The notes beneath the pieces were generated by a model. That model was not told where the DNA came from. It saw nothing but the letters and a program-made list of their open reading frames with translations, and did no database searches. From Akkermansia muciniphila (GTDB taxonomy: Bacteria; Verrucomicrobiota; Kiritimatiellia; RFP12; JAAYNR01): a stretch of DNA of 64,000 nucleotides. This document shows positions 1 to 64,000 of this stretch, piece by piece. Location of the stretch: the NCBI GenBank assembly GCA_945870025.1, contig CAMBQN010000014.1, positions 1 to 64,000 on the forward strand, in the 5' to 3' direction. Within the stretch, counting starts at the first letter, position 1. The number at the start of each line of letters is the position of its first letter. The position numbers and the translations under genes were made by a program.

Positions 1-141
1 GGCAGACTAACTGCGCCCCCTCCCCCCGCGGGGGGAGGGGAGACAAAACACGCCCGCTCCTTTGGCGCATTAAACGCGCCTCCCCCTCTTGGCAGACTAA
101 CCGCGCCCTTTCCGTTCGTAGGGGGGCGCAGTTAGTTTGTC
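1..141. repeat. GC-rich palindromic intergenic repeat cluster
   Basis: A 20-base unit starting GGCAGACTAACTGCGCC lies at 1-20. It recurs as a direct copy at 91-110 with a few changes and as an inverted copy at 121-141 with two mismatches, so the outer units could pair. Between them, 20-37 is a perfect 18-base palindrome of C-run and G-run. This looks like a small REP- or MITE-like cluster or a strong transcript end for a gene lying left of the window. No coding sequence is visible up to the mlaA start. Confidence 0.6.
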
Positions 142-177
142 AATCGACCGCCATCATTTCGAGCTGGCTCGCTGCGG

Positions 178-206
178 TTGACAGCTGCCCGTCGTTTTGA
201 CACAAT
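178..206 (+). promoter_or_regulatory. Candidate sigma-70 promoter for mlaA
   Basis: A perfect -35 hexamer TTGACA at 178-183 is followed 17 bases later by CACAAT (four of six matches to TATAAT). A second TTGACA at 197-202 has no good -10. The 5' leader to the mlaA start would be about 90 bases. The rest of 142-301 shows nothing else I can identify. Confidence 0.4.
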
Positions 207-301
207 GCTAAACGTGATCAGGCTGTGACGGATCGGTGCCCGACGAAATCGGTCAGGCGCTGAAGTGGATTGTTTGCCGACATCTCCTTCAGGTGAGAAC
301 T

Positions 302-1033
302 ATGCGTGTTTTGACAGGTGTGCAAATCGGTTTGGTGTTGTGTCTGGGAGCGGCTCCTGTTTTGGGCCAAGGGGGGGACGAATTTGACCAGTTTGAAGAG
401 GAAATTCATGCCAAGGTGGAAGAGGCTGATATTCCCGATCCTTTGATTCTGCTCAACCGCGGATTTTACTGGTGCAACGACAAGATCTATTTCGGAGTGC
501 TCAAGCCTCTAGCGCAGGGGTATGGCGCGGTGATTCCCAAGCCGGGACGCGTCGCGGTTGGGCATTTCTTTGACAATCTCCAGTTTCCTTTGCGCTTTGT
601 CAATGCGGTGCTGCAGTTCAAGTGGGAGGGTGCGGGCACGGAGCTGGGACGTTTCTCGGTGAATTCGACCGTGGGCGTGCTCGGTTTTTCCGATTTTGCC
701 TATCGGCAGTGGGGCTGGCGGCCGTGCCAGGAGGATTTCGGGCAGACGTTTGCCTATTATGGGGTTGGACCGGGCATTGCGCTGCACCTGCCGATCTTCG
801 GTCCGTCCAATTTGCGCGATGCCCTTGGGAAGATACCGGCCTACTTGGTGGATCCCGTCAGTTATATTGATCCCATGGCCGTTCGGATGGCCGTCGGCGC
901 TACGGATCGTGTCAACGACACCTCGCTGTCCATCGGCTTCTACGAAAAATTGAAGGCCAATGCGGTGGATGATCCCTACAGTTTCTTCAAGCGGGCATAC
1001 GAGCAGAAACGGATCAAAGAGATACAGGAGTAA
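302..1033 (+). CDS. mlaA: MlaA (VacJ) family outer-membrane lipid asymmetry protein
   Basis: The 243-residue protein matches the MlaA/VacJ family over most of its length: the N-terminal DPLILLNRGFYWCND block, the FFDNLQFP segment, NSTVG, and the GVGPG plus GPSNLRDALG region near the end. MlaA sits in the outer membrane and passes mislocalised phospholipids to the periplasmic carrier MlaC. I chose the ATG at 302 because it opens a typical signal peptide (MRVLTGVQIGLVLCLG) and has AGGTGAG upstream; an upstream GTG at 236 would add 22 residues before the signal. The leader ends in a signal-peptidase I-like site and I see no clear lipobox, whereas E. coli MlaA is a lipoprotein. mlaC follows 4 bases later. 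The usual mlaDEF partners are not in the window and may lie to the left. Confidence 0.9.
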   Translation: MRVLTGVQIGLVLCLGAAPVLGQGGDEFDQFEEEIHAKVEEADIPDPLILLNRGFYWCNDKIYFGVLKPLAQGYGAVIPKPGRVAVGHFFDNLQFPLRFVNAVLQFKWEGAGTELGRFSVNSTVGVLGFSDFAYRQWGWRPCQEDFGQTFAYYGVGPGIALHLPIFGPSNLRDALGKIPAYLVDPVSYIDPMAVRMAVGATDRVNDTSLSIGFYEKLKANAVDDPYSFFKRAYEQKRIKEIQE

Positions 1034-1037
1034 ATCT

Positions 1038-1664
1038 ATGTGGACAGGACGGATTGTGCTGATGGCGGTTCTCGCATCCTCGGTATGCCTGGCGGATGAG
1101 GCCGAACAGACCCGCAAGGTGCTGGAAAGCATGGTTGCGAAGGGCATTGCGATCATGAAGGATACGCAGTTGGATGACGCCGGCAAACAAAAGCAGTTTG
1201 ACGGCCTACTCGAGGAATCGGGGCATCTGGAACTGATGGCCAAACTTGCGCTGGGTAAGAACGGATGGGAGAGCCTGAGCGAGGCGGAGCGTCCGGTCTT
1301 TGTCAAAACCTTCGCCGATGTGGTGAAGCGCTCCTATTACGACAAGCTGGCCGGGCAGGATGCCGCGACGTTTGCGACCGAATACACGCGCAATGAGTCG
1401 CTCGGCAAGGGGAAACGCGCGCTGACGGCCGTGATGAAGTCGGCCAATACGCAAATCGAGGTCATCTATAAACTCTGTCTGCGCGAGGAGCGCTGGGGCA
1501 TTTACGATGTAGATGTGGAGGGAATCAGTCTGATAGCCTCCTACCGGGCGCAATTTGACGACTACCTCGCGAAGCATGCGCCGGCGGAGTTGATCGCGGA
1601 GTTGAAGAAAGGTGGCGGCGAATTTGCGGCCAAGCGGGACGCGCCCACCCCCAAAAAGAATTGA
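1038..1664 (+). CDS. mlaC: MlaC/Ttg2D periplasmic phospholipid-binding protein
   Basis: The 208-residue product has a signal peptide (about residues 1-20, ending near VCLADEA) followed by a Tol-Ttg2/MlaC domain: an early helical stretch, then ERPVFVKTFADVVKRSYYDKL, then a beta-rich part with EVIYKL and WGIYDVDVEGISLIASYRAQF, a signature of this family. MlaC shuttles phospholipid between the outer-membrane MlaA complex and the inner-membrane MlaFEDB transporter. The ATG at 1038 lies 4 bases after the mlaA stop, with AGGAG at the mlaA 3' end as ribosome site, so the two are translationally linked. Length is normal for the family. Confidence 0.88.
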   Translation: MWTGRIVLMAVLASSVCLADEAEQTRKVLESMVAKGIAIMKDTQLDDAGKQKQFDGLLEESGHLELMAKLALGKNGWESLSEAERPVFVKTFADVVKRSYYDKLAGQDAATFATEYTRNESLGKGKRALTAVMKSANTQIEVIYKLCLREERWGIYDVDVEGISLIASYRAQFDDYLAKHAPAELIAELKKGGGEFAAKRDAPTPKKN

Positions 1665-1668
1665 TCGT

Positions 1669-4173
1669 ATGCCCTTCTTTCTCAAAATCTATCGCCATGC
1701 TGTGTTGCGGCGGCCGATCCTCACCCTGCTGTTTATGGCGGCGGTGGCGGGGGTGTGCGTGATGCAGGCCCGGCATTTCTTTCTCGACGCCTCCGCCGAT
1801 TCGCTCATTCTGGAACACGATCCGCAACTGCGGCTGTTTCGCGAGATATCGGCCCGCTATCAGTCGCCTGACCTGCTGGCCGTGACCTATACCCCGCATT
1901 CAGGAGATGTGTTTGACGCAGGCAATCTCCAGCGGCTGACCCGTCTGCGCGACGAGATCCGCGCCCTGCCGGACGTGCAGAGCGTGCTCTCTCTGTTGGA
2001 TGCGCCGCTCTTTCGCAACCCGCCGGTTCCGTTGTCGCGCGTCACGGGAAACGTGCGCACGCTCGAAGAGCCGGGCGTCAATCAATCCCTGGCCCGCGAC
2101 GAGATCGTGAACAGCGAGATCTATCACCAGCAGTTGATCAGCACCAACGGACGTACCGCCGTGCTGGCGATCACGCTGAAGGAAGACGGCGAGCTCAATG
2201 CGATCCATAACCGCCGCAGCGCGCTTCTCATGGCCCTGGACCGCCATGAGGCGGTCGCCGCCAACCGCGCCGCCTTCGATCGGCTGACGCCGGATCTCCG
2301 GCGCTTGCAGAAGGAAGATGGTAAGCGGGTTCACGCGACGATCTCCGGCTTGCGTGCGGTTCTGGATCGCTATCGCGATTGCGCAGAGGTCCATCTCGGC
2401 GGCGGCTCCATGATTTCCGACGATATGCTGGCCTACGTGCGGAGTGACCTGCGCATCTTCGGTCTCGCTATCTTTGTCTGTATTGCCGTGATTCTCACGT
2501 ATTTTTTTGGCAGCCTGCGATGGGTGCTGCTGGCGATTCTATGTTGCGCCTATTCGACGCTCGTGATGGCGGGGCTGTTGGGTGCCTGCTCCTGGCCGGT
2601 GACGATCATTTCATCCAATTTCATCTCCCTGTTGCTCATCATCACCATGTCGCTGGTCATTCACCTGATTGTCGAATACCGTGGGCTGATCCGCCAAAAC
2701 CCCGATATGGATGCGGTCGATGCCGTCGGGAAGACCATTGCGTGCAAGTGGACGCCGTGCCTGTATTGCACCCTGACGACCATTGCTGGATTCAGCTCGC
2801 TGGTGCTGTGCGACATCAAACCGGTCAAGGACTTCGGAATGATGATGAGCCTGGCGCTGGTGGTTTCCATGGTGACATCGTTCATCCTGTTTCCCGCGAT
2901 GCTCGTCCTCTTCCCCAAGGAACCGGCCACAAGCGAGCGGGATGTCGGCCGGCCGGTGACGGCCTGGGCGGAACGCATGGTCGCGCGATCCGGGCGTTGG
3001 ATTGTCGTATGCGCGGTGCTGATCAGTCTCTTCATCGGGGCGGGCATGTTCGGCTTGACGGTCGAGAACAGCTTTGCGGCGAATTTTCGTAAAACCTCCG
3101 AGATTTATCAGGGTATGGTGTTCATCGACAGGGAACTGGGCGGAACCACGCCGGTGGATGTGATCATTCAATTGCCTGCCGATCGGGCCCCGAAGCGCGC
3201 GGTTGCCGGGGCGGGGAAGGCGGATGACGATTTCACGGAGTTTGGGGAGATTGACAAGACCGTGACTGCGGACGCCTATTGGTACACGCCGGCCAAGCTG
3301 GCGCTGGCGCGCCGCGCGCATGACATCGTCGAGGCTCGGCCAGAGATCGGGAAGGTGTCCTCGTTGGCCTCCCTGTTGAAGCTGACCGATAAACTGAATG
3401 ACGGGGTGTCCATCGACGCCTTCGAGCTGGCCATCCTGATCGGCAAGCTCCCCGAATTCGCCAGCAGCATGCTGGTGACGCCGTATGTCAGCGTGACCAA
3501 CAATCAATTGCGGATCACCGCGCGCGTGTTTGATTCCGAACCGGGGCTTCGGCGCGCCCGCTTCCTCAAAGAGCTCGAGAGCGACTTGAAGCACGGCTTG
3601 AATCTGCCTCCGGGAAGCATTCGGCTGACCGGCACTATGGTGCTGTACAACGGGGTGCTCCAAAGTTTGTTTCGCTCGCAGATTCTGACATTGGGGCTGA
3701 CGTTCCTGCTGCTGCTGGCGATGTTTCTGGTGCTGTTCCGTTCGCTCAAAATCGCCGTGATCGCCTTGTTTCCCAATTTCTTATCCGCGCTGACGGTTCT
3801 GGGCTTTCTGGGGGCGGCCCATATTCCGCTGGATGTGATGACGATCACCATCGCCTCCATCAGCATCGGCATCGCCGTGGACGACACGATCCACTACATC
3901 CATCGCATGCGCGAGGAGTTTGCCGCATCCGGCAATTATCTGGCGGCCATGCGCGCGTCGCATCGGAGCGTCGGCAGCGCCATGTATTTCACCTCGCTGA
4001 CGATGGTGATCGGTTTCTCGCTGCTAACGTTCTCCAAGTTCATGCCGAGTGTTCTGTTCGGTCTGCTAACCTCGTTGGCGATGGTCATCGCCTGGTTTGG
4101 TGCCCTGACCCTTCTTCCCTGGATGCTGGTGGTTTTTCGCCCCTTTGGCCCTGAACAGCGACCTGCGAAATGA
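1669..4173 (+). CDS. MMPL/RND-type membrane transporter (HpnN-like)
   Basis: An 834-residue integral membrane protein with the duplicated RND/MMPL plan: one N-terminal transmembrane helix (about 18-38), a periplasmic domain, a block of five or six helices (about 270-430), a second single helix, a second periplasmic domain and a final helical block (about 690-830). The last block contains GIAVDDTIHYIHRM, the charged motif of the sterol-sensing/MMPL superfamily. Such proteins export lipids or hopanoids using the proton gradient. It starts 4 bases after mlaC, so a role in envelope lipid traffic with MlaA/MlaC is likely. The ATG at 1669 is preferred over an internal start at 1612 that would overlap mlaC. 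The substrate cannot be told from sequence. Confidence 0.82.
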   Translation: MPFFLKIYRHAVLRRPILTLLFMAAVAGVCVMQARHFFLDASADSLILEHDPQLRLFREISARYQSPDLLAVTYTPHSGDVFDAGNLQRLTRLRDEIRALPDVQSVLSLLDAPLFRNPPVPLSRVTGNVRTLEEPGVNQSLARDEIVNSEIYHQQLISTNGRTAVLAITLKEDGELNAIHNRRSALLMALDRHEAVAANRAAFDRLTPDLRRLQKEDGKRVHATISGLRAVLDRYRDCAEVHLGGGSMISDDMLAYVRSDLRIFGLAIFVCIAVILTYFFGSLRWVLLAILCCAYSTLVMAGLLGACSWPVTIISSNFISLLLIITMSLVIHLIVEYRGLIRQNPDMDAVDAVGKTIACKWTPCLYCTLTTIAGFSSLVLCDIKPVKDFGMMMSLALVVSMVTSFILFPAMLVLFPKEPATSERDVGRPVTAWAERMVARSGRWIVVCAVLISLFIGAGMFGLTVENSFAANFRKTSEIYQGMVFIDRELGGTTPVDVIIQLPADRAPKRAVAGAGKADDDFTEFGEIDKTVTADAYWYTPAKLALARRAHDIVEARPEIGKVSSLASLLKLTDKLNDGVSIDAFELAILIGKLPEFASSMLVTPYVSVTNNQLRITARVFDSEPGLRRARFLKELESDLKHGLNLPPGSIRLTGTMVLYNGVLQSLFRSQILTLGLTFLLLLAMFLVLFRSLKIAVIALFPNFLSALTVLGFLGAAHIPLDVMTITIASISIGIAVDDTIHYIHRMREEFAASGNYLAAMRASHRSVGSAMYFTSLTMVIGFSLLTFSKFMPSVLFGLLTSLAMVIAWFGALTLLPWMLVVFRPFGPEQRPAK

Positions 4174-6344
4174 AGCGCGCCAATCAGAATGATCCGCCGG
4201 ATGATCGCGATCCGGACGAACCTGCGCCGCCCGCGGTCTTCCAGTTGGAATCGGAGTTCCAGCCGGCCGGCGACCAGTCGCAGGCGATCGCGGAACTGGT
4301 GCGCGGTCTGGAGACAGGCGCGTCCCGGCTGACGCTCGAGGGGGTCACGGGTTCGGGCAAGACCTTTACGCTGGCGAATGTCATCCGCGCCTGGGGCCGT
4401 CCCACGCTGATCCTCAGCCACAACAAGACGCTGGCGGCGCAGCTCTTCGCCGAACTGAAGAGTTTTTTCCCGCACAACGCGGTCGAGTTCTTCATTAGTT
4501 ATTACGATTACTATCAACCCGAAGCCTACATCCCGCAGACCGACACCTTCATCGAAAAAGACGCCTCGATCAACACGGAGATTGAGCGCTACCGGTTGGC
4601 CGCCACCAACGCGCTGATCGGCCGGAACGACGTGATTGTCGTCGCCTCGGTCTCCTGCATCTACGGCCTGGGGTCGCCCGATGATTATCGATCCATGCTC
4701 GTGGATGTGCGGCCGGGCGATGAGATCGGACGCGACCGGTTGCTGGAAAAGCTGGTCGCCATTCAGTACACGCGCAACGACTATGAACCCGAACCCGGAT
4801 CGTTCCGGGTCCGCGGCGACTGCGTGGACGTCTTCCCCTCGTATTCCAAGGACGGCATCCGCCTGGAGTTTTTTGGCGATGCCGTCGAGACCCTGCGAAT
4901 GTTCGATCCAGTCAGCGGCCGCGCGGGCCCGGAGGTGAAGCGCGCGCTGATTTCTCCGGCCCGGCATTTCGTCATGCCGCGCGAGAAGATCGAGGCGTCC
5001 ATCGGCGCGATTCGTGACGAACTGGATGCCCGTGTGCGGGAGTTTGAGTCGGCAGGCAAGCTGCTGGAGGCGCAGCGAATCAAGCAGCGAACCGAGTTTG
5101 ATATTGAGATGCTCCGCGAACTGGGGTATTGCAACGGAATCGAGAACTACTCGCGACACTTGAGCGGACGTCCGGCGGGCGAGCCGCCCGCCTGTCTTCT
5201 CGATTATTTCGAGGGCGATTTTCTGACGGTGCTCGATGAATCGCATGTGACCCTGCCGCAACTCCGGGCCATGTACAACGGCGATCAGGCCCGCAAGCAG
5301 ACGCTGGTGGATTGGGGCTTCCGGCTTCCGTCGGCCAAGGACAACCGCCCGCTCAGCTTTGACGAGTTCCTCGGCCGCGTCGGACCCATCGTGTTCATGT
5401 CGGCCACGCCCGGCCCGTACGAACGACAGGTGAGCGCCTGCATCGTTCAGCAGATGATTCGTCCGACCGGCCTGCTCGATCCGCCGGTTGAGGTGCGCCC
5501 GTTGCGGGGTCAGATCGACGACGTGATGGAGGAGATCCGCCGCACGGCGGAGCGCGGGGACCGCGTGCTGGTGACGACGCTGACCAAGCGAACGGCCGAG
5601 GACCTGACCCAGTATCTGCACGAGGCGGGCTTTCGGGTGGAGTACCTCCATTCCGACATCGACGCGATGCAACGCGTGGAGATCCTCGGCCGCCTGCGCA
5701 AAGGGGCGTTCGATTGTCTGATCGGAATCAATTTGCTGCGCGAAGGGTTGGATCTTCCCGAGGTGGCGCTGGTCGCCGTGCTGGATGCCGACAAGGAGGG
5801 GTTTCTGCGTTCCGAGACCGCGCTCATCCAGACGGCGGGCCGCACGGCGCGGCATGTGAATGGGCGGGTAATCCTCTACGCCGACACGGTGACCGACGCG
5901 ATGCGCCGGATGATCGCGACCACGGCGATGCGCCGGGCCACGCAGGAGGCCTATAACGCCGCGCACGGCATCGAACCGCAAAGCGTGAAACGAGCCATCC
6001 ACGGGCAGCTCGCGACTGAAGCGCGCGGGCGGGAGGTCGAACAGGCCGTTGCCGAAACTCCCGAGCGCTACGACGTTCTGGAAACACTGGCAGAGCTTGA
6101 ACGCGAGATGCTGGCCGCGGCCGAGGCGATGGAATTCGAGCGCGCTGCGGCGATCCGGGATGAGATCAAGGAGGTGCTTGCACAAACGGGAGGTTTGTGC
6201 AAGCACCCCTCTCAGGCGTCCCGCGCATCGCGCAGGAGGGGCAAGGATTCGTCCTTGGCCGACACGCAGGAGACGCAGTCAGGCCAGGCGATGGCGAGGT
6301 CGGGATCGTTCCAACGGATGCCGCGTTCGGCGGCGGGGGAGTAG
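4170..6344 (+). CDS. uvrB: Excinuclease ABC subunit B
   Basis: UvrB, the damage-verification helicase of nucleotide excision repair. Visible are the Walker A GVTGSGKT at residues 58-65, the beta-hairpin region YYDYYQPEAYIPQTDT, the SATPGPYE motif, the C-terminal helicase lobe with HSDIDAMQR, LLREGLDLPEV and QTAGRTARH, and the C-terminal UVR helix pair near residue 650. It overlaps the upstream transporter gene by 4 bases (ATGA). The 724-residue length exceeds the usual 660-680 because of a 22-residue acidic N-terminal extension and about 50 extra residues after the UVR domain. That tail reads through a perfect hairpin (6174-6206) and overlaps the 3' end of rfbC on the other strand by 133 bases, so it may be a late acquisition after loss of an original stop. 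Confidence 0.96.
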   Translation: MKRANQNDPPDDRDPDEPAPPAVFQLESEFQPAGDQSQAIAELVRGLETGASRLTLEGVTGSGKTFTLANVIRAWGRPTLILSHNKTLAAQLFAELKSFFPHNAVEFFISYYDYYQPEAYIPQTDTFIEKDASINTEIERYRLAATNALIGRNDVIVVASVSCIYGLGSPDDYRSMLVDVRPGDEIGRDRLLEKLVAIQYTRNDYEPEPGSFRVRGDCVDVFPSYSKDGIRLEFFGDAVETLRMFDPVSGRAGPEVKRALISPARHFVMPREKIEASIGAIRDELDARVREFESAGKLLEAQRIKQRTEFDIEMLRELGYCNGIENYSRHLSGRPAGEPPACLLDYFEGDFLTVLDESHVTLPQLRAMYNGDQARKQTLVDWGFRLPSAKDNRPLSFDEFLGRVGPIVFMSATPGPYERQVSACIVQQMIRPTGLLDPPVEVRPLRGQIDDVMEEIRRTAERGDRVLVTTLTKRTAEDLTQYLHEAGFRVEYLHSDIDAMQRVEILGRLRKGAFDCLIGINLLREGLDLPEVALVAVLDADKEGFLRSETALIQTAGRTARHVNGRVILYADTVTDAMRRMIATTAMRRATQEAYNAAHGIEPQSVKRAIHGQLATEARGREVEQAVAETPERYDVLETLAELEREMLAAAEAMEFERAAAIRDEIKEVLAQTGGLCKHPSQASRASRRRGKDSSLADTQETQSGQAMARSGSFQRMPRSAAGE
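6174..6206. terminator. Perfect 14-bp hairpin between convergent uvrB and rfbC
   Basis: Two 14-base arms (GTGCTTGCACAAAC and its exact complement) flank the 5-base loop GGGAG. It sits 5 bases beyond the rfbC stop and inside the last coding part of uvrB. The symmetry would let it act on both transcripts, as expected of a bidirectional terminator, but no T-run follows on either side. Confidence 0.55.
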
Positions 6345-6751
6345 GGACGGGTGCACTTGTAGAGAAAGAGGGTGTCGTCCTCCAGCGCCACGAAGCCGTG
6401 AGCGAAACCGGGTGGAATCCAGAGCATGGCATGATTGACGGCTGAAAGCTCGGCGCCAACCCATTTTCCGAAGGTCGGCGAACCGGGACGGATGTCAACG
6501 GCGACATCCCACACACGGCCTCGAGCGACGCGAACCAGCTTGCCCTGAGCCTGCGGCGAGAGCTGATAGTGCAGACCACGCAACACGCCGCGGCGCGAGC
6601 AGGATTCGTTGTCCTGCGCAAAATCAATCGGAAGGCCCGCCTGCCGAAGCGTGGTCGCCTGAAAGGTTTCCATAAAAAATCCGCGGCTATCGCTGAACAC
6701 GCGCGGCGTGATCAGGATTACGTCGGGAATCGCCTGGGGAAGGAAGGTCAT
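6212..6751 (-). CDS. rfbC: dTDP-4-dehydrorhamnose 3,5-epimerase
   Basis: A 179-residue RmlC-type cupin. Family marks in order are SDSRGFFMETF, FAQDNES, the catalytic GVLRGLHYQ with the active-site His, KLVRVARGRVWDVAVDIR, and WIPPGFAHGFVAL. It converts dTDP-4-keto-6-deoxyglucose to the L-lyxo isomer in dTDP-L-rhamnose synthesis for surface polysaccharide. I start at the ATG at 6751 because homology begins there (MTFLPQAIPDV); a longer frame upstream has no family similarity and overlaps the neighbouring gene. The other rml genes are not adjacent. It lies 19 bases downstream of the LRR lipoprotein gene and may be cotranscribed with it. Confidence 0.93.
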   Translation of the reverse strand: MTFLPQAIPDVILITPRVFSDSRGFFMETFQATTLRQAGLPIDFAQDNESCSRRGVLRGLHYQLSPQAQGKLVRVARGRVWDVAVDIRPGSPTFGKWVGAELSAVNHAMLWIPPGFAHGFVALEDDTLFLYKCTRPYSPAAERGIRWNDPDLAIAWPDCVSCVSAKDESLPLLRDARDA

Positions 6752-6770
6752 GGGTGCCGGTGATCGGTGT

Positions 6771-7616
6771 TCAGAAGGTGACGTGGCAGGCGGGAAGGGC
6801 TTCGCGGATGCGGGCCTTCTCGGCATCGGGAATGGGGCAGCGCGACAGGGAGAGCGTGCGCAGTGCCTTCATCGCCTGAAGGGTGGCGGGAAGCGCGGCG
6901 ATGCGGGTGTCGTTGAGATCGAGGTTGCGCAGGCGGGGCAGGGCGGTGAGCCAGTCGGGGAAGACGCTGATCGGGTTGCCGCTGAGGCACAGATCCTCAA
7001 CCTGGGCGAGTTTGCCGATGACTGACGGGATCTCCGGCAACTGGGCGCTGCGCAGGTAGAGCCGTTCGAGGGCTGCGAGGCGGCCAAAGCTTTCGGGGAG
7101 GCTGGCGAGGCGGGTGTTGTTCAGGCGGAGCCAGCGGAGGCGGGGGAGTGCGCCGACGGAATCGGGGAGGACTTCGAGCGGCGTCCGATCCAGATTGAGG
7201 TAGGTGAGGGCCGACAGTTGGGAAAAATCGGCGGTGAGGTTGGTGGCGGTGTTGCCGACGAAATAGAGGTGTTCAAGGCCGGAGAGGGCGAACACAGCGG
7301 CGGGGATCTCGGCGAGCTGCATCCCCGAGAGATCGAGCATGCGCAGGCTGCGCGCGCGAGCGAGCGGTTCGAAGCCGTTCGTGATGCGGGCGTCACGCAG
7401 AATCAGCCGCTCCAGCTTGGAGAAGGTGGCGATTTCTGGCGGGAGCGTGTCGAACGTCTGGCCATGCAGGTCCAGTTCGCCGATTCCGTCGCGTTGCGCG
7501 GTTGCGGATTCCAGGGTTGTGCAGGTGACCAGGCGTCGCGGGGCCTCGCGGTTATTGAAACATCCCGCCACAGACAGGGCGGTCAGGATCAGGAGGGCGT
7601 CAAGCAGGTGTTTCAT
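6771..7616 (-). CDS. Leucine-rich-repeat lipoprotein
   Basis: The 281-residue protein begins with a lipoprotein signal (lipobox LSVAGC, Cys at about residue 19). It continues as about nine leucine-rich repeats of roughly 23 residues on the LxxLxLxxxxLxxLPxxI pattern, for example LRWLRLNNTRLASLPESFG and LRNLDLNDTRIAALPATLQ. This fold usually mediates protein binding, so it is probably a membrane-anchored periplasmic or surface binding protein; no partner is evident. It lies 19 bases after the rpiB-glyA fusion and 19 bases before rfbC on the same strand. Confidence 0.8.
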   Translation of the reverse strand: MKHLLDALLILTALSVAGCFNNREAPRRLVTCTTLESATAQRDGIGELDLHGQTFDTLPPEIATFSKLERLILRDARITNGFEPLARARSLRMLDLSGMQLAEIPAAVFALSGLEHLYFVGNTATNLTADFSQLSALTYLNLDRTPLEVLPDSVGALPRLRWLRLNNTRLASLPESFGRLAALERLYLRSAQLPEIPSVIGKLAQVEDLCLSGNPISVFPDWLTALPRLRNLDLNDTRIAALPATLQAMKALRTLSLSRCPIPDAEKARIREALPACHVTF

Positions 7617-7635
7617 CAGGCTCCTTTCACGAGGT

Positions 7636-9312
7636 TCAGGGTATGGGGAACGGGCGGGTAAAATCGGCGATTTCGGCGCGGATGCGCGCCTGCAGGGGGG
7701 TGTTGTCGATATCAGAGAGGATGTCGGCGATCCAGTTTCCGATGCGGGTCATCTCGGCATCGCCCATGCCGCGGGTGGTAGCTGCGGCCGTGCCGATGCG
7801 GATGCCCGAGGTGACGAACGGGCTGTGGGTGTCGAACGGGATGCTGTTCTTGTTGCAGATGATTCCAGCGGCGTCGAGGGCGGCGGAGGCGGCCTTGCCC
7901 GTGAGTCCGCTCGCCGCGACGTTGACGAGCATCAGGTGGTTGTCGGTGCCGCCCGAGACGAGGCGGAAGCCCCGGTCCGCCAGGGTTGAGGCGAGGGTGC
8001 GGGAATTGGCGACGATCCGGGCGGCATACGTCTTGAATTCAGGCCGCATCGCCTCGGCGAAGCAGACAGCCTTGGCGGCTGTGATGTTTTGCAGCGGGCC
8101 GCCCTGAAGGCCCGGGAAGACGGTCTTGTCGAGCGCCTGAGCGTGGGCGGCCTTGCAGAGCACCATGCCGCTGCGTGGGCCGCGAAGAGTCTTGTGCGTG
8201 GTGGTCGTGACGAAGTCGGCGAACGGCACGGGCGAGGGGTGGGCGCCACCCGCGACCAGGCCAGCGATATGCGCCATGTCCACCATCAGCAGGGCGCCGC
8301 AGGCGTCGGCGATAGCGCGGAAACGGGCGAAATCGAGGACGCGCGGATAGGCGCTGGCACCAGCCACGATCAGCTTGGGCCGGCAGACGAGTGCCTGTTG
8401 GGCGATGGCCTCATAGTCCAAAACCTCGGTTTCGGGCGAGACCGTGTAGGCGGCGATCTTGAAGAGCTTGCCCGAAAAATTGACGGGGCTGCCATGCGTG
8501 AGGTGTCCGCCCTGATCGAGCGACATCGCGAGGATGGTGTCGCCAAAATTCAAGGCCGTGAAATAGACCGCCATGTTGGCGGAGCTGCCGCAGTGAGGCT
8601 GGACATTGGCGTGATCGGCGCCGAACAGGGCTTTGGCCCGTTCGATGGCTAGGTTTTCGGCGGCATCGACGGGGCCGCAACCGCCATACCAGCGCTTGCT
8701 GGGATAGCCCTCGGCGTATTTATTGGTGAGGACGCATCCCGACGCCTCGCGTACGGCGCGAGTGACCGTGTTTTCCGAGGCGATCAGATTGATGGTCGTG
8801 TCTTCCTGTCCGAGCTGTGCGACGACGGTCGCGTGGATCGCGGGATCGGCCTGGGCCAGATGGGAGACCTCGGCGAGCCGGCCGGCCCGTTCGAGTTTGG
8901 CGATGCGGCGGACATGGCGGGGATCGCGGGAGAACGGCGTGTCGAGCCAAGCGTCCAGAATGGCGGCGTTCACGGCGGGGATTGCCTGCCCGTTGAGCAC
9001 CAGCACGTTCGCATCGTTGTGGCTGCGCGAGAGGAACGCCTGCTCCGGGGTGGAGCACAGGGCGGCGCGGACACCGCTGAAGCGGTTCGCCGTGATCGAC
9101 ATGCCGATGCCGGTGGTGCAGACCAGCACGCCGCGATCGGCCCTCCCCTCGACAATCCGCTCGGCTAGCTTCACGGCCAGATCAGGATAGTCTACGCTAC
9201 CCGTGCAGCACGTCCCGAGATCCTCAAACTCCAAGCTGCTGGCGGCCAGACGCACGGCCACGCTGGTCTTCACGGAAAGGCCGCCATGATCCGAGGCAAT
9301 GACAAATTTCAT
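7636..9312 (-). CDS. Fused ribose-5-phosphate isomerase B / serine hydroxymethyltransferase
   Basis: One 558-residue open frame carries two complete enzymes. Residues 1 to about 145 are RpiB (LacA/RpiB fold): SDHGG at the start, [13 protein letters not shown] with the active-site Cys, and [14 protein letters not shown]. From about 155 to the end is Gly[38 protein letters not shown], the PLP-lysine motif [12 protein letters not shown] (Lys374), FPGLQGGP, and a C-terminal domain ending with [15 protein letters not shown]. RpiB interconverts ribose-5- and ribulose-5-phosphate; GlyA makes glycine and methylene-tetrahydrofolate from serine. I use the ATG at 9312; a TTG five codons upstream is possible. 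No stop or frameshift separates the halves, and both keep their catalytic residues, so both activities are expected. Confidence 0.93.
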
Positions 9313-9407
9313 CGGTAGGTCTCGCAAAGGATTCCGTACGGCGGACTATCCGCCGGCGAAAAGGTTTAACAATACCACGAGCGGCGCTGCGGGGCAAGAC
9401 GATTGGA

Positions 9408-9437
9408 TGGACAGCAATCATTGAAAAACGGTATGAT
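9408..9437 (+). promoter_or_regulatory. Candidate sigma-70 promoter for the polysaccharide-lyase-like pair
   Basis: TGGACA at 9408-9413 (five of six to the -35 consensus), an 18-base spacer and TATGAT at 9432-9437 lie 30 bases before the start codon at 9467. The gene to the left is divergent, so this gap should hold its promoter too, though I see none as clear. Confidence 0.45.
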
Positions 9438-9466
9438 ACGCGCGAGACAAAACAGGAGTGCCGTTC

Positions 9467-12124
9467 ATGCGTGATCACAAGCAACGTATCCCTGTCACAC
9501 TCGCCGGTGAGTCCGGCGTGCGCTATGCCCAAGAACCGATGAGCTTCGGCGTGCCCTTCGCCGAGGGGGCGTTTCCCTCCGGCTCGCACCTGCGTGCGGT
9601 CACGGCCGATGGCCGCGAGCTTCCCTTGCAAACTTCCGTCATGACGACCTGGAAGAAGGATCTGAAGGACGTGAAGTGGTTGCTGGCCGATATTCAGGCC
9701 GATCCCGCTGTGGACGGTGAGGCGGTCTTTCTGGAATCATCCTCCGAAAAGCCGACGGCTAATCCAAAACAGGCGCTCACCACCAGTACCCGCAACGGCA
9801 TTCTGACGGTGGATACCGGCGTCCTGCGCCTCAAGATGCGCACCGACTACGAGCGCTGGCGCCTGCGCGAGAACACCTCGCCCTTCGCCGGTTGCCAGAT
9901 CAAAACCGCAGACGGATGGCGTGACGTGTGGCAGGGGGCCGGGCTGCTGCTCTACATGAAGGACCAGCACGGTAATCTCTACACCTCGGAGGGCATTTGT
10001 CCGGCGCCGCGGATTGTCGTGGAGGAACAGGGAGCGCTGCGCGTCTGCCTGCTGGTCACCGGGCACCTCTATTCAGCCCAGGGGCTGCGCTTCTGCCCGT
10101 ATAAGTTGCGCATCCACCTCTACGCAGGAAAAGCCGACCTGCGGATCTTCCACACGTTCATATTCGACCAGGACCCGACCCGCATCCAGTTGAAGGCCAT
10201 CGGACTGAAAGTGTTCGCGAAGACGGGCGATGGCGCGGTGGCCGCAGCCGGCGGAGAAGGGGCGACCGCGCACGCCAGCCGCAATCTGACCCCCGACGTA
10301 AACGGCTATGCCACCATGGGCGCCATCGGATGCGATCAGGTTCGCGACCGTCCGAATTCCGCCAACACCACCTCCGGCCAGCTTTCGATCCTGCAGTCGG
10401 ACGACCTGCACTATGCCGCCCGGTTAAACGATCAGCCCTTTGGCGCTGGCGCCAAGTCGCTGGGATGGGCCAGCCTCAGCGGCCCCGAAGCGAGCGTGGT
10501 AGCCGGCATTCGCGACTTCTGGCAGGAGTATCCGAAGGGGTTCGCCGTGTCGTCCGCCGGCATAGACATCCGCATCTGGCCGGAAGACGCACCCCAGCCG
10601 CTGAGCTTCCTCTCGCCGTTCGATGAGCCGTTTGTCGATTTCCGCGGTACGCGCGATGAGGAAGAGATCAAGCGCCTGATCGCCGAGAACCCAACCGCGC
10701 CGCTGTCGCTAAAGCAGTTCTGGACGGACGACGTCAAATGGATTGAAGACGTAATGGCCCGCCTCGCGCCGGGGCGGAAGATGAGCTACAACGATTTCAT
10801 GGGGCCGTTCACCGGCATTGGCACGGCCAAAACCACCGAGATCGTGCTGCGGTTTGCAGAAGGGCAGATCCCCACGGCTGATGCGGCGGCCTTCGGTGCC
10901 GCCGTGCAGGAGCCGCTGGTTGGTATCGTGGACCCCGGTTCCCTTTGTGGCACCGATGTATTCGGCGGCTTCCTGCCTGCCGGTCACCCGCAGTTCGAGG
11001 AGCTGGACCGGGAGCTGACCGCGTTCCACGAGCGCATCCACGTCAAACCGATCCAGCGCGCGCGACGCTACGGCATGTTCATGTACGGGCACATGATCAA
11101 CGCGCATGCGCCCTCGTGCCCGGACGCGGTGCACAACCTCTATATCAACAGCGACGAACCGGAGAAGGCGCTGCGCTACATCGGCCCCTTCGGCAACGAG
11201 GCCGCCGACAGCGTGCAGTGGGTCTGGAGCCAGTTCCTGCGCAGCGGCCGGCGCTGCGATCTGCGCTGGGCGCAGCTCGCCTCGCGCGCCACGGCGGACA
11301 CCAGCTTCGTGCATGCCTTTCCGAATCACGAAGAGAACGTCGGCTGCATCCACTATCACGGTCCGCACGTCTGGCACAACGGACTCAACCGGTCGCACTC
11401 CAATGTCGGCGGGATCGCGATGGACTACTACGTGACCGGCAACCGCCGACTGCGCGATGTCATCCTCGAGGCGGCGGATGGCCTCGCTGACAACAAGCTG
11501 GAACCGTGTGGTATTGTCAGTTGCTTCGCGCCAATCTCGCGGGAGTTCATCATTCCGGTGGCGATCCTGCTGGAGGCGTACCAGATCAACTGGCACGAGA
11601 AGTACGGCACGCCGGCCGAGCGCTCGCTCAACTGGTTCCTGCGCACGGTGCGTACGCCGGGCTTCTTGCCAAACCACGTGTTCACGCGCGGGCCGCGCGG
11701 CGACTACGCCGAGGTCGAGGGGGAGTGTCACGACGTCGCATGCAACACGGACCAAATGTTGACTCCGGCCTTGCGGCTTTTCCCGTCGAAAGCGCTCCGG
11801 GATTTTATTGTGGCCAGGACAAACCCCGATGGCTTGACGAGCGACCGCGAGCTGGCCGCTGCCGCCCTCGGCGCACGGGATTTCGCGGGTGCCATCCGTA
11901 ACGGCGGCAATCCGGGGATCTATCACCATTCCGCGTGCGACTGGGTGCCGCGATGCTTGAAGCTCGCCGCGCTGGCGGCAGAGAAGGATCCCGGCTTCTG
12001 GAAGTGGGCGGAGAAGTGGACGAAAGAGCAGAAGGCCAATCCGAAACCTCCGCGGCCGATGCCGCCCGAAGTAAAGGGCCGGATCCAACTCGGCGCGCTG
12101 AGCACGGAACCGCACTCGGCATAA
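9467..12124 (+). CDS. PcRGLX/YetA-like protein, copy 1 (possible exo-rhamnogalacturonan lyase)
   Basis: This 885-residue protein resembles the YetA / PcRGLX group (N-terminal RIFT-related barrel, then middle and C-terminal domains). Proven members in family PL26 remove unsaturated disaccharides from rhamnogalacturonan I. Recognisable are the N-terminal SFGVPFAEG, the LRLKMRTDYERWR strand region, and the C-terminal part with NHEENVGCIHYHGPHVWHNG and NRSHSNVGGIAMDYY, rich in His and Tyr as in a polysaccharide-lyase active site. The start at 9467 has AGGAG eight bases upstream. No signal peptide is visible, so it probably acts in the cytoplasm on imported oligosaccharides. Two rhamnosidases nearby fit the substrate. 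Enzymatic activity is inferred, and the assignment comes from memory of the family rather than a search. Confidence 0.72.
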   Translation: MRDHKQRIPVTLAGESGVRYAQEPMSFGVPFAEGAFPSGSHLRAVTADGRELPLQTSVMTTWKKDLKDVKWLLADIQADPAVDGEAVFLESSSEKPTANPKQALTTSTRNGILTVDTGVLRLKMRTDYERWRLRENTSPFAGCQIKTADGWRDVWQGAGLLLYMKDQHGNLYTSEGICPAPRIVVEEQGALRVCLLVTGHLYSAQGLRFCPYKLRIHLYAGKADLRIFHTFIFDQDPTRIQLKAIGLKVFAKTGDGAVAAAGGEGATAHASRNLTPDVNGYATMGAIGCDQVRDRPNSANTTSGQLSILQSDDLHYAARLNDQPFGAGAKSLGWASLSGPEASVVAGIRDFWQEYPKGFAVSSAGIDIRIWPEDAPQPLSFLSPFDEPFVDFRGTRDEEEIKRLIAENPTAPLSLKQFWTDDVKWIEDVMARLAPGRKMSYNDFMGPFTGIGTAKTTEIVLRFAEGQIPTADAAAFGAAVQEPLVGIVDPGSLCGTDVFGGFLPAGHPQFEELDRELTAFHERIHVKPIQRARRYGMFMYGHMINAHAPSCPDAVHNLYINSDEPEKALRYIGPFGNEAADSVQWVWSQFLRSGRRCDLRWAQLASRATADTSFVHAFPNHEENVGCIHYHGPHVWHNGLNRSHSNVGGIAMDYYVTGNRRLRDVILEAADGLADNKLEPCGIVSCFAPISREFIIPVAILLEAYQINWHEKYGTPAERSLNWFLRTVRTPGFLPNHVFTRGPRGDYAEVEGECHDVACNTDQMLTPALRLFPSKALRDFIVARTNPDGLTSDRELAAAALGARDFAGAIRNGGNPGIYHHSACDWVPRCLKLAALAAEKDPGFWKWAEKWTKEQKANPKPPRPMPPEVKGRIQLGALSTEPHSA

Positions 12125-12157
12125 CCCGCGAAGACAGAACAACGAGGAGGCAAACAG

Positions 12158-14848
12158 ATGACAGCCACCAGCAAGCGCATTCCCGTGAAACTAGCCGGCG
12201 AGTCCGGCGTCCGATACGGCAGCGAACCCATAACCTTCGGCGTTCCCTTTGCCGAAGGTGCCCTCCCGGCCGGCGCGCACCTGCGTGCCGTACGGGCTGA
12301 CGGCAAGGAACTGCCCCTGCAAACCTCTCCGGTGACGACCTGGAAGAAAGACCTCAAGGACGTCAAATGGATCGTTGCCGATTTGCAAGCCGACCCCGCC
12401 GTGGACGGGGAGACGGTGTTTCTGGAGCCGATCACGTCGGACAAGTCGGACCGGTCCGACAAGACCAGCTCGATTACCATCACCAACGCCAACGGCATCA
12501 TGACCGTGGACACCGGCGCGCTCCGCCTCAAGATGCGCACCGACTACGAGCGCTGGCGCCTGCGCGAGAACACCTCGCCCTTTGCCGGTTGTCAGATCAA
12601 GACTGCGGACGGCTGGCGCGATGTATGGCAGGGGACCGGTCTGCTGCTCTACATGAAAGACCAGCACGGCAATCTCTACACCTCGGAGGGGATCTGCCCT
12701 GCGCCGCGAATTGTCGTGGAGGAACAGGGAGCCCTGCGCGTCTGCCTGCTGGTCACCGGACACCTCTATTCCGCCCAGGGACTGCGTTTCTGCCCCTACA
12801 AGTTGCGCATCCACCTCTATGCCGGAAAAGCCGACCTGCGGATCTTCCACACGTTCGTTTTTGATCAGGACCCGACCCGCATCCAGTTGAAGGCTATCGG
12901 ATTGAAAGTGTTCGCGAAGACGGGCGACGGCGCCGTGGCGGCCGTGGGCGGGGAAGGCGCGATTGCGCACGCCAACCGCAATCTGACCCCCGACGTGAAC
13001 GGCTATGCCACCATGGGCGCCATTGGTTGCGACCAGGTGCGCGAGCGGCCCAATCTCACCAACACCACCTCCGGCCAGCTTTCGATCCTGCAATTCGACG
13101 ACCTGCACTATGCCGCCCGGTTGAACGATCAGCCCTTTGGCGCTGGCGGCAAGGCGACGGGCTGGGCCAGCCTCAGCGGACCCGAGGCGAGCGTGGTGGC
13201 CGGCATCCGCGACTTTTGGCAGGAGTATCCGAAGGGGTTTGCCGTGTCGTCCGCCGGTATCGACATTCGCATCTGGCCGGAAGACGCGCCTCAGCCGCTC
13301 AGCTTCCTGTGTCCGTTTGATGAGCCGCCGATCGATTTCCACGGCACGCGGGACGAGGAGGAGATCAAGCGCCTGATCGCCGAGAACCCGACCGCGCCGC
13401 TGTCGCTGCGGCAGTTCCACACAGACGACGTCAAATGGATTGAAGACGTGATGGCCCGCCTCGCGCCGGGGCGGAAGATGAGCTACAACGATTTCATGGG
13501 GCCGTTCACCGGCATTGGCACGGCCAAGACCACCGAGATCGTGCTGCGGTTTACGGAGGGGCAGATCCCCACGGCCGATGCCGCCGCCTTCGGCGCCGCC
13601 GTGCAGGAACCGCTCGTCGGCATCGTGGACCCCGGCTACCTTTGCGGCACCGATGTGTTCGGCGGCTTCCTGCCTGCCGGTCACCCGCATTTCGAAGAGC
13701 TGGACCGGGAGCTGACGGCGTTCCACGAGCGCATCCACGTCAAACCGATCCAGCGCGCGCGACGCTACGGCATGTTCATGTATGGACACATGATTAACGC
13801 GCATTCGCCCTCGACGCCGGACGCGGTGCATAACCTCTACATCAATAGCGACGAACCGGAGAAGGCGCTGCGTTACGTCGGGCCCTTCGGCAACGAGGCC
13901 GCCGACAGCGTGCAGTGGGTCTGGAGCCAGTTCCTGCGCAGCGGCCGGCGCTGCGATCTGCGCTGGGCGCAGCTCGCTTCACGTGCCACGGCCGACACCA
14001 GCTTCGTGCATGCCTTCCCGGGCCACGAAGAAAACGTCGGCTGCATCCACTACCACGGGCCGCACGTCTGGCACAACGGACTCAACCGGTCGCACTCCAA
14101 TGTCGGCGGGATCGCGATGGACTACTACGTGACCGGCAACCGCCGGCTGCGCGATGTCATCCTCGAGGCGGCGGACGGCCTCGCCGACAACAAGCTGGAA
14201 CCCTGCGGGATCATCACCTGCTTCGCGCCCATCTCGCGGGAGTTCGTCATTCCGGTGGCGATCCTGCTGGAGGCGTACCAGATCAACTGGCATGAGAAGT
14301 ACGGCACGCCGGCCGAGCGCTCGGTCAACTGGTTCCTGCGCACGGTGCGCACGCCGGGCTTCTTTCCCGCGCACGTGTTCACGCGCGGGCCGCGCGGCGA
14401 CCACGCCGAGGTCGAGGGGGAGGGTCTCGGCGTCTGCTGCAACGAGAGCCAGATGCTGCATCCCGCCATGCGCCTCTTTCCGTCTAAAGCGCTCCGGGAT
14501 TTTATTGCGGCCAACGGCGGGACAAACCCCGGTGATGTAACGAGCGAACGCGAGCAGGCCGCTGTCGCGGCGGGGATAAGCGGGTTCGCGGATGCGATCC
14601 GTAACGGCGGCAATCCGGGCCTCTACTGGCAATCCGCGTGCGACTGGGTGCCGCGCTCCATGAAGCTCGCCGCGCTGGCGGCGGAGAAGGATCCAGGCTT
14701 CTGGGAGTGGGCGGCGAAGTGGGCGGAACAGCAGAAGGCCAATCCGAAGCCACCACGGCCGATGCCGCCTGAAGTAAAGGGTCGGATCCAGCTCGGCGCG
14801 TTGAGCACGGAGCCGCACCCGGCAGACGGTCAGACCGCAATCGGATGA
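12158..14848 (+). CDS. PcRGLX/YetA-like protein, copy 2
   Basis: An 896-residue near-copy of the preceding gene. Almost every segment aligns without gaps, and the two DNA sequences stay very close even at third codon positions, so the duplication is recent or the copies are kept alike by gene conversion. Differences concentrate in a linker near residues 85-105, where this copy has an SDKSDRSDK tract encoded by three 9-base repeats, and around residues 780-830. Its ATG at 12158 has a strong AGGAGG site, 33 bases after copy 1, so they form an operon. Function is as for copy 1; the variable C-terminal third may give different oligosaccharide preference. Confidence 0.72.
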   Translation: MTATSKRIPVKLAGESGVRYGSEPITFGVPFAEGALPAGAHLRAVRADGKELPLQTSPVTTWKKDLKDVKWIVADLQADPAVDGETVFLEPITSDKSDRSDKTSSITITNANGIMTVDTGALRLKMRTDYERWRLRENTSPFAGCQIKTADGWRDVWQGTGLLLYMKDQHGNLYTSEGICPAPRIVVEEQGALRVCLLVTGHLYSAQGLRFCPYKLRIHLYAGKADLRIFHTFVFDQDPTRIQLKAIGLKVFAKTGDGAVAAVGGEGAIAHANRNLTPDVNGYATMGAIGCDQVRERPNLTNTTSGQLSILQFDDLHYAARLNDQPFGAGGKATGWASLSGPEASVVAGIRDFWQEYPKGFAVSSAGIDIRIWPEDAPQPLSFLCPFDEPPIDFHGTRDEEEIKRLIAENPTAPLSLRQFHTDDVKWIEDVMARLAPGRKMSYNDFMGPFTGIGTAKTTEIVLRFTEGQIPTADAAAFGAAVQEPLVGIVDPGYLCGTDVFGGFLPAGHPHFEELDRELTAFHERIHVKPIQRARRYGMFMYGHMINAHSPSTPDAVHNLYINSDEPEKALRYVGPFGNEAADSVQWVWSQFLRSGRRCDLRWAQLASRATADTSFVHAFPGHEENVGCIHYHGPHVWHNGLNRSHSNVGGIAMDYYVTGNRRLRDVILEAADGLADNKLEPCGIITCFAPISREFVIPVAILLEAYQINWHEKYGTPAERSVNWFLRTVRTPGFFPAHVFTRGPRGDHAEVEGEGLGVCCNESQMLHPAMRLFPSKALRDFIAANGGTNPGDVTSEREQAAVAAGISGFADAIRNGGNPGLYWQSACDWVPRSMKLAALAAEKDPGFWEWAAKWAEQQKANPKPPRPMPPEVKGRIQLGALSTEPHPADGQTAIG
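12437..12463 (+). repeat. In-frame 9-base repeat (x3) in copy 2
   Basis: TCGGACAAG, TCGGACCGG and TCCGACAAG follow each other and encode SDK-SDR-SDK. Copy 1 has an unrelated sequence at this point. A related nonamer (GATCCGTCS twice, encoding DPSDPS) occurs in the DUF3786 gene near 26406-26430. Confidence 0.75.
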
Positions 14849-16185
14849 AGGTGTCAAAAATGCGAACTGCTAGCCGGATCTTCTTTCAGGTCACCGCCCG
14901 GTTCTGTCTGATGATTGCGATACTTGCTGTGAGCGCAGTCGGATGCACCGTGCTATCCATACGCAAGCCATCGACGCCGCCTTGGCCGGCGGTTCCGGTG
15001 AGGACCATACAGGTCATTCCCATGGGGTGGCCTGACCAGGAGCCAATTCCCGCTGGTGAGGGAGTCCGCATTGCCGCCGGCGCGATGGAGTCCCCGGCAC
15101 ATCAGGCACGGGTCCTCATCGAGACTGAGGCGGGCGAGGCCGGGGTAAGCGTGCCGGTCCAAGTTGTCGGGGGCAAAGGCCGGAGTCACGGCGGCGACGC
15201 CCGGTTGACCATGGACGGCGTTACGGCTTTCGGAGGAGGCCCATCCGTATTGGTAACCACTGGCGAGAAAGGAAGGATTTCGGGAATGCTCACCTCAAGT
15301 GAATGCATGGGCACTTGCTTCATCGTCGCGGGCAATATGGACACCATGCTCCGTTTCTCGAGCTTTGACTTGTGTGGCGGCGAAACAGACTGGAGTGACC
15401 TGCCGCCCGGCGTCTACACCAATACACTTGTATTTCGGCACAGCCTAATCTGTGGATCAGGGAGCCGTGACGACCACATGCTGCCGCTAACCAATCACGA
15501 AATCCATGTGTTTGCCGAAAGACTGGTTTGGCTGGACACCAACGGCGTCGAATCCGTCGCCTTAAACATCCCGACGAACCCGGCGGACCTTAGTGCGTGG
15601 GTTGTCTTTCCGACCAACGGCATCTACACGGATGCCGAGGGAAAGCTCTCGTATTCCTTCACCATCACGCCGGCGTGCGCCCGGGTGAAGCACCTCCATT
15701 CCGAGGTCTATGACTACTCCGTCTGGGCGGAGGGCGGAGACCCCTTTTCCTCGTTTCCGCCGTATTATTCAAGGAAGATCCCGGCGTTCACCACGGCGCC
15801 AACGAATTTGGAGGAGCGTCTGCGGCAGATAGTCGTCCCATACGTGGATTGCCGGCAACTCGCCGTGCCCAAGGCCATCGCCTATCTGGAAGCCGCCTGC
15901 GAGAGGTATGAGACACCTGGCCCCGGACGGAAGGGGCGGATACGCATAATTCTCGAAGGCGAGATCCAGACACCTGAGACCGACAACACCGTCACGTTTC
16001 TCGCACAACATATCAGCGCATGGGATTGCGCGAAGATCATCGCGGAGATCTCTGGGCGCAAGTGTTCCGTTCGTGATCGCCGAACCCTTGTCGTCGCCCC
16101 CCGTGGCGACGAGCCGTCGGGCGCTCAAGGGGCTGACGAGAACGACACCATGAGACAAGACCCATTTCGGACCGACGGGAGTTGA
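14845..16185 (+). CDS. Lipoprotein with a domain shared with the HExxH protein, and an STN-like C-terminus
   Basis: A 446-residue protein overlapping the previous gene by 4 bases (ATGA). It has an N-terminal membrane segment with a lipobox ending AVSAVGC (Cys about residue 34). The middle (about 80-300) is clearly related to residues of about 200-410 of the large secreted protein at 44924: GRISGMLTSSE against GVISGVMTSSD, then GVYTNTLVFRH against GVLTNFLTLRH, then PADLSAWVVF against PMDLSSWAYF, then YDYSVWAEG against YDWSVWLAS. The C-terminal 110 residues (VDCRQLAVPKAIAYLEAAC, VTFLAQHISAWDCAKIIAE, RRTLVVAP) resemble the STN/secretin-type short domain common in PVC bacteria. No enzymatic function can be assigned. 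An inner ATG at 14860 is an alternative start. Confidence 0.7.
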   Translation: MKVSKMRTASRIFFQVTARFCLMIAILAVSAVGCTVLSIRKPSTPPWPAVPVRTIQVIPMGWPDQEPIPAGEGVRIAAGAMESPAHQARVLIETEAGEAGVSVPVQVVGGKGRSHGGDARLTMDGVTAFGGGPSVLVTTGEKGRISGMLTSSECMGTCFIVAGNMDTMLRFSSFDLCGGETDWSDLPPGVYTNTLVFRHSLICGSGSRDDHMLPLTNHEIHVFAERLVWLDTNGVESVALNIPTNPADLSAWVVFPTNGIYTDAEGKLSYSFTITPACARVKHLHSEVYDYSVWAEGGDPFSSFPPYYSRKIPAFTTAPTNLEERLRQIVVPYVDCRQLAVPKAIAYLEAACERYETPGPGRKGRIRIILEGEIQTPETDNTVTFLAQHISAWDCAKIIAEISGRKCSVRDRRTLVVAPRGDEPSGAQGADENDTMRQDPFRTDGS

Positions 16186-16250
16186 CAGTTGTACTGTGAG
16201 AAGGCAAACGCTGCCCCCAACGCAGCCGGACTGATTCGGCGATTGCAGTG

Positions 16251-18482
16251 ATGCATATGGAGACAACCTTGCAGGATGTGCGATGGATCGGGGGGTGCCT
16301 GGGCAGTTCGAGGGCACCGCTGTTGCGCCGGGAGTTCAGTCTGGGCGGCGGGATGCTCTCGGCGGAGCTGCGCATCAGCGGTTTGGGCTATTATGAGGCG
16401 TGGATCAATGGCCAGCGGGTTGGCGACCAGGTCCTCGATCCCGCCCAGACCGACTACGAGACGCGCGTCTTCTACGCCTCGCACGACGTGACGGGCCTGA
16501 TCCTGGAGGGAACCAACGCCCTCGGCGTGATGCTCGGGAATGGCTGGTACAACCAGAACCTCGTCTGGTCCGCCGACATGGCGTATGGTGTGCCCCGCCT
16601 GTGGGCCGAGCTGACCGTCCGGATGGCGGACGGCTCCTCTCGCGTGATCCGCACCGACGAGACGTGGCGCTGCACGGACGGTCCCGTGGTCAGCAACAAC
16701 ATCTATGCCGGTGAGACCTACGATGCGCGGCTGGAGCTTCCGGGATGGACCTCGCCGGGATTCGCCGACGGGACATGGCGTCCCGTGACGCTGTCGGAGC
16801 CGCCGGGCGGCCGCCTGGAGCCACAGCCCATTCCGTCCATCCGGAGAATCGAGGAGCTGAAGCCGGTCACGCTCGGCGAGCTTCAGCCCGGCATCTTTGT
16901 CGCCGACCTGGGACAGAATTTCTCCGGCTGGGTGCGCATCCGCGTGCAGGCCGCGGCGGGGACCGAAATCAGGATGAAGTTCGCCGAGGCGGTATTTCCG
17001 GACGGCAGGGTCGACACCGCGAGCACCGGCGTATTCGCGACGAAAGTCGAGCAGGTCGACACCTATATTTGCAAGGGAGAGGGGACGGAAATCTGGGAGC
17101 CGCGCTTCACCTATCACGGGTTCCGCTATGTCGAGATCACGGGCTGGCCCGGCCGACCGGGGGCGGACGACCTGACCGGCGTAGTGGTGCACACGGTGCT
17201 GGAGCAGGCCGGGAGCTTCGAGTGCTCGGATGCCCGGCTGAACCAGCTTCACCGCATGGCGCTCTGGACGCACCGCAGTAACGTGCACGGACTTCCAGAG
17301 GATTGCCCTGCCCGCGAACGGTGCGGGTGGCTCGGCGACGCCCATATCGTCTGCGAGTATTCGCTCTTCAATTTCCGCTCGGAGAGCCTATGGGAGAAAT
17401 ACCTCGACGACATCGAGACCAACCGGGCCTTGAGCGGCGGCCTGCCGGGCCACATCGCGCCGGGCCGGCGGCGTTGGCATCCGGCCAGCCCGGACTGGAT
17501 GGCGGCCTTCATCCTGATCCCATGGTTTCTCTACGTCCATGGTGGTAATCGTCGCGTTCTCGGTAAGCACTGGGACGGCATGCGCGCCGTGATGGAGCAT
17601 TTCGGATCCAACGCACAGGACGGGATCCTGTCCGGCGGGCTGGGCGACTGGTGCGATCCGAAGAACCGGTGCAACCCAACCTACACTCCGGAGGCGATTA
17701 CCACCACGATGTGGTTCTGGCGCTGCGCGGACATCATGGCGAAGGTCGCGGGTGTGTTGGCCAGGGGCGATGATGCGAAGCGCTATGCGGAATGGGCGGC
17801 GAGTATACTGCCGGCGTTCCATGCGAAGTTCTTTGACCGGGCGAGCGGTACGTACGGATCGCAGACCGCGAACGCCATGGCGCTGTGCTTCGGGTTGGTG
17901 CCCAAAGTCGCGGAAGATGCGGTGGTTCAAAGTCTGGTGAAGGACATACGCGAGACCCACCAGATGCACCCTTCAGTCGGCATCATGGGACTGCGGTTCC
18001 TGTTCGAGGCCCTGACCGAACACGGATACGGCGAGATCGCTCTGGCGCTGCTGCGCCAGGACACCTACCCGAGCTTCGGGGATCTGATCCGGCGCGGGGC
18101 GACCACGCTCTGGGAATACTGGGGGGAGCCGGAGATCGACCAGGCCGAGGGGCCGCGCTCGCTGAGCCACCCGATGATGGGCGGATTCGACAACTGGTTC
18201 TACAACACGCTCGCGGGGATCCGCCCGGACCCCGACGTCCCCGGCTTCCGGCATTTCTTCCTCGCACCACATCCGATTCCGTCCCTGGAATGGGTGCGCT
18301 GCCACCACGACTGCGCCTTCGGCCGGATCGAAAGCCACTGGCGCTGCGATGGCCGGCGCTTCGACTGGGAGATCGTGGTTCCGCCGGGAACCCGAGCCAC
18401 GGCCACGCTCCCTTTCGCGCGCCATTTCGAGACCCTGAAGCCGGGTCGGCACAGCCGCTCGCTGGCCTTGTCCGCGTCTTGA
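16251..18482 (+). CDS. Alpha-L-rhamnosidase, GH78 type
   Basis: The 743-residue protein has the GH78 layout: an N-terminal carbohydrate-binding-like domain (GLGYYEAWINGQRVGDQVLDP, SYDT-like DYETRVFY), a concanavalin-like domain (FVADLGQNFSGWVRI), then an alpha/alpha barrel with the diagnostic DCPARERCGWLGD at residues 351-363 that carries the proposed acidic catalytic residues. Further on are TTLWEYWGEPE and SLSHPMMGGFDNWFY. It should release terminal L-rhamnose, matching the neighbouring rhamnogalacturonan-lyase-like pair. There is no signal peptide. The start is uncertain: GTG 16248, ATG 16251 and ATG 16257 are all possible and none has a clear ribosome site. Confidence 0.93.
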   Translation: MHMETTLQDVRWIGGCLGSSRAPLLRREFSLGGGMLSAELRISGLGYYEAWINGQRVGDQVLDPAQTDYETRVFYASHDVTGLILEGTNALGVMLGNGWYNQNLVWSADMAYGVPRLWAELTVRMADGSSRVIRTDETWRCTDGPVVSNNIYAGETYDARLELPGWTSPGFADGTWRPVTLSEPPGGRLEPQPIPSIRRIEELKPVTLGELQPGIFVADLGQNFSGWVRIRVQAAAGTEIRMKFAEAVFPDGRVDTASTGVFATKVEQVDTYICKGEGTEIWEPRFTYHGFRYVEITGWPGRPGADDLTGVVVHTVLEQAGSFECSDARLNQLHRMALWTHRSNVHGLPEDCPARERCGWLGDAHIVCEYSLFNFRSESLWEKYLDDIETNRALSGGLPGHIAPGRRRWHPASPDWMAAFILIPWFLYVHGGNRRVLGKHWDGMRAVMEHFGSNAQDGILSGGLGDWCDPKNRCNPTYTPEAITTTMWFWRCADIMAKVAGVLARGDDAKRYAEWAASILPAFHAKFFDRASGTYGSQTANAMALCFGLVPKVAEDAVVQSLVKDIRETHQMHPSVGIMGLRFLFEALTEHGYGEIALALLRQDTYPSFGDLIRRGATTLWEYWGEPEIDQAEGPRSLSHPMMGGFDNWFYNTLAGIRPDPDVPGFRHFFLAPHPIPSLEWVRCHHDCAFGRIESHWRCDGRRFDWEIVVPPGTRATATLPFARHFETLKPGRHSRSLALSAS

Positions 18483-18490
18483 CCAATCAG

Positions 18491-18534
18491 AAAATGCAAC
18501 TGGTTTGAATCGGATGGTTGGCATTTCCGTTTTT
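18491..18534 (+). terminator. Candidate intrinsic terminator after the GH78 gene
   Basis: AAATGC-AAC pairs with GTTGGCATTT across a 16-base loop (one bulge), and five T bases follow at 18530-18534. It lies 9 bases after the stop codon at 18482. Confidence 0.45.
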
Positions 18535-18593
18535 GTGTTGCGCGCCGCGCCATCGCCTGTTTGGCCCACTATTTGTGTTAGCTTAACACCTCC

Positions 18594-18632
18594 CGGCTCA
18601 GACCGGCCACTCGACCGAATGCGTACCGGCGG
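18594..18632 (-). pseudogene. Remnant of the 3' end of a rhamnosidase gene
   Basis: These 39 bases match 20982-21020, the 3' end of the second rhamnosidase gene, with two differences, and in the same reading frame they encode GTHSVEWPV followed by a stop (the intact gene ends GTHSVEWPA). The match fades on both sides, so this is a leftover of a duplicated or recombined gene end. It lies in the 299-base gap 18483-18781, which otherwise holds only the terminator-like hairpin. Confidence 0.65.
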
Positions 18633-18781
18633 CGTGAGCGGGACGTGCGTGCAGAAGGAGTGAAGACCCGTCGATCTGCATGAGGTTCCTGTAGCCACCC
18701 CCAGGCGCTCGGGTTCTCCTAGCCAACCATGACCCGTGCAATCCAGCGCCTGTACCTGGAATGCGGCGGACAGGAACGCTT

Positions 18782-19795
18782 TCAAGCCTTGTACGGGGTT
18801 ATGCGCCCTTCGACTCGAGTGCGGACGGAGGCGTAATGCCGATACTCAGATGGTGAAATACCTTCCTCATCGCTGAATGCGCGCGAAAGACTGTGGACGG
18901 TTTCAAATCCCAGCAGCGAGGAGATTTCAGAGAGTGTCATGGATGTGCTCGTCATCAGCTCCTTTGCCTTGTGCAGACGTGCCCGGCGGATGTATTTGCG
19001 AGGCGAACATCCGTAGCATTGCCCGAAAAGATACCGAAACTGGCTGACCGAAAGCCCGCAGCGCCGGGCCAGCTCGTGAAGGGGCGGGGGTGCTGCGCAT
19101 TCCTTGATCATCAGGTCGGCTGTCTTTTCGAGAAGCGGCATATGGGCTTGGTGTTCGCAAAAGACCTGCTCCTGTCCGCGCAACATCTCGGCGATGATCT
19201 CTATCATCAGGCCCGACATCTTGATTCCCGTGAAAGGCTGTGCCCTCGCCGCCTCCATGCAGACGTCCTGCATGAGCTGGCCAACGCGACGGTTGGTATA
19301 GTTCCTTATCCGGCCGGTGAGCGAGTCGAGCCGTTCGTGGTGGAGCGGCGGATGCATGAGCGGCATTAGTTCTGGCGCGAGATCCGTCATGCCTTCGGGA
19401 ATGCTGAAGTCCCAATGACTGTGGTCAGCGCGGTATACGAGATCAAAGTGAATGTAAGGGCAGTGCATTTCCGGGGGAAACCCCTCCATGGCGTGGCACG
19501 TATCCGGCGGGATCCAGAAGAGATCCCCAGCGCGGGCCTCATATTCCTTCCCGCCAATGACAAAACGTCCGCACCCTTCGGCGATATAGACCAGCAGGTA
19601 ATCCAGCAGTTTACGGGATGACAGTGCCCATGCCTTGCGATGGCTGTTGCCGCAATGTCTGACGTATGGACGCAATAGCGGAAGCAGTTCTTGTCCCGGC
19701 TCCATTCCCGGTATGGGATCCGCCATTCCCAGGCGCTTCCTGCTTTGACGGTCTTTCTGGTCGTCGGCGTTTCGGTTACAAGATCGTCGTTTCAT
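18782..19795 (-). CDS. AraC-family transcriptional regulator 1
   Basis: A 337-residue regulator: an N-terminal cupin-like sensing domain (YLLVYIAEGCGRFVIGGKEY, then AGDLFWIPPDTCHAME) and, in the last 100 residues, the two helix-turn-helix motifs of the AraC family (LHELARRCGLSVSQFRYLFGQ, then LSEISSLLGFETVHSLSRAF ending GISPSEYR). Such proteins usually activate sugar-use genes when an effector binds. It is divergent from the UroD-like gene at 19885 across 89 bases, the likely control region. The ATG at 19795 has GAAAGG upstream. Confidence 0.92.
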   Translation of the reverse strand: MKRRSCNRNADDQKDRQSRKRLGMADPIPGMEPGQELLPLLRPYVRHCGNSHRKAWALSSRKLLDYLLVYIAEGCGRFVIGGKEYEARAGDLFWIPPDTCHAMEGFPPEMHCPYIHFDLVYRADHSHWDFSIPEGMTDLAPELMPLMHPPLHHERLDSLTGRIRNYTNRRVGQLMQDVCMEAARAQPFTGIKMSGLMIEIIAEMLRGQEQVFCEHQAHMPLLEKTADLMIKECAAPPPLHELARRCGLSVSQFRYLFGQCYGCSPRKYIRRARLHKAKELMTSTSMTLSEISSLLGFETVHSLSRAFSDEEGISPSEYRHYASVRTRVEGRITPYKA

Positions 19796-19884
19796 CTAAA
19801 GCCTTTCTTCAATGAAAAGTGGTACTATAGACACACTTTCGAATCAAGTAAAGGCGTTTCGGGTAAACAATATAGGGGTTTTGT
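19796..19884. promoter_or_regulatory. Divergent control region with inverted half-sites
   Basis: Between the AraC gene and the UroD-like gene lie two similar inverted elements: AAAGCCTTTCTT at 19798-19809 and the complement of AACGCCTTTACTT at 19846-19858. They could be AraC binding half-sites. TACTAT at 19823-19828 could be a -10 element, but no convincing -35 is seen. Confidence 0.35.
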
Positions 19885-20937
19885 ATGAAGTCATATTGGA
19901 AAGGCGCTGTGAAAGCTGAACCTGATTTTGGAAACCTGCTGAAAGTACTAAGGCGTGAGCGGCCCAGCCGTCCGACGCTGTTCGAGTTCTTTCTGAACGA
20001 CACGCTTCATGCTGCGTTGGCGCCGGAGATCGCGGTCAAGGCGTCGCATGTTTCCTGCGCCAACGATATCCTGCGAGTAACGGCATATCGCAATGCCGGT
20101 TATGATTATGCCGTGGCGAATGTGCCGGGAATGGGGTTCCCGACGAGGGAGCGGGAACACAAGCATGGGCAGACGATCTCGCAGAACGAAGGATTTGTCA
20201 TAACGGACAGGAAATCGTTCGATGCCTATCAGTGGCCTGATCCGGAAATGGCGGATTATGCGTTTCTGGACAAACTGGGCGAGGTCGTTCCAAAAGGCAT
20301 GAAGCTTGGCGTGGGTGGGCCGGGCGGCGTGCTGGAGAATGTGACGTCCCTGCTGGGCTATGAGAACATGTGCTTCATGATTGCCGATGATCCGGGACTG
20401 GCAGGTGATGTGTTCGAAGCAGTCGGCACGCGACTGGTGAAGATGTACCGGAATGCGGTGAAGAGCAAGTCGGTCGGGTTCATCATCGGGAATGATGACT
20501 GGGGGTTCAAGAGCCAGACGATGCTGGCGCCGGAACAGATGAGAGCGTACGTCTTTCCATGGCACAAGCAAATTGTCGAGGCGGCGCATGAGGTGGGGAC
20601 GCCGGCCATCCTGCATTCGTGCGGGAACCTGCATAACGTGATGGATGATGTCATCGACACGCTCAAGTATGACGGAAAGCATTCATTTGAGGATACGATT
20701 CAGCCCGTGGAGCAGGCCTATGAACGGTACGGGAAACGGATTGCGATCCTGGGCGGGATTGATGTGGATTTCATATGCAGGTCGGATCCCGCTGCGGTGC
20801 ACGAGCGGGCAAAGGCAATGGTGGAACGGGCCGGAAACCTCGGCGGGTATGCGCTGGGGAGCGGGAACAGCATTCCATCATATGTTTCGCATGAAGGTTA
20901 CTTCGCCATGATTGCCGCCGCAGTCGGCGAGAGGTAA
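19885..20937 (+). CDS. UroD-superfamily methyltransferase-like protein 1
   Basis: The 350-residue protein has the uroporphyrinogen decarboxylase / MtaA-MtbA fold pattern: RPTLFEFFLND early, GPGGVLENVTSLLGYE centrally, NDDWGFKSQTMLAPEQMRAYVFPW, and ILHSCGNLHNVMDD with the His-x-Cys pair that binds zinc in corrinoid:thiol methyltransferases. The third zinc Cys of MtaA-type enzymes is not at the expected place (LGSGNSIP), so methyl transfer to a thiol is not assured. True HemE is unlikely because the N-terminal HemE signature is absent and the gene is paired with an AraC regulator and rhamnosidases. Proteins like this often accompany sugar-use operons, and their reaction is unknown. Confidence 0.75.
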   Translation: MKSYWKGAVKAEPDFGNLLKVLRRERPSRPTLFEFFLNDTLHAALAPEIAVKASHVSCANDILRVTAYRNAGYDYAVANVPGMGFPTREREHKHGQTISQNEGFVITDRKSFDAYQWPDPEMADYAFLDKLGEVVPKGMKLGVGGPGGVLENVTSLLGYENMCFMIADDPGLAGDVFEAVGTRLVKMYRNAVKSKSVGFIIGNDDWGFKSQTMLAPEQMRAYVFPWHKQIVEAAHEVGTPAILHSCGNLHNVMDDVIDTLKYDGKHSFEDTIQPVEQAYERYGKRIAILGGIDVDFICRSDPAAVHERAKAMVERAGNLGGYALGSGNSIPSYVSHEGYFAMIAAAVGER

Positions 20938-20985
20938 GAAGCGCCTCTCGACTTCTCTTTTGGATGATCGTACGCAACTCTCGGC

Positions 20986-23433
20986 TCAGGCCGGCCACTC
21001 GACCGAATGTGTACCGGCGGGCACCTCGCCCGAAGGCGTCGCCGCCGGGACCGGCACCTCGAGTTGTCCGTACCAAGATGCGCCGCAGCGTTCGATTTCC
21101 AGCGCGACCTGCCCGTGCGGATGCGGGATGCGGACAGCCATGCGTTGCAAGCCGAAGCCTGGTGCCGGACAGACCGCAACGCGCGAAAAACCGAACGCCG
21201 CCGGCCGGATTCCGGCGACGGTTGCCGCCAGATGGAACAACGGATGCGCCCCCCACGGATGACAGTCGCTGCGGGTCGGTTCGGGCGTTTCCGGCGTGGT
21301 GGTCATACCTGCGGATTCCAAGTCGTGCCACAATCCCATGCGGGCGGCAATCCGGTCGCCGCGCCCGATCTGCCGGTAGGACTCGAACAGGTAATGCGTG
21401 AAGTAGATGGTCGTGCGCGCGAGATCGGAGTCTTCGGCCAGACTCCGCGCGGCGCGCGCGGCGCGCTCCGGGCCGCACAGGCCGGAAAGCAGCGGCAGAA
21501 TCTGCCCGTGCTCGCTCACGTCCGCGTGTCCGGGGGCATCCAGCCAGCGACCGCGCGACTCGTCCCAGCTCGGTGTCAGGGCGTCGGCCAATGCCGCCGC
21601 GCGGCGACGGTAGAGTCCGGCCATAACCGCTTCGCCGAAGCCCTCCTCAAGGTCCGCGGCTACGCGCAGCGTCCAGGCATAGTGCCAATTGAGGATGGCG
21701 GAGACCCCGTCATCCGCGCCCATGGGCATGCCGTTGCGGTAACCCCATTCCGGAACCCAGTCCACGAAGTTCCACCCCGCCGGGGCCTCGATCAACCCGT
21801 CGGCGTTGCGCCATCCCCACCAGGCATCCAGCACGGAACGCGCCGTCGGAAGCTGTGCGCGCACGAAGGCGGCATCCGTGCGCCACTGGGCGTGGTCGTG
21901 CACCATGTGCACCCACCAAAGGGCAAAGGGTGGAATCAGTTGCAGGCTGCTCGCCGGCGAACGGCTGGGAACCAGGCCCGACGGGTGGCGACAGCCGGAG
22001 AAGGCTTCGATGGCCTGCCGGGGCAGGACGTCGTCGGCCTGGAGCACATAGGTCGCCAACACTTCCAGGCGCGTGTCGCCGACATACTGCAGGCGCTCAT
22101 AGTACGGGCAGTCGAGATACGTCTCATGCGTGCCGACGCGCAGGGTGTGCAGGCACAGGTCACGCATGCGCGAGAAGCGCGGATCGTCGGCCGCGAACGC
22201 GCCTTCGTCGGCGAACGGGTATCCTGTCGCCTGGAGCTGGAAACCTTCCAGCCGCAGCGGCTCGTAACCGGCCGCCGCCACGATTTCCAGCCAGCGTCCG
22301 CATTCCCAGTCCACCGGATCGAGCATCCGCGCCGGGCCGGCGGCCGTGCGCAGGCACGGGCCGACCCCACGCAAGACCTTACCGCGCCACTCGGCACGAT
22401 TCCCTTTGTCCTGCCCCGCGTGTGCCACGCCATCCGTCACTACAAAGAGCCCCTCGACAAACCGCAGTCGCACGCTTCCCCCCGCCCCGGCGGCCGCCAC
22501 ACGCGGCCAGCAGGCACGGTAGACGCCAAGATCCACCAGGCACCGGCGCAGCGCACCGGGTGGCAAGACCAGCGGGGCGCGACCGTCCAGGAAAGACTGC
22601 CAGGCGGCGTGTTCATTCGGGCGGTCGCCGGCCGGGTCGCACCCCGTCGTCATGGCATCGCGATCCAGCACCGCATCTACCAGCACCACGGATCCGCAGG
22701 GCAGGCCATGGCTGACCTGATCCGGCAGACGTTCCGGCGTCAGCACGGGTTGATGCTGACCGGTTACCGAACCGGGCGTATGGCCAACGCGACCGATCAT
22801 GGCAGATGTAAAACCGGTACCAGCGCCGGTCTCCCACCCCCAGGGCAAACGCGTTGCGTCCAGCACGGTCCGGGAACCGGTCCAGACGCCGTGAGGCGGC
22901 GCTTCGAAGGCATAGGCTTCCAGAAAACAGCATTCCCACGGCGCCGCGCCGGTGGAGATTCGATCATGCCAGTCGTCCTCGGCGGCGACAATGATGCCGG
23001 GGCAGACCGAAAGCTGGTTGACCGGCGCCTGGTCGCCCGCCACCCACAGCCGTAGTGCCAGCCAGTGCTCGCCGGACGCCCAGTCCAGGTCGAAGGAAGC
23101 AAACCGCCAGGCCCCGGCATGGCTGCGCTCCGGACCGGTATGGGCCGGCCGACCGTCAACAAGAAGCTTGTAGCGTTCATCGCCGCTGACGTGAATGCGA
23201 AGTCGCGCGGGTGCATCGAGAACCACCCGCAGGCGAAACGCCATTACAAAGGGGCTGGCGAACTGTTCTGCGCCGGCGGCCGCCAGCGCCGCGGAAGGCA
23301 CCGGTGCCACCAGCCACCGGGCCCGCCAACATCCGCGGTTCCACAGCACCTGATCGGGGCACGTCGGCCCCCGTTCTTCCGCGGACATCCGCACACGCCG
23401 GAAACCCGTTGGTGTCGTTTCATGCATGCTCAT
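20986..23433 (-). CDS. Alpha-L-rhamnosidase, GH78-like, second
   Basis: The 815-residue protein has N-terminal beta-sandwich domains (LRIHVSGDERYKLLVDGRP, then SFDLDWASGEHWLALRLW) and a C-terminal alpha/alpha barrel containing DCPYYERLQYVGDTR at residues 441-455, the GH78 catalytic-loop signature. It is only distantly related to the first rhamnosidase. I start at the ATG at 23433 because GGAGG lies six bases upstream; a longer frame to 23514 is less likely. It is convergent with the UroD-like gene (48 bases between stops) and lies downstream of AraC regulator 2 on the same strand, across a 175-base gap in which I recognise no promoter. No signal peptide is seen. Confidence 0.88.
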   Translation of the reverse strand: MSMHETTPTGFRRVRMSAEERGPTCPDQVLWNRGCWRARWLVAPVPSAALAAAGAEQFASPFVMAFRLRVVLDAPARLRIHVSGDERYKLLVDGRPAHTGPERSHAGAWRFASFDLDWASGEHWLALRLWVAGDQAPVNQLSVCPGIIVAAEDDWHDRISTGAAPWECCFLEAYAFEAPPHGVWTGSRTVLDATRLPWGWETGAGTGFTSAMIGRVGHTPGSVTGQHQPVLTPERLPDQVSHGLPCGSVVLVDAVLDRDAMTTGCDPAGDRPNEHAAWQSFLDGRAPLVLPPGALRRCLVDLGVYRACWPRVAAAGAGGSVRLRFVEGLFVVTDGVAHAGQDKGNRAEWRGKVLRGVGPCLRTAAGPARMLDPVDWECGRWLEIVAAAGYEPLRLEGFQLQATGYPFADEGAFAADDPRFSRMRDLCLHTLRVGTHETYLDCPYYERLQYVGDTRLEVLATYVLQADDVLPRQAIEAFSGCRHPSGLVPSRSPASSLQLIPPFALWWVHMVHDHAQWRTDAAFVRAQLPTARSVLDAWWGWRNADGLIEAPAGWNFVDWVPEWGYRNGMPMGADDGVSAILNWHYAWTLRVAADLEEGFGEAVMAGLYRRRAAALADALTPSWDESRGRWLDAPGHADVSEHGQILPLLSGLCGPERAARAARSLAEDSDLARTTIYFTHYLFESYRQIGRGDRIAARMGLWHDLESAGMTTTPETPEPTRSDCHPWGAHPLFHLAATVAGIRPAAFGFSRVAVCPAPGFGLQRMAVRIPHPHGQVALEIERCGASWYGQLEVPVPAATPSGEVPAGTHSVEWPA

Positions 23434-23608
23434 CGTCGCCTCCAAGGATACTCCCGCGTCGTCACTCTCCGACGTGTGGAAAAGCACGCCAAGCACTCTT
23501 TGATCTTGTGCCAATCGAGCAATATTGCCCGGTGAAGGTACCAGAATCGGTCAGGAGAGGCAAGATCGGCTGAGTGAACGCATCTTTTTTCGCAATTAAC
23601 CCGCACGT

Positions 23609-24520
23609 TCACCGCGGAGCCTGACGACGAAACGCCGTGGGCGGCTGAGCGAGTGCGCGTTTGAAGGTCCGGTTGAAATGCGCCAGATCCCGGAAGCCGC
23701 AGTCCAGCGCGATGGACAGCACTTTGTCGTCGGTGCTGCGTAACAACACCAGCGCGGCCTGCAGCCGCCGTTCGGTGAGATACCCGATCAGGGTCTTGCC
23801 GGTGTAACGGTGGAAGGCGCGGCTGAGGTAGCTCGGGTGAACGCCCGTGACTTGCGCCAGGCGGGTGAGGGTCAGAGGCTCGGAGAAGTGGGCGTCGATA
23901 TGCCGCCGCAGGCGCTCGAGCCAGGCGACGGACGGCGCACGGTCGTCGATGCCGGGTTGCACGCCGCTGCGCTGCGCCTGACGACAACATTCGATCAGCA
24001 GGATGCGGAAGCAGGCGCGCAGCACGTCGCCCGAGCCGGCCTGCCGGCTGATGGACTCCTGATTCATGCGTTCGAAGAGCGCCGTTACCGGAGCCGGGTC
24101 ATCAAACACCAGTCGCACGCGGCGGTTCAGGAGGTTTTGAAAGGTGGGGTGCAGGGGGAGGATGTTGGGCAGCAGGTCGCGGAATTCAACCGGCAGCGAC
24201 GGCAGGGCGTGGCGTGTGAGATCCAGGTACAGATTGTAGATGTCCATGCCGGCAGCATCGGTGACGATGTCGTGCTGCTGCTCGTAGTGGGTGACAGCCA
24301 GCGAGCCCCCGTTTTCCTCGTACACGTGATCGCCCATCATGTGGCGGCCGTGCCCGCGGGCAATGTAGCTGAGCAAAACCACGGGAACGGAATGCGGGTG
24401 ATAGGTCCGGTTGACGTAGCGCGGAAAGTACTCCACGGCGATCCCGTCCCCGGCCAACGTGGGACAGCGTTGCAGCAGAGGATGGGCGTCTAATTTGTGA
24501 GGTTTCGGCAAGGTTTGCAT
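23609..24520 (-). CDS. AraC-family transcriptional regulator 2
   Basis: A 303-residue regulator with an N-terminal cupin-type domain (AVEYFPRYVNRTYHPHSVPVV, then GGSLAVTHYEQQHDI) and a C-terminal AraC DNA-binding domain (LTLTRLAQVTGVHPSYLSRAF, then VLSIALDCGFRDLAHFNRTF followed by QPPTAFRR). It is divergent from the UroD-like gene at 24595 and upstream of the second rhamnosidase. The repeated pairing of an AraC regulator with a divergent UroD-like gene suggests the two blocks arose by duplication of a module. Confidence 0.92.
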   Translation of the reverse strand: MQTLPKPHKLDAHPLLQRCPTLAGDGIAVEYFPRYVNRTYHPHSVPVVLLSYIARGHGRHMMGDHVYEENGGSLAVTHYEQQHDIVTDAAGMDIYNLYLDLTRHALPSLPVEFRDLLPNILPLHPTFQNLLNRRVRLVFDDPAPVTALFERMNQESISRQAGSGDVLRACFRILLIECCRQAQRSGVQPGIDDRAPSVAWLERLRRHIDAHFSEPLTLTRLAQVTGVHPSYLSRAFHRYTGKTLIGYLTERRLQAALVLLRSTDDKVLSIALDCGFRDLAHFNRTFKRALAQPPTAFRRQAPR

Positions 24521-24531
24521 GGTGTTTGGTA

Positions 24532-24560
24532 AAAATACGCAAAGCTTGTCACGATTGCAA
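24532..24560 (-). promoter_or_regulatory. Candidate promoter for AraC regulator 2
   Basis: On the minus strand TTGCAA (24560-24555), a 17-base spacer and TATTTT (24537-24532) lie just upstream of the start codon at 24520. An imperfect inverted repeat AAGCTTG / CAAGCCTT overlaps the spacer and could be an operator for autoregulation. Confidence 0.4.
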
Positions 24561-24594
24561 GCCTTATATTGCGCTCATCGAAAGGGGACAACCG

Positions 24595-25650
24595 ATGAAG
24601 AGAGTGATGACCAGCGATGACAGAACCCGGGTGATGGGCAACGGAGTAGGGAAGACTGCAGGCTTGACGCCCCGCGAACGATTTCAGCGAGTGATGGCGT
24701 TTGAGAAACCCGAAGGTCGGCTTCCGATGGTCGAATGGGCGGCCTGGTGGGACAAGACCACGGACCGTTGGAAGACCGAAGGGCTCTCGGCCGATCTTGA
24801 CTGGGAGGGTACCCTGCGGCATTTCGGGCTCGATGTGCTGGTCTGCGTTGGTGTCTCCCCTCATAGCGCCGGCATCCAGAATCAGGCGGACTACGACCGA
24901 ATCAAGTCCGGTCTCTTCCTCGAGGAGAATATCGCCGGCGCGGTGCGGCATGCCGCCAGTTTGCGCGAGCGGCACGAACGGGGCGAGGTGATCATCCGGA
25001 TCTGGCTGGACGGGTTCTTCTGGTATCCCCGCAGACTGTTCGGGATCGAGAACCACCTCTTTGCGTTCTACGATCATCCTGATCTGATGCACCAGATCAA
25101 CCGCGATTTGACGGCGTTCAACATCAAGTATCTGAACGCCGTTCTGGACGTGCTAACTCCGGACATGGTCGGTTTTGCGGAGGACATGTCGTACAACAAC
25201 GGACCGATGCTCTCCAAGGAGGCGTTTGACGAATTTCTCCTCCCGTACTACCGGCAGGTGGTCCCGGTGGCCAAGGCGCGTGGCGTGCCGGTGCTGGTCG
25301 ATACCGACGGCATGCTGGAGGACATGATTCCCTGGCTGCTCGACGCGGGGATGGACGGCATCTACCCGCTCGAACGCCAGTCCGGCGTGGACGTGGCTCG
25401 CATCAGGAAGAACTACCCGCGCCTGCTCATGATGGGCGGGTACGACAAAATGGTGATGAACAAAGGCGAGATGGCCATGCGTGCCGAGTTCGAACGACTG
25501 CTGCCGGTCATGCGTACGGGCGGCTTTATCCCCTCGGTGGACCACCAGACGCCGCCCGGCGTGAGCCTGGAAAACTATCGCACTTACATCCGGTTGTTCG
25601 GCGAATACGCAGCGCGGGCGTGCGATGCGGGAGCACCGTCTGTTCCCTGA
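24595..25650 (+). CDS. UroD-superfamily protein 2
   Basis: A 351-residue protein of the same superfamily as that at 19885 but of a different subgroup: LTPRERFQRVMAFEKPEGRLP at the start, then GFFWYPRRLFGIENHLFAFYD, GFAEDMSYNNGPMLSKEAFDEFLLPYY, and PSVDHQTPPGVSLENYRTYI near the end. The zinc His-x-Cys position is VDTDG here, so it cannot bind zinc in the MtaA manner and is unlikely to be a classical methylcobamide:thiol methyltransferase. The ATG at 24595 has AAAGGGG upstream. Context suggests a role in catabolism of a sugar or its methylated derivative, but the reaction is unknown. Confidence 0.75.
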   Translation: MKRVMTSDDRTRVMGNGVGKTAGLTPRERFQRVMAFEKPEGRLPMVEWAAWWDKTTDRWKTEGLSADLDWEGTLRHFGLDVLVCVGVSPHSAGIQNQADYDRIKSGLFLEENIAGAVRHAASLRERHERGEVIIRIWLDGFFWYPRRLFGIENHLFAFYDHPDLMHQINRDLTAFNIKYLNAVLDVLTPDMVGFAEDMSYNNGPMLSKEAFDEFLLPYYRQVVPVAKARGVPVLVDTDGMLEDMIPWLLDAGMDGIYPLERQSGVDVARIRKNYPRLLMMGGYDKMVMNKGEMAMRAEFERLLPVMRTGGFIPSVDHQTPPGVSLENYRTYIRLFGEYAARACDAGAPSVP

Positions 25651-25687
25651 TGCGGCCTGAGAAAGTCAAGGGACACCCCATTTTCAG

Positions 25688-25829
25688 CAGCAATTCTAAT
25701 TATGGCACATCTGTACAGTCGAAATCGAAATCGCTATCGCTATCGGGGTCGAATTCCTTGCTTTCTCGTCGATTTCGGTCCCGATCCCGATTTGGATCCC
25801 GATAGCGGCTGCCATAATTAGAATTGCTG
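25688..25829. repeat. Palindromic element with perfect 20-bp terminal inverted repeats
   Basis: CAGCAATTCTAATTATGGCA at 25688-25707 is repeated as its exact complement at 25810-25829. The 102 bases inside hold hexameric runs (TCGAAA twice, TCGCTA twice, then TCGGGG) and their partial complement (CGATTTCGG, CCCGATCCCGAT, GATCCCGATAGCG), so most of the element could fold back on itself. No transposase is encoded. It lies between convergent genes and may be a MITE-like element, a bidirectional terminator, or both. Confidence 0.75.
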
Positions 25830-25861
25830 TATTTTCCGGGAGGTAGGGGAGGTCTGAAGGT

Positions 25862-26506
25862 TTACAGCAGTCCGAAGCACACGCGCCCGCCCAGCACTGC
25901 GGCATCCTCGGCGCCATACACGCGGCGTGCGCAGCCGTCGAAAAGCAGGTCAGCCGAGGGCGGAAACTCGTCGTCACCCTGTCGGTACACCAGCAGGACG
26001 TCGATCCTGCCGATGGCCACGATGCGCGCCGATACCGTATCCGCCGGGCCGTCTTCGATCGTTGCGGCAAACCGTGCCAGTCGTGCGCGCAAGTGCTCCA
26101 TGTCGTTGCCGAAGGCCTGAATCAGGGGCGTGACGGAGCGCGAGCGGAACGGTTCCCAATAAAAGGTGCCGCCGGGGAATTCGCGAAAGGTGATCCATCG
26201 ATTTTCCGGAGATACCGGAGCGTCGCTGGCCAGATAATGCAGCGCCAGAAGGCGGTCAGTGGGTTTGGGAGGCTTACGGGTGTCGGTGAAGACGCCCTCG
26301 AAGGCTGGCGGCTGCAGTTCCAGCGTGCGTCCCAGCAGCGGGAGGTGCACCTGGCCGTCCACCGGGGGCGGGAGACCCAGGCGCGCACACCGGGACGACA
26401 GACCGGACGGATCCGACGGATCGGCTGGATTAGCCAGCTTCGCCACGGCGAGCTGGATGGCAAGGGCAGTGGCTTGTTGCTGGTGGGTGGTCGGGTCGGG
26501 GGACAT
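25862..26506 (-). CDS. DUF3786 protein of the CODH/ACS locus
   Basis: The 214-residue protein matches DUF3786, a family of unknown function found almost only beside carbon-monoxide/acetyl-CoA genes. The conserved core is LLALHYLASDAPVSPENRWITF followed by REFPGGTFYWEPFRSRSVTP. The N-terminal part has a short repeat-derived tract (DPSDPSG). The start codon at 26506 is directly preceded on the coding strand by the heptamer array (ending CCAAGAAC), with no spacer and no ordinary ribosome site. It is the last gene of the locus. Confidence 0.8.
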   Translation of the reverse strand: MSPDPTTHQQQATALAIQLAVAKLANPADPSDPSGLSSRCARLGLPPPVDGQVHLPLLGRTLELQPPAFEGVFTDTRKPPKPTDRLLALHYLASDAPVSPENRWITFREFPGGTFYWEPFRSRSVTPLIQAFGNDMEHLRARLARFAATIEDGPADTVSARIVAIGRIDVLLVYRQGDDEFPPSADLLFDGCARRVYGAEDAAVLGGRVCFGLL

Positions 26507-26507
26507 G

Positions 26508-26549
26508 TTCTTGGTTCTTGGTTCTTAGTTCTTTGTTCTTGGTTCTTTG
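26508..26549. repeat. Heptamer array R1 (TTCTTGG x6)
   Basis: Six consecutive 7-base units: TTCTTGG, TTCTTGG, TTCTTAG, TTCTTTG, TTCTTGG, TTCTTTG. It fills the gap between the RACo stop and the DUF3786 start and is the inverted partner of array R2 on the other side of the RACo gene. Confidence 0.95.
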
Positions 26550-26564
26550 TGCAGCGAGAAGGCC

Positions 26565-28460
26565 TTACGGCGTCACGGATGGGAAGAGATTACGGTCCGT
26601 GTGCGGCAGGAAGAGGGCGGCGGTGTATTGGTCCATGTAGGTCGGGTCGGAGCTGAGATCGATGTAGGTCATGCGGCGGGCCAGTACAAGCTGGCGGCGG
26701 TGGTATTCCTGCGAGACCAGTACGATGTAGGAACCCATCAGCGACGAGTTGCCGACGTAGTGGAACTTCTCGCGTGGAAGGTCCGGAACCAAGCCGATGA
26801 CAATGGCTTTCTCGATGTTCAGGAAACGGCCGAACCCACCGCCGATGTAGATGTTGGCCAGGTCGGTGAAGGCGATGCCGGCGTGCTGCAGCAGAAGTGC
26901 GCAGGCGGCGTAGATGGCGGCCTTGGCGCGGATGATATTCTCGATGTCGATCTCGCTGACCTGAATGGCGTGGTCCATGCCGCTTTCGTGCAGGGGGGCC
27001 AGCAGGTAATACGCGTGGCGTCCCTGCACGCGGATGGCGTGTGAGGGGCGCGTGCGGTCCAGCTTGCCGGATGCGTCGATCCAGCCGGTGCGGAGCAGGT
27101 CCGCCAGCAGGGCGATCATGCCAGAGCCGCAGATTCCCTTGGGCTTGCCGCCGCCGATGGTCCAGTAGTGCGGCAGACCGGTGGCGGCATCGACCTCGAC
27201 CCACTCAATGGCGCCAATGGCGGCGCGCATGCCGCATTCGATGCCGGCGCCCTCGAAGGCCGGCCCGGCCGAACAGGCGCAGGTCATCAGGAAATCCCGG
27301 TTGCCGATCACCAGTTCACCGTTGGTGCCGATGTCGATAAAAAGGTTGATCTGTTCGGTCTCCGTGGCAAGATCGGTGCAGAGCATGCCGGCGGTGATGT
27401 CGCCGCCGACATAGCTGCCCACGCAGGGGGAGAAACAGACCCACGACTCGGGGTTGATCTCCAGGCCGACCTCGACGGCGGTCAGGTAGGGTGTTTCGTG
27501 CAATGTGGGCGTATATGGATCCAGCCGGATGTACTCCGGGTTCAGGCCGAGGAGCAGGTGCAGCATGGTGGTGTTGCCGGAGATCACGGCATTGGAGATC
27601 TCGTCCGGGGCAACCGTGTGTTCTTGTGTCACCTGCCGCAGCAGGCGGTTGATCGTGTGGAGCGCACGGGTGCGGAGTTCTTCCAGCCGTTCCGGGCGGC
27701 GTGCATAGTTGATCCGGCTGATCACATCGAGGCCGCAGGCGACCTGCTCGTTGTAGTCGCTGCGCGTGCCGAGAATGGTGGCGGAGGTGAGGTCGACCAG
27801 TTGCACGGCAATGGTGGTGGTGCCCACATCCACGGCGATGCCATAATGGCGTACGGTCTGGTCGCCGGGTTCGACCCGGATCAGGTGAATTTCGTTCGAA
27901 GATCGGATCAGGGTGGTTGTGACGAGGCCCTGTTCAGCGCGCAGTGCATGGGTAAGGACGCGAAGCACGGAGAGCGGCGGCAGCACAGGTTGCGGACCCC
28001 AGTCATGCTGGATGCTGCGCGTCAGGCGGTCGAGATCCGAGAGTCCGTCGCCCAGTTGCGGGAGCGGCACCCGGACGAGCCACTTCATGGCCATGGGCTC
28101 GTACTCCCATTTGCGTGGCAGTAGTTCGCCGCGGACCAGGGCGGTCTCATCGCCGCCGGCGATGCGCATCCCCTCGCGACCGGAGGCCTCGGGGACCTCG
28201 ACAGTCAGCGGCTCGGCGCCCAAGCGCGTGCGACAGGCCAAGACATGGCCAGCCGCCACAGCATCTGCGGAGAGGACGCCCAGGCTGCTGCTGGAGTCCA
28301 CGTGGCCGTCCAGAATGCGCACGAGGCACTTGCCGCAGGTCCCCTTGCCGCCGCACGGTGCGTCAATTTCCACGCCAGCCTGGCGCGCGGCATCCAGCAG
28401 TTCCGTGTTGGACGGAACTTCAATGGATTTGCCGGAGGGACGGAAGGTGATGAGGGGCAT
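26565..28460 (-). CDS. Reductive activator of the corrinoid protein (RACo-like, DUF4445)
   Basis: A 631-residue protein with an N-terminal plant-type [2Fe-2S] ferredoxin domain (Cys at about 36, 42, 45 and 76; motif PCGGKGTCGKC), a linker, and an ASKHA-fold ATPase domain (IAVDVGTTTIAVQLVDL, ISGNTTMLHLLLG, FIDIGTNGELVIGN, GICGSGMIALLADLL, YIGGGFGRFLN). RACo uses ATP to drive electrons onto the cobalt of the corrinoid iron-sulfur protein when it becomes oxidised to Co(II). Its place directly after acsC fits. The ATG at 28460 is chosen over a TTG three codons upstream. The gene is bounded on both sides by heptamer arrays in inverted orientation. Confidence 0.9.
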   Translation of the reverse strand: MPLITFRPSGKSIEVPSNTELLDAARQAGVEIDAPCGGKGTCGKCLVRILDGHVDSSSSLGVLSADAVAAGHVLACRTRLGAEPLTVEVPEASGREGMRIAGGDETALVRGELLPRKWEYEPMAMKWLVRVPLPQLGDGLSDLDRLTRSIQHDWGPQPVLPPLSVLRVLTHALRAEQGLVTTTLIRSSNEIHLIRVEPGDQTVRHYGIAVDVGTTTIAVQLVDLTSATILGTRSDYNEQVACGLDVISRINYARRPERLEELRTRALHTINRLLRQVTQEHTVAPDEISNAVISGNTTMLHLLLGLNPEYIRLDPYTPTLHETPYLTAVEVGLEINPESWVCFSPCVGSYVGGDITAGMLCTDLATETEQINLFIDIGTNGELVIGNRDFLMTCACSAGPAFEGAGIECGMRAAIGAIEWVEVDAATGLPHYWTIGGGKPKGICGSGMIALLADLLRTGWIDASGKLDRTRPSHAIRVQGRHAYYLLAPLHESGMDHAIQVSEIDIENIIRAKAAIYAACALLLQHAGIAFTDLANIYIGGGFGRFLNIEKAIVIGLVPDLPREKFHYVGNSSLMGSYIVLVSQEYHRRQLVLARRMTYIDLSSDPTYMDQYTAALFLPHTDRNLFPSVTP

Positions 28461-28489
28461 AGGCGGCAATCATAGGGTGTTTCAAGCAA

Positions 28490-28517
28490 CCAAGAACCAA
28501 GAACCAAGAACCAAGAA
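28490..28517. repeat. Heptamer array R2 (CCAAGAA x4)
   Basis: Four perfect CCAAGAA units in the gap between the acsC stop (28529) and the RACo start (28460). A degenerate unit precedes it at 28483. Confidence 0.95.
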
Positions 28518-28528
28518 CAACTCTTTTC

Positions 28529-29872
28529 CTACCCCTTCAGCCGCGCCTTGACGAAGCTCTCGATGTCCGCGGCTTCCTGCGGCCCGACCAGGACCTTCCA
28601 GCCGGGGAGTGCCTCCTCGAGTTCGCCGCTGATCTGCGCGACGTAGCCGGGGATGACGATCTGGCGGGTGGTGACCTGCTTCTCGAGGCCGCTTTCCTTG
28701 ACGAACTTGCCGATCATGGCGCCTGAGAACTTGCCGGCTGCCCAGGAGGTGAGCACGCTCATCCCTTCGCATTCCGGCACCACCAGCCACGCGCTGATGC
28801 CGCTGTTCTCGATTTCACCGGAGACGATGAAGTAGGTCAGCGAGAAGTTGGTGGTCACGAATACCGGAGAATCCGCCTTGGGTTCGCCAATGGGGTAGAT
28901 CTTGGGCTCAACCTGGATCGGCTTCTGCGGGTCGGTGTAGACGTTCATCCGCAGGGTCATCAGCGGCGTCAACTGCGCCGGATCGAGCTGCGGCAGCACG
29001 CAGATGCCGCCGTACTTGCAGAAATGTACCGAGGCCTCGGTGGTGCCCGACAGCAGGTCCGTGGTCTCTACGAAGTGCAGGCTCGGGTACCCGAGCGGCT
29101 TGTAGTTGTCCTTGAGTGCCGCGCGCCGCGCGATGGAGTTGGTCTGGAACGCTTCGGCCAGCGAATGAGTTTGGAAGCGGAGAATCAGGTCATTAAAACC
29201 GCCCAGCTTGATCTTCGCGGACAACAACACCAGCTCGTTCAGATCGGGAGCGGTGATGGCCAGCGCGTGGCCGTTCTCTTTGGCCACAGTCACCAGCGTC
29301 TCAGAGGCCTCGGCGCTGGGCGCCACGAGCACACTACCGGAGCCCTTGACTGCGACGGCTGCCGCCGTGATTGCGGCGACGTCGGCGCCGCGCAGAACCA
29401 GAGGGCGCTTGACCGTCTCCCAGGCCTGTTTGCAGGCTGCGGCAAAGGTTGCGGCATCCTGGCTCATCTGCGTCACGGACACCAGGTCAACGATCAGCGT
29501 CTCGCCGACGCGCACGAGCGTGAAGTCGCGAATGGCCTGCAGCGCGGCGGCACGCGCGTCCGGTGCGTCCGTGTCGTTCACGTTGATCGCCAGCGCGGTC
29601 TGGTGGGCAAAGGTCTTCTCGTGGCGGTAGAGGACCGTCTCCGCACCGAGCTTAAGCGTCTTGTCCGCTCCGAGCGCGATCTCCTTCACGGGCGGCTCGC
29701 TGGCGGCACCCAGCACCTGCTTGGCCTCGTCGGAGGCGTACGGGCACTCCGAGAGTTCCGCTTTCTTCGCCGCGAGTTTCATGGCGAACGCGAGGCAGGT
29801 GTTGGACCCGCACTCCTTGCAGTTTGTTTTCGGGAGAAGCTTTTGGATCTGGAGACCTGTCAGAGCTGCCAT
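28529..29872 (-). CDS. acsC: Corrinoid/iron-sulfur protein large subunit
   Basis: The 447-residue gamma subunit of the corrinoid iron-sulfur protein (CFeSP). The N-terminus carries the [4Fe-4S] motif KTNCKECGSNTCLAFAMK with a fourth Cys in SECPY. A TIM-barrel middle and a C-terminal B12-binding domain with SVLTSWAAGKFSGAMIG follow. CFeSP carries the methyl group on cobalt to acetyl-CoA synthase. I place the start at the ATG at 29872 (MAALTGLQIQKLLP), where family homology begins. The frame stays open upstream through the heptamer array for another 26 codons, but this would only add repeat-encoded residues. Its small-subunit partner is fused to AcsB upstream. Confidence 0.93.
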   Translation of the reverse strand: MAALTGLQIQKLLPKTNCKECGSNTCLAFAMKLAAKKAELSECPYASDEAKQVLGAASEPPVKEIALGADKTLKLGAETVLYRHEKTFAHQTALAINVNDTDAPDARAAALQAIRDFTLVRVGETLIVDLVSVTQMSQDAATFAAACKQAWETVKRPLVLRGADVAAITAAAVAVKGSGSVLVAPSAEASETLVTVAKENGHALAITAPDLNELVLLSAKIKLGGFNDLILRFQTHSLAEAFQTNSIARRAALKDNYKPLGYPSLHFVETTDLLSGTTEASVHFCKYGGICVLPQLDPAQLTPLMTLRMNVYTDPQKPIQVEPKIYPIGEPKADSPVFVTTNFSLTYFIVSGEIENSGISAWLVVPECEGMSVLTSWAAGKFSGAMIGKFVKESGLEKQVTTRQIVIPGYVAQISGELEEALPGWKVLVGPQEAADIESFVKARLKG

Positions 29873-29882
29873 AGGGACCTCG

Positions 29883-29938
29883 TTCTTTGTTCTTTGTTCG
29901 TGGTTCTTAGTTCTTAGTTCTTGGTTCGTGGTTCTTGG
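29883..29938. repeat. Heptamer array R3 (TTCTTGG family x8)
   Basis: Eight consecutive 7-base units: TTCTTTG x2, TTCGTGG, TTCTTAG x2, TTCTTGG, TTCGTGG, TTCTTGG. It overlaps the 3' end of the four-helix-bundle gene: its last codons are repeat-encoded (ending EPRTKN) and its stop TAA (29907-29909) comes from a TTCTTAG unit. Confidence 0.95.
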
Positions 29939-30338
29939 TTGCTGGCGCATCGATCGGTGGAGCTGGTTTGCGTCGGTCTTGGGTCAGCAGATACTTGATA
30001 AAGCCACCAATGATAGCGCGAGTAACCTGTGCCTGTTTGTAGATGGCCGTAAATTCATCTTCGGACACGTATTCCTGATCCAAAGCTACATAGAGCGCGC
30101 TTTGAACTTCAGTGCAAGAACGTTGCGCATATCGCAGAAACTTGACGAATTCGGTGTTGCCGCCACTGTCAAACCCCTCGGCGACATTGAGCATGATCGA
30201 GACACACGCGCGCTGCGTCTGATCCTTCAGCCCGAAGTCGTGGCTGAATGGCCCCTTCTTAGTCGCCGCATACGCCATCTTAGCCAGCGCGCGAGCCTGC
30301 TTCCAGCCATCAATATCCTCAAATCGGTTGATTCGCAC
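29907..30338 (-). CDS. Four-helix-bundle protein (S23/IVS, Avd-like family)
   Basis: A 143-residue protein of the PF05635-type four-helix-bundle family: RFEDIDGWKQARALAKMAYAA, FGLKDQTQRACVSIMLNVAEGF and EFVKFLRYAQRSCTEVQSALY are typical. Family members occur as reading frames in 23S rRNA intervening sequences, as Avd in diversity-generating retroelements, and as orphans of unknown role. The start is a GTG at 30338 with AAAGGAG upstream. The last residues (TKNHEPRTKN) are encoded by the heptamer array. It interrupts the acs operon between acsB-D and acsC and is flanked by inverted heptamer arrays, which suggests it came in as a unit. No reverse transcriptase or rRNA is nearby. Confidence 0.85.
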   Translation of the reverse strand: MRINRFEDIDGWKQARALAKMAYAATKKGPFSHDFGLKDQTQRACVSIMLNVAEGFDSGGNTEFVKFLRYAQRSCTEVQSALYVALDQEYVSEDEFTAIYKQAQVTRAIIGGFIKYLLTQDRRKPAPPIDAPATKNHEPRTKN

Positions 30339-30473
30339 GCCAACTCCTTTCGGATCATCCACACGGGTGGATGCCAAAGATTCTGCGAAGAGAAACAGAC
30401 TTCATTTGCATGAACTTCCAAAATTCCTTTTTGCGCCGTTTACCCATGATTTCGCTCATCGGCCATGCTCCAG

Positions 30474-30529
30474 CCAAGAACTAAGAACCAAGAACTAAGA
30501 ACCAAGAACTAAGAACCAAGAACTAAGAA
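30474..30529. repeat. Heptamer array R4 (CCAAGAA/CTAAGAA alternating, x8)
   Basis: Eight units in strict alternation of CCAAGAA and CTAAGAA, i.e. a 14-base higher-order repeat copied four times. It lies directly after the acsB-D stop and is the inverted partner of R3 across the four-helix-bundle gene. Confidence 0.95.
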
Positions 30530-30535
30530 CTCTCC

Positions 30536-33500
30536 CTAATCCATCATCCGATCAATCGCGTTCTTCAACTCGCGCGCGGCGTCGGGATGATACATGATGA
30601 AGAGATCGGCGCCAGCGTGGAGGAAGCCGAGCGCGGTGGTGAGTTCCCACTGCGCGGCACGCTTGCCCAGGTCGCCCCAGGACGGGAAGTCCTTCTCCGC
30701 AGCCTTGCACTCCTTGACCTTGGCGCACTCCTGGCCGGGCGAGACAATCATCGGCCCGGCGAGCATCTTGTCGCCGCCCAGGCCGGTCAGGCGGATGCGT
30801 TCCATCACGGAGTAGGTGTACTCGATGCCATACCCGAGCGCGCCGGTCAAGGGGTCCATGACAATCTGGCCGGTCTTCACGTCCATGTTCGTCATCAGGA
30901 TGTTGAGCTGCTTGGCGATGTTGACGTCAATGGGCGCCTGCGACACCAGCGCGTGGCCGTAGCCGATGGCGGCGCCGGCGATGGTGCGGTAGTTGTTCTG
31001 CTCCACCCAGTTCAGCAGCAAGTTCTCGCCGGCGCAGGCCTGAGCCACGGCTTTCATGACCTCGTTGTTGCGGTCGAAGTGGTTGTGCCCGGTGATGATC
31101 AGCGGCACGTCCACCGCCTGCAGCACGGACTTCACGACGGCCACGGCCTGTTCGGCTGAGCGGTTGCCGCGTTCCGGATGCGTGCCGTCGAGGCGCACGC
31201 TGATCAGTTCTGCGCCGTATTTTTCCACACAGAGCTTCGCCATGGCGGCCGGATTGTTCAGCACCGGGCCGTAAATCTCGCGCAGTACGGCCGGGTATTT
31301 CTCGCTGACTATATCAAACACTTCCAGGGCCACGCGCGGCCGGTTGGGCAGTGCGCCTTCCCACAGATGGAACGGCATGGCCTCTGCGCCACCGATCGTA
31401 TAGGAGCGGCCGCGGGTGCCGCCTTCCTGCTTGGTGGCGCCGAGCTTGACGGTCCACACCGGGCACTCCGGTTTCTCCTTGCGGATGTTGAAGGCCTGGA
31501 CGGCGCCGATGCGCTCGGAAGCCTTGGGTGCTTTCGTTCCTGGTTCTTCGTTCTTGGTTCTTGGTTCTTGGATGTTTGCTGCGGCCGGTGCTACACCCAG
31601 GAACTGCTGGCTGAGCGTGCCGATGATGGACTGCACGACCTCACGCATGATGGATGCGCGCATCTCGGCCAACGACTCGGCGGTCACCGCTGGCGATTCT
31701 TGGTTCTTGGTTCTTGGTTCTTCGTTCTTGGTTGGTGGTTGGCTGTTGGTTGTTACCGCCGGCTGTTCGCTGGAAGCGGGCGTCGCAGCGGCTTCGGCAT
31801 ACGAGGCCATGTCCGGCAACTGCAGCGCCGGGTGACCGTTCTTTTCCATGAAAGCCTTGATCGTGGCACCGTCCGCGCCCACGGTTTCATCGGCAATTTG
31901 GTCGAGCAAGTCTGGCGCGCCCTGCTCCGCGAAACGTTTCTTGAGGTCGTCGGCCAGGAGCGTCTTGAGTTCCTTCGGCATCCAGACCAGGCGCTTGAAG
32001 CCGCCCTCGGCAAAGAGGAACTTCTTCGAGGTCAGGAAGACCTTGCCGCACCCCATGAAGCCCGGCGTCTGCTGACCGCCGCCGACATTGCCGGCCAGTG
32101 ACGAGAAGGTCATGCCGGCCGGGGTTTCGCCCTGGAACTCGCGGTTGACCACCATGACGCCGTTGCACTCCGGCACGTAGGCCACGATCACCTCAAAGCA
32201 ACCGCAGCTCGTCATGGGGTTGTTCATGAGCGAGTAGGCGCTGAAGGAGGTGACGGCTTTGTGGCTGGTGGTGTAAACAAAGTCGTCGATGCCCTTCCAG
32301 ATTCCCTTGACCGGGTCCAGGCATTCGCCCTTCTTGATGGGCTGGTTCGGGCCGGTCTCGTCAATCTCGTAGGCCGCCTTGCCGTCCAGCCAGTTGTAGG
32401 CGCCGCAGAGGCCGAGGCGCTCGGGCGTGATCACGCAGACGTGGTTGGGCGCGAACGACTGACAGAGGAGGCAGGAGTAGAAGATATCAACCGACTCGTC
32501 GGTCATGGATTCCAGCCGGCGGTTGCGCTCGTCGTAGACCTTGCGCGCCACAGCCACGCGCTTTTCAACTTCCTTGGCATCGGTGACCATCGTCACCTTG
32601 ACCTTGTCCACGATGGCCGGGTACTCGGAGAGCAGCTTGGCGTGCAGGATGTCGCCGTAATGACGCAAGCGCAGCCCCTTGGCAAAACCGGCCTTGGAGA
32701 CGCGCGTCCAGACAATGTCGCGCTGACCCATGTGCCAGATGCCTTCGGCGCCGTTGACAAGATGGTGTATCTGGCGTTCCAGGATCGGCTCAAAGTCGGG
32801 CTGCATCTTGCGACCGGCGACCTCGACCCAGATGGCCAGCGGGAGGGCGGTGCCGGCAGGGACCTGATCGATGTCAGGGCCGATCACTTCGACGTCGCCG
32901 TCGTTGATCTGGTCTAGGGCGACCGACGTGACGAACTCGAAGGCCGTGGTGCGGTTGCCGCCGAACTCGACCTGCACGTCCGCCTTGCGGATGCGTTCGC
33001 CCTCGAAGGCGGCGCCGTAGGGGACGGGGATCGGGACCTGGGTGATCTTGACCTTGCAGCCGCGCACTTCAAGCGCGCGCTCGACCATGGTGGCGTGCGG
33101 CACGTTCGAGACCACATGCTCGTAGGTGCAGACGCCGGTGGGGAGGATCTGGGGGATGTCGGTGTCGGCGATGACCGGGAAGCCGTAGTTGATGGCGCCT
33201 GCGGCTGCGGCATACTTCTCGGGCGTGACTTCGCCCAAAGCCAGCACGAACGCAAAGACGCGGTCCTTGTTGTAGCGGAGATTCGCCTGGAAATCACCGG
33301 GCTTGACGCCGCCGAACGAGAGCGCAGCCCGGTTGGCAAATCCCAGCGCATAAATCGCGGCGGAGACGTCGCGCCCGAACGGCACGAGGCGTGTCTCCCA
33401 CCCGAGCTGCACGCCGGCCTCGGCGAGCTGCTCGGCAAACTGCACGCCGTTGGTGCAGCCGGCCATGAACACGTAGAGGTTTTTCTGCTGGAGCTCGCGG

Positions 33501-33982
33501 GCGATCTGCACGGCGATCTCCTTGGTGGGCGCGGCGCCCACAATGGCCGCAAAGCCGGGCGCTGTGCCGTCCACGAACTCGATGCCGCGCTCGCGCATGA
33601 TCACGTCGTTGGCGGCCCCGAGCCAGATGCCGTCCACGGGGTTCGGCCCGATCACGTACTTGCAGGCCTCGATGATTTCGCAGGCGAAGAGCGCGGCTAC
33701 GCCCGCGTCCAGCGTATTGCCGAGGTAGGGAAGCCAGACCTTGGCCGATGGGCGCTGCGGGAGGAGCTGCTTGGCGCGGCGCAGGATATTGCGCATGTCG
33801 CCCAGGGTTGCGACCTTCTCGCCGGTGAGCGAATAGATCACGGGCAGGAAGTAGGCGGTGTTCGGGAAGGCCACCGGCGACGACTCGCCCTTGGCCTGAA
33901 TCGCCTCCGCCAGCTTGGTTTCGGCCTGGGCCACCCAGGCAATGGCTCCGTCAATGGCGCTGCTGCAGATGATCTTAGACAT
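30536..33982 (-). CDS. Acetyl-CoA synthase fused to CFeSP small subunit (AcsB-AcsD)
   Basis: A single 1148-residue frame. Residues 1 to about 725 are full-length bacterial AcsB. The A-cluster ligands are all present: Cys504, 507, 516 and 526 for the [4Fe-4S] cube and the Cys593-Gly-Cys595 motif for nickel, matching the Moorella enzyme with a constant offset of two. Residues of about 830-1148 are AcsD, the TIM-barrel small subunit of CFeSP (KLGATKQEGGTRGRSYTIGG, GNHSV-like GNRSAEQAVAVVKSVLQAV, GYGIEYTYSVMERIRL). The linker of about 105 residues contains two repeat-encoded tracts (NEEPRTKNQES and QEPRTKNEEPGTK) around a helix-like stretch. The AcsD segment should still pair with AcsC. It overlaps acsA by 8 bases. 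A sequencing artefact is unlikely because the frame is continuous and both enzymes are intact. Confidence 0.93.
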   Translation of the reverse strand: MSKIICSSAIDGAIAWVAQAETKLAEAIQAKGESSPVAFPNTAYFLPVIYSLTGEKVATLGDMRNILRRAKQLLPQRPSAKVWLPYLGNTLDAGVAALFACEIIEACKYVIGPNPVDGIWLGAANDVIMRERGIEFVDGTAPGFAAIVGAAPTKEIAVQIARELQQKNLYVFMAGCTNGVQFAEQLAEAGVQLGWETRLVPFGRDVSAAIYALGFANRAALSFGGVKPGDFQANLRYNKDRVFAFVLALGEVTPEKYAAAAGAINYGFPVIADTDIPQILPTGVCTYEHVVSNVPHATMVERALEVRGCKVKITQVPIPVPYGAAFEGERIRKADVQVEFGGNRTTAFEFVTSVALDQINDGDVEVIGPDIDQVPAGTALPLAIWVEVAGRKMQPDFEPILERQIHHLVNGAEGIWHMGQRDIVWTRVSKAGFAKGLRLRHYGDILHAKLLSEYPAIVDKVKVTMVTDAKEVEKRVAVARKVYDERNRRLESMTDESVDIFYSCLLCQSFAPNHVCVITPERLGLCGAYNWLDGKAAYEIDETGPNQPIKKGECLDPVKGIWKGIDDFVYTTSHKAVTSFSAYSLMNNPMTSCGCFEVIVAYVPECNGVMVVNREFQGETPAGMTFSSLAGNVGGGQQTPGFMGCGKVFLTSKKFLFAEGGFKRLVWMPKELKTLLADDLKKRFAEQGAPDLLDQIADETVGADGATIKAFMEKNGHPALQLPDMASYAEAAATPASSEQPAVTTNSQPPTKNEEPRTKNQESPAVTAESLAEMRASIMREVVQSIIGTLSQQFLGVAPAAANIQEPRTKNEEPGTKAPKASERIGAVQAFNIRKEKPECPVWTVKLGATKQEGGTRGRSYTIGGAEAMPFHLWEGALPNRPRVALEVFDIVSEKYPAVLREIYGPVLNNPAAMAKLCVEKYGAELISVRLDGTHPERGNRSAEQAVAVVKSVLQAVDVPLIITGHNHFDRNNEVMKAVAQACAGENLLLNWVEQNNYRTIAGAAIGYGHALVSQAPIDVNIAKQLNILMTNMDVKTGQIVMDPLTGALGYGIEYTYSVMERIRLTGLGGDKMLAGPMIVSPGQECAKVKECKAAEKDFPSWGDLGKRAAQWELTTALGFLHAGADLFIMYHPDAARELKNAIDRMMD
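31537..31571. repeat. Heptamer array R5, in frame inside acsB-D
   Basis: Five units (TTCCTGG, TTCTTCG, then TTCTTGG x3), exactly 35 bases. On the coding strand it reads QEPRTKNEEPGTK and lies between the helical AcsD N-terminal segment and the AcsD core. No stop-forming TTCTTAG unit is present. Confidence 0.93.
31697..31752. repeat. Heptamer array R6, in frame inside acsB-D
   Basis: Five clean units (TTCTTGG x3, TTCTTCG, TTCTTGG; 31697-31731) followed by three decayed ones (TTGGTGG, TTGGCTG, TTGGTTG). It encodes most of the linker between the AcsB C-terminus and AcsD, including NEEPRTKNQES. It has no stop-forming unit. Confidence 0.92.
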
Positions 33983-35924
33983 TGGCTTCTCTCCGGTCCT
34001 TCATATCCAGCAATTTACGCTCGACCTTGCGGTTGATGCCGAGCTTTTCACGTTTCTCTTCCAACAGTTGCAGGCAGCGGGCAGCGGCGTCGGCCGCCGA
34101 GTCGCAGACGTGGAACGACGCGCCGAAGTCTTCCTTCGTGCCAGCGTTCAGGTAGTGGGTCACGTTCTCTGAGCCGCTGATGTAGAACGGGTGGCCGAGG
34201 ATCACGTCCACGCCGGAAGCCACAAAGTAGCAGCCGATGGCAATGGCCTTCTCACTCATCCACTCCGGCGCCACGCCCACGGCCGGCACCTTCGAGAGGT
34301 CGTCGCCGAGGCCGCCCTCGTGGACGATCTCCGTGGCCGCCTCCAGCAGGCGCGAGTTGTCCACGCAACTGCCCATGTGCAGGATGGGCGGGATGCCGAC
34401 GGCCTCGCAAACCTCGCGCAGACCGGCGCCGGCGAACTGCAGCGCGGTCTCCGGTGTGAGCCAGCCGCGCTTGCCCGATGAGATGGCGGAACAGCCGGTC
34501 TTGAGGACCAGAACATTCTGCTTGATCAGCTCGGTCGTGAGGTCGTTGGTGTATTCGTCGCTCTTGGACTTGGGGTTGTTGCAGCCGACAATGCCGACCA
34601 CGCCGCGGATGCGCCCCTGCATGATGGCGTCGTTCAGCGGACGGAACGAAGCGCGGTAGGAGCCGCCCAGCATGTACTTGATGGCCTCCACGCTGAAGCC
34701 GGCGACCATCTGCTCGCTGTGCTTCGGGATGAGGACCTTCTTCGGGTCGCGGTTCTTGTAGTTGTCGATCGCGCGTTTGAGGATGGCCTTGGCGGAACCG
34801 ACGCCGTCGTGCTCGTCGAACCGCATGTGCGCGGCGCCGGTGGTCTGGGCCATGTCTGCGGTCGAGACTACCTCGGTGTGGTAGGACTTGGCAACCAGCG
34901 GCAGGCTGGGCATGCAGCACTGCACGTCCACGACCATCATCTCCACGGCGCCGGTGATGATGGCCAGTTCCTGCTGGAGGAAGTTGCCGGCCACCGGGAT
35001 GCCATGGCGCATCAGGATCTCATTGGCGGTGCAGCAGAGGCCGGCCAGGGTCACGCCTTCCGCGCCTGCGGACTTGGCGTAGGCCTTGATCTCCGGATCA
35101 TCCACCATCACGGCCAGCATGTCCGAGAGTGTCGGATCATGGCCGTGCACGATGATGTTGACGGTCTTCTCGCCGAGCACGCCGAGGTTGGCGGCGCCGC
35201 GGATCGGGGTGGGGGTGCCGAAGAGGATGTCCGATGCGATGGTGCCTATGCGCGCGCCGCCCCAGCCGTCTGCCAGCGAGACGCAGAAGGCGTGGCGCAG
35301 AAGGTTGCGGTAGTCGTGGTCCACACCCATGGTGGTGCGGTGCATGGCCTCGACCACCATGCGGTCCACGCCGAAGGGTACCACGCCGTGCTTCTCCCAG
35401 ATGGCCTGCCGCTTGGTTGGTGCGAGCTGCAGCGTCTTGAGCGGCTCCTCCTGCGAGGTGAACTCGCCCAGGAAGAGGTTGGCCAGGTCGAGGGCCACGG
35501 CTTCCTTGGTGCGGCCGATCTCCTCGATCTGGTAGAGGCGCGCGGAGTAGCGCAGGGCGCGCTCGTCCTTGATCTCGTACCCGCCGCCGTGCCCTTGGGC
35601 CACGTTCCGGAGGAGCAGCACGAGGTGGCGCGCATGGTCGGAATGCGCGGCCGTGCCGCCGCTGACCTCGCGCAGGAAGTTGCGGGCCACGATGGTGTCT
35701 GCGTCTGCGCCGCAGACGCCGCGGGGCGACTTGGGCGTGATCCGGCAGGGTCCCATGTGGCAGATCTTGCAGCAGACGCCCTTGGTGCCGAAGGTGCACT
35801 GGTTCTTCTGCGTGTCCATGCGGCTGAAACAGGTGTCCACGCAGTCGCACCCGGCCTTGTCAATCAAGGCGATGGATGCCGCGTCAACGGCCCGGTCGGT
35901 CGATGTCTTTACTTCATTGGCCAT
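33975..35924 (-). CDS. acsA: Carbon monoxide dehydrogenase catalytic subunit
   Basis: The 649-residue Ni-Fe-S CODH (CooS/AcsA). The N-terminus holds the D- and B-cluster cysteines (Cys43, 51, 52, 55, 60 and 71; motif CCKICHMGPC). The C-cluster ligands are present along the chain: His in IVHGHDPTLSD, Cys in GLCCTANE, VQCCMPSL, GIVGCNNP, KTGCSAIS and MGSCVDN; the conserved acid-base Lys lies in WMSEKAIAIG. It reduces CO2 to CO for acetyl-CoA synthase, or oxidises CO in the reverse direction. The stop overlaps the acsB-D start by 8 bases, so the two are coupled. Length and residues are normal for a functional enzyme. Confidence 0.96.
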   Translation of the reverse strand: MANEVKTSTDRAVDAASIALIDKAGCDCVDTCFSRMDTQKNQCTFGTKGVCCKICHMGPCRITPKSPRGVCGADADTIVARNFLREVSGGTAAHSDHARHLVLLLRNVAQGHGGGYEIKDERALRYSARLYQIEEIGRTKEAVALDLANLFLGEFTSQEEPLKTLQLAPTKRQAIWEKHGVVPFGVDRMVVEAMHRTTMGVDHDYRNLLRHAFCVSLADGWGGARIGTIASDILFGTPTPIRGAANLGVLGEKTVNIIVHGHDPTLSDMLAVMVDDPEIKAYAKSAGAEGVTLAGLCCTANEILMRHGIPVAGNFLQQELAIITGAVEMMVVDVQCCMPSLPLVAKSYHTEVVSTADMAQTTGAAHMRFDEHDGVGSAKAILKRAIDNYKNRDPKKVLIPKHSEQMVAGFSVEAIKYMLGGSYRASFRPLNDAIMQGRIRGVVGIVGCNNPKSKSDEYTNDLTTELIKQNVLVLKTGCSAISSGKRGWLTPETALQFAGAGLREVCEAVGIPPILHMGSCVDNSRLLEAATEIVHEGGLGDDLSKVPAVGVAPEWMSEKAIAIGCYFVASGVDVILGHPFYISGSENVTHYLNAGTKEDFGASFHVCDSAADAAARCLQLLEEKREKLGINRKVERKLLDMKDRREANV

Positions 35925-35992
35925 GTTTGCTTTCTCCTAAGCGGGTCTCTTGCCTGCGGCAGTCGTCCTGCCCAAGGGTGTCGTTCATCGCT

Positions 35993-36018
35993 GCTGCGGG
36001 CAAGGGACTGCCCGCAGC
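35993..36018. repeat. 10-bp hairpin between cooC1 and acsA
   Basis: GCTGCGGGCA and its exact complement flank a 6-base loop in the 106-base gap between cooC1 and acsA. A related half (CTTGCCTGCGGCAG...CTGCCC) lies just before it. It may be an attenuator, an mRNA-stabilising hairpin or an interspersed palindromic element; no T-run follows. Confidence 0.55.
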
Positions 36019-36030
36019 TACTGTGTTACG

Positions 36031-36792
36031 TCAGTCAGTAATCGTCTTCAAAAAACCATCCACGCGTTTCACCAGTTCGTTCTCCGCCGGCAGCTCGGCA
36101 ATCGGGCCTCCACGCTCCCCGAGCGCGGCCACCTCGGCGTTGTCCGGCAGCGCCAGCACATAATCGGCGCCGGTTTCGCGCCGGATGGCGTCGAGTTCGT
36201 CCGGCAGTTGATCGTGGCGCAGGCGGTTGACGACCAACGCCAGCTTGCCGTAGGAGACTTCCATCTCCCGGGCCAGCGCGTGCAGGCGGCGCAGGGTTTC
36301 GAGTCCCCGGCGCGAAGGATCGGCCACCATCACCAGCACATCCACCTTCTGCGACAGGCGGCGGGACAGATTCTCCAATCCGGCTTCGTTGTCAATCACG
36401 ATCCACGGATAATGGTGCGCAATCTTCTCCAGCGCCGTCCGCAGCACGTTGTTCGCGTAGCAGTAACAGCCGGGGCCCTCGGGTCGGCCCATGGCGAGAA
36501 AGTCGAAGTCCGCGCCTTCCACCAGACTCTCCGCGATCTTGATCTCCAGCATTTCCTGCTTGGAGATGCCGGCCCCCATCCCTTTGCCGGCGATGATGCG
36601 CGCCTCTTCGCGGGCGCTGCCGATGGTTTGCTTCAATGAAATGCCGAGCACGGTGTCGAGGCAGGTGTTGGGGTCGGCATCCACCGCCAGCACCGGACGC
36701 CGGTTGCCGGCAATCAGTCGCGAAACCACCAGCCCGGAGACCGTGGTTTTGCCGACGCCGCCTTTTCCTGTGATGGCAATGGTGAAGGACAT
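36031..36792 (-). CDS. cooC: CooC-type nickel-insertion ATPase 1
   Basis: A 253-residue MinD-like P-loop ATPase with deviant Walker A GKGGVGKTT near the N-terminus, the switch DADPNTCLD, and the metal-binding Cys-x-Cys in EGPGCYCYANN (dimer-interface CYC). The VVIDNEAGLENLSRR-like block is typical of CooC/AcsF. These proteins load nickel into the CODH C-cluster, or into ACS. The gene lies immediately upstream of acsA. The 5' gap carries a different heptamer array (TTCAGGT). Confidence 0.9.
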   Translation of the reverse strand: MSFTIAITGKGGVGKTTVSGLVVSRLIAGNRRPVLAVDADPNTCLDTVLGISLKQTIGSAREEARIIAGKGMGAGISKQEMLEIKIAESLVEGADFDFLAMGRPEGPGCYCYANNVLRTALEKIAHHYPWIVIDNEAGLENLSRRLSQKVDVLVMVADPSRRGLETLRRLHALAREMEVSYGKLALVVNRLRHDQLPDELDAIRRETGADYVLALPDNAEVAALGERGGPIAELPAENELVKRVDGFLKTITD

Positions 36793-36801
36793 GGGAAAGT
36801 G

Positions 36802-36836
36802 TTCAGGTTTCAGGTTTCAGTGTTCAGGTTTCAGGG
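36802..36836. repeat. Heptamer array of a second type (TTCAGGT x5)
   Basis: Five 7-base units: TTCAGGT, TTCAGGT, TTCAGTG, TTCAGGT, TTCAGGG. They lie between the coiled-coil gene stop and the cooC1 start. The sequence is unrelated to TTCTTGG but the period is the same. Confidence 0.9.
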
Positions 36837-36844
36837 GTTGGGGG

Positions 36845-37051
36845 TTACTTTGCATGTGGTGTGCCGCAGCCATCGCTGATGCGCGCCAGCTCGGTGCGAC
36901 GCTCGGCCAGCTTCTCCTGGATCTGCTCGATCTGCCGGCTGCGCTCCGGCGCTTTCGGCTGCTCCGTCAGGCCGACAATCTGCTCCTCCAACGCATCCAC
37001 TTCGGCCATCAGGCTCTGGTATTTCTTCCGTGCGATTTCATTGGCTGTCAT
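36845..37051 (-). CDS. Small coiled-coil protein between two cooC genes
   Basis: A 68-residue, highly charged, helical protein (MTANEIARKKYQSLMAEVDA, then IEQIQEKLAERRTELARI) predicted to form a short coiled coil. I do not recognise a family. It lies 6 bases after cooC2 and upstream of cooC1 on the same strand, so it is probably part of the CODH maturation operon. The C-terminal GCGTPHAK offers one Cys and one His. Confidence 0.55.
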   Translation of the reverse strand: MTANEIARKKYQSLMAEVDALEEQIVGLTEQPKAPERSRQIEQIQEKLAERRTELARISDGCGTPHAK

Positions 37052-37057
37052 GGTTTA

Positions 37058-37831
37058 TCATCCTTTCTCCAGCTTGTCCAGAATGTCCTCAAACTTTTGC
37101 AGCAATTCCGGCTGCATGTCATCCAGCACGGAGCGTCCTTCGCGGTCGGCGCCGCGCAGTTGTTCGGTGTAAGGGATCATGCCCAGCAGCTCCTCGTCAC
37201 GGAAGGCCGCCCGCACAAAAGCCTCATCCGCAGGGCTGGTGATTTTGTTCCCCACCACGCGAAATCGGCGCAAGCCGATTTCGGCGCCGAGGGTCTTCAC
37301 GTGGCGTGCGGTTTCGATCGAACGCTGGCCGGGTTCGACCACGATGATCAGGGTGTCCACGCCGTGCGTGGTGCCACGGCCGAGGTGTTCAATCCCCGCC
37401 TCCATGTCCATGACCAGCGCCTCATTGCGATGCAGCACGACGTTGGAAACCAGCGCCTTCAGCAGCACGTTCTCCGGGCAGGCGCAGCCGCCGCCGCCGC
37501 GCGTAACCGCCCCGAGCACCAGCAAGGCCACGCCCGCATGCCGCCAGGCGTAGGCGTCGGCAATGTCGGCGACATCCGGGTTCATCTTGAACATCTGCCC
37601 GAACTTGCCGGCCTGGGCGCCGGTGCGCTCCTCGATCAGGGCGATCTGCCGGGCGATCGGCACGATTCGCTCTCGCACGGCTGCTGGAATTCCCAGCGAG
37701 GCCGCCAGGTTGGCGTCCGGGTCGGCATCCACGGCCAGCACGGTGCGGCCACGCCGCACCAGCAGCAGCGCGAGCGCTGCTGCCAGCGTGGATTTGCCCA
37801 CGCCGCCTTTACCGCTGATGGCGAGTTTCAT
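37058..37831 (-). CDS. cooC: CooC-type nickel-insertion ATPase 2
   Basis: A 257-residue paralogue of cooC1: deviant Walker A GKGGVGKST at residues of about 7-15, DADPDANLAASLG, and the Cys-x-Cys metal site GGGGCACPENVLLKAL. Two CooC-like ATPases beside acsA and acsB suggest one for CODH and one for the A-cluster of ACS, as with the acetogen paralogues CooC and AcsF; which is which cannot be told. The start ATG at 37831 directly abuts heptamer array R7 on the coding strand (…CCAAGAAC then ATG). The frame stays open upstream through the array, adding 47 repeat-like codons that I exclude. Confidence 0.9.
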   Translation of the reverse strand: MKLAISGKGGVGKSTLAAALALLLVRRGRTVLAVDADPDANLAASLGIPAAVRERIVPIARQIALIEERTGAQAGKFGQMFKMNPDVADIADAYAWRHAGVALLVLGAVTRGGGGCACPENVLLKALVSNVVLHRNEALVMDMEAGIEHLGRGTTHGVDTLIIVVEPGQRSIETARHVKTLGAEIGLRRFRVVGNKITSPADEAFVRAAFRDEELLGMIPYTEQLRGADREGRSVLDDMQPELLQKFEDILDKLEKG

Positions 37832-37832
37832 G

Positions 37833-37888
37833 TTCTTGGTTCTTGGTTCTTGGTTCTTGGTTCTTGGTTCGTGGTTCGTGGTTCTTCG
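37833..37888. repeat. Heptamer array R7 (TTCTTGG family x8)
   Basis: Eight units: TTCTTGG x5, TTCGTGG x2, TTCTTCG. It begins one base after the cooC2 start codon. Its inverted partner is R7b at 37948, with a 59-base spacer containing a GC-rich imperfect palindrome (GCGGCTCGTGAGGCCGC). Confidence 0.95.
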
Positions 37889-37947
37889 TTGCGGCTCGTG
37901 AGGCCGCTCGCCCTCCAGGTTGGAGCGTATGCGGCTGGCGACAGCAA

Positions 37948-37975
37948 CCAAGAACGACGAACAAAGAACCACGAA
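37948..37975. repeat. Heptamer array R7b (CCAAGAA family x4)
   Basis: Four units: CCAAGAA, CGACGAA, CAAAGAA, CCACGAA. It lies directly after the zinc-ribbon gene stop, in inverted orientation to R7. Confidence 0.9.
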
Positions 37976-37981
37976 CGATTC

Positions 37982-38218
37982 CTATTGCTTATCCTTCTTC
38001 ACTTCCCGTCCGAGACATTTCTCCGCTTCCTTGCACCATTTCGCACAGGCCAGATCCAGGCGCGGGTTGCGCACCTCACGCTTACAGCCGGCGCAGATCC
38101 GCACAGGTTCGTCCTTCCAGAACTCGATCTCTGCGCCGCACTGCGGGCAGGCGACCTGAAAGATATCTTCCGGTCTCCAGTAGCGCTGATCCTGGCCTGG
38201 GCAATGGACGTCGCTCAT
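37982..38218 (-). CDS. Small cysteine-rich zinc-ribbon protein
   Basis: A 78-residue protein that starts CPGQDQRYWRPEDIF and has two CxxC pairs (ACPQCGAE and ICAGCKRE) followed by DLACAKWCKEAEKCLG, eight or more cysteines in all. I recall this pattern, with a CPGQD start and a final CAxWCxxAExCLG, from proteins encoded near CODH/ACS and corrinoid genes, sometimes joined to a phosphohydrolase domain. Binding of zinc or an Fe-S cluster is likely; the role is unknown. The ATG at 38218 is chosen because upstream codons are repeat-derived. Confidence 0.7.
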   Translation of the reverse strand: MSDVHCPGQDQRYWRPEDIFQVACPQCGAEIEFWKDEPVRICAGCKREVRNPRLDLACAKWCKEAEKCLGREVKKDKQ

Positions 38219-38237
38219 GAAACATCCCCGTTTGTCG

Positions 38238-38265
38238 TTCTTGGTTCCTCGTTCTTGGTTCTTTG
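38238..38265. repeat. Heptamer array R8 (TTCTTGG family x4)
   Basis: Units TTCTTGG, TTCCTCG, TTCTTGG, TTCTTTG. It forms an inverted pair with R8b (38294-38321) across a 28-base spacer that itself begins TTGG and ends CCAA, so about 84 bases could form one long hairpin. Confidence 0.93.
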
Positions 38266-38293
38266 TTGGAGCGATGCGCGTATCCGTTGCCAA

Positions 38294-38321
38294 CCAAGAA
38301 CGAAGAACCAAGAACGAAGAA
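38294..38321. repeat. Heptamer array R8b (CCAAGAA/CGAAGAA x4)
   Basis: Units CCAAGAA, CGAAGAA, CCAAGAA, CGAAGAA in alternation. Inverted partner of R8, next to the methyltransferase gene stop. Confidence 0.93.
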
Positions 38322-38336
38322 CGATGCCGTCCGATC

Positions 38337-39398
38337 TCAGAACTTGTACGTGGCCTTCATCGCCTTCGACAGGGCGCTGAGGGACTCGAAAACCTTCATC
38401 GCGTCTGCCGGGTCCAGCGAGCCGGTGCCGCACGAGGGGGTGATGAGCGCCTGAGCGGCGATCTGCTGCCGGTCGATCCCCGTGGCAGCCAGGTGCTGCA
38501 TTCCCTGCTCGAGCTTGGCGGCGAGCGACTCGACCGTCTGCTCCCGGATGATCGAGGAGGTCGGCACTACGCCCCAGGCCAAGAGTCCGCCTTTGTTCAG
38601 ATGGGCCTTGACGCTGGCGGCGTACATGGCAATGGTTTCGCCGAAGCCGAAGGCATCGAAGTTCACGATGTCCACGCCAGCATCGATCAGGATGCTCCAC
38701 TCGGTGTTGCCGCAGCAATGCACGCCTGCGAGCGCGCCGTCGGCGTGGATCGCCTCGACGACCTCGTTGACGCGCGCCACGACGTCTTCGCGCTTGACCG
38801 ATACGTAGGTCGAGCTGCCGAAAGCCGAGAGGATCGGCTCGTCAATGAAGCAGATCACGCGCTCCGCATAGGGGCGGAACTTCTGGATCTGCCAGCGGCA
38901 CTTCATGGCCAGAGCCTTGACGATCATGTCGAGAAATTCCTCGTTGTAGTAGATGGCGCGTTTGTTCTCGTCCACGAGTGTGAGCGCGAAGCTGCACGGG
39001 CCGGTGGTCTGCACCTTGACGGCTGGGAGTTTGCGTCCCAGAGCCTTCAGCTTCTTCTCGAGCGCCGGGATGCCGCGGGAGAATTCGGGACCGATCGCCA
39101 GGGCAGAGCAGTCGCCGGTCTCGGTCGAGGTCATGTACTTCTCGTAGAACTGCGCGAAGGCATCCGAGTAGTCCTGGTTGGTCTGGAAGAACATGCGCTG
39201 CTTTTCGCGGTCGATCACCGCACAGGGCATCCCCTCGGAGTACTGGATCTCCATCTGCTCGTTCATGCCGAACTTCGGCAGTTGTGGCCAGATCGGCGCC
39301 TCGGAGAGGTGCTTCAGCGAAACATCTACGGCATAGTCGGCATTGTCAAACGGCATGCTGCCAATGGCAGTGGCCATGAATTTGGGTTGGAAGGACAT
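38337..39398 (-). CDS. MetE/UroD-like cobalamin methyltransferase
   Basis: A 353-residue single-domain protein of the MetE C-terminal / UroD superfamily (ATAIGSMPF start, then QTTGPCSFALTL, ICFIDEPILSAFGSSTY, GVHCCGNTEWSILIDAGVD and PSCGTGSL). The His-Cys of GVHCCGN and the Cys of PSCGTG are the expected zinc ligands that activate a thiol or accept a methyl group. It is far too short for methionine synthase MetE, which has two barrels. Similar genes accompany CODH/ACS clusters. It may move methyl groups between CFeSP-type corrinoid and another carrier. The start at 39398 follows GAGGAACGAACG, a ribosome-site-like stretch supplied by the heptamer array. Confidence 0.78.
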   Translation of the reverse strand: MSFQPKFMATAIGSMPFDNADYAVDVSLKHLSEAPIWPQLPKFGMNEQMEIQYSEGMPCAVIDREKQRMFFQTNQDYSDAFAQFYEKYMTSTETGDCSALAIGPEFSRGIPALEKKLKALGRKLPAVKVQTTGPCSFALTLVDENKRAIYYNEEFLDMIVKALAMKCRWQIQKFRPYAERVICFIDEPILSAFGSSTYVSVKREDVVARVNEVVEAIHADGALAGVHCCGNTEWSILIDAGVDIVNFDAFGFGETIAMYAASVKAHLNKGGLLAWGVVPTSSIIREQTVESLAAKLEQGMQHLAATGIDRQQIAAQALITPSCGTGSLDPADAMKVFESLSALSKAMKATYKF

Positions 39399-39404
39399 CG
39401 TTCG

Positions 39405-39467
39405 TTCCTCGTTCTTCGTTCGTAGTTCTTGGTTTTTAGTTCTTGGTGCCGCGTTCTTGGTTTCTGG
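39405..39467. repeat. Heptamer array R9 (degenerate TTCTTGG family x9)
   Basis: Nine units in register, several decayed: TTCCTCG, TTCTTCG, TTCGTAG, TTCTTGG, TTTTTAG, TTCTTGG, TGCCGCG, TTCTTGG, TTTCTGG. It lies just upstream of the methyltransferase start. Inverted partner R9b is at 39512. Confidence 0.88.
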
Positions 39468-39511
39468 TTAAGAGGCTGCCGCGTGATTTCGTGTGCTGAG
39501 CATTCTCCCAA

Positions 39512-39539
39512 CCAAGAACCAAGAACGAAGAACCAAGAA
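39512..39539. repeat. Heptamer array R9b (CCAAGAA x4)
   Basis: Units CCAAGAA, CCAAGAA, CGAAGAA, CCAAGAA directly after the homocysteine methyltransferase-like stop, inverted to R9 across 44 bases. Confidence 0.93.
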
Positions 39540-39552
39540 CGAACATTTACTT

Positions 39553-40449
39553 CTACTTCTTCAGCCCATCCACCGCCTTGCGGATGGCGTTGATGTGGGC
39601 GGGCGTGGTGCCGCAGCAGCCGCCGATGATGTTTGCGCCGGCAGCGACCAGCGCCGGGACCAGCTTGGCCATGTCTGCCGGAGTGTCCGGGAAGATGTCC
39701 GCGCCGTTCACGCTCTTCGGCAGGCCGGCGTTGGCATGCACGAGGATCGGCGTGGTCGGGGTGGCCTCGCGCATTTCGCGCACAATCTCGATCATGCGTT
39801 CCATGCCATTGCCGCAGTTGGTGCCGATGACATGCGCGCCAGCCTCGACCAGGGCCCTAGCCGCATCGGCCGGAGAGACGCCCATCATGGTGCGGTATTC
39901 ATCCTTCGTGTTCTTCTCAAAGGTGAAGGTGCAGATGACCTCGCAGGAGGTGTGTTTGCGGGCAGCCTGAACGGCCAGAACAGCTTCGTCAATGGCGCTC
40001 ATGGTCTCGATGCAGAGCGCATCCGCGCCGCCCTTGGCCAGCGCCACGGACTGCTCCCGGAAGGATTCGAAGATCTGCTCCTCGCTGACGTCGCCCAAAG
40101 CCAGCATCTGGCCGGTGGGGCCGACTGAGGCGATTACCCACTTGTCGGGACCGGCGGCCTGACGGGAGATCCGGGCCGCGGCTTCGTTGATCGCGGCGAC
40201 GCGGCCTTCCAAACCAAAGTGCTTCAGCTTGAAGGAGGTGCCACCAAAGCTGTCGCTTTCAATCATGTCCGCGCCAGCCTGAATGTAGCTGCGGCCGATG
40301 TCCTCCACGTCCGCGGCGTGCTCGATGTTCCAGAGTTCCGGACATTCGCCCGGCTTCATCCCCTTCTTCTGCAGGAAGGTGCCCCAGGCGCCGTCCGACA
40401 CCAGAATGCGGCCACTCTTGATGGCTGCGACGATCTTCTGTTTTGCCAT
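39553..40449 (-). CDS. Homocysteine S-methyltransferase-domain protein
   Basis: A 298-residue protein equal to the N-terminal (homocysteine-binding) barrel of cobalamin-dependent methionine synthase MetH. It has ILVSDGAWGTFLQ, ESDSFGGTSFKL, the first zinc Cys in GTNCGNG and the paired cysteines in GGCCGTTPAHI. It can therefore activate a thiol as methyl acceptor. Free-standing MetH-type domains occur in CODH/ACS and methylotrophic loci, where they work with a corrinoid protein. With no acsE in the window, it and the MetE-like protein are the visible methyltransfer candidates. The start has AAGGAG nine bases upstream. It is not repeat-associated at its 5' end. Confidence 0.85.
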   Translation of the reverse strand: MAKQKIVAAIKSGRILVSDGAWGTFLQKKGMKPGECPELWNIEHAADVEDIGRSYIQAGADMIESDSFGGTSFKLKHFGLEGRVAAINEAAARISRQAAGPDKWVIASVGPTGQMLALGDVSEEQIFESFREQSVALAKGGADALCIETMSAIDEAVLAVQAARKHTSCEVICTFTFEKNTKDEYRTMMGVSPADAARALVEAGAHVIGTNCGNGMERMIEIVREMREATPTTPILVHANAGLPKSVNGADIFPDTPADMAKLVPALVAAGANIIGGCCGTTPAHINAIRKAVDGLKK

Positions 40450-40547
40450 GATCTTGTCTCCTTGTTGCTTGACTCGAAACCACGCTGCGCGCCGGGCGCA
40501 TGCAATTGACGGCGGAGCCGGCGGCCCCGCCCCTTACCGGTTTGTGC

Positions 40548-41291
40548 TCACGATTGGGTCTGCTGCAATCCTTTTTCCAAAAATTCGTACCAAGCATCCA
40601 TGCCAGCGCCGGTGGCGGTCGCGACTTCCAAAATCTGCGCGTCCGGTGCCACCCGAGCAACATTGGCACGCGCCTTGATTCGGTCGAAGCCAGAAACCGC
40701 CGCTGGGGCAGTGTCATGGATCACCACCGCCGACGCGTCCTTGAAAATAAAAGGGAATTTTAGCGGTTTACTCTCGCCATTGGCAAGCGAAAAAAGCGCC
40801 ACGCGCACGGTTTCGCCAAGGTCATACACAGACTGGGCTGCGGCGCTGCCGCCATTTTCCAGCAGGACGATCTCGGTCGTGTCCAGATCCAGGTGGTTAA
40901 GCGCATGGGCGATTCCGTGGGCATCCAATGAAACATTCTCGTTGTCCAGTGCTGGGCTGTCGCCGTGTGCGTGGCCGTCGTGGTCATGATGGGCGTGGAT
41001 CTGATCTAGAAATTCGCTCGTGACGACGCGGAGTTTCCTCCGTAGACCATATTCGGCCACGGTGCGGTCGACCAAGGATCGCACACCGGACCCGGCGAAC
41101 GAGAGGAGATTGACCACAAAGACGCGCTTGGCAATGAAAAATCCGCGATTTCGCTCGGCCAGACGGTCGTGGCGGGAGAGCTCCGCCGCCTCGGGTTCGT
41201 GGATGTGTGCGCGGGGCGCGGCATGCGCATGCGCCAACGTGTGGCCACGCTGCCGTAAGGTGGGATCCGAACATCCGCATTTTTCGCACAT
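40548..41291 (-). CDS. HypB-like nickel protein with a degenerate GTPase
   Basis: A 247-residue homologue of HypB, the GTPase that supplies nickel to hydrogenase. The N-terminal nickel motif MCEKCGC is intact, and His-rich stretches follow (HTLAHAHAAPRAHIH, then HAHHDHDGHAHG). The family frame is clear (SLDAHGIAHALNHLDLD, VYDLGETVRVALFSLANGE, KPLKFPFIFKDA, TGAGMDAWYEFL). Yet the P-loop is GSGVRS (residues 67-72) where GxGKT is required, the specificity motif N/TKxD is replaced by IHDT (191-194), and the G-domain metal ligands (CH before LDAH and the Cys of GNLVC) are lost. It probably binds or stores nickel for CODH/ACS without hydrolysing GTP. It is the first gene of the acs locus. Confidence 0.85.
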   Translation of the reverse strand: MCEKCGCSDPTLRQRGHTLAHAHAAPRAHIHEPEAAELSRHDRLAERNRGFFIAKRVFVVNLLSFAGSGVRSLVDRTVAEYGLRRKLRVVTSEFLDQIHAHHDHDGHAHGDSPALDNENVSLDAHGIAHALNHLDLDTTEIVLLENGGSAAAQSVYDLGETVRVALFSLANGESKPLKFPFIFKDASAVVIHDTAPAAVSGFDRIKARANVARVAPDAQILEVATATGAGMDAWYEFLEKGLQQTQS

Positions 41292-41705
41292 ATCAATGGG
41301 TCCTTATCCGTCTGGGCCGACAGAGCATTTCTCGTTATTCCTTCAGCGTCCGAAGCCCAGCCGGGCCTTTTTCAATGGTTGTGATAGACCAGATGGAGGT
41401 CGTGAGGCTTCAGCAGCTCGGCGGCCGTCTGGAACAGCGCAGCGCTCTCCCGGATCGAATAGAGTTGAACACGGATGGGTCTTTTTGAGATGGATGAGCC
41501 TTTCCTTAATCGGCATCGAAGTCAGGGTTCGTAGCATGCCAGATGTGTGCGAAGATGTCCAGTTACATTCAGGGCCAGAATTGGGATTATTTCGTAACCT
41601 GGCATATTTTGTTCTTGCAAAAACACCAACTCCACCATACCGTGTGCCACTCCAAAAGTTAGCGGGTGATTTTTTGCAGATTAATTTTGGGAATGGGGGT
41701 CAGGT
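41292..41705. other. 414-base gap between divergent genes
   Basis: This gap should hold the promoters of the acs locus (leftward) and of the secreted-protein gene (rightward). I see a pseudogene fragment at 41372-41476 and an AT-richer right end (about 41580-41700), but no convincing -35/-10 pair. Confidence 0.4.
41372..41476 (-). pseudogene. Internally deleted sugar phosphate isomerase/epimerase remnant
   Basis: On the minus strand 34 codons read IRVQLYSIRE, the usual N-terminus of xylose-isomerase-like TIM-barrel sugar isomerases, joined directly to AELLKPHDLHLVYHNH, which in intact proteins lies about 100 residues later, and then a stop. The middle of the gene has been lost and nothing recognisable follows the stop. 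No start codon is attached. Confidence 0.6.
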
Positions 41706-44700
41706 ATGTTGCAATTGATTCGTGGGGTGTGCGCCGGTGCTCGTGGAGTGAAGGCCGTCACGCTTGCAGCCATATTCGTTTCCTCGTCGGCTTTTGCTGA
41801 TGCTCCACCCACAGTGGCGGCTCCAGCTTCGGCCAATCCGGCCGTCGTGACAGCAAAGACCACCGTCCTTTCTGTCTTGGGCGCGGACGACGGCGGCGCT
41901 GCCAACTTGGTCTATACCTGGAGCACAGTGAATACCCCGCCCGCGGTTCCGACCTACAGCCGCAACGGGAACAACGCCGCCAAACAGACCACCGTCACGT
42001 TCAAGGCGGTTGGCAGTTACACGTTTCAGCTCGTGATCGCGGACAAGGCCGGCCAAACGGCCACGAGTGAGGTGACGGTCGCAGTCTCGGCGACGCCCAC
42101 CTCGATCGCCCTGTCGCCCACGTCGCTGCGCATGAATCCCGGCACCTCGCGCACGTTTACCGCTGTCGTCCGCGATCAGTTCGTCAAGAACCTCGCACCG
42201 CAGCCTGCGGTCGCCTTTGCCATCAGCGGAGGCGGAACAGTTAGCAGCGACGGCGTCTTCACGGCGGCCGCGCCCGGCGGGCCGTACACGCTCACGGCCT
42301 CCTCCTGCGGCCGGCAGGCCACGGCTAGCATCACCGTCAACGCCGCGCCCGCCTTCGCCACACCGGCCGCCGTCAGCGCCAACCCCGTCACCACCACGAA
42401 CGTCGTCGCCACGGTGCTCGGAGCCGACGATGCGGGCGAGGCCGCCCTCACCTATATCTGGTCGGCCACCGGCCCCGCGAGTGTCACCTTCTCACCGAAT
42501 GCCTCGAAACTGGCCAAGGTGACCCAAGCAACCTTCAAGAAACCCGGCCAATACGTTCTGAAAGCCATGGTCAAGGACGCCCAATCTCTAACCGCCACCA
42601 GCACGGTTCCCGTGACGGTGGTGGCCACCGCCGCCCGCATAGTCGTCACACCGGCATCCGTCGCCCTCGATCCGCTGTCTACCCGCCAGTTTAGCGCCAC
42701 CGCATACGACCAGTTCAACGTCTTGATGGCGTCCCAGCCCGCGTTTTCCTGGAGCGCCCAGGACATCTCGATCAACGCCTCCGGCCTGGCCACCGCGGAT
42801 GGCGATGCGGGCGTGGCGTACCCGGTGCTCGCTCACGTGGGCAGCATCTTCGGCTCAGCCGTTCTCCAAATCAACAACGTCCCCACGCCACCTAAACCCA
42901 TCATCACCCCTGCTGGCGGATCCTTCAGTCAGCCGCAGACCGTCAGCATCACGCCCGCCGTGCTCGCCCCGCTCACCAACACCCCCGGCTGGCGCACGGG
43001 CGTCAAGTATCCGGGCCAAGGGCTTGAAAGCGTGGCAGCCCTTTCGCAGGACGGCGCAACCGTGGCGGCCATGCGGGCGCGCACGGCCGCCCGGATCCGG
43101 TGGCAGTTCCCCGGTGCGAGCCTGTCGCCCGATAGCGGACCCTTCGCGTTCTATATCTGGTCACTAGCCGATCTCTCTGCCACCTATTATCCCGCCCTCT
43201 TTGCCGGTGTCACGGAGTTCACGGACTGGGATGGCAACAATTATGACTTCTGGTACGCCGAGACCGGCAACCGCGTCTTTATGCTGATGACGCAGCACTG
43301 GACCGGTACGGGCGGCGATATTTCGCTCTGGAGCTGCGCCGCAGGCCTGACCCAGGGCGCCACGCCATCCCAGAACCTGGCGAACTTCGCCCGCATCCCC
43401 ATCAGCACCTTTGCCGGACAGGCCACTCGCTTTGAGTTCGCTGGTGAAAAAGTACGCCTCATCGTCGGCGCAGCCCCGCTGGTCAGCGCCACCACCGATG
43501 CCAATGGCTGGGTCACCTACACCGGCACGAACGGCAGCGGCCGCGTCACCGCCCCGATCGGCGCCACCCGCTTCTGGCTCACCCTCGCTGGCGGTGATCC
43601 GGTTGGCTCCCGCGAGATGATCATCTCCGATAAGCCCAAAACCACCACCCGCTTCACCTTCGATGGCTCGCCGGTCACCGAGGCGTCGCCCGCCGTCTCC
43701 GGTCCGCTCACGCTGACCCATGACGCCACCCTCCGCGCACGGGTCTACAGAGCCGCCTCTTACCGCTCCACGGAGACCGTCGCCGTCTTCACCTCCAACA
43801 TCCCGTTGCTCCCCGTCGAGTCGGTTGTCTCGCCGGCCTACCTCTCCATCGCCCACGCCACGCTCGACGGCACACCCGCGCAAGTCAGTTTGGACGGCCC
43901 CAGCGGCAACATGCCCGGACTCGCCATCGGCGACTTCCGCTACCTGATGCGCTACCCGCTCCTGCCCGACGCCCCCACGCCGCTGACCCTGCACCGCAGC
44001 GGCCTCGCCGACCTCACCGGCAGCGTGCTCTGGCGCGCACTGGAGATCGGCGTTGCGCCCGACACACAGATCCGCCTCGGCGAATCGGTCATCCTCTCCG
44101 CAAGCAACAGCATCGCCGGCGAACGCGTTATCACGGTCACTGACGCCTCCGGCGCCGTCTTTGCCGAACACCGAACGCTGAACCCCGGCCCCTGCTCCTT
44201 CCCCGTCCTCTTCGACCGGGCGGGCACGTTCACGGCGATTGCCACGCTCGACGGCATCTCCTTCGCCAGCCTCGTCATCTCCGTGACGCAGGTGGACCTC
44301 CAAGGTCCGATCGCCTGTCAGATCGGCTTCCGCCGCGAGAAAGAGGTCCTCGTCTACGGACCCGCCTCCGCCGTGTTCTTCACCGCCAACGATCCCACGC
44401 TGCTGCAAGTCAGCGTCAAGGAGACCACCGCTCGCGGCGTGCGTCTTTATCTCAAGCCGCTGAAGGCTGGCACGCCGATCCTGCAAGCCCGCTTGGGCAG
44501 TCCGACCGGCCCGATCCTCGCACAGCAAGAGGTGGACGAATTTGCCCTCTGTTCGCAGGCCACGACCTATATCGGCGTTCTGGAAACCTTCCCGGACGGT
44601 GCCAAGCTCCTCCAGACCAACCTGGAGATGGACCCGCAGGTCGTGAATCTGAACGTCTCGATGCACATCATCATCCGCGGCGTCACCTTTGAGGACTCGA

Positions 44701-44855
44701 CGCTGGACAAGACCATCAACACCAGCGACTTCACCTACGATGCCGCCAGCGGCAAATGGCTCTGCGCCTACCGGATGATCTCCACCCCCGACCTCTTCAC
44801 CGGCTCCTGCCACTCGCTCGCGATCTACCAAGGCAGTGACCCCGTGGGGCAGTAG
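41706..44855 (+). CDS. Large secreted protein with Ig-like (PKD/Big) repeats
   Basis: A 1049-residue exported protein with a signal peptide (hydrophobic stretch TLAAIFVSSSAFADA, about residues 18-32). Residues 35-330 are two copies of a pair of Ig-like domains. The first begins PPTVAAPASANP with VLGADDGGAANLVYTWS; the second begins PAFATPAAVSANP with VLGADDAGEAALTYIWS. Each is followed by a Big-like domain (SIALSPTSLRMNPGTSRTF and RIVVTPASVALDPLSTRQF). The central and C-terminal parts are beta-rich with no motif I recognise. The start ATG at 41706 has GGGGGTCAGGT upstream. It is probably a surface or extracellular adhesin or scaffold. A heptamer array follows, then the HExxH protein, perhaps in one transcript. 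Confidence 0.72.
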   Translation: MLQLIRGVCAGARGVKAVTLAAIFVSSSAFADAPPTVAAPASANPAVVTAKTTVLSVLGADDGGAANLVYTWSTVNTPPAVPTYSRNGNNAAKQTTVTFKAVGSYTFQLVIADKAGQTATSEVTVAVSATPTSIALSPTSLRMNPGTSRTFTAVVRDQFVKNLAPQPAVAFAISGGGTVSSDGVFTAAAPGGPYTLTASSCGRQATASITVNAAPAFATPAAVSANPVTTTNVVATVLGADDAGEAALTYIWSATGPASVTFSPNASKLAKVTQATFKKPGQYVLKAMVKDAQSLTATSTVPVTVVATAARIVVTPASVALDPLSTRQFSATAYDQFNVLMASQPAFSWSAQDISINASGLATADGDAGVAYPVLAHVGSIFGSAVLQINNVPTPPKPIITPAGGSFSQPQTVSITPAVLAPLTNTPGWRTGVKYPGQGLESVAALSQDGATVAAMRARTAARIRWQFPGASLSPDSGPFAFYIWSLADLSATYYPALFAGVTEFTDWDGNNYDFWYAETGNRVFMLMTQHWTGTGGDISLWSCAAGLTQGATPSQNLANFARIPISTFAGQATRFEFAGEKVRLIVGAAPLVSATTDANGWVTYTGTNGSGRVTAPIGATRFWLTLAGGDPVGSREMIISDKPKTTTRFTFDGSPVTEASPAVSGPLTLTHDATLRARVYRAASYRSTETVAVFTSNIPLLPVESVVSPAYLSIAHATLDGTPAQVSLDGPSGNMPGLAIGDFRYLMRYPLLPDAPTPLTLHRSGLADLTGSVLWRALEIGVAPDTQIRLGESVILSASNSIAGERVITVTDASGAVFAEHRTLNPGPCSFPVLFDRAGTFTAIATLDGISFASLVISVTQVDLQGPIACQIGFRREKEVLVYGPASAVFFTANDPTLLQVSVKETTARGVRLYLKPLKAGTPILQARLGSPTGPILAQQEVDEFALCSQATTYIGVLETFPDGAKLLQTNLEMDPQVVNLNVSMHIIIRGVTFEDSTLDKTINTSDFTYDAASGKWLCAYRMISTPDLFTGSCHSLAIYQGSDPVGQ

Positions 44856-44863
44856 TTATCACG

Positions 44864-44891
44864 ATTCCCGACTCCCGATTCCCGACTCCCG
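44864..44891. repeat. Heptamer array of a third type (ATTCCCG/ACTCCCG x4)
   Basis: Units ATTCCCG, ACTCCCG, ATTCCCG, ACTCCCG in strict alternation, in the 68-base gap between the two large secreted-protein genes. Confidence 0.92.
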
Positions 44892-44923
44892 AATTTTCAA
44901 CTCACACATTGACCGGAGCATAC

Positions 44924-47900
44924 ATGAAGCGTAAACTCATCTGCATCATGGCAATCGCATTCACAACTTGGATCATTCGGGCGGCGTTGAATCCGCACAT
45001 CACCGAGCTCGATTTGAGCATTGACGGTGTGGCCGACTATGACGAGTTCTATGAGCCATCCCCCAGCATCACCCCGAAAGGCCCCGGCGGATTCGTCTGC
45101 TCGAACGGTTGGAAAATGATCACGCTGAAAGCCGTCGGCGTCAACGACCCCATGAAGACGCGGCTGAACTGGAACAGCGCCAGGATCGAAGTATGGACTG
45201 CGACGAATGGCGGGACACAAGTTTTAAGCCCGACCCTGTGGGACCCGGCATCTTCCATGCCCACTCAACTATGGGTTAAAGGCGTCTCAGTTAGCGCCAC
45301 CGGCCCCACAAAAGACGCCAGTGGCAACTGGACGAACTGCGGCCCCGAAACCCTCTGCCTGGAAGCCATCAACAACGGTGCCAATCCCACCACACCCGGG
45401 ACGTACTATGACCGGGTTGCGTTCACGGTCTACCAGGTCGATTCCATCACAGTCACCCCCAAGAATGCACCAACCGGATATGTGTCTTCAGTTGGCGTGA
45501 GCATTGGCGCTGGCGGATTCGCCTCGGCCGCCCATCAGGCGGACGTGGATATCAAGGTGTTGCCAGCGGTGGCCAACATTTCGGTGGAGGTCAGTTTGGT
45601 CAATGGTCGAGGACATGAGGTTGGCCGGGATGCAAAATTGGAGATGGGGAGCTTGACCGCCACAGCGGATGTGGCTGCGGTGAAAGTAGCCACGGCCGCT
45701 GGGGGCGTCATTAGCGGCGTAATGACATCGAGCGATGTGCTGTCCGACGGCATTCTCAATCCGAAATGCACCATTCATACGATCCACGTGGATTCGGATG
45801 TCGCCTTTATCTGGGATACCGTGAGCGAGGAGGGCGAATGGACATTTTCTCCCGATGCATTGCCAGTGCCAGGGGTGCTGACTAATTTTCTGACCTTGCG
45901 TCATCACCGGGACGATACGACCAACGCACCTTCGGAACCCTTCGACAACCACGACATCACCTTCTTTGTGACCCAAGTGCAATTTTCCAGCAATGGTGTC
46001 CTGACAACGCTGGAGAATACTCCTGCTGCCCCCATGGACCTGAGTTCTTGGGCGTACTTCTCTTCCATGTCATATATCACCACGTCCAATGGCCTGGTGG
46101 AAGCCCCCTTGATCGTGGAGGATAATCCGGCTTTGGAGAGCATACAAATTACCGCTTACGACTGGAGCGTTTGGCTGGCGTCCGCTGTTCCGCCCCCCCC
46201 TGCGCCAGTGCCAATCGCTCCCGGTAGCCCAATTAATGGGGGTGGGGTTGCGTTAGCCAGCACCAAAGCCGCTGGTGCAGCCGCTCCTAATAATCCGGCC
46301 AACAGGGACATCCAGAGCGCGAACGCCGAGCATCCGACTGCAACTATCATCAACCAAGGTAACTGGATTAAGCCATTTTTCGTTCGCATTCCCGGGCAAA
46401 TACCTGTCACAACAAATATGCCATCGCTCACCGGGTATTATGGCGCGAATGTTAGAATATACTTGGGAACCAATGATGTGAGCGACGTGAGTGTAAAGGT
46501 TGTTCATTCAAACACCTCCCATCAAGTAGCTTCAGCCGGTGACGCCTGGTGGCATTGGACAAAGGGGTCTGTATTTCCAGCCCAAACCAATAACTATGCC
46601 AACTCCCTCAATGTATATTTCGCAGGCAACCCGACGCTGAATCGATTCGTCAATTATGTGGCTGTTCCCCACACGGCGGGTGTATTTCAATTGTCCTTAA
46701 TAGTTGGAACGCAGACCGTGGACGTTGTAAACATCACGGCGGTGGATGCGCGCCTGTGTTTTCCGGGTCCGAGCGTTCCTGTAATCCTGACGAACAATGG
46801 CATACATACGGCCATTGTCCCAGTTGGGAGATCGGTGGATTGGGGTGTCACGCCTCCCAGTCTCAACATGCAATGGACGCAACCGCCGGTTACGTTCAGT
46901 TCGACAAGCCTTAGCGCCACGAACGAGACAGAAGGGATGTTGCGCGGGGTTTATTCCAACAATCTGACCTGTACGTCATTTAAGGTCGTTGCAAATGTTT
47001 CGGGTTCTGATTATCTATGGTCTAAACAGCTACTCCCGACCGATCCTGCCGGACCTCAGATCGGGCGGAGAGGCGAACTTGTCGACCCCTGGTATATGAT
47101 CTGTCCGGACGTGAAGATCGCGAAACCATCCGGCCCGTTACCGGCGAACGGCGAGGCCGGCGCCAGCGCTGACATCGCCACGCATCCGCTGTACGTCTTT
47201 GACCATGCGAACCCCGGCCAGTGCAAAGTCACGGTCGAGACTTCCCGTCTGCTAGGTCTGGCTCCCGCCACTCGGCAGTTGGTCTGGGATCGGCTGATTT
47301 GGCGGATGCCGGCGGTCGGCAATGTGACGCCCCTGACGAATGCCTGCGCGCCGGTGCCTAACCAGCCGTGGGCCACCAACTTCCTGTACGCCACCATGCC
47401 TAACAACAACAGCGCTTTTGGTAACACCAACGTCTGGCTCGGATTCACCCAGCGCGTCGACTGGTGCTGGAGCACGAATGTCCAGTTCCGCTTCGCCCGC
47501 ACCGGAACCAATGCCGCCGCCCGCGTGATCGCGGCGGGCGCCCTCAGCACCAATTACGTCGCCGCCGGCAACCCCAACTGGTACGTCTACTGGCAGCAGG
47601 TCGCGAATGGGTTCAGCAATACAAATGGTCCATGGCCTAGCGGCTTCTTCGGCCCGCAGGCGCAGCGGATGGTCTACTCGAATAGCATGTATGGCATATC
47701 CGCGCAAACGACGAATGCAGTTGGGACATATGGCGGCGGACCTTACGGGCCGGGTTATCAGTGGATAGATGCCATCACTATTTATCGCTGGAACCAAATC
47801 GGCATCTTTGAATGCATCACCACCATCCACCACGAAAATGGCCACCGCCAATCGGATCAACTGCCGAACAGTCAGGGTGGATGGGGAACGGGGCTTGTAT

Positions 47901-48217
47901 ACTCGCCTTATGATGACCTAGATCAAGACATAATTCACAACACATGGGAGGTTGCAGGCGGAGGGGGATACGCCTTGGGTTTCGACACGAATGCAGCAAC
48001 ACGCATCAGCAACGCCAAATGGCGTGGAAACTGGGGTCACGGGTGGGCCGATGCGAATACTGTCACTAATCCACCCCCTTACCCGCAAAATCCCTACTGC
48101 AACACGAACGGCATTAACGCGACGACAGGGAGTGGGCTGTGTCCACGTAACGAGGCGCATGTTGATGCGCGAATATCGGATATTGAATTGAAAGATTGGT
48201 CTTGGGTCTTGCCATGA
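44924..48217 (+). CDS. Large secreted protein with a C-terminal HExxH metalloprotease-like motif
   Basis: A 1097-residue protein with a signal peptide (MKRKLICIMAIAFTTWII). Residues of about 200-410 form the domain shared with the lipoprotein at 14845. A Pro-rich linker (about 415-430) and several beta-rich segments follow. Near the C-terminus TTIHHENGHRQSD holds HENGH at residues 970-974, an HExxH zinc motif; the third ligand is not clear. After it come DLDQDIIHNTWEVAGGGGYALGF and RGNWGHGWADAN, segments that recur in two downstream gene fragments. I infer a zinc peptidase domain in an extracellular protein, but the family is not one I can name. The ATG at 44924 has CGGAG upstream. The next gene starts 13 bases after its stop. 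Confidence 0.72.
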   Translation: MKRKLICIMAIAFTTWIIRAALNPHITELDLSIDGVADYDEFYEPSPSITPKGPGGFVCSNGWKMITLKAVGVNDPMKTRLNWNSARIEVWTATNGGTQVLSPTLWDPASSMPTQLWVKGVSVSATGPTKDASGNWTNCGPETLCLEAINNGANPTTPGTYYDRVAFTVYQVDSITVTPKNAPTGYVSSVGVSIGAGGFASAAHQADVDIKVLPAVANISVEVSLVNGRGHEVGRDAKLEMGSLTATADVAAVKVATAAGGVISGVMTSSDVLSDGILNPKCTIHTIHVDSDVAFIWDTVSEEGEWTFSPDALPVPGVLTNFLTLRHHRDDTTNAPSEPFDNHDITFFVTQVQFSSNGVLTTLENTPAAPMDLSSWAYFSSMSYITTSNGLVEAPLIVEDNPALESIQITAYDWSVWLASAVPPPPAPVPIAPGSPINGGGVALASTKAAGAAAPNNPANRDIQSANAEHPTATIINQGNWIKPFFVRIPGQIPVTTNMPSLTGYYGANVRIYLGTNDVSDVSVKVVHSNTSHQVASAGDAWWHWTKGSVFPAQTNNYANSLNVYFAGNPTLNRFVNYVAVPHTAGVFQLSLIVGTQTVDVVNITAVDARLCFPGPSVPVILTNNGIHTAIVPVGRSVDWGVTPPSLNMQWTQPPVTFSSTSLSATNETEGMLRGVYSNNLTCTSFKVVANVSGSDYLWSKQLLPTDPAGPQIGRRGELVDPWYMICPDVKIAKPSGPLPANGEAGASADIATHPLYVFDHANPGQCKVTVETSRLLGLAPATRQLVWDRLIWRMPAVGNVTPLTNACAPVPNQPWATNFLYATMPNNNSAFGNTNVWLGFTQRVDWCWSTNVQFRFARTGTNAAARVIAAGALSTNYVAAGNPNWYVYWQQVANGFSNTNGPWPSGFFGPQAQRMVYSNSMYGISAQTTNAVGTYGGGPYGPGYQWIDAITIYRWNQIGIFECITTIHHENGHRQSDQLPNSQGGWGTGLVYSPYDDLDQDIIHNTWEVAGGGGYALGFDTNAATRISNAKWRGNWGHGWADANTVTNPPPYPQNPYCNTNGINATTGSGLCPRNEAHVDARISDIELKDWSWVLP

Positions 48218-48230
48218 TCGGAGGTCGTTG

Positions 48231-48767
48231 ATGCCCATGAGTATTAAGAGTCGAAGAATCAGACTTCTATTTGGATTCGTTCTTATAGGAATGCTGGTGG
48301 GGGTTGGGCTGTATGAATGGCTAACACAGTATTACTTTCCAGTACGAGATGCAGTGCCAATTGTAAATCTCTTGGAGAAGGGAGATTTTAGAGGAGCTGC
48401 ACGTCTAATTTCTGGGCCCCTTTTTCTGCCTAACGGCGAAATGGTAAGACTCCCAGATGGAAGGCCCAAGAGAGATCCCAATCGTATTCGGATTAGGGGT
48501 GTTGGTGCGGAAAGAATTAAGCGAGCCATCTTAAACGTTTTGAATGATTCATCGGATATCATTGTTTTACGGGAAACATTCAATTGTGTCATATTGGGCA
48601 CGATTGAACAAAATGTCTTATTCGATAAGCAGTCCGAATGCGCAATATTAGAGAAGGCCGTGATGCGGGTTAACGCAAAGAAGACAAGAGGAGAAACCGA
48701 TTGGTCCGTGGGAGTTAGTTCAAACGGATGGTACTACCTGAATATGAGTCATCTGGTTATTGATTAG
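48231..48767 (+). CDS. Small membrane-anchored protein A, next to the HExxH protein
   Basis: A 178-residue protein with one N-terminal transmembrane segment (about residues 10-30, LLFGFVLIGMLVGVGLYEWL) and a soluble domain outside the cytoplasm. It is clearly related to the protein at 48987: RDPNRIRIRGVGAERIKRAIL matches GDPKRIKITGAGALEVKRALL, and SECAILEKAVMRVNAK matches KEWAIIGAAAERQSAK. I recognise no known family. The start has GGAGG six bases upstream and lies 13 bases after the HExxH protein stop, so coupled expression is likely. Base composition is lower in GC than the flanking genes. A partner or inhibitor of the protease-like protein is one possibility; nothing in the sequence proves it. 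Confidence 0.7.
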   Translation: MPMSIKSRRIRLLFGFVLIGMLVGVGLYEWLTQYYFPVRDAVPIVNLLEKGDFRGAARLISGPLFLPNGEMVRLPDGRPKRDPNRIRIRGVGAERIKRAILNVLNDSSDIIVLRETFNCVILGTIEQNVLFDKQSECAILEKAVMRVNAKKTRGETDWSVGVSSNGWYYLNMSHLVID

Positions 48768-48805
48768 AGCCTGGCTGAAAAGGGGTTTGCGAATGTATTT
48801 TTTGA

Positions 48806-48982
48806 CCCGGCGTTCAAGATTCAGGCTTGAAACGGCATGGGACGGGGACGGGAATCGTGTGGACCCTTGCAAGTGATGCGGATGGCGATTTAATCAATGA
48901 CCTCTGGGAGACGAACGGGGCGGTGGGTTATCTGTTGGGGTTCCGCATCACTTCTCCAACAAATTATGCTGAGACGGAGTAA
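48806..48982 (+). pseudogene. Orphan C-terminal fragment of an HExxH-protein paralogue (1)
   Basis: After an in-frame stop, the frame reads GTGTGIVW, then DADGDLINDLWETNGAVGYLLGF, ending SPTNYAETE and TAA. This matches GWGTGLVY, DLDQDIIHNTWEVAGGGGYALGF of the intact protein just after its HExxH motif. The fragment keeps a better Asp-rich DxDxD pattern than the intact gene. It has no start, no HExxH motif and no upstream part. Its stop lies 4 bases before the next gene, whose ribosome site overlaps its last codons. Confidence 0.7.
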
Positions 48983-48986
48983 TCCA

Positions 48987-49502
48987 ATGAAACGATATCT
49001 GGTGTTCGGGTTGGTAGTGGCGGGTTGTCTTTTGGCCGCAATGGGGGGACGCCTGTACTACACGCATCGCTACCTTCCGATTCAGGCTGTTCAACCGATC
49101 ATCAAACTGCTGGACGAGGGCACAAGGAATAGCATTGAGGAAGGGACGTATCGGGTTCGGGGTCTCATGATCGTGCAGTACCCGGCGGGGAGAAGTGGGA
49201 TGGAAGGGGATCCCAAGCGGATAAAGATAACGGGCGCTGGTGCGTTGGAAGTGAAGCGCGCGCTGTTGCGGGCGATGGAGAAGGCGACCGATCCCGTAAC
49301 GCTGCAGTTTCTACTTACATGCGTGGGTGCTTCAGCAGAAGAGGGGACACTTGTTTTCCGAGGCGAAAAGGAGTGGGCCATCATCGGGGCTGCGGCAGAA
49401 CGGCAGAGCGCGAAGCCTTGGCAACACTTGTATTTCTTCGTAACGAAGGACACGAACGGCGTTACAGTGTTGGGCGGTGGTTCAACGATGCGAATACCGT
49501 AA
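48987..49502 (+). CDS. Small membrane-anchored protein B, paralogue of A
   Basis: A 171-residue paralogue of the protein at 48231 with the same plan: an N-terminal transmembrane segment (YLVFGLVVAGCLLAAMGG), PIQAVQPIIKLLDEG against PVRDAVPIVNLLEKG, then the GDPKRIKITGAGALEVKRALL core and a beta-rich end (LYFFVTKDTNGVTVLGG). GGAG lies eight bases before the ATG at 48987, within the final codons of the orphan C-terminal fragment. So the pairing of an HExxH-protein C-terminus with a following small gene is repeated here even though the large gene has decayed. Function unknown. Confidence 0.7.
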   Translation: MKRYLVFGLVVAGCLLAAMGGRLYYTHRYLPIQAVQPIIKLLDEGTRNSIEEGTYRVRGLMIVQYPAGRSGMEGDPKRIKITGAGALEVKRALLRAMEKATDPVTLQFLLTCVGASAEEGTLVFRGEKEWAIIGAAAERQSAKPWQHLYFFVTKDTNGVTVLGGGSTMRIP

Positions 49503-49554
49503 CCGGTAAACTTGGTGACGATTCCGTGTTGAGGTGCCATCCGCAGTCACCTAG

Positions 49555-49706
49555 GGTGCCAACAGAAACTGGGACCACGGGTGGACGAACGCCACGGGGT
49601 ATGCAATCGAGTGGGGTCGGGGTCTGAAAGTTTGTACATCAGAATCCAAGATGTCTATCCGGATGGTAATGTGCGCATAAAAGGCATCAATCTCACGTCG
49701 CCATAG
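49555..49706 (+). pseudogene. Orphan C-terminal fragment of an HExxH-protein paralogue (2)
   Basis: ANRNWDHGWTNATGYAIEWG matches the RGNWGHGWADAN segment near the end of the intact protein. A frameshift near 49618 moves the reading frame to SESLYIRIQDVYPDGNVRI and a stop at 49704-49706, matching the position of EAHVDARISDIELKD at the end of the intact protein. No start or upstream part exists. The next gene begins 13 bases after the stop. Confidence 0.6.
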
Positions 49707-49719
49707 GGAGACCGGAATC

Positions 49720-51543
49720 ATGAAGCACAGAGTTCTCCTTTTGATAACGCTCTTGCTGGGATCCTTGCAGTTCATGCCCGGCAGTCTATGCTTTGGGGGC
49801 AACGCAGTTTTTCGAACAATATCGGATGGACTCGTTGAATGCGACATGTCTGGACTTTTGCCCAGAACATCGCTGGCGAATGGACTTATTGTGAACGAGA
49901 CGGATGTCGGTCTCGATGTGACTGAGGTCTGGATGGGGCATGCAAGCACACGGATTAAGAATTCTACCAACATGCCTCTTAGAACGACAATATTACTGCG
50001 GGATCGTACTAATGGGGTTGGGTATGCGCAGGTGGTCACAAACCTTACAGAGCACATGACATTACCTTTGGAGCAACGACAATTGGCTGACCTTTATCCA
50101 CTCTTCAGTCAGGCAATCAAGGTAGTAGATGGAGAGTCAGGAAAGCCTGTTGCCGACGCCGTTGTGGTCTACGACGGAAACGGCGGACTTACAGGTCTCA
50201 CGAGGACGCTCTTGGCTTGGCAAGGCGTGGGAGAGGACAAGTGGACAACCTCTTCCTTTGGAATGGCGACACTGCTGTATCCTGCGGTTAACGGAGGGAA
50301 ACTGAAAGTGAGGATCAGTCCGACTGACACACAGTCCAATGTATATGAGCCTATATCAATAGGACTGGAAATGCGGTCTTCAACTAATGTGTTGTTGGAA
50401 ATCGCTTTGCCGCGCAAGCCCGTATTCATTCCTGTGCACGTCAAATCCAGCGCCGAAAACGAATACGAACTAGCGGCGTGTTCGCTTTTTTTGCGCAGCG
50501 ATCGTATGCAGGTTGTGATCTACTGTGACCAGAAGACAACGCGAATACCGCCGCCAGGTGTCTACAGGATCACAGCCATGGCGCGCATTGGGAATGATTC
50601 GGTCCCTATAGAAGTAAGTGAAGCTGATCAGGTTTTGACGGTCCCAAAACAACCCAACCTGTTGAAGCAGATTGTTGTTCACATAGGGAAACCCAAACCA
50701 CGAATTGAGTTGACCGTAGGACTAACCGTAACGCAGGTGCTCGACCAAGCAATATATCCATACCAGCCCATACTTACATTAGTCAGCAAAAACGACGGGA
50801 CCGTGCAGAATCTTGTGGTTACAAATGCCATAACAACCATAAGAAATCTAACTCCAAATTCTTACACGTTACGACTTTCGTCTCCGTATATCAAGACGGC
50901 GGAGTTGAATCTCGACTTGAATCATCGCATTGATGCCGAGCATATTCAAATTGGAATGGAATGGAAGAAAAGTGTCTTCTGTAAGGTTGAAGGCGTTGCG
51001 AATGATAAAACGACGATTCAGGTGGTATCCGAGCGAGGTTTAGAATACACGGTTGAGGGTAAAGGTAGAGATGGTATGCGAATATTTGTGCCCGATGATA
51101 CTTCCACACGTTTTGTATGGCGCATTGCGGGTCAGGAAGACGTGGCTTACGGGTCTTTCCCATGTCCTAGAGATTTGCCGAATGAGGTGGTGATTGATGC
51201 CCTCGAAGCCAAGGCTGTCCATCTTCACATAGGAATTGATGGGGACATACTTGGATCCGTTGATCCGGTTCGAGTTTACCTGCGCAGTCTTGGAACTTCA
51301 AGTAGGACGGCTGACGCGCAGATGGAATCCTGGAATTACACAAGCGCGCTGGGCGAGAAAGGTGTTAAGTTGCATCTTGCATCAGGTCAGTATCTCGTAG
51401 AAGTGCGTCTTCTCGGAAAGGGGATGGTTCCAAAGAGTCCTCACGATTTCGTTAGTGCCTTCAGACCGTTCAAGGTTGTTGAGAAAAACGAGCAGGATAT
51501 TGAACTGCTTTTTGACAAGAACTCCATCAGGAGAGCGGAGTGA
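49720..51543 (+). CDS. Secreted protein with a carboxypeptidase-regulatory-like domain
   Basis: A 607-residue exported protein with a signal peptide (MKHRVLLLITLLLGSLQF, then MPGSLCFG). Residues of about 135-200 (IKVVDGESGKPVADAVVVYDG) look like a CnaB/carboxypeptidase-regulatory beta-sandwich; the rest is beta-rich with several similar strands. I recognise no catalytic motif. The base composition is visibly lower in GC than the housekeeping genes on the right, with more A/T-ending codons, suggesting acquisition from elsewhere. It sits 13 bases after a decayed HExxH-protein C-terminus, the same relation that proteins A and B have to theirs. Confidence 0.62.
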   Translation: MKHRVLLLITLLLGSLQFMPGSLCFGGNAVFRTISDGLVECDMSGLLPRTSLANGLIVNETDVGLDVTEVWMGHASTRIKNSTNMPLRTTILLRDRTNGVGYAQVVTNLTEHMTLPLEQRQLADLYPLFSQAIKVVDGESGKPVADAVVVYDGNGGLTGLTRTLLAWQGVGEDKWTTSSFGMATLLYPAVNGGKLKVRISPTDTQSNVYEPISIGLEMRSSTNVLLEIALPRKPVFIPVHVKSSAENEYELAACSLFLRSDRMQVVIYCDQKTTRIPPPGVYRITAMARIGNDSVPIEVSEADQVLTVPKQPNLLKQIVVHIGKPKPRIELTVGLTVTQVLDQAIYPYQPILTLVSKNDGTVQNLVVTNAITTIRNLTPNSYTLRLSSPYIKTAELNLDLNHRIDAEHIQIGMEWKKSVFCKVEGVANDKTTIQVVSERGLEYTVEGKGRDGMRIFVPDDTSTRFVWRIAGQEDVAYGSFPCPRDLPNEVVIDALEAKAVHLHIGIDGDILGSVDPVRVYLRSLGTSSRTADAQMESWNYTSALGEKGVKLHLASGQYLVEVRLLGKGMVPKSPHDFVSAFRPFKVVEKNEQDIELLFDKNSIRRAE

Positions 51544-51710
51544 TAGACCAGACGGGGACATAAACTAGGCGCGAGCGGCCACAGGGTCAGACTAGAATCT
51601 AGAAAGTTGTTACAGTACGAAGTCAGAGAGAGGGAAAGAGAAGTTGAGTCAGGATGCAGCGGGGATCAGTAGGCGCTGGAAGTGTCCTCTGTTTCTTGCA
51701 TCAAAACACC

Positions 51711-52637
51711 ATGAACCGTAATCGCCTTCTTACATTGGCTATTCTGCTTGCGGCGGCCGGTATCGTCGCCTTGACGATCATCCGCACACGGGCGCCGGGC
51801 TTGGTGAGACGCGCACCTGTCGAGTCGGTGCCGGTGAACCAGACGCCGGTTGTGGTTCGTGTGCCGGACGCTGCCACGAATCAACCCGGACAGACCGGAG
51901 CCGGTGTGATTCCTGCGGAGACGCTTCCGGCCGGGTGGCAGGATTTCAGAACCATCACCGAGCAGGAGCGCCTGGACCGGGTAACGGCGGCGATGGAGAA
52001 TCATACGCTGCCGGCCGATCTGCTCGTGTTTTTCGAGAAGGAGATCTTCAACCGTCAGCACTGGGACGTGACTCGCAACAACATGGCCAATGCCTTGGTC
52101 TGGCAGGAGTCGCCCAATCCACGCCTGCACGAGCTTTTCGCCAAGATGCTGGCCGACGAGTCCGAAAGCCCGGTCTGGCGCGATTACTGTCTTCAATTTC
52201 TCTCCGAGTGCCTAAAATCTTCATCTGATCCCGAGGCCATCCAGTCGCTTCTGACACGCTACGCGCAGGGCAAGGACGGTCTGGCGGGCACGGCCATTGT
52301 GAATGTCGGATTGCAGGAAGCGGCCGGACGAATGAAGCCGGGCGAGACGTTTAGTCAGCAACTGGAGGCGCAACTGGCCGACCCGGAGGTGGTCACCCCG
52401 ACCAAGCTCAGCATTTTGGCGATGATCGGCAAGCGCAATGATGTCCGCCTCCTCCCGCTGGTCCGCACCTATGCCACGAACACGAACGACGCCCTCCGTC
52501 GCACCGCCATCGCCACCCTGGGTCAGATCGGTGCCCCCTCCGACCTCCCCCTGATCCGCGCGGGCCTGACCGCCCCCAATCGTTCCGTCCAAATGGCCGC
52601 CGATGCGGCGTTGAAGGCAATGGATCGGCGCAAGTAG
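51711..52637 (+). CDS. Membrane-anchored HEAT-repeat protein
   Basis: A 308-residue protein: an N-terminal signal anchor (MNRNRLLTLAILLAAAGIVA), a Pro/Val/Thr-rich linker (about 30-80), then helical HEAT/armadillo-like repeats, clearest at the end (LLPLVRTYATNTNDALRRTAIATLGQIG, with SVQMAADAALKAM). Probably a periplasmic scaffold or binding protein; no specific role can be given. The ATG at 51711 opens the hydrophobic segment and is preferred over an upstream start at 51654. The preceding 167 bases hold nothing I recognise. Confidence 0.7.
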   Translation: MNRNRLLTLAILLAAAGIVALTIIRTRAPGLVRRAPVESVPVNQTPVVVRVPDAATNQPGQTGAGVIPAETLPAGWQDFRTITEQERLDRVTAAMENHTLPADLLVFFEKEIFNRQHWDVTRNNMANALVWQESPNPRLHELFAKMLADESESPVWRDYCLQFLSECLKSSSDPEAIQSLLTRYAQGKDGLAGTAIVNVGLQEAAGRMKPGETFSQQLEAQLADPEVVTPTKLSILAMIGKRNDVRLLPLVRTYATNTNDALRRTAIATLGQIGAPSDLPLIRAGLTAPNRSVQMAADAALKAMDRRK

Positions 52638-53200
52638 GGCGGCAAACAGAAAAGCTGAAAACTGAAAAGCTGAAAGCTGAAAAACGCTGGCGCGAGGGCG
52701 GGTAGAAGAGAAAGTTGAAAGCCGGGAAAATGAGAAGGAACCGGGTTCAATTTCAGCTTTTTTTATTCATCTCCATTATCAGCGGCTCGGCGGGGGCGCC
52801 GTCGCCCTACCTCGTGCGCTGCGCCGACACCGATTGCTCTTGATCATGGACCTGCGGTCAGAGAGAAGGAAGGCGTAAGGAGAGTGTGTGGGTCTGTGAG
52901 TGGGTGTGTGGGTGAATGCGCGAAGCGGGTAGGGCCGCGCCGCAAGAAAAGATTGAACATACTATTTCCCTGCCCCCGGTTTGCCATGTCCCCGGTTTGC
53001 CACTACTGGTGGAGAACGGATTACGATTATGTTCGGAAGCATCTCTTAACTGAGCGCCACTCGGGACGGGCATTCCGTTCAACAACATTTTATCCCGCAT
53101 GAGGCAAGAATACGCTCGCTTGCAACCTGCAACCGTCATATACTTTACGCACGAGGGAAAAAGCGGTATTCGTTGGGTTTCAAGAAACATCTCACACACC
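52638..53200. other. 563-base gap upstream of lpxK
   Basis: It contains a GCTGAAA heptamer array (52654-52682), a GC-rich element (52783-52811, GCGGCTCGGCGGGGGCGCC) that resembles spacers at 37888 and 40507, a tandem CCCCGGTTTGCCA pair near 52974-53002, and an AT-richer stretch near 53020-53180 that could hold the lpxK promoter. No gene or RNA can be supported. Confidence 0.45.
52654..52682. repeat. Heptamer array of a fourth type (GCTGAAA x4)
   Basis: GCTGAAA, ACTGAAA, one extra A, GCTGAAA, GCTGAAA. A single inverted unit TTTCAGC lies at 52751-52757, followed by a run of T bases. Confidence 0.85.
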
Positions 53201-54385
53201 ATGGCACGCAATCAAACAAAACGAATGGAGCGGGTCGAGCGGTTTCTCATCCGCCTGATTCAGCAGCCGGGGGCCGACCAGGGACATACCGGGTCGATCC
53301 GAATGCTGCTGGCGTGCCTCAAAGGGCTGGCGCATCTTTTTCGTTGCGTGGTACAGACGCGCCTGTTCTTCTATGAGGTGGGGATTTTACAACGCTACCC
53401 CCTCGGCTGTCAGGTGATCAGCGTCGGTAACATCACGGCGGGCGGAACCGGCAAAACCCCGGTTGTTGAAATCTTTGCCCGCGAGCTGCACAAGTCGGGA
53501 CGCAAGGTAGCGATCCTCAGTCGCGGCTACCGCAAAAAGGAACTTCCGTGGTATCAGCGGTTTTTTCGCGAAACACTCGAACCGCCGCGGGTCGTGAGCG
53601 ACGGTCACCACCTGTTGCTCGATAGCGAAATGGGCGGCGACGAGCCCTACATGCTCGCATCCAACCTGCCGGGGGTGGTCGTATTGGTCGACAGGAACCG
53701 CGTCAAGAGCGGTCGTTATGCGATTAAGAAGTTTGGCTGCGATACGCTGGTGCTCGACGATGGCTTTCAGTATCAGAAGCTCAAGCACCGGCTCGAGTTG
53801 GTGCTGATCGACAAAACCAATCCCTTTGGCAACGGTAATGTCCTGCCGCGGGGTGTGTTGCGCGAACCGGTGCGCAACCTGAAACGGGCCAACTTCATTT
53901 TTATCACAAAATCGGACGGGCAATCGGAAACACTGCGCGCCCGGATCCGCGAATTGAACGCCCAGGCCGAAATTATCGAGTGTTGTCATCGTCCCCAATA
54001 CCTGCGCAATGCCTACAGCGACGAGACGTTGCCGCTGTCCTGGCTGGAGGGACGGAAGGTTGCCGCGCTCTCCGGAATCGCCGTGCCGCAGAGCTTTGAG
54101 GGCTTCTTGCGCGGCATGGGCGCGCGGTTGATGACGTGCGACCGTTTTGCCGATCACCACCGGTACGAGGCGCAGGAGATCATCGACGCCGTGAATCGGG
54201 CGGATGAACTGGGCGCCTGCGCGCTGATCACCACCGAGAAGGACGCTGTTCGGCTGCCGCGTCTGGCGAGTTCGGCCGTGCCGGTCTACTACCTGCGGGT
54301 GGAGATCGAGATTCTCTCCGGAGCCGAGAACTTCCACGAGGCTGTTCGGCATATCTGCACGCACGGGGAGCGGAAAGGGGCGTAG
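53201..54385 (+). CDS. lpxK: Tetraacyldisaccharide 4'-kinase
   Basis: LpxK phosphorylates the 4' position of the lipid A precursor at the inner membrane. The protein shows an N-terminal amphipathic segment, the P-loop in [30 protein letters not shown], the GGDEPYMLA motif, [26 protein letters not shown] with catalytic Asp residues, and [11 protein letters not shown] put the start at the ATG at 53201 (394 residues); ATG at 53225 is equally possible and a longer frame from 53099 lacks family similarity. Its presence implies a lipid A-containing outer membrane. murJ follows after one base. Confidence 0.92.
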
Positions 54386-54386
54386 C

Positions 54387-56054
54387 ATGAGTGGCGGCAG
54401 GCTTCCCCTCCCCAGGGTTGATGGGTCCCCCCAGGTTGATCCCCCGGCCCATCATGCGCCCCGTGTGCTGCGAGCCGCCGCTCTGGTTAGCGCCATGACG
54501 GGAATCAGCCGCGTGGCCGGTCTGCTGCGCGAGCAACTCATGGCCGTGGCCTTCGGGACGGGCGTGGTCAAGTCGGCGTTTGTGATCGCGTTTCAGATTC
54601 CGAATCTGTTTCGCCGCCTGTTTGGCGAAGGCGCGTTGTCGGCGGCCTTCATTCCGGTTTACATCGAGACGCGGAATCGCGACGGCGAGGAGGCGGCCAA
54701 TCGGCTGGTCGGTCGCGTGGCCGGCCTGTTGGTGGCGGTGCTGGGCCTGGTCACAGCGATCGGGATTCTGGTCGCGCTGGCCCTGCAGGCTTGGTGGTTT
54801 TCGCCAGAAAGCCGCTGGGCCGAGATTCTGCCGCTGTTGCGGATCATGCTCCCGTATGCGCCGCTGATCTGCCTGGCAGCGCTTGCGATGGGCGTGCTGA
54901 ACGCGCTCCGGAACTTCGCCGTCTCCGCATTGGCCCCGGTGTTTCTCAACCTGATCTGGATCTTCACGCTGCTGGTCCTGTGTCCGCTCTTGCCCGACGA
55001 CCCCCGGCTGCGCATCCGGGTGGTTGCTTGGGCCGTGGTTGTGGCGGGGGGCGTGCAAGTGGCCGTGCAGATGCCGGCGCTGCGCAGGCGCGGCGTGCGG
55101 CTGTCTTTTCGGTTCGACTGGCGCGGGGACGCCCGCATCCGGCGCATCCTGTCACTGCTGGCGCCGATGATGCTCGGCGTGGGCGTATTCCAGATTAACG
55201 TGGTGGTGGACGGACTGCTCGCGATGTGGGCCGCGCCGTGGGCGCCGGCGGCGATCCAGTACGCGGATTTGATCGTCTACCTGCCTCTGGGGCTGATCGG
55301 CAATGCCTTCGGCACGGTGTTGCTGCCGACCTTCGCGCACCAAGCGGAAGCCAACGATCAGGACGCCATGCGTGCCACGCTCGAAGGCTCGCTGCGCCAT
55401 GTCTTGCTGATCGCGGTGCCGGCGGCGGTTGGATTGACCGTGCTGGCTGGGCCGGTTGTGAACCTCCTCTATGTCTGGCCGAAGGGCGAGTTTCAGGCGC
55501 AGGATGCGGTCTGGACGGCGCGCGCATTGGCGGTCTTTGCGCCGGGCCTGATCTTCTTCAGCATCCAGAAGGCCTTGACGCCGGCCTTTTATGCCCTGCA
55601 GGACACGCGCACGCCGTTGCGAATCGGCCTGTGGAGTGTGGGACTCAACTTCGTGCTGAATGTCGTCTGCGTGCTGACCTGGCCGCAAGGCTGGAAGCAT
55701 GCGGGACTGCTGCTGTCGACGGTGATCACGAGCGCGGTCACCGGCGTGCTGCTCGGACGTCGACTGCACCGGCGCCTGGGCGCTCCCTGCGGCATCGGGC
55801 TGGCGCCCGTGGCGGGCGGAGTGATCGTGGCGGCCGGCCTGATGGGCGGCGCGGCCTGGTGGGTGCAGGTCCATGCGCTGAGCCTGCTGGGTGAATGGAC
55901 CTTGCCGGTCAAACTGGCGCAGGCGCTGGCCATGCTGGCCGCTGTGGCCGTCGGTGCTGCCGTCTATGCCGTGGGCGCGTGGGCGCTCTGCCGTCCCGTC
56001 ATGCGGGAAGTGATCCGCGAACTGCGTTTGAAGAAAGGGCACCGTGAACAGTAA
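54387..56054 (+). CDS. murJ: Lipid II flippase MurJ
   Basis: A 555-residue integral membrane protein of the MOP superfamily with about 14 transmembrane helices. Family marks are MTGISRVAGLLREQLMAVAFG, FQIPNLFRRLFGEGALSAAFIP, and ALTPAFYALQDTRTPLRIG late in the protein. MurJ moves lipid II across the inner membrane for peptidoglycan synthesis. It starts one base after lpxK and overlaps murG by 11 bases, so all three form an envelope-biogenesis operon. The Pro-rich first 25 residues are outside the conserved part. Confidence 0.93.
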   Translation: MSGGRLPLPRVDGSPQVDPPAHHAPRVLRAAALVSAMTGISRVAGLLREQLMAVAFGTGVVKSAFVIAFQIPNLFRRLFGEGALSAAFIPVYIETRNRDGEEAANRLVGRVAGLLVAVLGLVTAIGILVALALQAWWFSPESRWAEILPLLRIMLPYAPLICLAALAMGVLNALRNFAVSALAPVFLNLIWIFTLLVLCPLLPDDPRLRIRVVAWAVVVAGGVQVAVQMPALRRRGVRLSFRFDWRGDARIRRILSLLAPMMLGVGVFQINVVVDGLLAMWAAPWAPAAIQYADLIVYLPLGLIGNAFGTVLLPTFAHQAEANDQDAMRATLEGSLRHVLLIAVPAAVGLTVLAGPVVNLLYVWPKGEFQAQDAVWTARALAVFAPGLIFFSIQKALTPAFYALQDTRTPLRIGLWSVGLNFVLNVVCVLTWPQGWKHAGLLLSTVITSAVTGVLLGRRLHRRLGAPCGIGLAPVAGGVIVAAGLMGGAAWWVQVHALSLLGEWTLPVKLAQALAMLAAVAVGAAVYAVGAWALCRPVMREVIRELRLKKGHREQ

Positions 56055-57117
56055 ACAGACGCCAGGCTTGAATATTGTGGTCGCCTGCGGCGGCACCGGC
56101 GGGCATGTCTTTCCGGGTTTGACAACGGCGCGCACCCTACGGTCACGCGGTCACGCGGTCACGGTCTGGCTTTCGGGCCGGGCGGTGGAGGAGGCTGCGC
56201 TGCCCGCTTGGGACGGCCCGATCTGGCGCACCGGCGCGCGGCCGCTTCGCGCGGGGACGTTTTTGGCGATAGTAGCGTCGGTCTTCCGCTGCGTGCGGCA
56301 GATGCGGCGGGTGCGGCCCGACCGCCTGCTGGCCATGGGCAGTTATGCGAGCCTGCCGCCGGCGGTGGCCGCGTGGCTGTGTGGCGTGCCCGTGGTGCTG
56401 CACGAGGCCAACACGGTTCCGGGGCAGGCGGTGGACGGACTATCGCGGCTGGCGCAGGTGACGGCGGTGAGTTTCCCCGGGACGGAAGCGGCGCTTCCCG
56501 GCCGGCGGGTCGTTCTGACGGGGCTGCCGGTGCGGCACGAGCTTGCCGGGGCAGGTCGCCCGGCCAGGCAGGCCCCGGGGTTTGCGGTGCTGGTGACGGG
56601 CGGCAGTCAGGGAGCGCACGCGGTCAATGAGCGCTGCTGTGGCGCGCTGTGCCGGTTGGCGGCGCAGGGGTTTAAAGGGCTTCGGGTTATGCATCAAAGC
56701 GGGGCGGCCGACGCCGATGGCCTGCGGGCACGCTATGCGGCGGCGGGGGTCGACGCGCAGGTCGTTCCGTTCATCCGTGACATGGGGGCCGCCTACGCCA
56801 CAGCCGACGTTGTGGTGTGTCGCGCCGGTGCCGTGACGTGTGCCGAACTCTGCCTCTGCGGCGTGCCGGCAATCCTGATCCCGCTGCCGAGCGCCGTGCG
56901 CGACCATCAACGGCACAACGCGGCTGCGCTCGTTACGGGCGGCGGTGCGGTGCTGGCGGAACAAGGGACGTTGACGGACGACGCACTGGCCGACCTGCTT
57001 CGCGGTCTGGCGGATGCCCCTTCGCGCCGAGCGGCCATGGCGACCGCGCTGCTGCGGTTGGCGGTTCCCGACGCCGACGCGCGCCTCGCCGATTGCGTGT
57101 TGGGAGCGGCTTCTTAA
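56044..57117 (+). CDS. murG: UDP-GlcNAc:lipid I N-acetylglucosaminyltransferase MurG
   Basis: A 357-residue GT-B glycosyltransferase with the MurG glycine-rich loops CGGTGGHVFPGLTTA and TGGSQGAHAVN, the GSYASLPPAVAAWL loop, HEANTVPGQA, and CRAGAVTCAELCLCGVPAILIPLP for UDP-GlcNAc binding. It makes lipid II at the cytoplasmic face, just before MurJ acts. The start is a GTG at 56044 inside the murJ end. The usual RAGA(S/G)T(I/V)aE motif is read as RAGAVTCAE, a mild variation. Confidence 0.94.
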   Translation: MNSKQTPGLNIVVACGGTGGHVFPGLTTARTLRSRGHAVTVWLSGRAVEEAALPAWDGPIWRTGARPLRAGTFLAIVASVFRCVRQMRRVRPDRLLAMGSYASLPPAVAAWLCGVPVVLHEANTVPGQAVDGLSRLAQVTAVSFPGTEAALPGRRVVLTGLPVRHELAGAGRPARQAPGFAVLVTGGSQGAHAVNERCCGALCRLAAQGFKGLRVMHQSGAADADGLRARYAAAGVDAQVVPFIRDMGAAYATADVVVCRAGAVTCAELCLCGVPAILIPLPSAVRDHQRHNAAALVTGGGAVLAEQGTLTDDALADLLRGLADAPSRRAAMATALLRLAVPDADARLADCVLGAAS

Positions 57118-57128
57118 AAAAGCCGGGC

Positions 57129-57157
57129 GTGACATTCGAGCCGGAAAACGGTACTAT
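57129..57157 (+). promoter_or_regulatory. Candidate sigma-70 promoter for lepA
   Basis: GTGACA at 57129-57134 (five of six to -35), a 17-base spacer, and TACTAT at 57152-57157 (-10). The start codon lies 60 bases downstream at 57218. Confidence 0.5.
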
Positions 57158-57217
57158 TTCCATTTCAAGACAGCACGCTACGAGTGCGCTGTCGTCGCAT
57201 CTGGAATTTTTTCGCCT

Positions 57218-59032
57218 ATGGAACACAGCATTGAAAACACCCGGAATTTCTGCATCATTGCCCATATCGATCATGGGAAGACGACGCTGTCGGACCGCAT
57301 TCTGGAGCTGACCCACACCATTGAATCGCGGCTGATGCGAGAGCAGACGCTCGATGCGATGGATCTCGAGCGCGAGCGGGGGATCACCATCAAATGCCAC
57401 CCCGTCTCGATGCATTACACGGCGCGGGACGGCCGCGTTTTCCGTTTCAACCTGATCGACACGCCCGGCCATGTCGATTTCACCTACGAAGTTTCCCGCA
57501 GCATGGGCGCCTGCGAGGGGGCGATTCTCGTGGTCGATGCGTGTCAGGGCGTCGAGGCGCAGACCGTTGCCAACGCCTATCTCGCGATCGATGCCGGGCT
57601 GGAGATTATTCCGGTCCTGAACAAGGTGGATCTGCCCGGCGCCGATGTGGAGGAGGTTTCCAAGCAGGTTGAGGACGTGCTGGGCATCAGCATGGAGCAT
57701 CCGCTGCTGATCAGCGCCAAGACCGGTCTCAACGTGGATGAGGTCTTGGAAGCGGTGGTCACCCGCCTCCACCCACCCAAGACCCGCGGCAACGATGCGC
57801 CGTTGCGGGCGCTCGTCTTTGACTCGGTCTTTGATGCGTTCCGCGGCGTGATCCCCTACGTGCGGGTCGTGGACGGCTGCATCAAGGCGGGAGACACCGT
57901 GTGTTTTCTGAGCAACGGCGTGCAGACACAGGTGCGCGAGGTCGGCGTTTTCAGTCCCACGCAGAAGCCGCTAGCGGTGCTCGAAGCGGGCCAGGTCGGC
58001 TACCTGGCCGGCACGATCCGCGATCCGCGCGATGTGAAGATCGGCGACACGGTGACGACGGTCAAGGACGGCTCCTCCGAGGCTCTTCCGGGGTACAAAG
58101 AGGTGCGGCCGATGGTGTTCAGCGGCCTCTACCCGGTGAGCAGCGACGAATACGGAAAAGTGCGCAACGGGCTTGAAAAACTTCATTTGAATGACGCTGC
58201 TTTCAGCTTCCACTCGGAAAGCTCGGTCGCCCTGGGTTTTGGTTTTCGATGCGGATTTCTCGGGTTGCTCCACATGGAAGTGGTTCAGGAGCGGCTCCGC
58301 CGAGAATTTGATCTGGACATTATCAGCACCCATCCGGCCGTGGTTTACAAGCTGTTCATGAATGACGGAACCGTGGCGGACATCGACAATCCGACCCGGA
58401 TGCCCGACGTGACGCGGATCGACCATATCGAGGAGCCGATCATCAAGGCGACAATCATCACGCCGAGCGTCTACATTGGCGAGATCATGCGTCTCGTGAT
58501 GGACCGGCGCGGCGAGATGCGCACGACGGAAAGTCTCGACGCCAAGCGGGTGATCCTGACCTGCATGTTGCCGCTCAACGAGATCCTGATCGATTTCCAT
58601 GACACCCTCAAGAGCATCAGCCGGGGCTATGCCTCAATGGATTATGAGCCGATCGGCTACCAGACCAGCGACATCGTCAAGATGGACATCTTGCTCAACG
58701 GCGAGGTGATCGACGCTTTTTCCTGCATGGTGCACAAGGACAAGGCGGTTTATCGCGGTCGCCAGATTTGCAAGGCGCTGAGCGAAGAGATCCCGCCGCA
58801 CATGTTTAAGATCCCGGTGCAGGCCACGCTGGGCCGCAATATCATCGCCCGTGAAGATATCCGGGCCTTCCGCAAGGATGTGACGGCCAAGCTGTACGGC
58901 GGTGATGTCACCCGCAAACAGAAAGTGTTGAAAAAACAAGCCGAAGGCAAGAAGCGGATGAAGGAATTCGGAACGGTCCGGGTGCCTCAGTCGGCCTTTA
59001 TCGCCGTTCTCAAAGGCGGCAACGAATCGTAG
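57218..59032 (+). CDS. lepA: Elongation factor 4 (LepA)
   Basis: A 604-residue translational GTPase: G1 in IAHIDHGKTTLSD, RERGITIKCHPVSM (switch), DTPGHVDF, NKVDLPGADV, then EF-Tu-like domain II, domains III and V, and the LepA-specific C-terminal domain (FSCMVHKDKAVYRGR, RNIIAREDIRAFRKDVTAKLYGGDVTRKQKVL). EF4 back-translocates ribosomes under stress. The start at 57218 follows the usual family N-terminus (IENTRNFCIIAHID); the frame is open further upstream but overlaps murG. Confidence 0.97.
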   Translation: MEHSIENTRNFCIIAHIDHGKTTLSDRILELTHTIESRLMREQTLDAMDLERERGITIKCHPVSMHYTARDGRVFRFNLIDTPGHVDFTYEVSRSMGACEGAILVVDACQGVEAQTVANAYLAIDAGLEIIPVLNKVDLPGADVEEVSKQVEDVLGISMEHPLLISAKTGLNVDEVLEAVVTRLHPPKTRGNDAPLRALVFDSVFDAFRGVIPYVRVVDGCIKAGDTVCFLSNGVQTQVREVGVFSPTQKPLAVLEAGQVGYLAGTIRDPRDVKIGDTVTTVKDGSSEALPGYKEVRPMVFSGLYPVSSDEYGKVRNGLEKLHLNDAAFSFHSESSVALGFGFRCGFLGLLHMEVVQERLRREFDLDIISTHPAVVYKLFMNDGTVADIDNPTRMPDVTRIDHIEEPIIKATIITPSVYIGEIMRLVMDRRGEMRTTESLDAKRVILTCMLPLNEILIDFHDTLKSISRGYASMDYEPIGYQTSDIVKMDILLNGEVIDAFSCMVHKDKAVYRGRQICKALSEEIPPHMFKIPVQATLGRNIIAREDIRAFRKDVTAKLYGGDVTRKQKVLKKQAEGKKRMKEFGTVRVPQSAFIAVLKGGNES

Positions 59033-59051
59033 GGACGGGATCTCCGGTCCC
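59032..59051. repeat. Imperfect palindrome after lepA
   Basis: GGGACGGGA and TCCGGTCCC flank a 2-base loop (one mismatch), beginning at the last base of the lepA stop codon. This may be a terminator stem or an interspersed palindromic repeat; there is no T-run. Confidence 0.45.
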
Positions 59052-59098
59052 GCCCGACGGGCGCGGCGGATCGGTTGTTTGTCCCCCAAGGAGTGTCT

Positions 59099-60250
59099 AT
59101 GACGGCCTATGCAAAACTCGGTGAGATCCGTGCCACCTGGAAGGCACGCAAGCATCTGAAGGAGATGCTGAACAGCGCCGACACGGTCAAGGCGATGCGC
59201 GAGGATTTGCTGAACGACGCGGATCGCGCGGAGCTGGGCCGCATGATGGCCGACGCGCGTCGCGGTATTCGACGCGGTTCCAGAGCCGAAGCCGATGCGC
59301 TTACGGAAGCATTAAGCGACCTGCTCAATCGCCTTTCCCCCGTGCGTTCGTTCAGCGCGTGGCGGGGCAATTTTGAGGTGGTCGTGATCGCGCTTTCGGT
59401 GGCGATGGCCTTCCGCGCCTATTTCTACCAACCCTTCAAGATCCCGACGGGATCCATGTATCCCACGCTTTCGGGCATCGCGTCGTACGAGCAGGCGGCT
59501 CCTGGCACGTGGGATCGCCTGCCGCTCAAGCTGGTGAACTGGCTGGTGACCGGCGACTGGTACAAGGAAGTTCGCGTGAAGACGGGCGGACAGGTTTCGA
59601 ACGTGAAGAACGATGACGCCCGGCCGGGGTACGCAGCCATCCAGATCGCGGGCGAGAAGTATTTCGTGCCGAGCGATGCGTTTCAGCGGAGGCAGTCGCT
59701 GCAGGTGAACAGCGAAGGCCGGATTGCATCGGGCGCGGTCCTGTGGTCTGGAATCGTGACGGATGGCGACTTTGTGTTTGTCAATCGCTGGCTGTGGAAC
59801 TTCCGCCGGCCGAGACGCGGCGAGGTCATGGTGTTTTCCACAGATCGGATCAGGGGGCTTACCCCTGGCACACACTACATCAAGCGGATGTGCGGCCTGC
59901 CGGGCGAGACCCTCTCCATCCGTCCGCCCCAATTGTTCATCAATGGCGACCCGGTGTCTGAACCCGCCCGAATCGGCATCATCTCCCGCCGCGAAAAAAT
60001 AGCCGATTGGGCGCCAAACTATGCCGGGTTCACCGTGCCGGGTTTACGCGAAGCGATGGGCCCCAAGGCGCTGCCGATGGCCGGCGACAGCGTGTCCCTC
60101 GCCGACAACGAGTATTATGCGCTGGGAGACAACAGCCCCAACAGCCTGGACAGCCGCTTCTGGGGTCCCGTTCCCGAACGCAACCTCATCGGCCCCGCCA
60201 CGATCGTCTACTGGCCTTTCACTTCGCACCGTCTCGGATGGATTCGGTGA
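59099..60250 (+). CDS. lepB: Signal peptidase I
   Basis: A 383-residue LepB-type serine/lysine protease that removes signal peptides. The catalytic Ser lies in KIPTGSMYPTL just after a transmembrane segment (FEVVVIALSVAMAFRAYFYQPF), and the catalytic Lys in HYIKRMCGLPGE; the C-terminal box is YYALGDNSPNSLDSRFWG. Unusual are about 95 residues before the membrane segment, mostly charged helix (a short coiled coil), and large insertions between the Ser and Lys boxes, making it longer than the E. coli enzyme (324). The ATG at 59099 has AAGGAG upstream. A single N-terminal membrane span is visible. Confidence 0.94.
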   Translation: MTAYAKLGEIRATWKARKHLKEMLNSADTVKAMREDLLNDADRAELGRMMADARRGIRRGSRAEADALTEALSDLLNRLSPVRSFSAWRGNFEVVVIALSVAMAFRAYFYQPFKIPTGSMYPTLSGIASYEQAAPGTWDRLPLKLVNWLVTGDWYKEVRVKTGGQVSNVKNDDARPGYAAIQIAGEKYFVPSDAFQRRQSLQVNSEGRIASGAVLWSGIVTDGDFVFVNRWLWNFRRPRRGEVMVFSTDRIRGLTPGTHYIKRMCGLPGETLSIRPPQLFINGDPVSEPARIGIISRREKIADWAPNYAGFTVPGLREAMGPKALPMAGDSVSLADNEYYALGDNSPNSLDSRFWGPVPERNLIGPATIVYWPFTSHRLGWIR

Positions 60251-60296
60251 ACGCGGACTTGATGAAGCAGAGCCTCTTTTAACGGCGGTACCGGAC

Positions 60297-62498
60297 ATGA
60301 CGATCGAGAAGCACAAACCGTCGGATGCGGCCTCCGAAGCTGGGAATCCCGTCGTCGTCGAGAAGGTCGCGGGTTCGGTAGTGTCGCTCGTGTTTCGAAA
60401 CGACGAGACCGGCTACACGGTATGCACGATTCGCCCATCAACCCCCAAGGGAGAGGTTTTTACGCTGGTCGGCTCGTGCGCTGCCGTCTGGGAGGGCGAA
60501 GAGATCACGGCTGAGGGATCGTGGATTCGCCACCCGCAGCATGGCAAGCAGTTTCAAGCCGCATCGATCCTCTGCGTGACGCCAACCTCGGCCGAAGGGA
60601 TCCGCCGCTACCTGGGGAGCGGTATGATCCGGGGCGTGGGTAAAGAGCTGGCCAAGCGGATTGTCGACCATTTTGGCGACACCACACTGCAGGTCATCGA
60701 GAAGGAGTCGCGCCGCCTCGAGGAGGTGGAGGGGATCGGCAAACACCGCCGCAATCAGATCAAGGCGTCCTGGATCGAGCAGCGGAGCGTCCGTGACATC
60801 ATGATCTTTCTGCAGTCCCATGGGATCGGGTCGGCGCAGGCGGCTCGCATCTTCCGGCAATATGGCCCCGACGCCATCGCGGTGGTCAAGTCCAACCCCT
60901 ACCGCCTGTGTTCGGACGTCTGGGGGATCGGATTCAAAACCGCCGACGCGATCGCGCTCAGTGTCGGCGTGCCGCGGGAGTCCCCCGCTCGCGCCCGTGC
61001 CGGTCTGATCTACCTGTTGCAGTCTCAGGCCGATGAAGGCGGGCACTGTTTCTGCCTGGAGGCCGACGTGATTCTCCATGCGCAGGAGCTGCTCGATATT
61101 CCCACGGAGACGCTGACCGAGGCGCTGGCCGATGAGATTGCCCGCGGCGCACTGGTCCGCGAAACGGGGCATATCTATCTGCGCGCCCTTTACGAGTCCG
61201 AGCGCGAGGTGGCTGCGGGGCTGTTGCGGCTGCTCGACCACGCCGTGCGGTTCCCCAGTATCGCCGCGCCTCGCGCGCTGATCTGGGCCGAGGGTAAGAT
61301 GGGCATCCAGCTCGCCGATGCGCAGCGCGCCGCGCTGGTGACCGCCATCGAATCGAAAGTGGCCGTGATCACCGGCGGCCCCGGAGTCGGGAAAACCACG
61401 ATCATCCGGGCGCTGACCGAGATCTTCACCGCCCGACGCCTGACCGTTGCGCTCGCCGCGCCCACCGGCCGGGCGGCCAAGCGGATGAGCGAGGCGACCG
61501 GCCACGAGGCGCTCACCATCCACCGCCTGCTCAAATATAATCCCAACGATCATGCTTTTGAATATGATCGTGACAATCGGCTGGAAGGCGATGTGTTTAT
61601 CCTCGACGAGTCCTCGATGGTGGACGTCCGCCTGATGAGCCAGTTGCTCGAGGCGCTCCCCGACACCGCCTCGCTGATCCTCGTGGGTGACACCGATCAG
61701 CTCCCCAGCGTGGGTCCCGGCAATGTCCTGCGCGATATCATCCGCTCCCGCGCCGTTCCGTGCAGCACCCTCGACACCATCTTCCGGCAGGACACCACCG
61801 GTCTGATTGTCCGCAACGCGCACCATATCAACAAGGGCGAGATGATCGAAACGGTGGAAGGCGCGAGCGATTTCTACTTTATCGATACTGCGGAATCCGA
61901 TACCATTCTCACGCGACTGGTCGATCTGGTGTCACGGCGCATCCCCCAGCGGTTCGGTCTTTCGCCGCTCGAAGATATCCAGGTGCTCACGCCGATGCGG
62001 CGCAACAGCCTCGGCGCCGAGAATCTCAACACGGTGCTCCAGCAGGCGTTGAATCCGAACGGAGACACCCTGGCGCGCGGTGGGACGCTGTTTCGCGCGA
62101 ACGACCGTGTGATGCAGATTCGCAACAATTACGACAAGGACATTTACAACGGCGACATCGGCTTTGTGCGGTCGGTGGATGCTGCGGCCCGTGAGATCGT
62201 GGTGACCTTTGACGGGCGGCCGGTGAAGTACGAGCAGGCCGAGCTGGACGAACTGGTCCTCGCCTACGCCTGCACCATTCATAAGTCGCAGGGGAGTGAG
62301 TATCCCGCCGTGGTGCTGATTCTCCATACGCAGCATTTCAAGCTGCTGCAACGGAATTTACTTTATACGGGGATCACCCGCGGCCGCCGACTGGTTTGCA
62401 TCGTCGGCTCGCAGCAAGCGATCCGGATGGCTATTCGCAACAATCTCGTCTCCGAGCGCCGCACCGGTCTGCAGGACCGGTTACGGCAGCGGGGATGA
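60297..62498 (+). CDS. recD2: RecD2-type DNA helicase
   Basis: A 733-residue SF1B helicase of the RecBC-independent RecD2 type: an N-terminal OB-like domain (VSLVFRNDETGYTVCTI), helix-hairpin-helix repeats (GMIRGVGKELAKRI, EVEGIGKHRRNQIK, VWGIGFKTADAIA), Walker A TGGPGVGKTT, APTGRAAKRM, DESSMVD, LVGDTDQLPSVGPGNVL, QVLTPMRR, and the late motif ACTIHKSQGSEYPAV. It likely works in repair or recombination, 5' to 3'. The start at 60297 precedes the conserved domain; the frame upstream overlaps lepB. No recB or recC is nearby. Confidence 0.93.
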   Translation: MTIEKHKPSDAASEAGNPVVVEKVAGSVVSLVFRNDETGYTVCTIRPSTPKGEVFTLVGSCAAVWEGEEITAEGSWIRHPQHGKQFQAASILCVTPTSAEGIRRYLGSGMIRGVGKELAKRIVDHFGDTTLQVIEKESRRLEEVEGIGKHRRNQIKASWIEQRSVRDIMIFLQSHGIGSAQAARIFRQYGPDAIAVVKSNPYRLCSDVWGIGFKTADAIALSVGVPRESPARARAGLIYLLQSQADEGGHCFCLEADVILHAQELLDIPTETLTEALADEIARGALVRETGHIYLRALYESEREVAAGLLRLLDHAVRFPSIAAPRALIWAEGKMGIQLADAQRAALVTAIESKVAVITGGPGVGKTTIIRALTEIFTARRLTVALAAPTGRAAKRMSEATGHEALTIHRLLKYNPNDHAFEYDRDNRLEGDVFILDESSMVDVRLMSQLLEALPDTASLILVGDTDQLPSVGPGNVLRDIIRSRAVPCSTLDTIFRQDTTGLIVRNAHHINKGEMIETVEGASDFYFIDTAESDTILTRLVDLVSRRIPQRFGLSPLEDIQVLTPMRRNSLGAENLNTVLQQALNPNGDTLARGGTLFRANDRVMQIRNNYDKDIYNGDIGFVRSVDAAAREIVVTFDGRPVKYEQAELDELVLAYACTIHKSQGSEYPAVVLILHTQHFKLLQRNLLYTGITRGRRLVCIVGSQQAIRMAIRNNLVSERRTGLQDRLRQRG

Positions 62499-62522
62499 TG
62501 TTTCAGGAACGCGGGGGAGGAA

Positions 62523-63500
62523 ATGGCTCAGATTGCCTGTACGGTGTGTCCACACGGGTGCCTGTTGGGTGTGGGACAGATAGGACGCTGCCGAGTGAGG
62601 CGGAACGTCGGGGGGAGCCTCGTGTTGATGGCTTACGGGCATCCGTGCGCGGTGCATGTGGATCCGATTGCCAAAAAGCCGCTCTACCATTTTCTGCCGG
62701 CCACCAAGACCTTTTCGATCGGCACGGCGGGATGCAATCTGAGCTGCCTCAATTGCCAGAATGCCGAGATCTCCCAGCGCAGCTTTACCAAGTCGCCGTC
62801 GTACGATCTGCCGCCACGGGCCGTGGCCGCCGGCGCACAGGAAAACGGATGTCCGTCAGTATCCTACACCTATACCGAGCCGCTGATCGCCATCGAGTAT
62901 GTCCGCGATTGCGCGCAGGTCTGCCGTGAGATGGGGCTTCGAAACATCCTCGTCACGGCGGGCTATGCGACGGCCGAGACGGTCCGTGTGGCGGCGTCGG
63001 TGATCGACGCGGCGAATGTGGACATTAAGTCGATGAACGACGCCTTTTATCGCAAGGTCTGCGGCGTGGAGTCCGTCAAACCCGTGCTGGATGCGTTGGT
63101 TCAGTTGCGCGCGGCGGGCGTCTGGCTCGAGGTCACGTATCTGATCATACCCACGCTGAACGACACCGACGCGGAATTCAAGCAGTTGGCCGGGTGGATT
63201 TCGTCGAATCTCGGTGCGGAGACGCCGTTGCATCTCTCGCGTTTCTATCCGGCCAATGAGCTTGCCGAACTTCCGTCCACGCCCGAGGAGTCCCTGCTGC
63301 GGGCGCGGGCCTGCGCGCTGGAGTCCGGATTGCGTCACGTGTATATCGGCAATGCCGACATCGTGGGCACGGACGACACGGCCTGCGCCGGCTGCGGTAC
63401 GGTGCTTCTGCGCCGTCGCGGCTTCACGGTGTGCGAAAATCGTCTGCAGGACGGCAAATGCCCAACGTGCGGCCGTGTTGCGGCCGGAGTCTGGAGATGA
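62523..63500 (+). CDS. amrS: AmmeMemoRadiSam system radical SAM enzyme
   Basis: A 325-residue radical SAM protein. An N-terminal CTVCPHGCLLGVGQIGRCRVR motif precedes the radical SAM cluster motif AGCNLSCLNCQNAEIS (CxxxCxxC), then SYTYTEP, VDIKSMNDAFYRKVCG and TYLIIPTLNDT, typical of AmrS. A C-terminal zinc-ribbon-like part (CAGCGTVLLRR, CPTCGR) follows. It always travels with MEMO (AmrB) and AMMECR1 (AmrA) domains, and the MEMO gene begins 3 bases later. The chemical reaction of the system has not been established to my knowledge. Confidence 0.93.
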   Translation: MAQIACTVCPHGCLLGVGQIGRCRVRRNVGGSLVLMAYGHPCAVHVDPIAKKPLYHFLPATKTFSIGTAGCNLSCLNCQNAEISQRSFTKSPSYDLPPRAVAAGAQENGCPSVSYTYTEPLIAIEYVRDCAQVCREMGLRNILVTAGYATAETVRVAASVIDAANVDIKSMNDAFYRKVCGVESVKPVLDALVQLRAAGVWLEVTYLIIPTLNDTDAEFKQLAGWISSNLGAETPLHLSRFYPANELAELPSTPEESLLRARACALESGLRHVYIGNADIVGTDDTACAGCGTVLLRRRGFTVCENRLQDGKCPTCGRVAAGVWR

Positions 63501-63503
63501 GCC

Positions 63504-64000
63504 ATGAATAAGGACCGGATCTTCGAGACGCCATTGGCCGGCCGCTGGTACTCCGCCGACCGGGAGGCGTTGCGGCGCGAATTGGCGGCGCTGGCGCCGC
63601 AGCCCGCGCCCGCACCGATACCCGGCGTGCGCGCGGTCATCGTCCCCCATGCCGGTTACGCCTATTCCGGGAAAGTGGCGATGGCGGCTTACGCCCGGAT
63701 CGATCCCGGCCGGTATGACCGCGTGGTCGTGCTGGGCCCGAGCCATTCCGTTGCTCTGCGCGATTGCGTAAGCGTGCTGGACGTGGCGCACATCCGGACG
63801 CCTCTGGGGGATTGTCCGGCCGATCCTGACTTCACGCGGCGCTTGCTGGCCACCCCCTTTGCCATCGTCGAGCCGCGTGCCCATGCACGCGAGCACAGCG
63901 ACCAGATCCAGATCCCGCTGCTTCAAACGGTGTTTGCCGGGCGGCCGCTGCGTGTGGTCTCCCTCGTCTGCGGCCGTTTTTCAGACGCAGCGACCCGCGC
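63504..64000 (+). CDS. amrB: MEMO-family protein AmrB, cut by the window end
   Basis: The first 165 residues of a MEMO/AmrB protein related to class III extradiol dioxygenases: VIVPHAGYAYSGKVA (His ligand region), VVLGPSHSV, and REHSDQIQIPLLQTVF. The start at 63504 is 3 bases after amrS. The C-terminus, and any AMMECR1 gene or domain, lie beyond the window. Confidence 0.92.
   Translation, partial: MNKDRIFETPLAGRWYSADREALRRELAALAPQPAPAPIPGVRAVIVPHAGYAYSGKVAMAAYARIDPGRYDRVVVLGPSHSVALRDCVSVLDVAHIRTPLGDCPADPDFTRRLLATPFAIVEPRAHAREHSDQIQIPLLQTVFAGRPLRVVSLVCGRFSDAATR

Follow-up and report, generated by a model that had tools for sequence, protein, structure and literature searches.

In the Wood-Ljungdahl pathway, the corrinoid iron-sulfur protein (CoFeSP, also CFeSP) passes its methyl group to the A-cluster of acetyl-CoA synthase (ACS). 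The contact between the two proteins is only transient, and this step is therefore poorly visualised. For CoFeSP to reach the A-cluster, ACS has to open; in an AlphaFold3 model of the two together, AcsD lies against the N-terminal domain of ACS (PMC12289521). The CFeSP of acetogens stands alone, while that of archaea is a stable component of the ACDS complex; archaeal ACS also carries a flexible C-terminal extension of ~75 residues, the function of which is not known (PMC11474084). In bacterial CODH/ACS, as represented by Moorella thermoacetica, Carboxydothermus hydrogenoformans and Clostridium autoethanogenum, AcsB and AcsD are separate proteins. The locus described here differs in that the two are joined in one chain by a linker of ~100 residues. 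No description of an AcsB-AcsD fusion was encountered in the open full-text papers searched; Adam et al. 2018, to which PMC6344411 refers for a detailed study of CODH/ACS subunits, lay outside that search.

The fusion gene is located in the window, by which we mean the whole 64,000-nucleotide stretch of Akkermansia muciniphila DNA that was analysed (GCA_945870025.1 CAMBQN010000014.1:1-64000). The gene and its parts are as follows:

30536..33982, minus strand: acsBD fusion gene, 1148 aa, 124.5 kDa, one frame from ATG to stop without an internal stop
31808..33982, minus strand: AcsB (acetyl-CoA synthase) part, residues 1-725, with domains A1, A2 and A3 (NF040764, PF18537, PF03598, PF19436)
31493..31807, minus strand: linker, residues 726-830, a disordered stretch, a helix and a second disordered stretch
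31697..31740, minus strand: in-frame heptamer array, residues 748-762 (QPPTKNEEPRTKNQE), on the AcsB side of the helix
31583..31681, minus strand: conserved fusion-specific linker helix, residues 768-800 (profile match, column conservation, AF2 helix)
31533..31571, minus strand: in-frame heptamer array, residues 804-817 (IQEPRTKNEEPGTK), on the AcsD side of the helix
30536..31492, minus strand: AcsD (small corrinoid iron-sulfur protein subunit) part, residues 831-1148 (NF003376)

The window gene is genuine and encodes a complete AcsB and a complete AcsD in one chain. The NCBIfam equivalog for AcsB, NF040764, covers residues 10-724 with 1054.7 bits (cut-off 800), and the subfamily model for AcsD, NF003376, covers residues 831-1147 with 377 bits (cut-off 280), so that the original prediction of one frame joining AcsB (to residue 725) and AcsD (from ~830 on) is borne out both by the open frame and by two curated models scoring over their cut-offs. 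It was also right that the A-cluster ligands are intact: the six cysteines C504, C507, C516, C526, C593 and C595 are all present, and they are invariant across 54 aligned relatives. Solved acetyl-CoA synthase structures align to residues 8-727 and solved CFeSP small subunits to residues 831-1147, and the AF2 model of the AcsD part has the small-subunit fold (TM 0.94 against the CFeSP small subunit 4djd_D, normalised by target). How the two halves sit relative to each other is uncertain in the full-length model (pTM 0.49). The enzymes, cofactor ligands, A1-A2-A3 organisation of ACS and 4djd-type AcsD fold are the same as in the bacterial systems named above; the enzymes themselves are classical. 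In contrast, archaeal ACS (CdhC) lacks A1 and is not fused to CdhD, whereas the window protein possesses A1 (PF18537 and solved N-terminal domains) and a covalent link to AcsD, and does not belong to the archaeal ACDS-type ACS (CdhC). Each half is matched by its own NCBIfam model, and none was found that spans the fusion. With both curated models falling on one protein, a genome that bears the fusion may be annotated as lacking acsD.

Unfused AcsB ends a few residues past the HPALxM motif (...HPALxMxxLF) and unfused AcsD begins at an F-x-I-x-K-E motif. The linker is therefore extra sequence, without counterpart in the C-terminus of unfused AcsB or the N-terminus of unfused AcsD. In fused relatives the aligned stretch ranges from 79 to 229 residues, with a median of 140. 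Modelling of the window linker gives pLDDT values below 50 at residues 733-771 and 795-816 and a single AF2 helix at 768-794, and the AF2 model of a relative (L085) contains a 39-residue helix (pLDDT ~79) between stretches below 50. The flanks of the linker are rich in Ala, Pro and Glu, with most alignment columns holding ~0.1-0.6 bits. Its middle follows the consensus LTPxLIEQLKxQIxxEIxxELKxxLTxEIVRDIIGTLSEKFLG, in which many columns reach 2 to 4.3 bits, and the helix is usually 35-45 residues long in fused relatives. For four pairs of relatives, dN in the helix core is 0.05, 0.06, 0.13 and 0.01, compared with 0.28, 0.38, 0.31 and 0.15 in the N-flank; the enzyme parts of four pairs give 0.03-0.09, next to 0.01-0.13 for the helix core. 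Judged by these rates, the helix is constrained, under purifying selection, and changes only slightly faster than the enzymes.

A helix profile of 44 positions, built with the window protein left out, matches the window linker with an E-value of 5.6e-10. It also matches 100 sequence entries, some of which are duplicates of one genome. None of the unfused AcsB and AcsD proteins or other genes of the operon in the loci searched is among its matches; the linker helix is confined to fusions in these loci. Comparison of the helix with Pfam, NCBIfam and the PDB returned nothing significant. The helix in the window is atypical, being ~8 residues shorter and more diverged (17 of 37 residues identical to the nearest relative found, L012; dN 0.49). 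Although strongly conserved, the helix is not indispensable, since the fused proteins L037, L040 and L087 have short linkers without it and the basal L081 has an unrelated-looking linker. Its conserved positions are mainly hydrophobic; the hydrophobic moment lies above that of shuffled sequences, not significantly (p 0.09 and 0.18). An origin of the helix in a longer standalone AcsD, hinted at by an NF003375 alignment starting at residue 779, was considered and rejected: the linker alone fails NF003375, and the unfused AcsD proteins examined have no such extension.

We consider it probable that the fusion arose once, was widely transferred and took the place of separate AcsB and AcsD, and that its tripartite linker is a flexible tether that holds CoFeSP on ACS, with the helix docking or oligomerising. 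From the sequence, tethering of the corrinoid methyl donor to acetyl-CoA synthase is plausible. The neighbouring acs gene of acsBD is acsC, and an AcsD-AcsC heterodimer is predicted. A tether of ~100 residues would connect AcsD to the C-terminal end of ACS, the gene for AcsC lying alongside, and pairing of AcsD with AcsC would keep the whole CoFeSP in the CODH/ACS complex permanently, yet mobile. On its flexible arms CoFeSP could move among the methyltransferase, the activator AcsV and the A-cluster, and the conserved helix could provide a site for docking or oligomerisation. The complex would benefit from methyl donor held at high local concentration around the A-cluster and from a fixed 1:1 stoichiometry. 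Such a protein would resemble swinging-arm enzymes such as the E2 component of 2-oxo acid dehydrogenases, in which an enzyme is joined to a carrier and Ala/Pro/Glu-rich flexible stretches surround a small conserved helical element; it differs in that the window linker helix has no significant match to a Pfam or PDB family. The fusion is also proposed as a bacterial parallel to the archaeal ACDS complex (CdhA-E), in which CFeSP is permanently associated with CODH/ACS. A broader proposal, which we advance tentatively and with some doubt, is that the helix is a so far unrecognised docking or oligomerisation module, and that helix and fusion together give bacteria a permanent CODH/ACS/CoFeSP assembly; next to the acetogen type with its standalone CoFeSP and archaeal ACDS, this would represent a third architecture, spread by operon transfer over many phyla and hidden by AcsB-only annotation. 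A natural covalent fusion would offer structural and kinetic studies an ACS-CoFeSP complex that is stoichiometric from the outset, and linker length plus helix might supply a design rule for engineered C1 fixation.

It is conceivable that there is no kinetic tethering, and that the fusion mainly fixes 1:1 expression and co-folding of proteins that are operon partners in many bacteria, with the linker acting as a passive spacer; the fused members with short linkers lacking the helix would fit this explanation. We regard it as unlikely, as a passive spacer would not need a helix, and this one is present in nearly all members and evolves far more slowly than its flanks. Very improbable, in our estimation, is a role for the helix as a proteolytic or maturation element, such that the mature complex holds separate AcsB and AcsD. 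The disordered flanks would be open to a protease, but nothing direct points to cleavage, no conserved cleavage-like motif is apparent, and the conserved positions are mainly the hydrophobic ones of the helix. A tether with a docking or oligomerising helix is the reading that we prefer.

The distribution of the fusion was examined by scanning one genome per species, which gave 226 relatives, of which the best 80 were kept. In these best 80 of 226, AcsB and AcsD lie in one frame except where the gene is cut by a contig end or by a frameshift (L073). NCBI labels assign the ~80 fused loci (best 80 of 226) to 15 named phyla and to unplaced groups, for example KSB1, Aminicenantes and SAR324, with the proviso that nearly all fused records are MAGs, for which phylum labels can be wrong. 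The nearest relative found (L012, from genome G008) is 87% identical over residues 1-1148 and has one frame and the same order, with an Ala/Pro-rich linker devoid of heptamers. Within the window's own phylum, matches were obtained in 26 of 388 sampled genomes, ~15 being fused, 10 unfused and 1 assigned to neither. Counting from the listed frames and leaving out the centre genome in each case, the fusion was found in 8 of 25 for the phylum of L030 (Spirochaetota; 2 of these were already known carriers), in 0 of 112 for the phylum of L079 (labelled Clostridia) and in 0 of 169 for that of L047 (labelled Deltaproteobacteria). The fusion is the sole match to an AcsB-AcsD query in 16 of 20 carrier genomes; among the remaining four, this frame is merely divided between alignments in three, and one has an additional weak fragment (E 3e-7); the window's own genome has a single match. 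Being normally the sole AcsB and AcsD of carrier genomes, the fusion therefore replaces the separate proteins.

Most sampled unfused operons have the order acsA-B-C-V-cooC-D or acsD-A-B-C, in which acsB is not beside acsD, and a few distant Bacillota have unfused operons with a B-D-C or B-cooC-D-C order. Five loci with long reported frames in unfused groups were checked for convergent fusions and none was fused; genome G392 (reported frame 1316 aa) likewise has separate genes. In a tree of the AcsB domain (103 rows, LG+G4) the fused proteins occupy one side of a single branch with an SH-aLRT of 100, and in a tree of 42 rows under the C20 mixture the fused branch has an SH-aLRT of 99. By its single frame, the position of its AcsB inside this clade and its conserved linker helix, the window protein is a member of the AcsB-AcsD fusion clade. 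The AcsD tree groups all fused rows at SH-aLRT 99 with one unfused row, the L104 locus of G392; this sits at their base, and the fused rows need two label changes. Although its AcsD groups with the fused ones, the genes of L104 are separate (acsB-cooC-acsD-acsC), its AcsB ends ...HPALSMPALF-stop, and there is no linker. The first residues of its AcsD, MSFEIPKE, coincide exactly with the beginning of the AcsD part in the fusions, and of the loci seen L104 comes closest to a pre-fusion state. The single fused clade (SH-aLRT 99-100) indicates a fusion that arose once and then spread. On the evidence of the trees, the fusion is a single old event in the sampled data, which long preceded the arrays and was later widely transferred.

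The original prediction had instead proposed that the fusion was made in this lineage when heptamer arrays entered the gap between neighbouring acsB and acsD genes and abolished the stop, and had named fused relatives without the repeats as an observation that would tell against this. The arrays are in frame and inside the linker, where they occupy both disordered stretches, one on either side of the helix, and similar arrays fill other spacers of this operon. Their contribution had been overstated: the two arrays exist as described but encode 29 of the ~105 linker residues, roughly a quarter rather than much of the linker. None of the other fused linkers examined contains an array (lone heptamer matches occur at chance level), so that relatives fused without repeats are now at hand in L012, the 87% relative, and in every other fused relative examined. 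Moreover the same aligned linker stretch is longer, not shorter, in the array-free L012 (138 residues) than in the window (125 residues), acsB and acsD are usually apart in unfused operons, and the fusion has a single old origin. An origin by array insertion is accordingly exceedingly improbable, and that part of the prediction is abandoned. Compared with their relatives, the arrays are best described as a late, local and recent insertion into a pre-existing linker; being late and inside disordered stretches, they are therefore tolerated rather than the cause of the fusion. For the repeats the order of events is the opposite of the one proposed: an already disordered linker is a place where short arrays can get into a coding sequence. 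That the joined frame reflects a fault of sequencing or assembly, or a stop lost in one draft genome, can be given practically no weight, for although the window genome is a draft in 59 contigs, the same one-frame architecture recurs in ~80 independent assemblies (best 80 of 226) and the linker helix bears the marks of purifying selection.

Of the 37 near-exact 15-base array matches in this genome, 36 fall within 26.5-39.6 kb of the window; this near-confinement to the operon suggests that the operon was acquired horizontally. A genome of the same genus (G001) has 0 array matches and no acsBD, and G008, which carries the closest acsBD, has 94 array matches spread over many contigs. The right flank is native to the genus, with 84-88% identity to G001 over ~53-64 kb. 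Tetranucleotide correlation of the 26-41 kb region with the flanks is 0.93-0.94, as against 0.97 between the flanks, a shift that weakly supports a foreign origin of the operon. On the simplest reading, the donor of the operon was an array-rich relative of G008, and the arrays either entered the tolerant parts of the linker or were already there.

The neighbours of acsBD in this operon are the following:

26565..28469, minus strand: acsV (corrinoid activation protein, RACo type), NF040756 with 666 bits, under the cut-off of 800, plus PF14574 and PF17651
28529..29872, minus strand: acsC (large corrinoid iron-sulfur protein subunit), NF003195 with 505 bits; follows acsBD in relatives too
29907..30377, minus strand: four-helix-bundle gene (23S rRNA intervening-sequence type), between acsBD and acsC (TIGR02436, PF05635)
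33975..35924, minus strand: acsA (CO dehydrogenase), TIGR01702 with 614 bits; its 3' end overlaps the start of acsBD, and the order is kept in fused loci
36031..36792, minus strand: cooC-like ATPase 1, with P-loop ATPase family matches; kept upstream of acsA in fused loci
37058..37972, minus strand: cooC-like ATPase 2, with an array at its 5' end

The start of acsC is likely to be an internal ATG, the part upstream of that ATG being array-derived. The four-helix-bundle gene is flanked on both sides by heptamer arrays (29882-29940 and 30474-30531). A four-helix-bundle gene adjoins acsBD in L012 as well.

Many of the spacers of the ACS operon (26507-39540) are filled by heptamer arrays with the unit GTTCTTG/CAAGAAC. 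When near-exact (15-base) matches to these arrays were counted genome-wide, 36 of the 37 in the window's own genome fell inside this interval, whereas a genome of the same genus that lacks the acsBD fusion gene contained none, and the genome carrying the closest acsBD relative found (locus L012) had 94 distributed across it. It is possible that this distribution marks horizontal transfer of the operon. The arrays also flank, on both sides, a gene within the operon:

29907-30377, gene of the four-helix-bundle type (23S rRNA intervening-sequence family), between acsBD and acsC

A copy with 73% identity occupies the equivalent position at L012.

At four loci (L037, L040, L087 and L081) AcsB and AcsD are fused through a linker that lacks the conserved helix, and these represent natural controls for the function of that helix. 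At a further locus, L073 (6001-9491), the fused frame is interrupted within the AcsD part, leaving a frame of 947 aa and AcsD split into two pieces, possibly as a result of a sequencing error.

In many operons of the fused type, two genes that may have a role in methyl supply are retained upstream of the cooC-acsA-acsBD cluster, represented here by:

38337-40449, MetE/UroD-like gene and homocysteine-methyltransferase-like gene

The only match to the pterin-binding domain (PF00809) in the window's own genome is weak (80 bits) and lies outside the window (contig C9, 60816-61424). Among six further genomes with the fusion, five contain a match scoring 252-284 bits, located away from the operon. 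AcsE may simply be absent from the assembly of the window's genome, since this is 81% complete.

Elsewhere in the window, short stretches within 52640-53180 have matches at dozens of sites in the same-genus genome, which suggests that the genus has its own family of dispersed repeats. Two adjoining, near-identical genes at 9458-14848, encoding 888 and 896 aa, apparently arose by recent tandem duplication.

Follow-up and report, generated by a model that had tools for sequence, protein, structure and literature searches.

The maturation of nickel enzymes depends on described accessory proteins of several kinds. The CxxCGC motif of E. coli HypB is a nickel site with a sub-picomolar Kd; HypBs rich in His can take up several nickel ions, and nickel storage is the role assumed for them (PMC7055735). 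HypA docks to A. fulgidus and E. coli HypB through two hydrophobic HypB residues (PMC3287977). For carbon monoxide dehydrogenase (CODH), CooC inserts nickel using ATP (PMC9164220), and CooJ is a small protein with 16 C-terminal histidines that binds four nickel ions per monomer (PMC6006190). A hypB gene lies inside the CODH operon of Citrobacter amalonaticus Y19, and the participation of HypA/HypB in CODH maturation has been stated to be undemonstrated (PMC6006190).

Here we analysed a HypB homologue, referred to as pseudo-HypB, encoded in a 64,000-nucleotide stretch of DNA (the window). The protein resembles HypB (TIGR00073) in whole-length homology, fold, N-terminal CxxCxC motif, His tract and KPLK lysine. 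It differs in the lack of the P-loop, switch I, G3, G4, the CHxnC site and the HypA-docking pair, in its location in a CODH/ACS operon, and in a His-rich loop that replaces switch I. Like the His-rich "nickelin" HypBs of Bradyrhizobium japonicum and Rhizobium leguminosarum, it is His-rich and can presumably bind several nickel ions; whereas those proteins keep the GTPase and serve hydrogenase, pseudo-HypB would represent the storage half only. It shares with CooJ, the CODH nickel accessory protein of Rhodospirillum rubrum, the character of a His-rich protein in a CODH operon beside CooC and, as proposed below, a role as nickel reservoir. CooJ, however, is small with a C-terminal His tail, and is set apart by its description as having, as far as known, an unrelated fold; given the homology with HypB, homology of pseudo-HypB with CooJ is very unlikely. 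The HypB of C. amalonaticus Y19, likewise encoded in a CODH operon, accompanies CooC, CooT and CooJ; a literature search for GTPase loss in it found nothing. CooC has the P-loop NTPase fold, the same operon and the same target as pseudo-HypB, but it keeps a deviant Walker A motif and uses ATP, whereas pseudo-HypB has no recognisable NTP site.

Identification and structural homology of pseudo-HypB

The reading frame of pseudo-HypB (Table 1) was intact and open from its ATG through all 247 residues. The protein passed the NCBIfam hypB cut-off (129.1 versus 121.2 bits), gave no match in Pfam at E<=0.001, and detected the HypB structures 2wsm, 2hf8 and 4lps in a phmmer search; the homology spanned its whole length. 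An AF2 model built from an input alignment of just four sequences (mean pLDDT 66, pTM 0.68) superposed on 2hf8 with a Z of 20.6 and an rmsd of 2.5 over 187 aligned residues. The pLDDT was below 50 in the N-terminal 38 residues and in residues 103–121, and these segments are therefore probably flexible. The NCBIfam hypB model would name this protein a hydrogenase maturation GTPase, which would lead to false predictions of hydrogenase.

Table 1. Positions of pseudo-HypB, its motifs, the operon genes and related loci in other contigs
Feature	Position	Strand	Remarks
Pseudo-HypB gene	40548..41291	(-)	247 aa, first gene of CODH/ACS operon
N-terminal CEKCGC, residues 2-7	41271..41288	(-)	three Cys kept 4/4
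First His-rich tract, residues 17-31	41199..41243	(-)	HypA-docking pair (31/33) missing
Degenerate P-loop/G1 SFAGSGVR, residues 64-71	41079..41102	(-)	catalytic Lys and Thr gone
His-rich loop in place of switch I/G2, residues 92-111, SEFLDQIHAHHDHDGHAHGD	40959..41018	(-)	partly low pLDDT
Missing metal site VSLDA, residues 120-124	40920..40934	(-)	CHLDA in canonical HypB
Degenerate G3 and missing second metal Cys, ENGGSAAAQ, residues 145-153	40833..40859	(-)	canonical ENVGNLVCP
Lys178 in KPLKFP	40758..40760	(-)	dimer-interface lysine equivalent, kept 4/4
Degenerate G4 IHDT, residues 191-194	40710..40721	(-)	canonical [NT]KxD
Homocysteine S-methyltransferase-type protein, second gene	39553..40449	(-)	family match
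Methionine synthase (MetE-C)/UroD-like protein, third gene	38337..39398	(-)	weak family match; in 6/6 operons
Small protein, two Cys pairs (CPxC, CxxC)	37982..38311	(-)	no family match
CooC-type ATPase 1, KGGVGKS, CAC motif	37058..37972	(-)	likely start near 37837
CooC-type ATPase 2, KGGVGKT, CYC motif	36031..36792	(-)	motif and family match
CooS, Ni carbon monoxide dehydrogenase catalytic subunit	33975..35924	(-)	614 bits, cut-off 478
AcsB-AcsD fusion (acetyl-CoA synthase and corrinoid protein small subunit), 1148 aa	30536..33982	(-)	family matches
AcsC, corrinoid Fe-S protein large subunit	28529..29950	(-)	family match
AcsV, corrinoid reactivation protein	26565..28469	(-)	family match
His-tailed small protein (MCDGM... 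/ MCNGL...)	L177:15375-15608, L198:9957-10184		G172 and G185; no family match
HypC domain (MCYAIPG) fused to HydE-like radical SAM enzyme	L186:9068-10393 (G000:C2 about 143067-144389)		
Small subunit-GNAT fusion	L186:6011-6916, L187:1433-2338, L188:10665-11570		three genomes

Comparison of sequence motifs with canonical HypBs

The four known pseudo-HypBs were compared with 103 canonical HypBs. The P-loop G1 motif GxGK[TS], the switch I motif GDxxTxxD, in which the Asp pairs with the dimer Lys, and the G3 motif ENVGNLVC were each present in 103/103 canonical HypBs and in 0/4 members of the clade, a contrast well beyond chance; in the window protein, SFAGSGVR stood in place of the canonical S(S/A)PGxGKT. 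The G4 motif [NT]KxD (102/103 canonical HypBs), the CH pair of the G-domain CHxnC metal site (96/103) and the hydrophobic HypA-docking pair (89/103) were likewise found in 0/4, the docking pair being expected at residues 31 and 33 of the window protein. The second Cys of the CHxnC site was present within the clade in two members only, those of genomes G024 and G065.

In contrast to these losses, MCxxCGC was present in 4/4 clade members, as MCEKCGC at residues 1–7 of the window protein. A His-rich stretch at the position of switch I was also found in 4/4, with two invariant His residues; the second His tract of the window protein covered residues 99–109. The window protein contained 16 His residues versus a mean of 14 in canonical HypBs, and His-rich N-termini are common among canonical HypBs too, so the His tract alone is not diagnostic. 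The counterparts of Lys178, Lys148 in A. fulgidus and Lys224 in E. coli, lie at the dimer interface (PMC3262836). The preliminary description of this locus had stated that the MCEKCGC motif, the His-rich tracts and the fold-defining segments were kept, and that the P-loop lysine, the NKxD motif and the G-domain metal Cys/His were destroyed. Both lists held when the clade was compared with canonical HypBs and the model with 2hf8, and the loss of switch I is an addition to the second.

Phylogeny, distribution and selection

The same form of the protein was found in four Kiritimatiellae genomes of four families and two orders: G000, from which the window derives, G008 and G024, which belong to the same order, and G065, from another order of the class. 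An alignment with HypB families, a check proposed earlier, placed these four proteins in one clade on a long stem (SH-aLRT 100, stem 1.53), and the tree did not tie the origin of the clade to any one group of canonical HypBs. Search scores were at least 318 bits for clade members and 239 bits for the next sequence, the best canonical HypB. No intermediate form occurred among the matches in 345 genomes of the class and 387 of the phylum, no further clade member was present among the 387 phylum genomes, and a scan of viral contigs gave no relative. These searches sampled Verrucomicrobiota, with poor coverage outside it. When 84,980 species genomes were scanned for the pattern, G065 was absent among the matches listed, so clade members may exist elsewhere.

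The other clade members showed 54–58% identity with the window protein, and all frames were open. The pN/pS of pseudo-HypB was 0.41–0.47 (six pairs) versus 0.10–0.30 for three operon neighbours, ratios that are rough because synonymous sites were near saturation. Judged from these values, pseudo-HypB is under purifying selection. Its constraint looks looser than that of the neighbours, which counts against the explanation that we favour below. All four known members apparently come from metagenome-assembled genomes. The genomes are draft assemblies of 81–97% completeness, so absences of HypB, HypD and HypA are probable rather than certain. The genome that contains the window (81% complete) showed no normal HypB elsewhere.

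Organization of the CODH/ACS operon

In all four genomes, the CODH/ACS operon began with pseudo-HypB. The gene order was common to the window, G008 and G065 as far as the contigs extend, and the operon of G024 lay on two contigs. The two adjoining CooC ATPases claimed in the preliminary description are real. CODH scored over the cut-off in 21 of the 345 class genomes, and all four pseudo-HypB genomes were among the 21; the hypergeometric chance of this is ~1e-5, a value to be read with the shared operon in mind, since the four co-occurrences are not independent events. Both CODH and HypB were absent from G001, a 95% complete genome of the same genus as the window's, and this patchy occurrence of the operon suggests horizontal transfer.

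Several other features of the operon were observed. The homocysteine methyltransferase-type and MetE/UroD-like genes (38337–40449) were fixed in 6/6 operons of this type; their products perhaps bring methyl groups to the corrinoid protein by another route, or divert them to methionine. The small CPxC/CxxC protein was encoded in most operons of the type, and distant matches to it adjoined CODH in G343 and G323. The AcsB-AcsD fusion also occurred in G008, G172 and G185, and other class genomes had separate AcsB and AcsD; in G065 a frameshift, which may be an assembly error, broke the fusion. None of the open-access papers listed described such a fusion by title or abstract, which is weak evidence of absence.

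Replacement of pseudo-HypB by a His-tailed protein

Two further genomes, G172 and G185, had the same type of operon, with AcsB 81–82% identical to that of the window and likewise fused to AcsD, in proteins of 1149 and 1150 aa. Searches for HypB in these two genomes found none. The gene preceding the homocysteine methyltransferase encoded a 77-aa protein with a short N-terminal part and a His-rich tail, non-homologous to pseudo-HypB. Among the 21 genomes searched, this protein was found in G172 and G185 only, and the four pseudo-HypB genomes were without it. Thus a His-rich protein stood directly before the methyltransferase in 6/6 operons of the type, and was of two unrelated kinds. A search of PDB sequences with the 77-aa protein gave only weak matches driven by the His tail, which establish no homology to a solved structure; in architecture, small and with the His tail at the C-terminus, it resembles CooJ. 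No other observation supports a reservoir role as strongly as this reciprocal swap, from which a reservoir would seem to be what CODH/ACS requires.

Possible function of pseudo-HypB

From these comparisons, we consider it probable that pseudo-HypB is a pseudo-GTPase that kept the HypB fold, lost GTP binding and hydrolysis, and moved from the maturation of [NiFe]-hydrogenase to that of CODH/ACS as a nickel store or carrier. This role, proposed in the preliminary description, gained support from the lost HypA-docking pair, the His loop and the swap in the operon slot, with nickel binding itself read from the motifs. Ni(II) would be bound, and thereby stored or carried, by the CxxCxC motif together with both His-rich segments. 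From there nickel would reach the adjoining CooC ATPases, or go directly to apo-CODH/ACS, with no GTP switch involved, and ATP hydrolysis by CooC would drive its insertion. Under such a division of function, pseudo-HypB would hold nickel and CooC would supply energy, so that pseudo-HypB would do the job of CooJ from an unrelated fold; the client site may be the C-cluster of CODH or the A-cluster of ACS. A store protein is dispensable for the maturation of some CODHs, which counts against a store or carrier. We lean slightly towards a more specific form of the proposal, a nucleotide-free nickel carrier evolved from a G3E GTPase, in which a His loop took the place of switch I and GTP-driven release was ceded to CooC, and whose slot may alternatively hold an unrelated His-tailed peptide. 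The open-access literature yielded no description of a nickel chaperone that is a pseudo-GTPase, an absence that is weak evidence. If pseudo-HypB acts as proposed, nickel holding and GTP-gated release, two activities of HypB, have been separated by the natural loss of one. A HypB descendant that is fixed in a CODH/ACS operon and no longer has what service to hydrogenase requires would also make the question of HypA/HypB in CODH maturation directly testable.

A dead G domain could instead work as a scaffold or regulator that docks CooC or apo-CODH/ACS, or that senses nickel and gates CooC, its metal sites being regulatory only. The fold and the dimer lysine were kept despite the loss of the nucleotide site, and many pseudo-enzymes are allosteric partners. 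In addition, the P-loop NTPase fold and dimer logic are common to CooC and HypB (PMC9164220). However, the substitute in G172 and G185 has no G domain, the His tail being preceded only by a short N-terminal stretch, which fits a metal reservoir better, and we regard a scaffold or regulator as unlikely.

The metal handled might also be other than nickel. The operon encodes methyltransferase-type and corrinoid proteins as well, which could be clients for zinc and cobalt, respectively. His-rich segments bind several divalent metals, but the CxxCxC motif corresponds to the sub-picomolar nickel site of E. coli HypB (PMC7055735). Since CODH and ACS are both nickel enzymes and the substitute protein is CooJ-like in architecture, another metal seems very improbable.

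It is very doubtful, too, that pseudo-HypB still hydrolyses GTP or ATP at an unrecognised nucleotide site. Part of the G5 region (ATGAGM) was conserved, A. fulgidus HypB binds GTP via a non-canonical G4 motif (PMC3262836), and ATPase-type HypBs exist (PMC9164220). Against this, the P-loop Lys and Thr, the switch I Asp, G3 and G4 were jointly lost in 4/4 members.

Service to a [NiFe]-hydrogenase had to be considered for the window's genome, which encodes a complex-I-like large subunit with all four Cys present (RICGICS, DPCISCTER) as well as a HypA-like protein whose N-terminus carries MHE. However, this hydrogenase cluster also occurs in G172 and G185, where no HypB was found, and neither HypA nor HypD accompanies pseudo-HypB in the draft genomes of G008 and G024, suggesting that hydrogenase is not the common client. 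HypD was also missing in G000; G065 has HypD and HypA. The four genomes are 81–94% complete. Besides the loss of the HypA-docking pair, pseudo-HypB never adjoins a hydrogenase. The complex-I-like hydrogenase was therefore rejected as the client on distribution, and its candidacy is highly improbable: pseudo-HypB appears to follow CODH/ACS, not hydrogenase.

That pseudo-HypB is a decaying remnant left after hydrogenase loss, as its faster evolution than its neighbours and the lack of HypD in 3/4 genomes might suggest, is scarcely credible and was rejected on clade, selection and synteny, because four open orthologues under purifying selection retain conserved Cys/His residues and a fixed operon place rather than occurring as the isolated decaying gene considered in the preliminary description, and because G065 retains pseudo-HypB in addition to two normal HypBs, whose contigs each carry a HypA gene.

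Fusion proteins associated with the complex-I-like hydrogenase

A HypC domain fused to a HydE-like radical SAM enzyme was found in G000 (Table 1) and also in G162, G165, G172, G173, G185 and G064, the full-length fusion occurring in 7/345 class genomes. In G000, G172 and G185 it adjoined the HypA-like gene and the complex-I-like [NiFe] large subunit, which has all four Cys in these genomes. HypD was missing in 7/7 genomes with the fusion, and HypF in 3/3 tested. The fusion is possibly part of a HypD/E/F-free route to the NiFe(CN)2CO site, the searches having covered HypD and HypF. No paper on it was found in the open-access literature, an absence that is weak evidence. The hydrogenase/complex-I small subunit was fused to a GNAT acetyltransferase domain, and this fusion was conserved in three genomes.

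What the first reader, a model, noticed from the sequence alone, without database searches (positions are those of the whole stretch)
44924..51543. HExxH secreted protein followed by an array of orphan C-terminal fragments and partner genes
Three times the same order is seen: C-terminus of the HExxH protein, 4-13 bases, then a small or secreted gene. The first unit is intact (44924-48217 with protein A at 48231). The second is a fragment (48806-48982) with protein B at 48987, and the third a fragment (49555-49706) with the 607-residue protein at 49720. A and B are paralogues with a membrane anchor. This resembles orphan toxin-tip plus immunity arrays of polymorphic toxin systems, though no known toxin domain is present. 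Alternatively it is simple tandem duplication and decay. It is my best candidate here for an undescribed system.
Basis: inference. Interest (0 to 1): 0.8.

Follow-up and report, generated by a model that had tools for sequence, protein, structure and literature searches.

The report
Swappable protease tips with partner genes
These bacteria carry large secreted proteins whose enzyme-like tip can be exchanged together with the small envelope gene that follows it, and old tips are left behind as broken stubs beside intact partner genes; this is the genetic signature of bacterial toxin-and-antidote weapons, here in a lineage and protein family for which none has been described as far as I could find.

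Summary
The 1,102-aa HExxH protein (44924-48217) and its homologue in a same-genus genome (G001) are 96% identical in DNA up to position 47613, just after an invariant motif (GNPNWYVYWQQVA). Beyond it the tail is a different allele (synonymous sites: 5% differ before, 79% after) and the partner gene differs too. The orphan fragment 48806-48982 and gene B match the tail and partner of G001; the attached tail and gene A match another G001 locus that has a different body. Tail and partner therefore move as one module, and a displaced module remains downstream. Across the class, 25 HExxH tails form one family, yet the adjacent co-directional genes, nearly all with secretion or anchor signals, fall into about 19 unrelated families. 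Four further loci repeat the array 'tail stub lacking HExxH, then intact partner'. Related bodies carry arginine-deiminase or transglutaminase tips. The best explanation is a polymorphic toxin-immunity system of a new family, probably acting on proteins of the cell envelope. Toxicity, immunity and delivery route are inferred. The third unit (607-aa protein) is the weakest: its stub is frameshifted and the protein has no relatives.

The parts
41706..44855 (+). PKD-domain secreted protein (1049 aa), recurrent upstream neighbour of the large gene; role unknown
   Evidence: Pfam PKD hits; copies also precede the L020 gene (92% identical, same genome) and the L019 gene in G001
44924..48217 (+). large secreted HExxH protein: signal-like N-terminus, body, invariant pre-tail motif, exchangeable tail
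   Evidence: ORF; no Pfam or NCBIfam family; homologues in G001 and UBA6053
47567..47605 (+). invariant pre-tail motif GNPNWYVYWQQVA at the body/tail junction
   Evidence: invariant in five close homologues; W, Y and W at least 90% conserved in 25 tails
47606..48217 (+). exchangeable C-terminal tail; HExxH at 47831-47845, later D-x-D-x-D...E; candidate zinc peptidase
   Evidence: DNA identity to G001 L016 falls from about 97% to about 50% from 47613; HExxH invariant in 25 tails
48231..48767 (+). partner A: N-terminal membrane anchor plus soluble domain, candidate immunity protein for the attached tail
   Evidence: 13 bases behind the tail; 61% identical to the partner behind the most similar tail, L018; GC 43% against 61.6% for the window
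48806..48982 (+). orphan tail stub, other tail type, HExxH lost
   Evidence: HMM E=1.4e-13; 75% DNA identity to the L016 tail, no match to its own tail
48987..49502 (+). partner B: intact anchored paralogue of A, candidate orphan immunity gene
   Evidence: 64% identical to the gene behind the intact L016 tail; dN 0.26 against dS 0.83
49555..49706 (+). second, frameshifted tail stub (similarity 49567-49606)
   Evidence: 85% DNA identity over 40 bases to the L016 tail
49720..51543 (+). 607-aa secreted protein in third partner position; membership unproven
   Evidence: 13 bases behind the stub, signal-like N-terminus, GC 48.5%; no relative in 145 genomes
51654..52637 (+). anchored HEAT-repeat protein, recurrent neighbour; role unknown
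   Evidence: HEAT_2 E=2.7e-11; homologues near the G001 loci L016-L019

Best explanation
A polymorphic toxin-immunity system of a new family. The large secreted protein presents or delivers a C-terminal HExxH tail that probably cleaves proteins in the envelope of a target cell. The gene immediately downstream makes a membrane-anchored or exported protein that blocks the cognate tail in the producer. Recombination near the conserved pre-tail motif replaces tail and immunity gene together. The displaced tail decays, losing its catalytic part, while its immunity gene stays intact as protection against neighbours that still carry that tail. Shown: module exchange, body/tail mosaicism, recurrent partner adjacency, stubs beside intact partners. 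Inferred: zinc peptidase activity, toxicity, immunity, envelope target, delivery.
For: (1) Body against G001 L016 is 96.4% identical over 2.5 kb, then about 50%; body dS 0.05 against saturated tail synonymous sites, pS 0.79. (2) Shuffled combinations: body 429-902 win/L016 95.7% and L017/L018 63.5%, but win/L018 36%; tail win/L018 66% against win/L016 51%; partner win A/L018 61%, win B/L016 64%, A/B 31%. Body tree joins win with L016 at 100/100 and rejects win+L018, p=3e-5. Partner tree joins B with L016 and A with L018 and rejects A+L016 partner, p=5e-4; tail plus partner joins win with L018 at 98/97 and rejects win+L016, p=0.02. (3) Stub plus intact partner recurs in L018, L079, L080 and L088; all stubs lack HExxH. 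(4) 25 tails form one BLAST cluster, partners of the 27 loci form 19; 25 of 27 are followed within 20 bases by a gene with a hydrophobic N-terminus, against 22 of 102 background genes. Second set: 6 of 7 within about 13 bases, the seventh at 93. (5) Other catalytic tips on related bodies: PAD E=4.5e-18, TGL E=6e-12; own-genome L020 has a related N-terminus, an unrelated HEVGH tail and its own partner. (6) Low-GC tip and partner genes.
Against: No toxicity or protection data. No specialised delivery system identified: no T6SS sheath gene in 7 genomes, only T2SS/type IV pilus genes. No known toxin or immunity family matched. The tail alone does not resolve its tree. The tail model failed (pLDDT 30) and the partner model matched nothing. 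The close family rests on two genomes plus UBA6053. B and its stub are dS 0.83 away from the L016 module, so the window's module is not the one seen in G001.
Confidence: 0.7

Rival explanations
1. A secreted housekeeping protease (nutrient acquisition, surface maturation) with a dedicated inhibitor, tether or chaperone encoded next to it; diversification reflects substrate range, not conflict.
For: Secreted proteases often have adjacent inhibitors (general knowledge). Bodies carry PKD, TSP3 and LTD-type surface domains and no contact-dependent delivery machine was found.
Against: One tail family with about 19 unrelated partner families is not expected of a conserved chaperone. Partners kept intact beside tail stubs would have no client. 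Related bodies with PAD or TGL tips.
Confidence: 0.17
2. Tandem duplication and decay of a gene's 3' end, with no functional link between fragments and partners.
For: In L018 the stub is 88% identical in DNA to its own tail end and A1/A2 are 72% identical, which fits a duplication. Fragment 3 is badly decayed.
Against: Window stub does not match its own tail but matches another locus's tail. A and B are 31% identical. Partner reading frames intact and constrained. Same pattern with unrelated partners in L079, L080 and L088.
Confidence: 0.08
3. Assembly artefact: chimeric joins between paralogues in metagenome-assembled genomes create the apparent body/tail switch.
For: G000 and G001 are fragmented assemblies (59 and 220 contigs); L016 has a frameshift in the body and its contig ends inside the gene.
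Against: Window contig is long and coherent. L017/L018 show an independent body/tail mismatch. The stub plus B in the window independently holds the alternative module. Arrays recur in other genomes.
Confidence: 0.05

Closest known systems
Rhs C-terminal tip displacement (Jackson et al. 2009, PMC2935791)
   Same: Conserved core, exchangeable tip, arrays of dissociated decayed tips downstream, low-GC tips
   Different: No RHS repeats; tips are homologous HExxH alleles here; stubs keep only the 3' end, no core copy; different phylum and body
CdiA-CT/CdiI and orphan modules (reviewed in PMC9086364; Poole et al. 2011, PMC3150448)
   Same: Variable tail after a fixed motif, immunity gene directly downstream, orphan modules that may be displaced ancestors
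   Different: No two-partner-secretion or filamentous-haemagglutinin domains; the motif is GNPNWYVYWQQVA, not VENN; partners are exported or anchored
VgrG2b C-terminal domain/PA0261, Tpe-Tpi family (PMC6899460)
   Same: HExxH metallopeptidase toxin acting in the periplasm with an envelope-located immunity protein, some with an N-terminal TM helix
   Different: Delivered by T6SS, which is absent here; no family relation was found
Tox-MPTase and other peptidase tips of polymorphic toxins (Zhang et al. 2012, PMC3482391)
   Same: HExxH peptidases used as C-terminal toxin tips
   Different: No Pfam or NCBIfam toxin family matches the tails; bodies differ
TANFOR polymorphic toxins of Bacteroidetes (PMC7073777)
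   Same: A taxon-restricted class of secreted polymorphic toxins with a downstream immunity gene
   Different: Different N-terminal domain, toxin tip and host phylum

Membership tests
Polymorphic toxin systems (general) | conserved N-terminal body with exchangeable C-terminal domain | tested here: met
Polymorphic toxin systems (general) | candidate immunity gene directly downstream, co-varying with the tip | tested here: met
   (position and co-variation only)
Polymorphic toxin systems (general) | orphan tip/immunity cassettes near the intact gene | tested here: met
Polymorphic toxin systems (general) | non-homologous tips on related bodies | tested here: met
   HExxH, PAD and TGL tips on related bodies; L020 shares only the N-terminal ~180 residues. 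No such swap within the window's own body type
Polymorphic toxin systems (general) | tip belongs to a recognised toxin fold or is toxic | tested here: inconclusive
   HExxH invariant in 25 tails but no Pfam or PDB family and no usable model; toxicity not testable
Polymorphic toxin systems (general) | partner neutralises the cognate tip | not testable with these tools
   needs an experiment
Polymorphic toxin systems (general) | export signal and recognised delivery route | tested here: inconclusive
   signal-like N-terminus; T2SSF genes in 7 of 7 genomes, T6SS sheath in 0 of 7
Rhs proteins | RHS repeats | tested here: not met
   no Pfam family in the large protein
CDI (CdiA) | TPS/FHA domains and VENN-type motif | tested here: not met
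   no Pfam family; junction motif is GNPNWYVYWQQVA; CdiB was not searched for
T6SS metallopeptidase effectors (Tpe-Tpi) | delivery by a T6SS in the same genome | tested here: not met
   PF05943 absent from 7 genomes (the window genome is 81% complete)
Zinc metallopeptidases | HExxH plus a third ligand | tested here: inconclusive
   HExxH invariant; a Glu 35 residues after its second His is conserved in at least 90%; no structure

The most novel reading that the evidence does not exclude
A previously undescribed class of polymorphic toxins spread through the class of the window's genome and sparsely elsewhere in its phylum (Verrucomicrobiota). Tips are protein-modifying enzymes (HExxH peptidase, arginine deiminase, transglutaminase) that act outside the cytoplasm, each countered by one of many unrelated exported immunity families, with no T6SS in the genomes checked.
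Probability: 0.55. Interest if true: 0.8.

Novelty: new variant of a known kind. Interest (0 to 1): 0.72.

Why it matters
No paper in the open-access library searched mentions both Kiritimatiellae-type bacteria and polymorphic toxins, so this would extend that biology to a little-studied, largely uncultured lineage. It supplies a new HExxH tip family, many candidate immunity families and a recognisable junction motif. It also makes a question testable: which envelope proteins do exported peptidase tips attack, and how are tips delivered without T6SS or CDI?

Tried and rejected
Pfam and NCBIfam searches for the large protein, A, B and the 607-aa protein: nothing. PDB profile searches: nothing relevant; the weak 2j42 hit covers only the D-x-D repeat. 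AlphaFold of the tail with two sequences: pLDDT 30, discarded. AlphaFold of A: pLDDT 68, anchor helix, three helices and a beta hairpin, no PDB match. Tail-only trees: unresolved, not used as support. UBA6053 partner against A/B: suggestive only (hhalign E=8e-4, probability 24%). HEAT-repeat origin of A/B: no support. Plasmids and phages: no match to the tail. T6SS as carrier: rejected.

Full report
OBSERVATION. Spacings between tail end or stub end and the next gene are 13, 4 and 13 bases. Fragment 2 is a real tail stub: E=1.4e-13 against a profile of intact tails. Fragment 3 is a decayed stub: a 40-base block at 85% DNA identity, frameshifted. A and B are paralogues at 31-33%.

THE TAIL IS EXCHANGED WITH ITS PARTNER. 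The same-genus genome G001 has three loci with complete tails (L016, L017, L018) and a truncated one (L019). Against L016 the window gene is 96.4% identical in DNA from 45116 to 47613, then about 50%. The switch falls within ten bases of the end of the motif GNPNWYVYWQQVA, at residues 887-899. Synonymous divergence is 0.05 in the body and saturated in the tail (pS 0.79); selection on the protein alone would not do this. A conserved gene, lepA, is 90% identical between the two genomes, so the body is closer than that benchmark and the tail much further. In L016 the gene after the tail is a homologue of B (64%), not of A.

FOUR BODY/TAIL COMBINATIONS. Protein identities group window with L016 by body (95.7%) and L017 with L018 by body (63.5%), but window with L018 by tail (66%) and partner (61%). 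The body tree rejects window+L018 (p=3e-5). The partner tree rejects pairing A with the L016 partner (p=5e-4), and tail plus partner rejects window+L016 (p=0.02). The tail alone is too short and divergent to resolve. The window's stub and B are the same type as the L016 module, although not recently separated (B dS 0.83).

STUBS BESIDE INTACT PARTNERS. A profile scan of the fetched loci found further stubs: L018 2661-2795 followed 13 bases later by an intact second A homologue; L080 3690-3782 followed by an intact partner; L079 (minus strand) followed 6 bases later by a partner running off the contig; L088 5446-5664 followed by a second partner and another, frameshifted stub. With the window this is five loci in four genomes and three unrelated partner families. 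Every stub lacks HExxH. For B and for the L018 pair, dN is about one third of dS, so the partner frames are maintained.

A CLASS-WIDE FAMILY. Profiles found tails in 23 of 346 genomes of the class and 20 of 388 of the phylum, four of these outside the class. In 25 aligned tails only H, E and H of HExxH and one W are invariant; the pre-tail W-x-x-Y-W and a D-x-D-x-D...E stretch are at least 90% conserved. In the set of 27 loci (25 such tails, plus L092 and L020), 25 are followed within 20 bases by a co-directional gene with a hydrophobic N-terminus, against 22 of 102 genes in a rough background (simple gene calls, a hydropathy rule rather than a signal-peptide predictor, and loci that are not independent). 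In a second set, not used to form the rule, six of seven terminal tails had such a gene within about 13 bases and the seventh at 93. Tails form one BLAST cluster, partners about 19, some with HEAT repeats, one T2SSG-like, most without any family.

OTHER TIPS. Related bodies carry a protein-arginine deiminase tip (L039 2-2503, E=4.5e-18, followed by two tandem paralogous secreted genes) and a transglutaminase tip (L092, E=6e-12). In the window's own genome L020 has a related N-terminus, an unrelated HEVGH tail and its own exported partner.

MECHANISM. The pattern matches polymorphic toxins: exchangeable tip, cognate downstream gene, displaced tips that decay and immunity genes that stay (PMC2935791, PMC9086364, PMC3482391). 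Because nearly all partners are exported or anchored, the tip most likely acts in the envelope, as does the HExxH toxin VgrG2b with its periplasmic immunity protein (PMC6899460). No T6SS sheath gene was found in seven carrier genomes; all have T2SS/type IV pilus genes. Delivery is therefore open. Peptidase activity, toxicity and immunity are inferences; the structure model of the tail was unusable.

MEMBERSHIP AND NOVELTY. It meets the architectural features of polymorphic toxin systems and fails the tests for Rhs, CdiA and T6SS effectors. I therefore file it as a new variant of a known kind. Papers combining this lineage with polymorphic toxins were not found in the library held, which does not cover subscription journals.

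Noticed in passing
L020 6678-14223 (G000:C1, same genome): A paralogous locus: 92% copy of the PKD protein, then a 1261-aa protein with a related N-terminus but an unrelated HEVGH tail and an adjacent exported gene cut by the contig end.
   Followed up: partly
14845-16185: A 446-aa protein shares the body domain of the large protein (residues 196-428, 33%) but ends in a different, secretin/STN-like looking domain (by eye).
   Followed up: no
9458-12124 and 12158-14848: Two near-identical tandem genes of about 890 aa.
   Followed up: no
24526-40449: By eye, methyltransferase and CO dehydrogenase/acetyl-CoA synthase type genes suggesting a Wood-Ljungdahl cluster.
   Followed up: no
L039 2-4421: Protein-arginine deiminase tip on a TSP3 body (PF03068, E=4.5e-18) followed by two tandem paralogous secreted genes.
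   Followed up: partly
L092 25-2406: Transglutaminase-type tip (PF20085) on a body related to the HExxH family, followed by an exported gene.
   Followed up: partly
L117 and L119: Tail-like HExxH domains inside long proteins rather than at the C-terminus, which does not fit the simple tip model.
   Followed up: no
L016, L017, L018: IS66-like, REP-type and IS21-like transposase genes lie just downstream of the G001 loci (by eye).
   Followed up: no
L016 10980-11004: Frameshift in the middle of the large gene in G001; assembly error or a real break.
   Followed up: no
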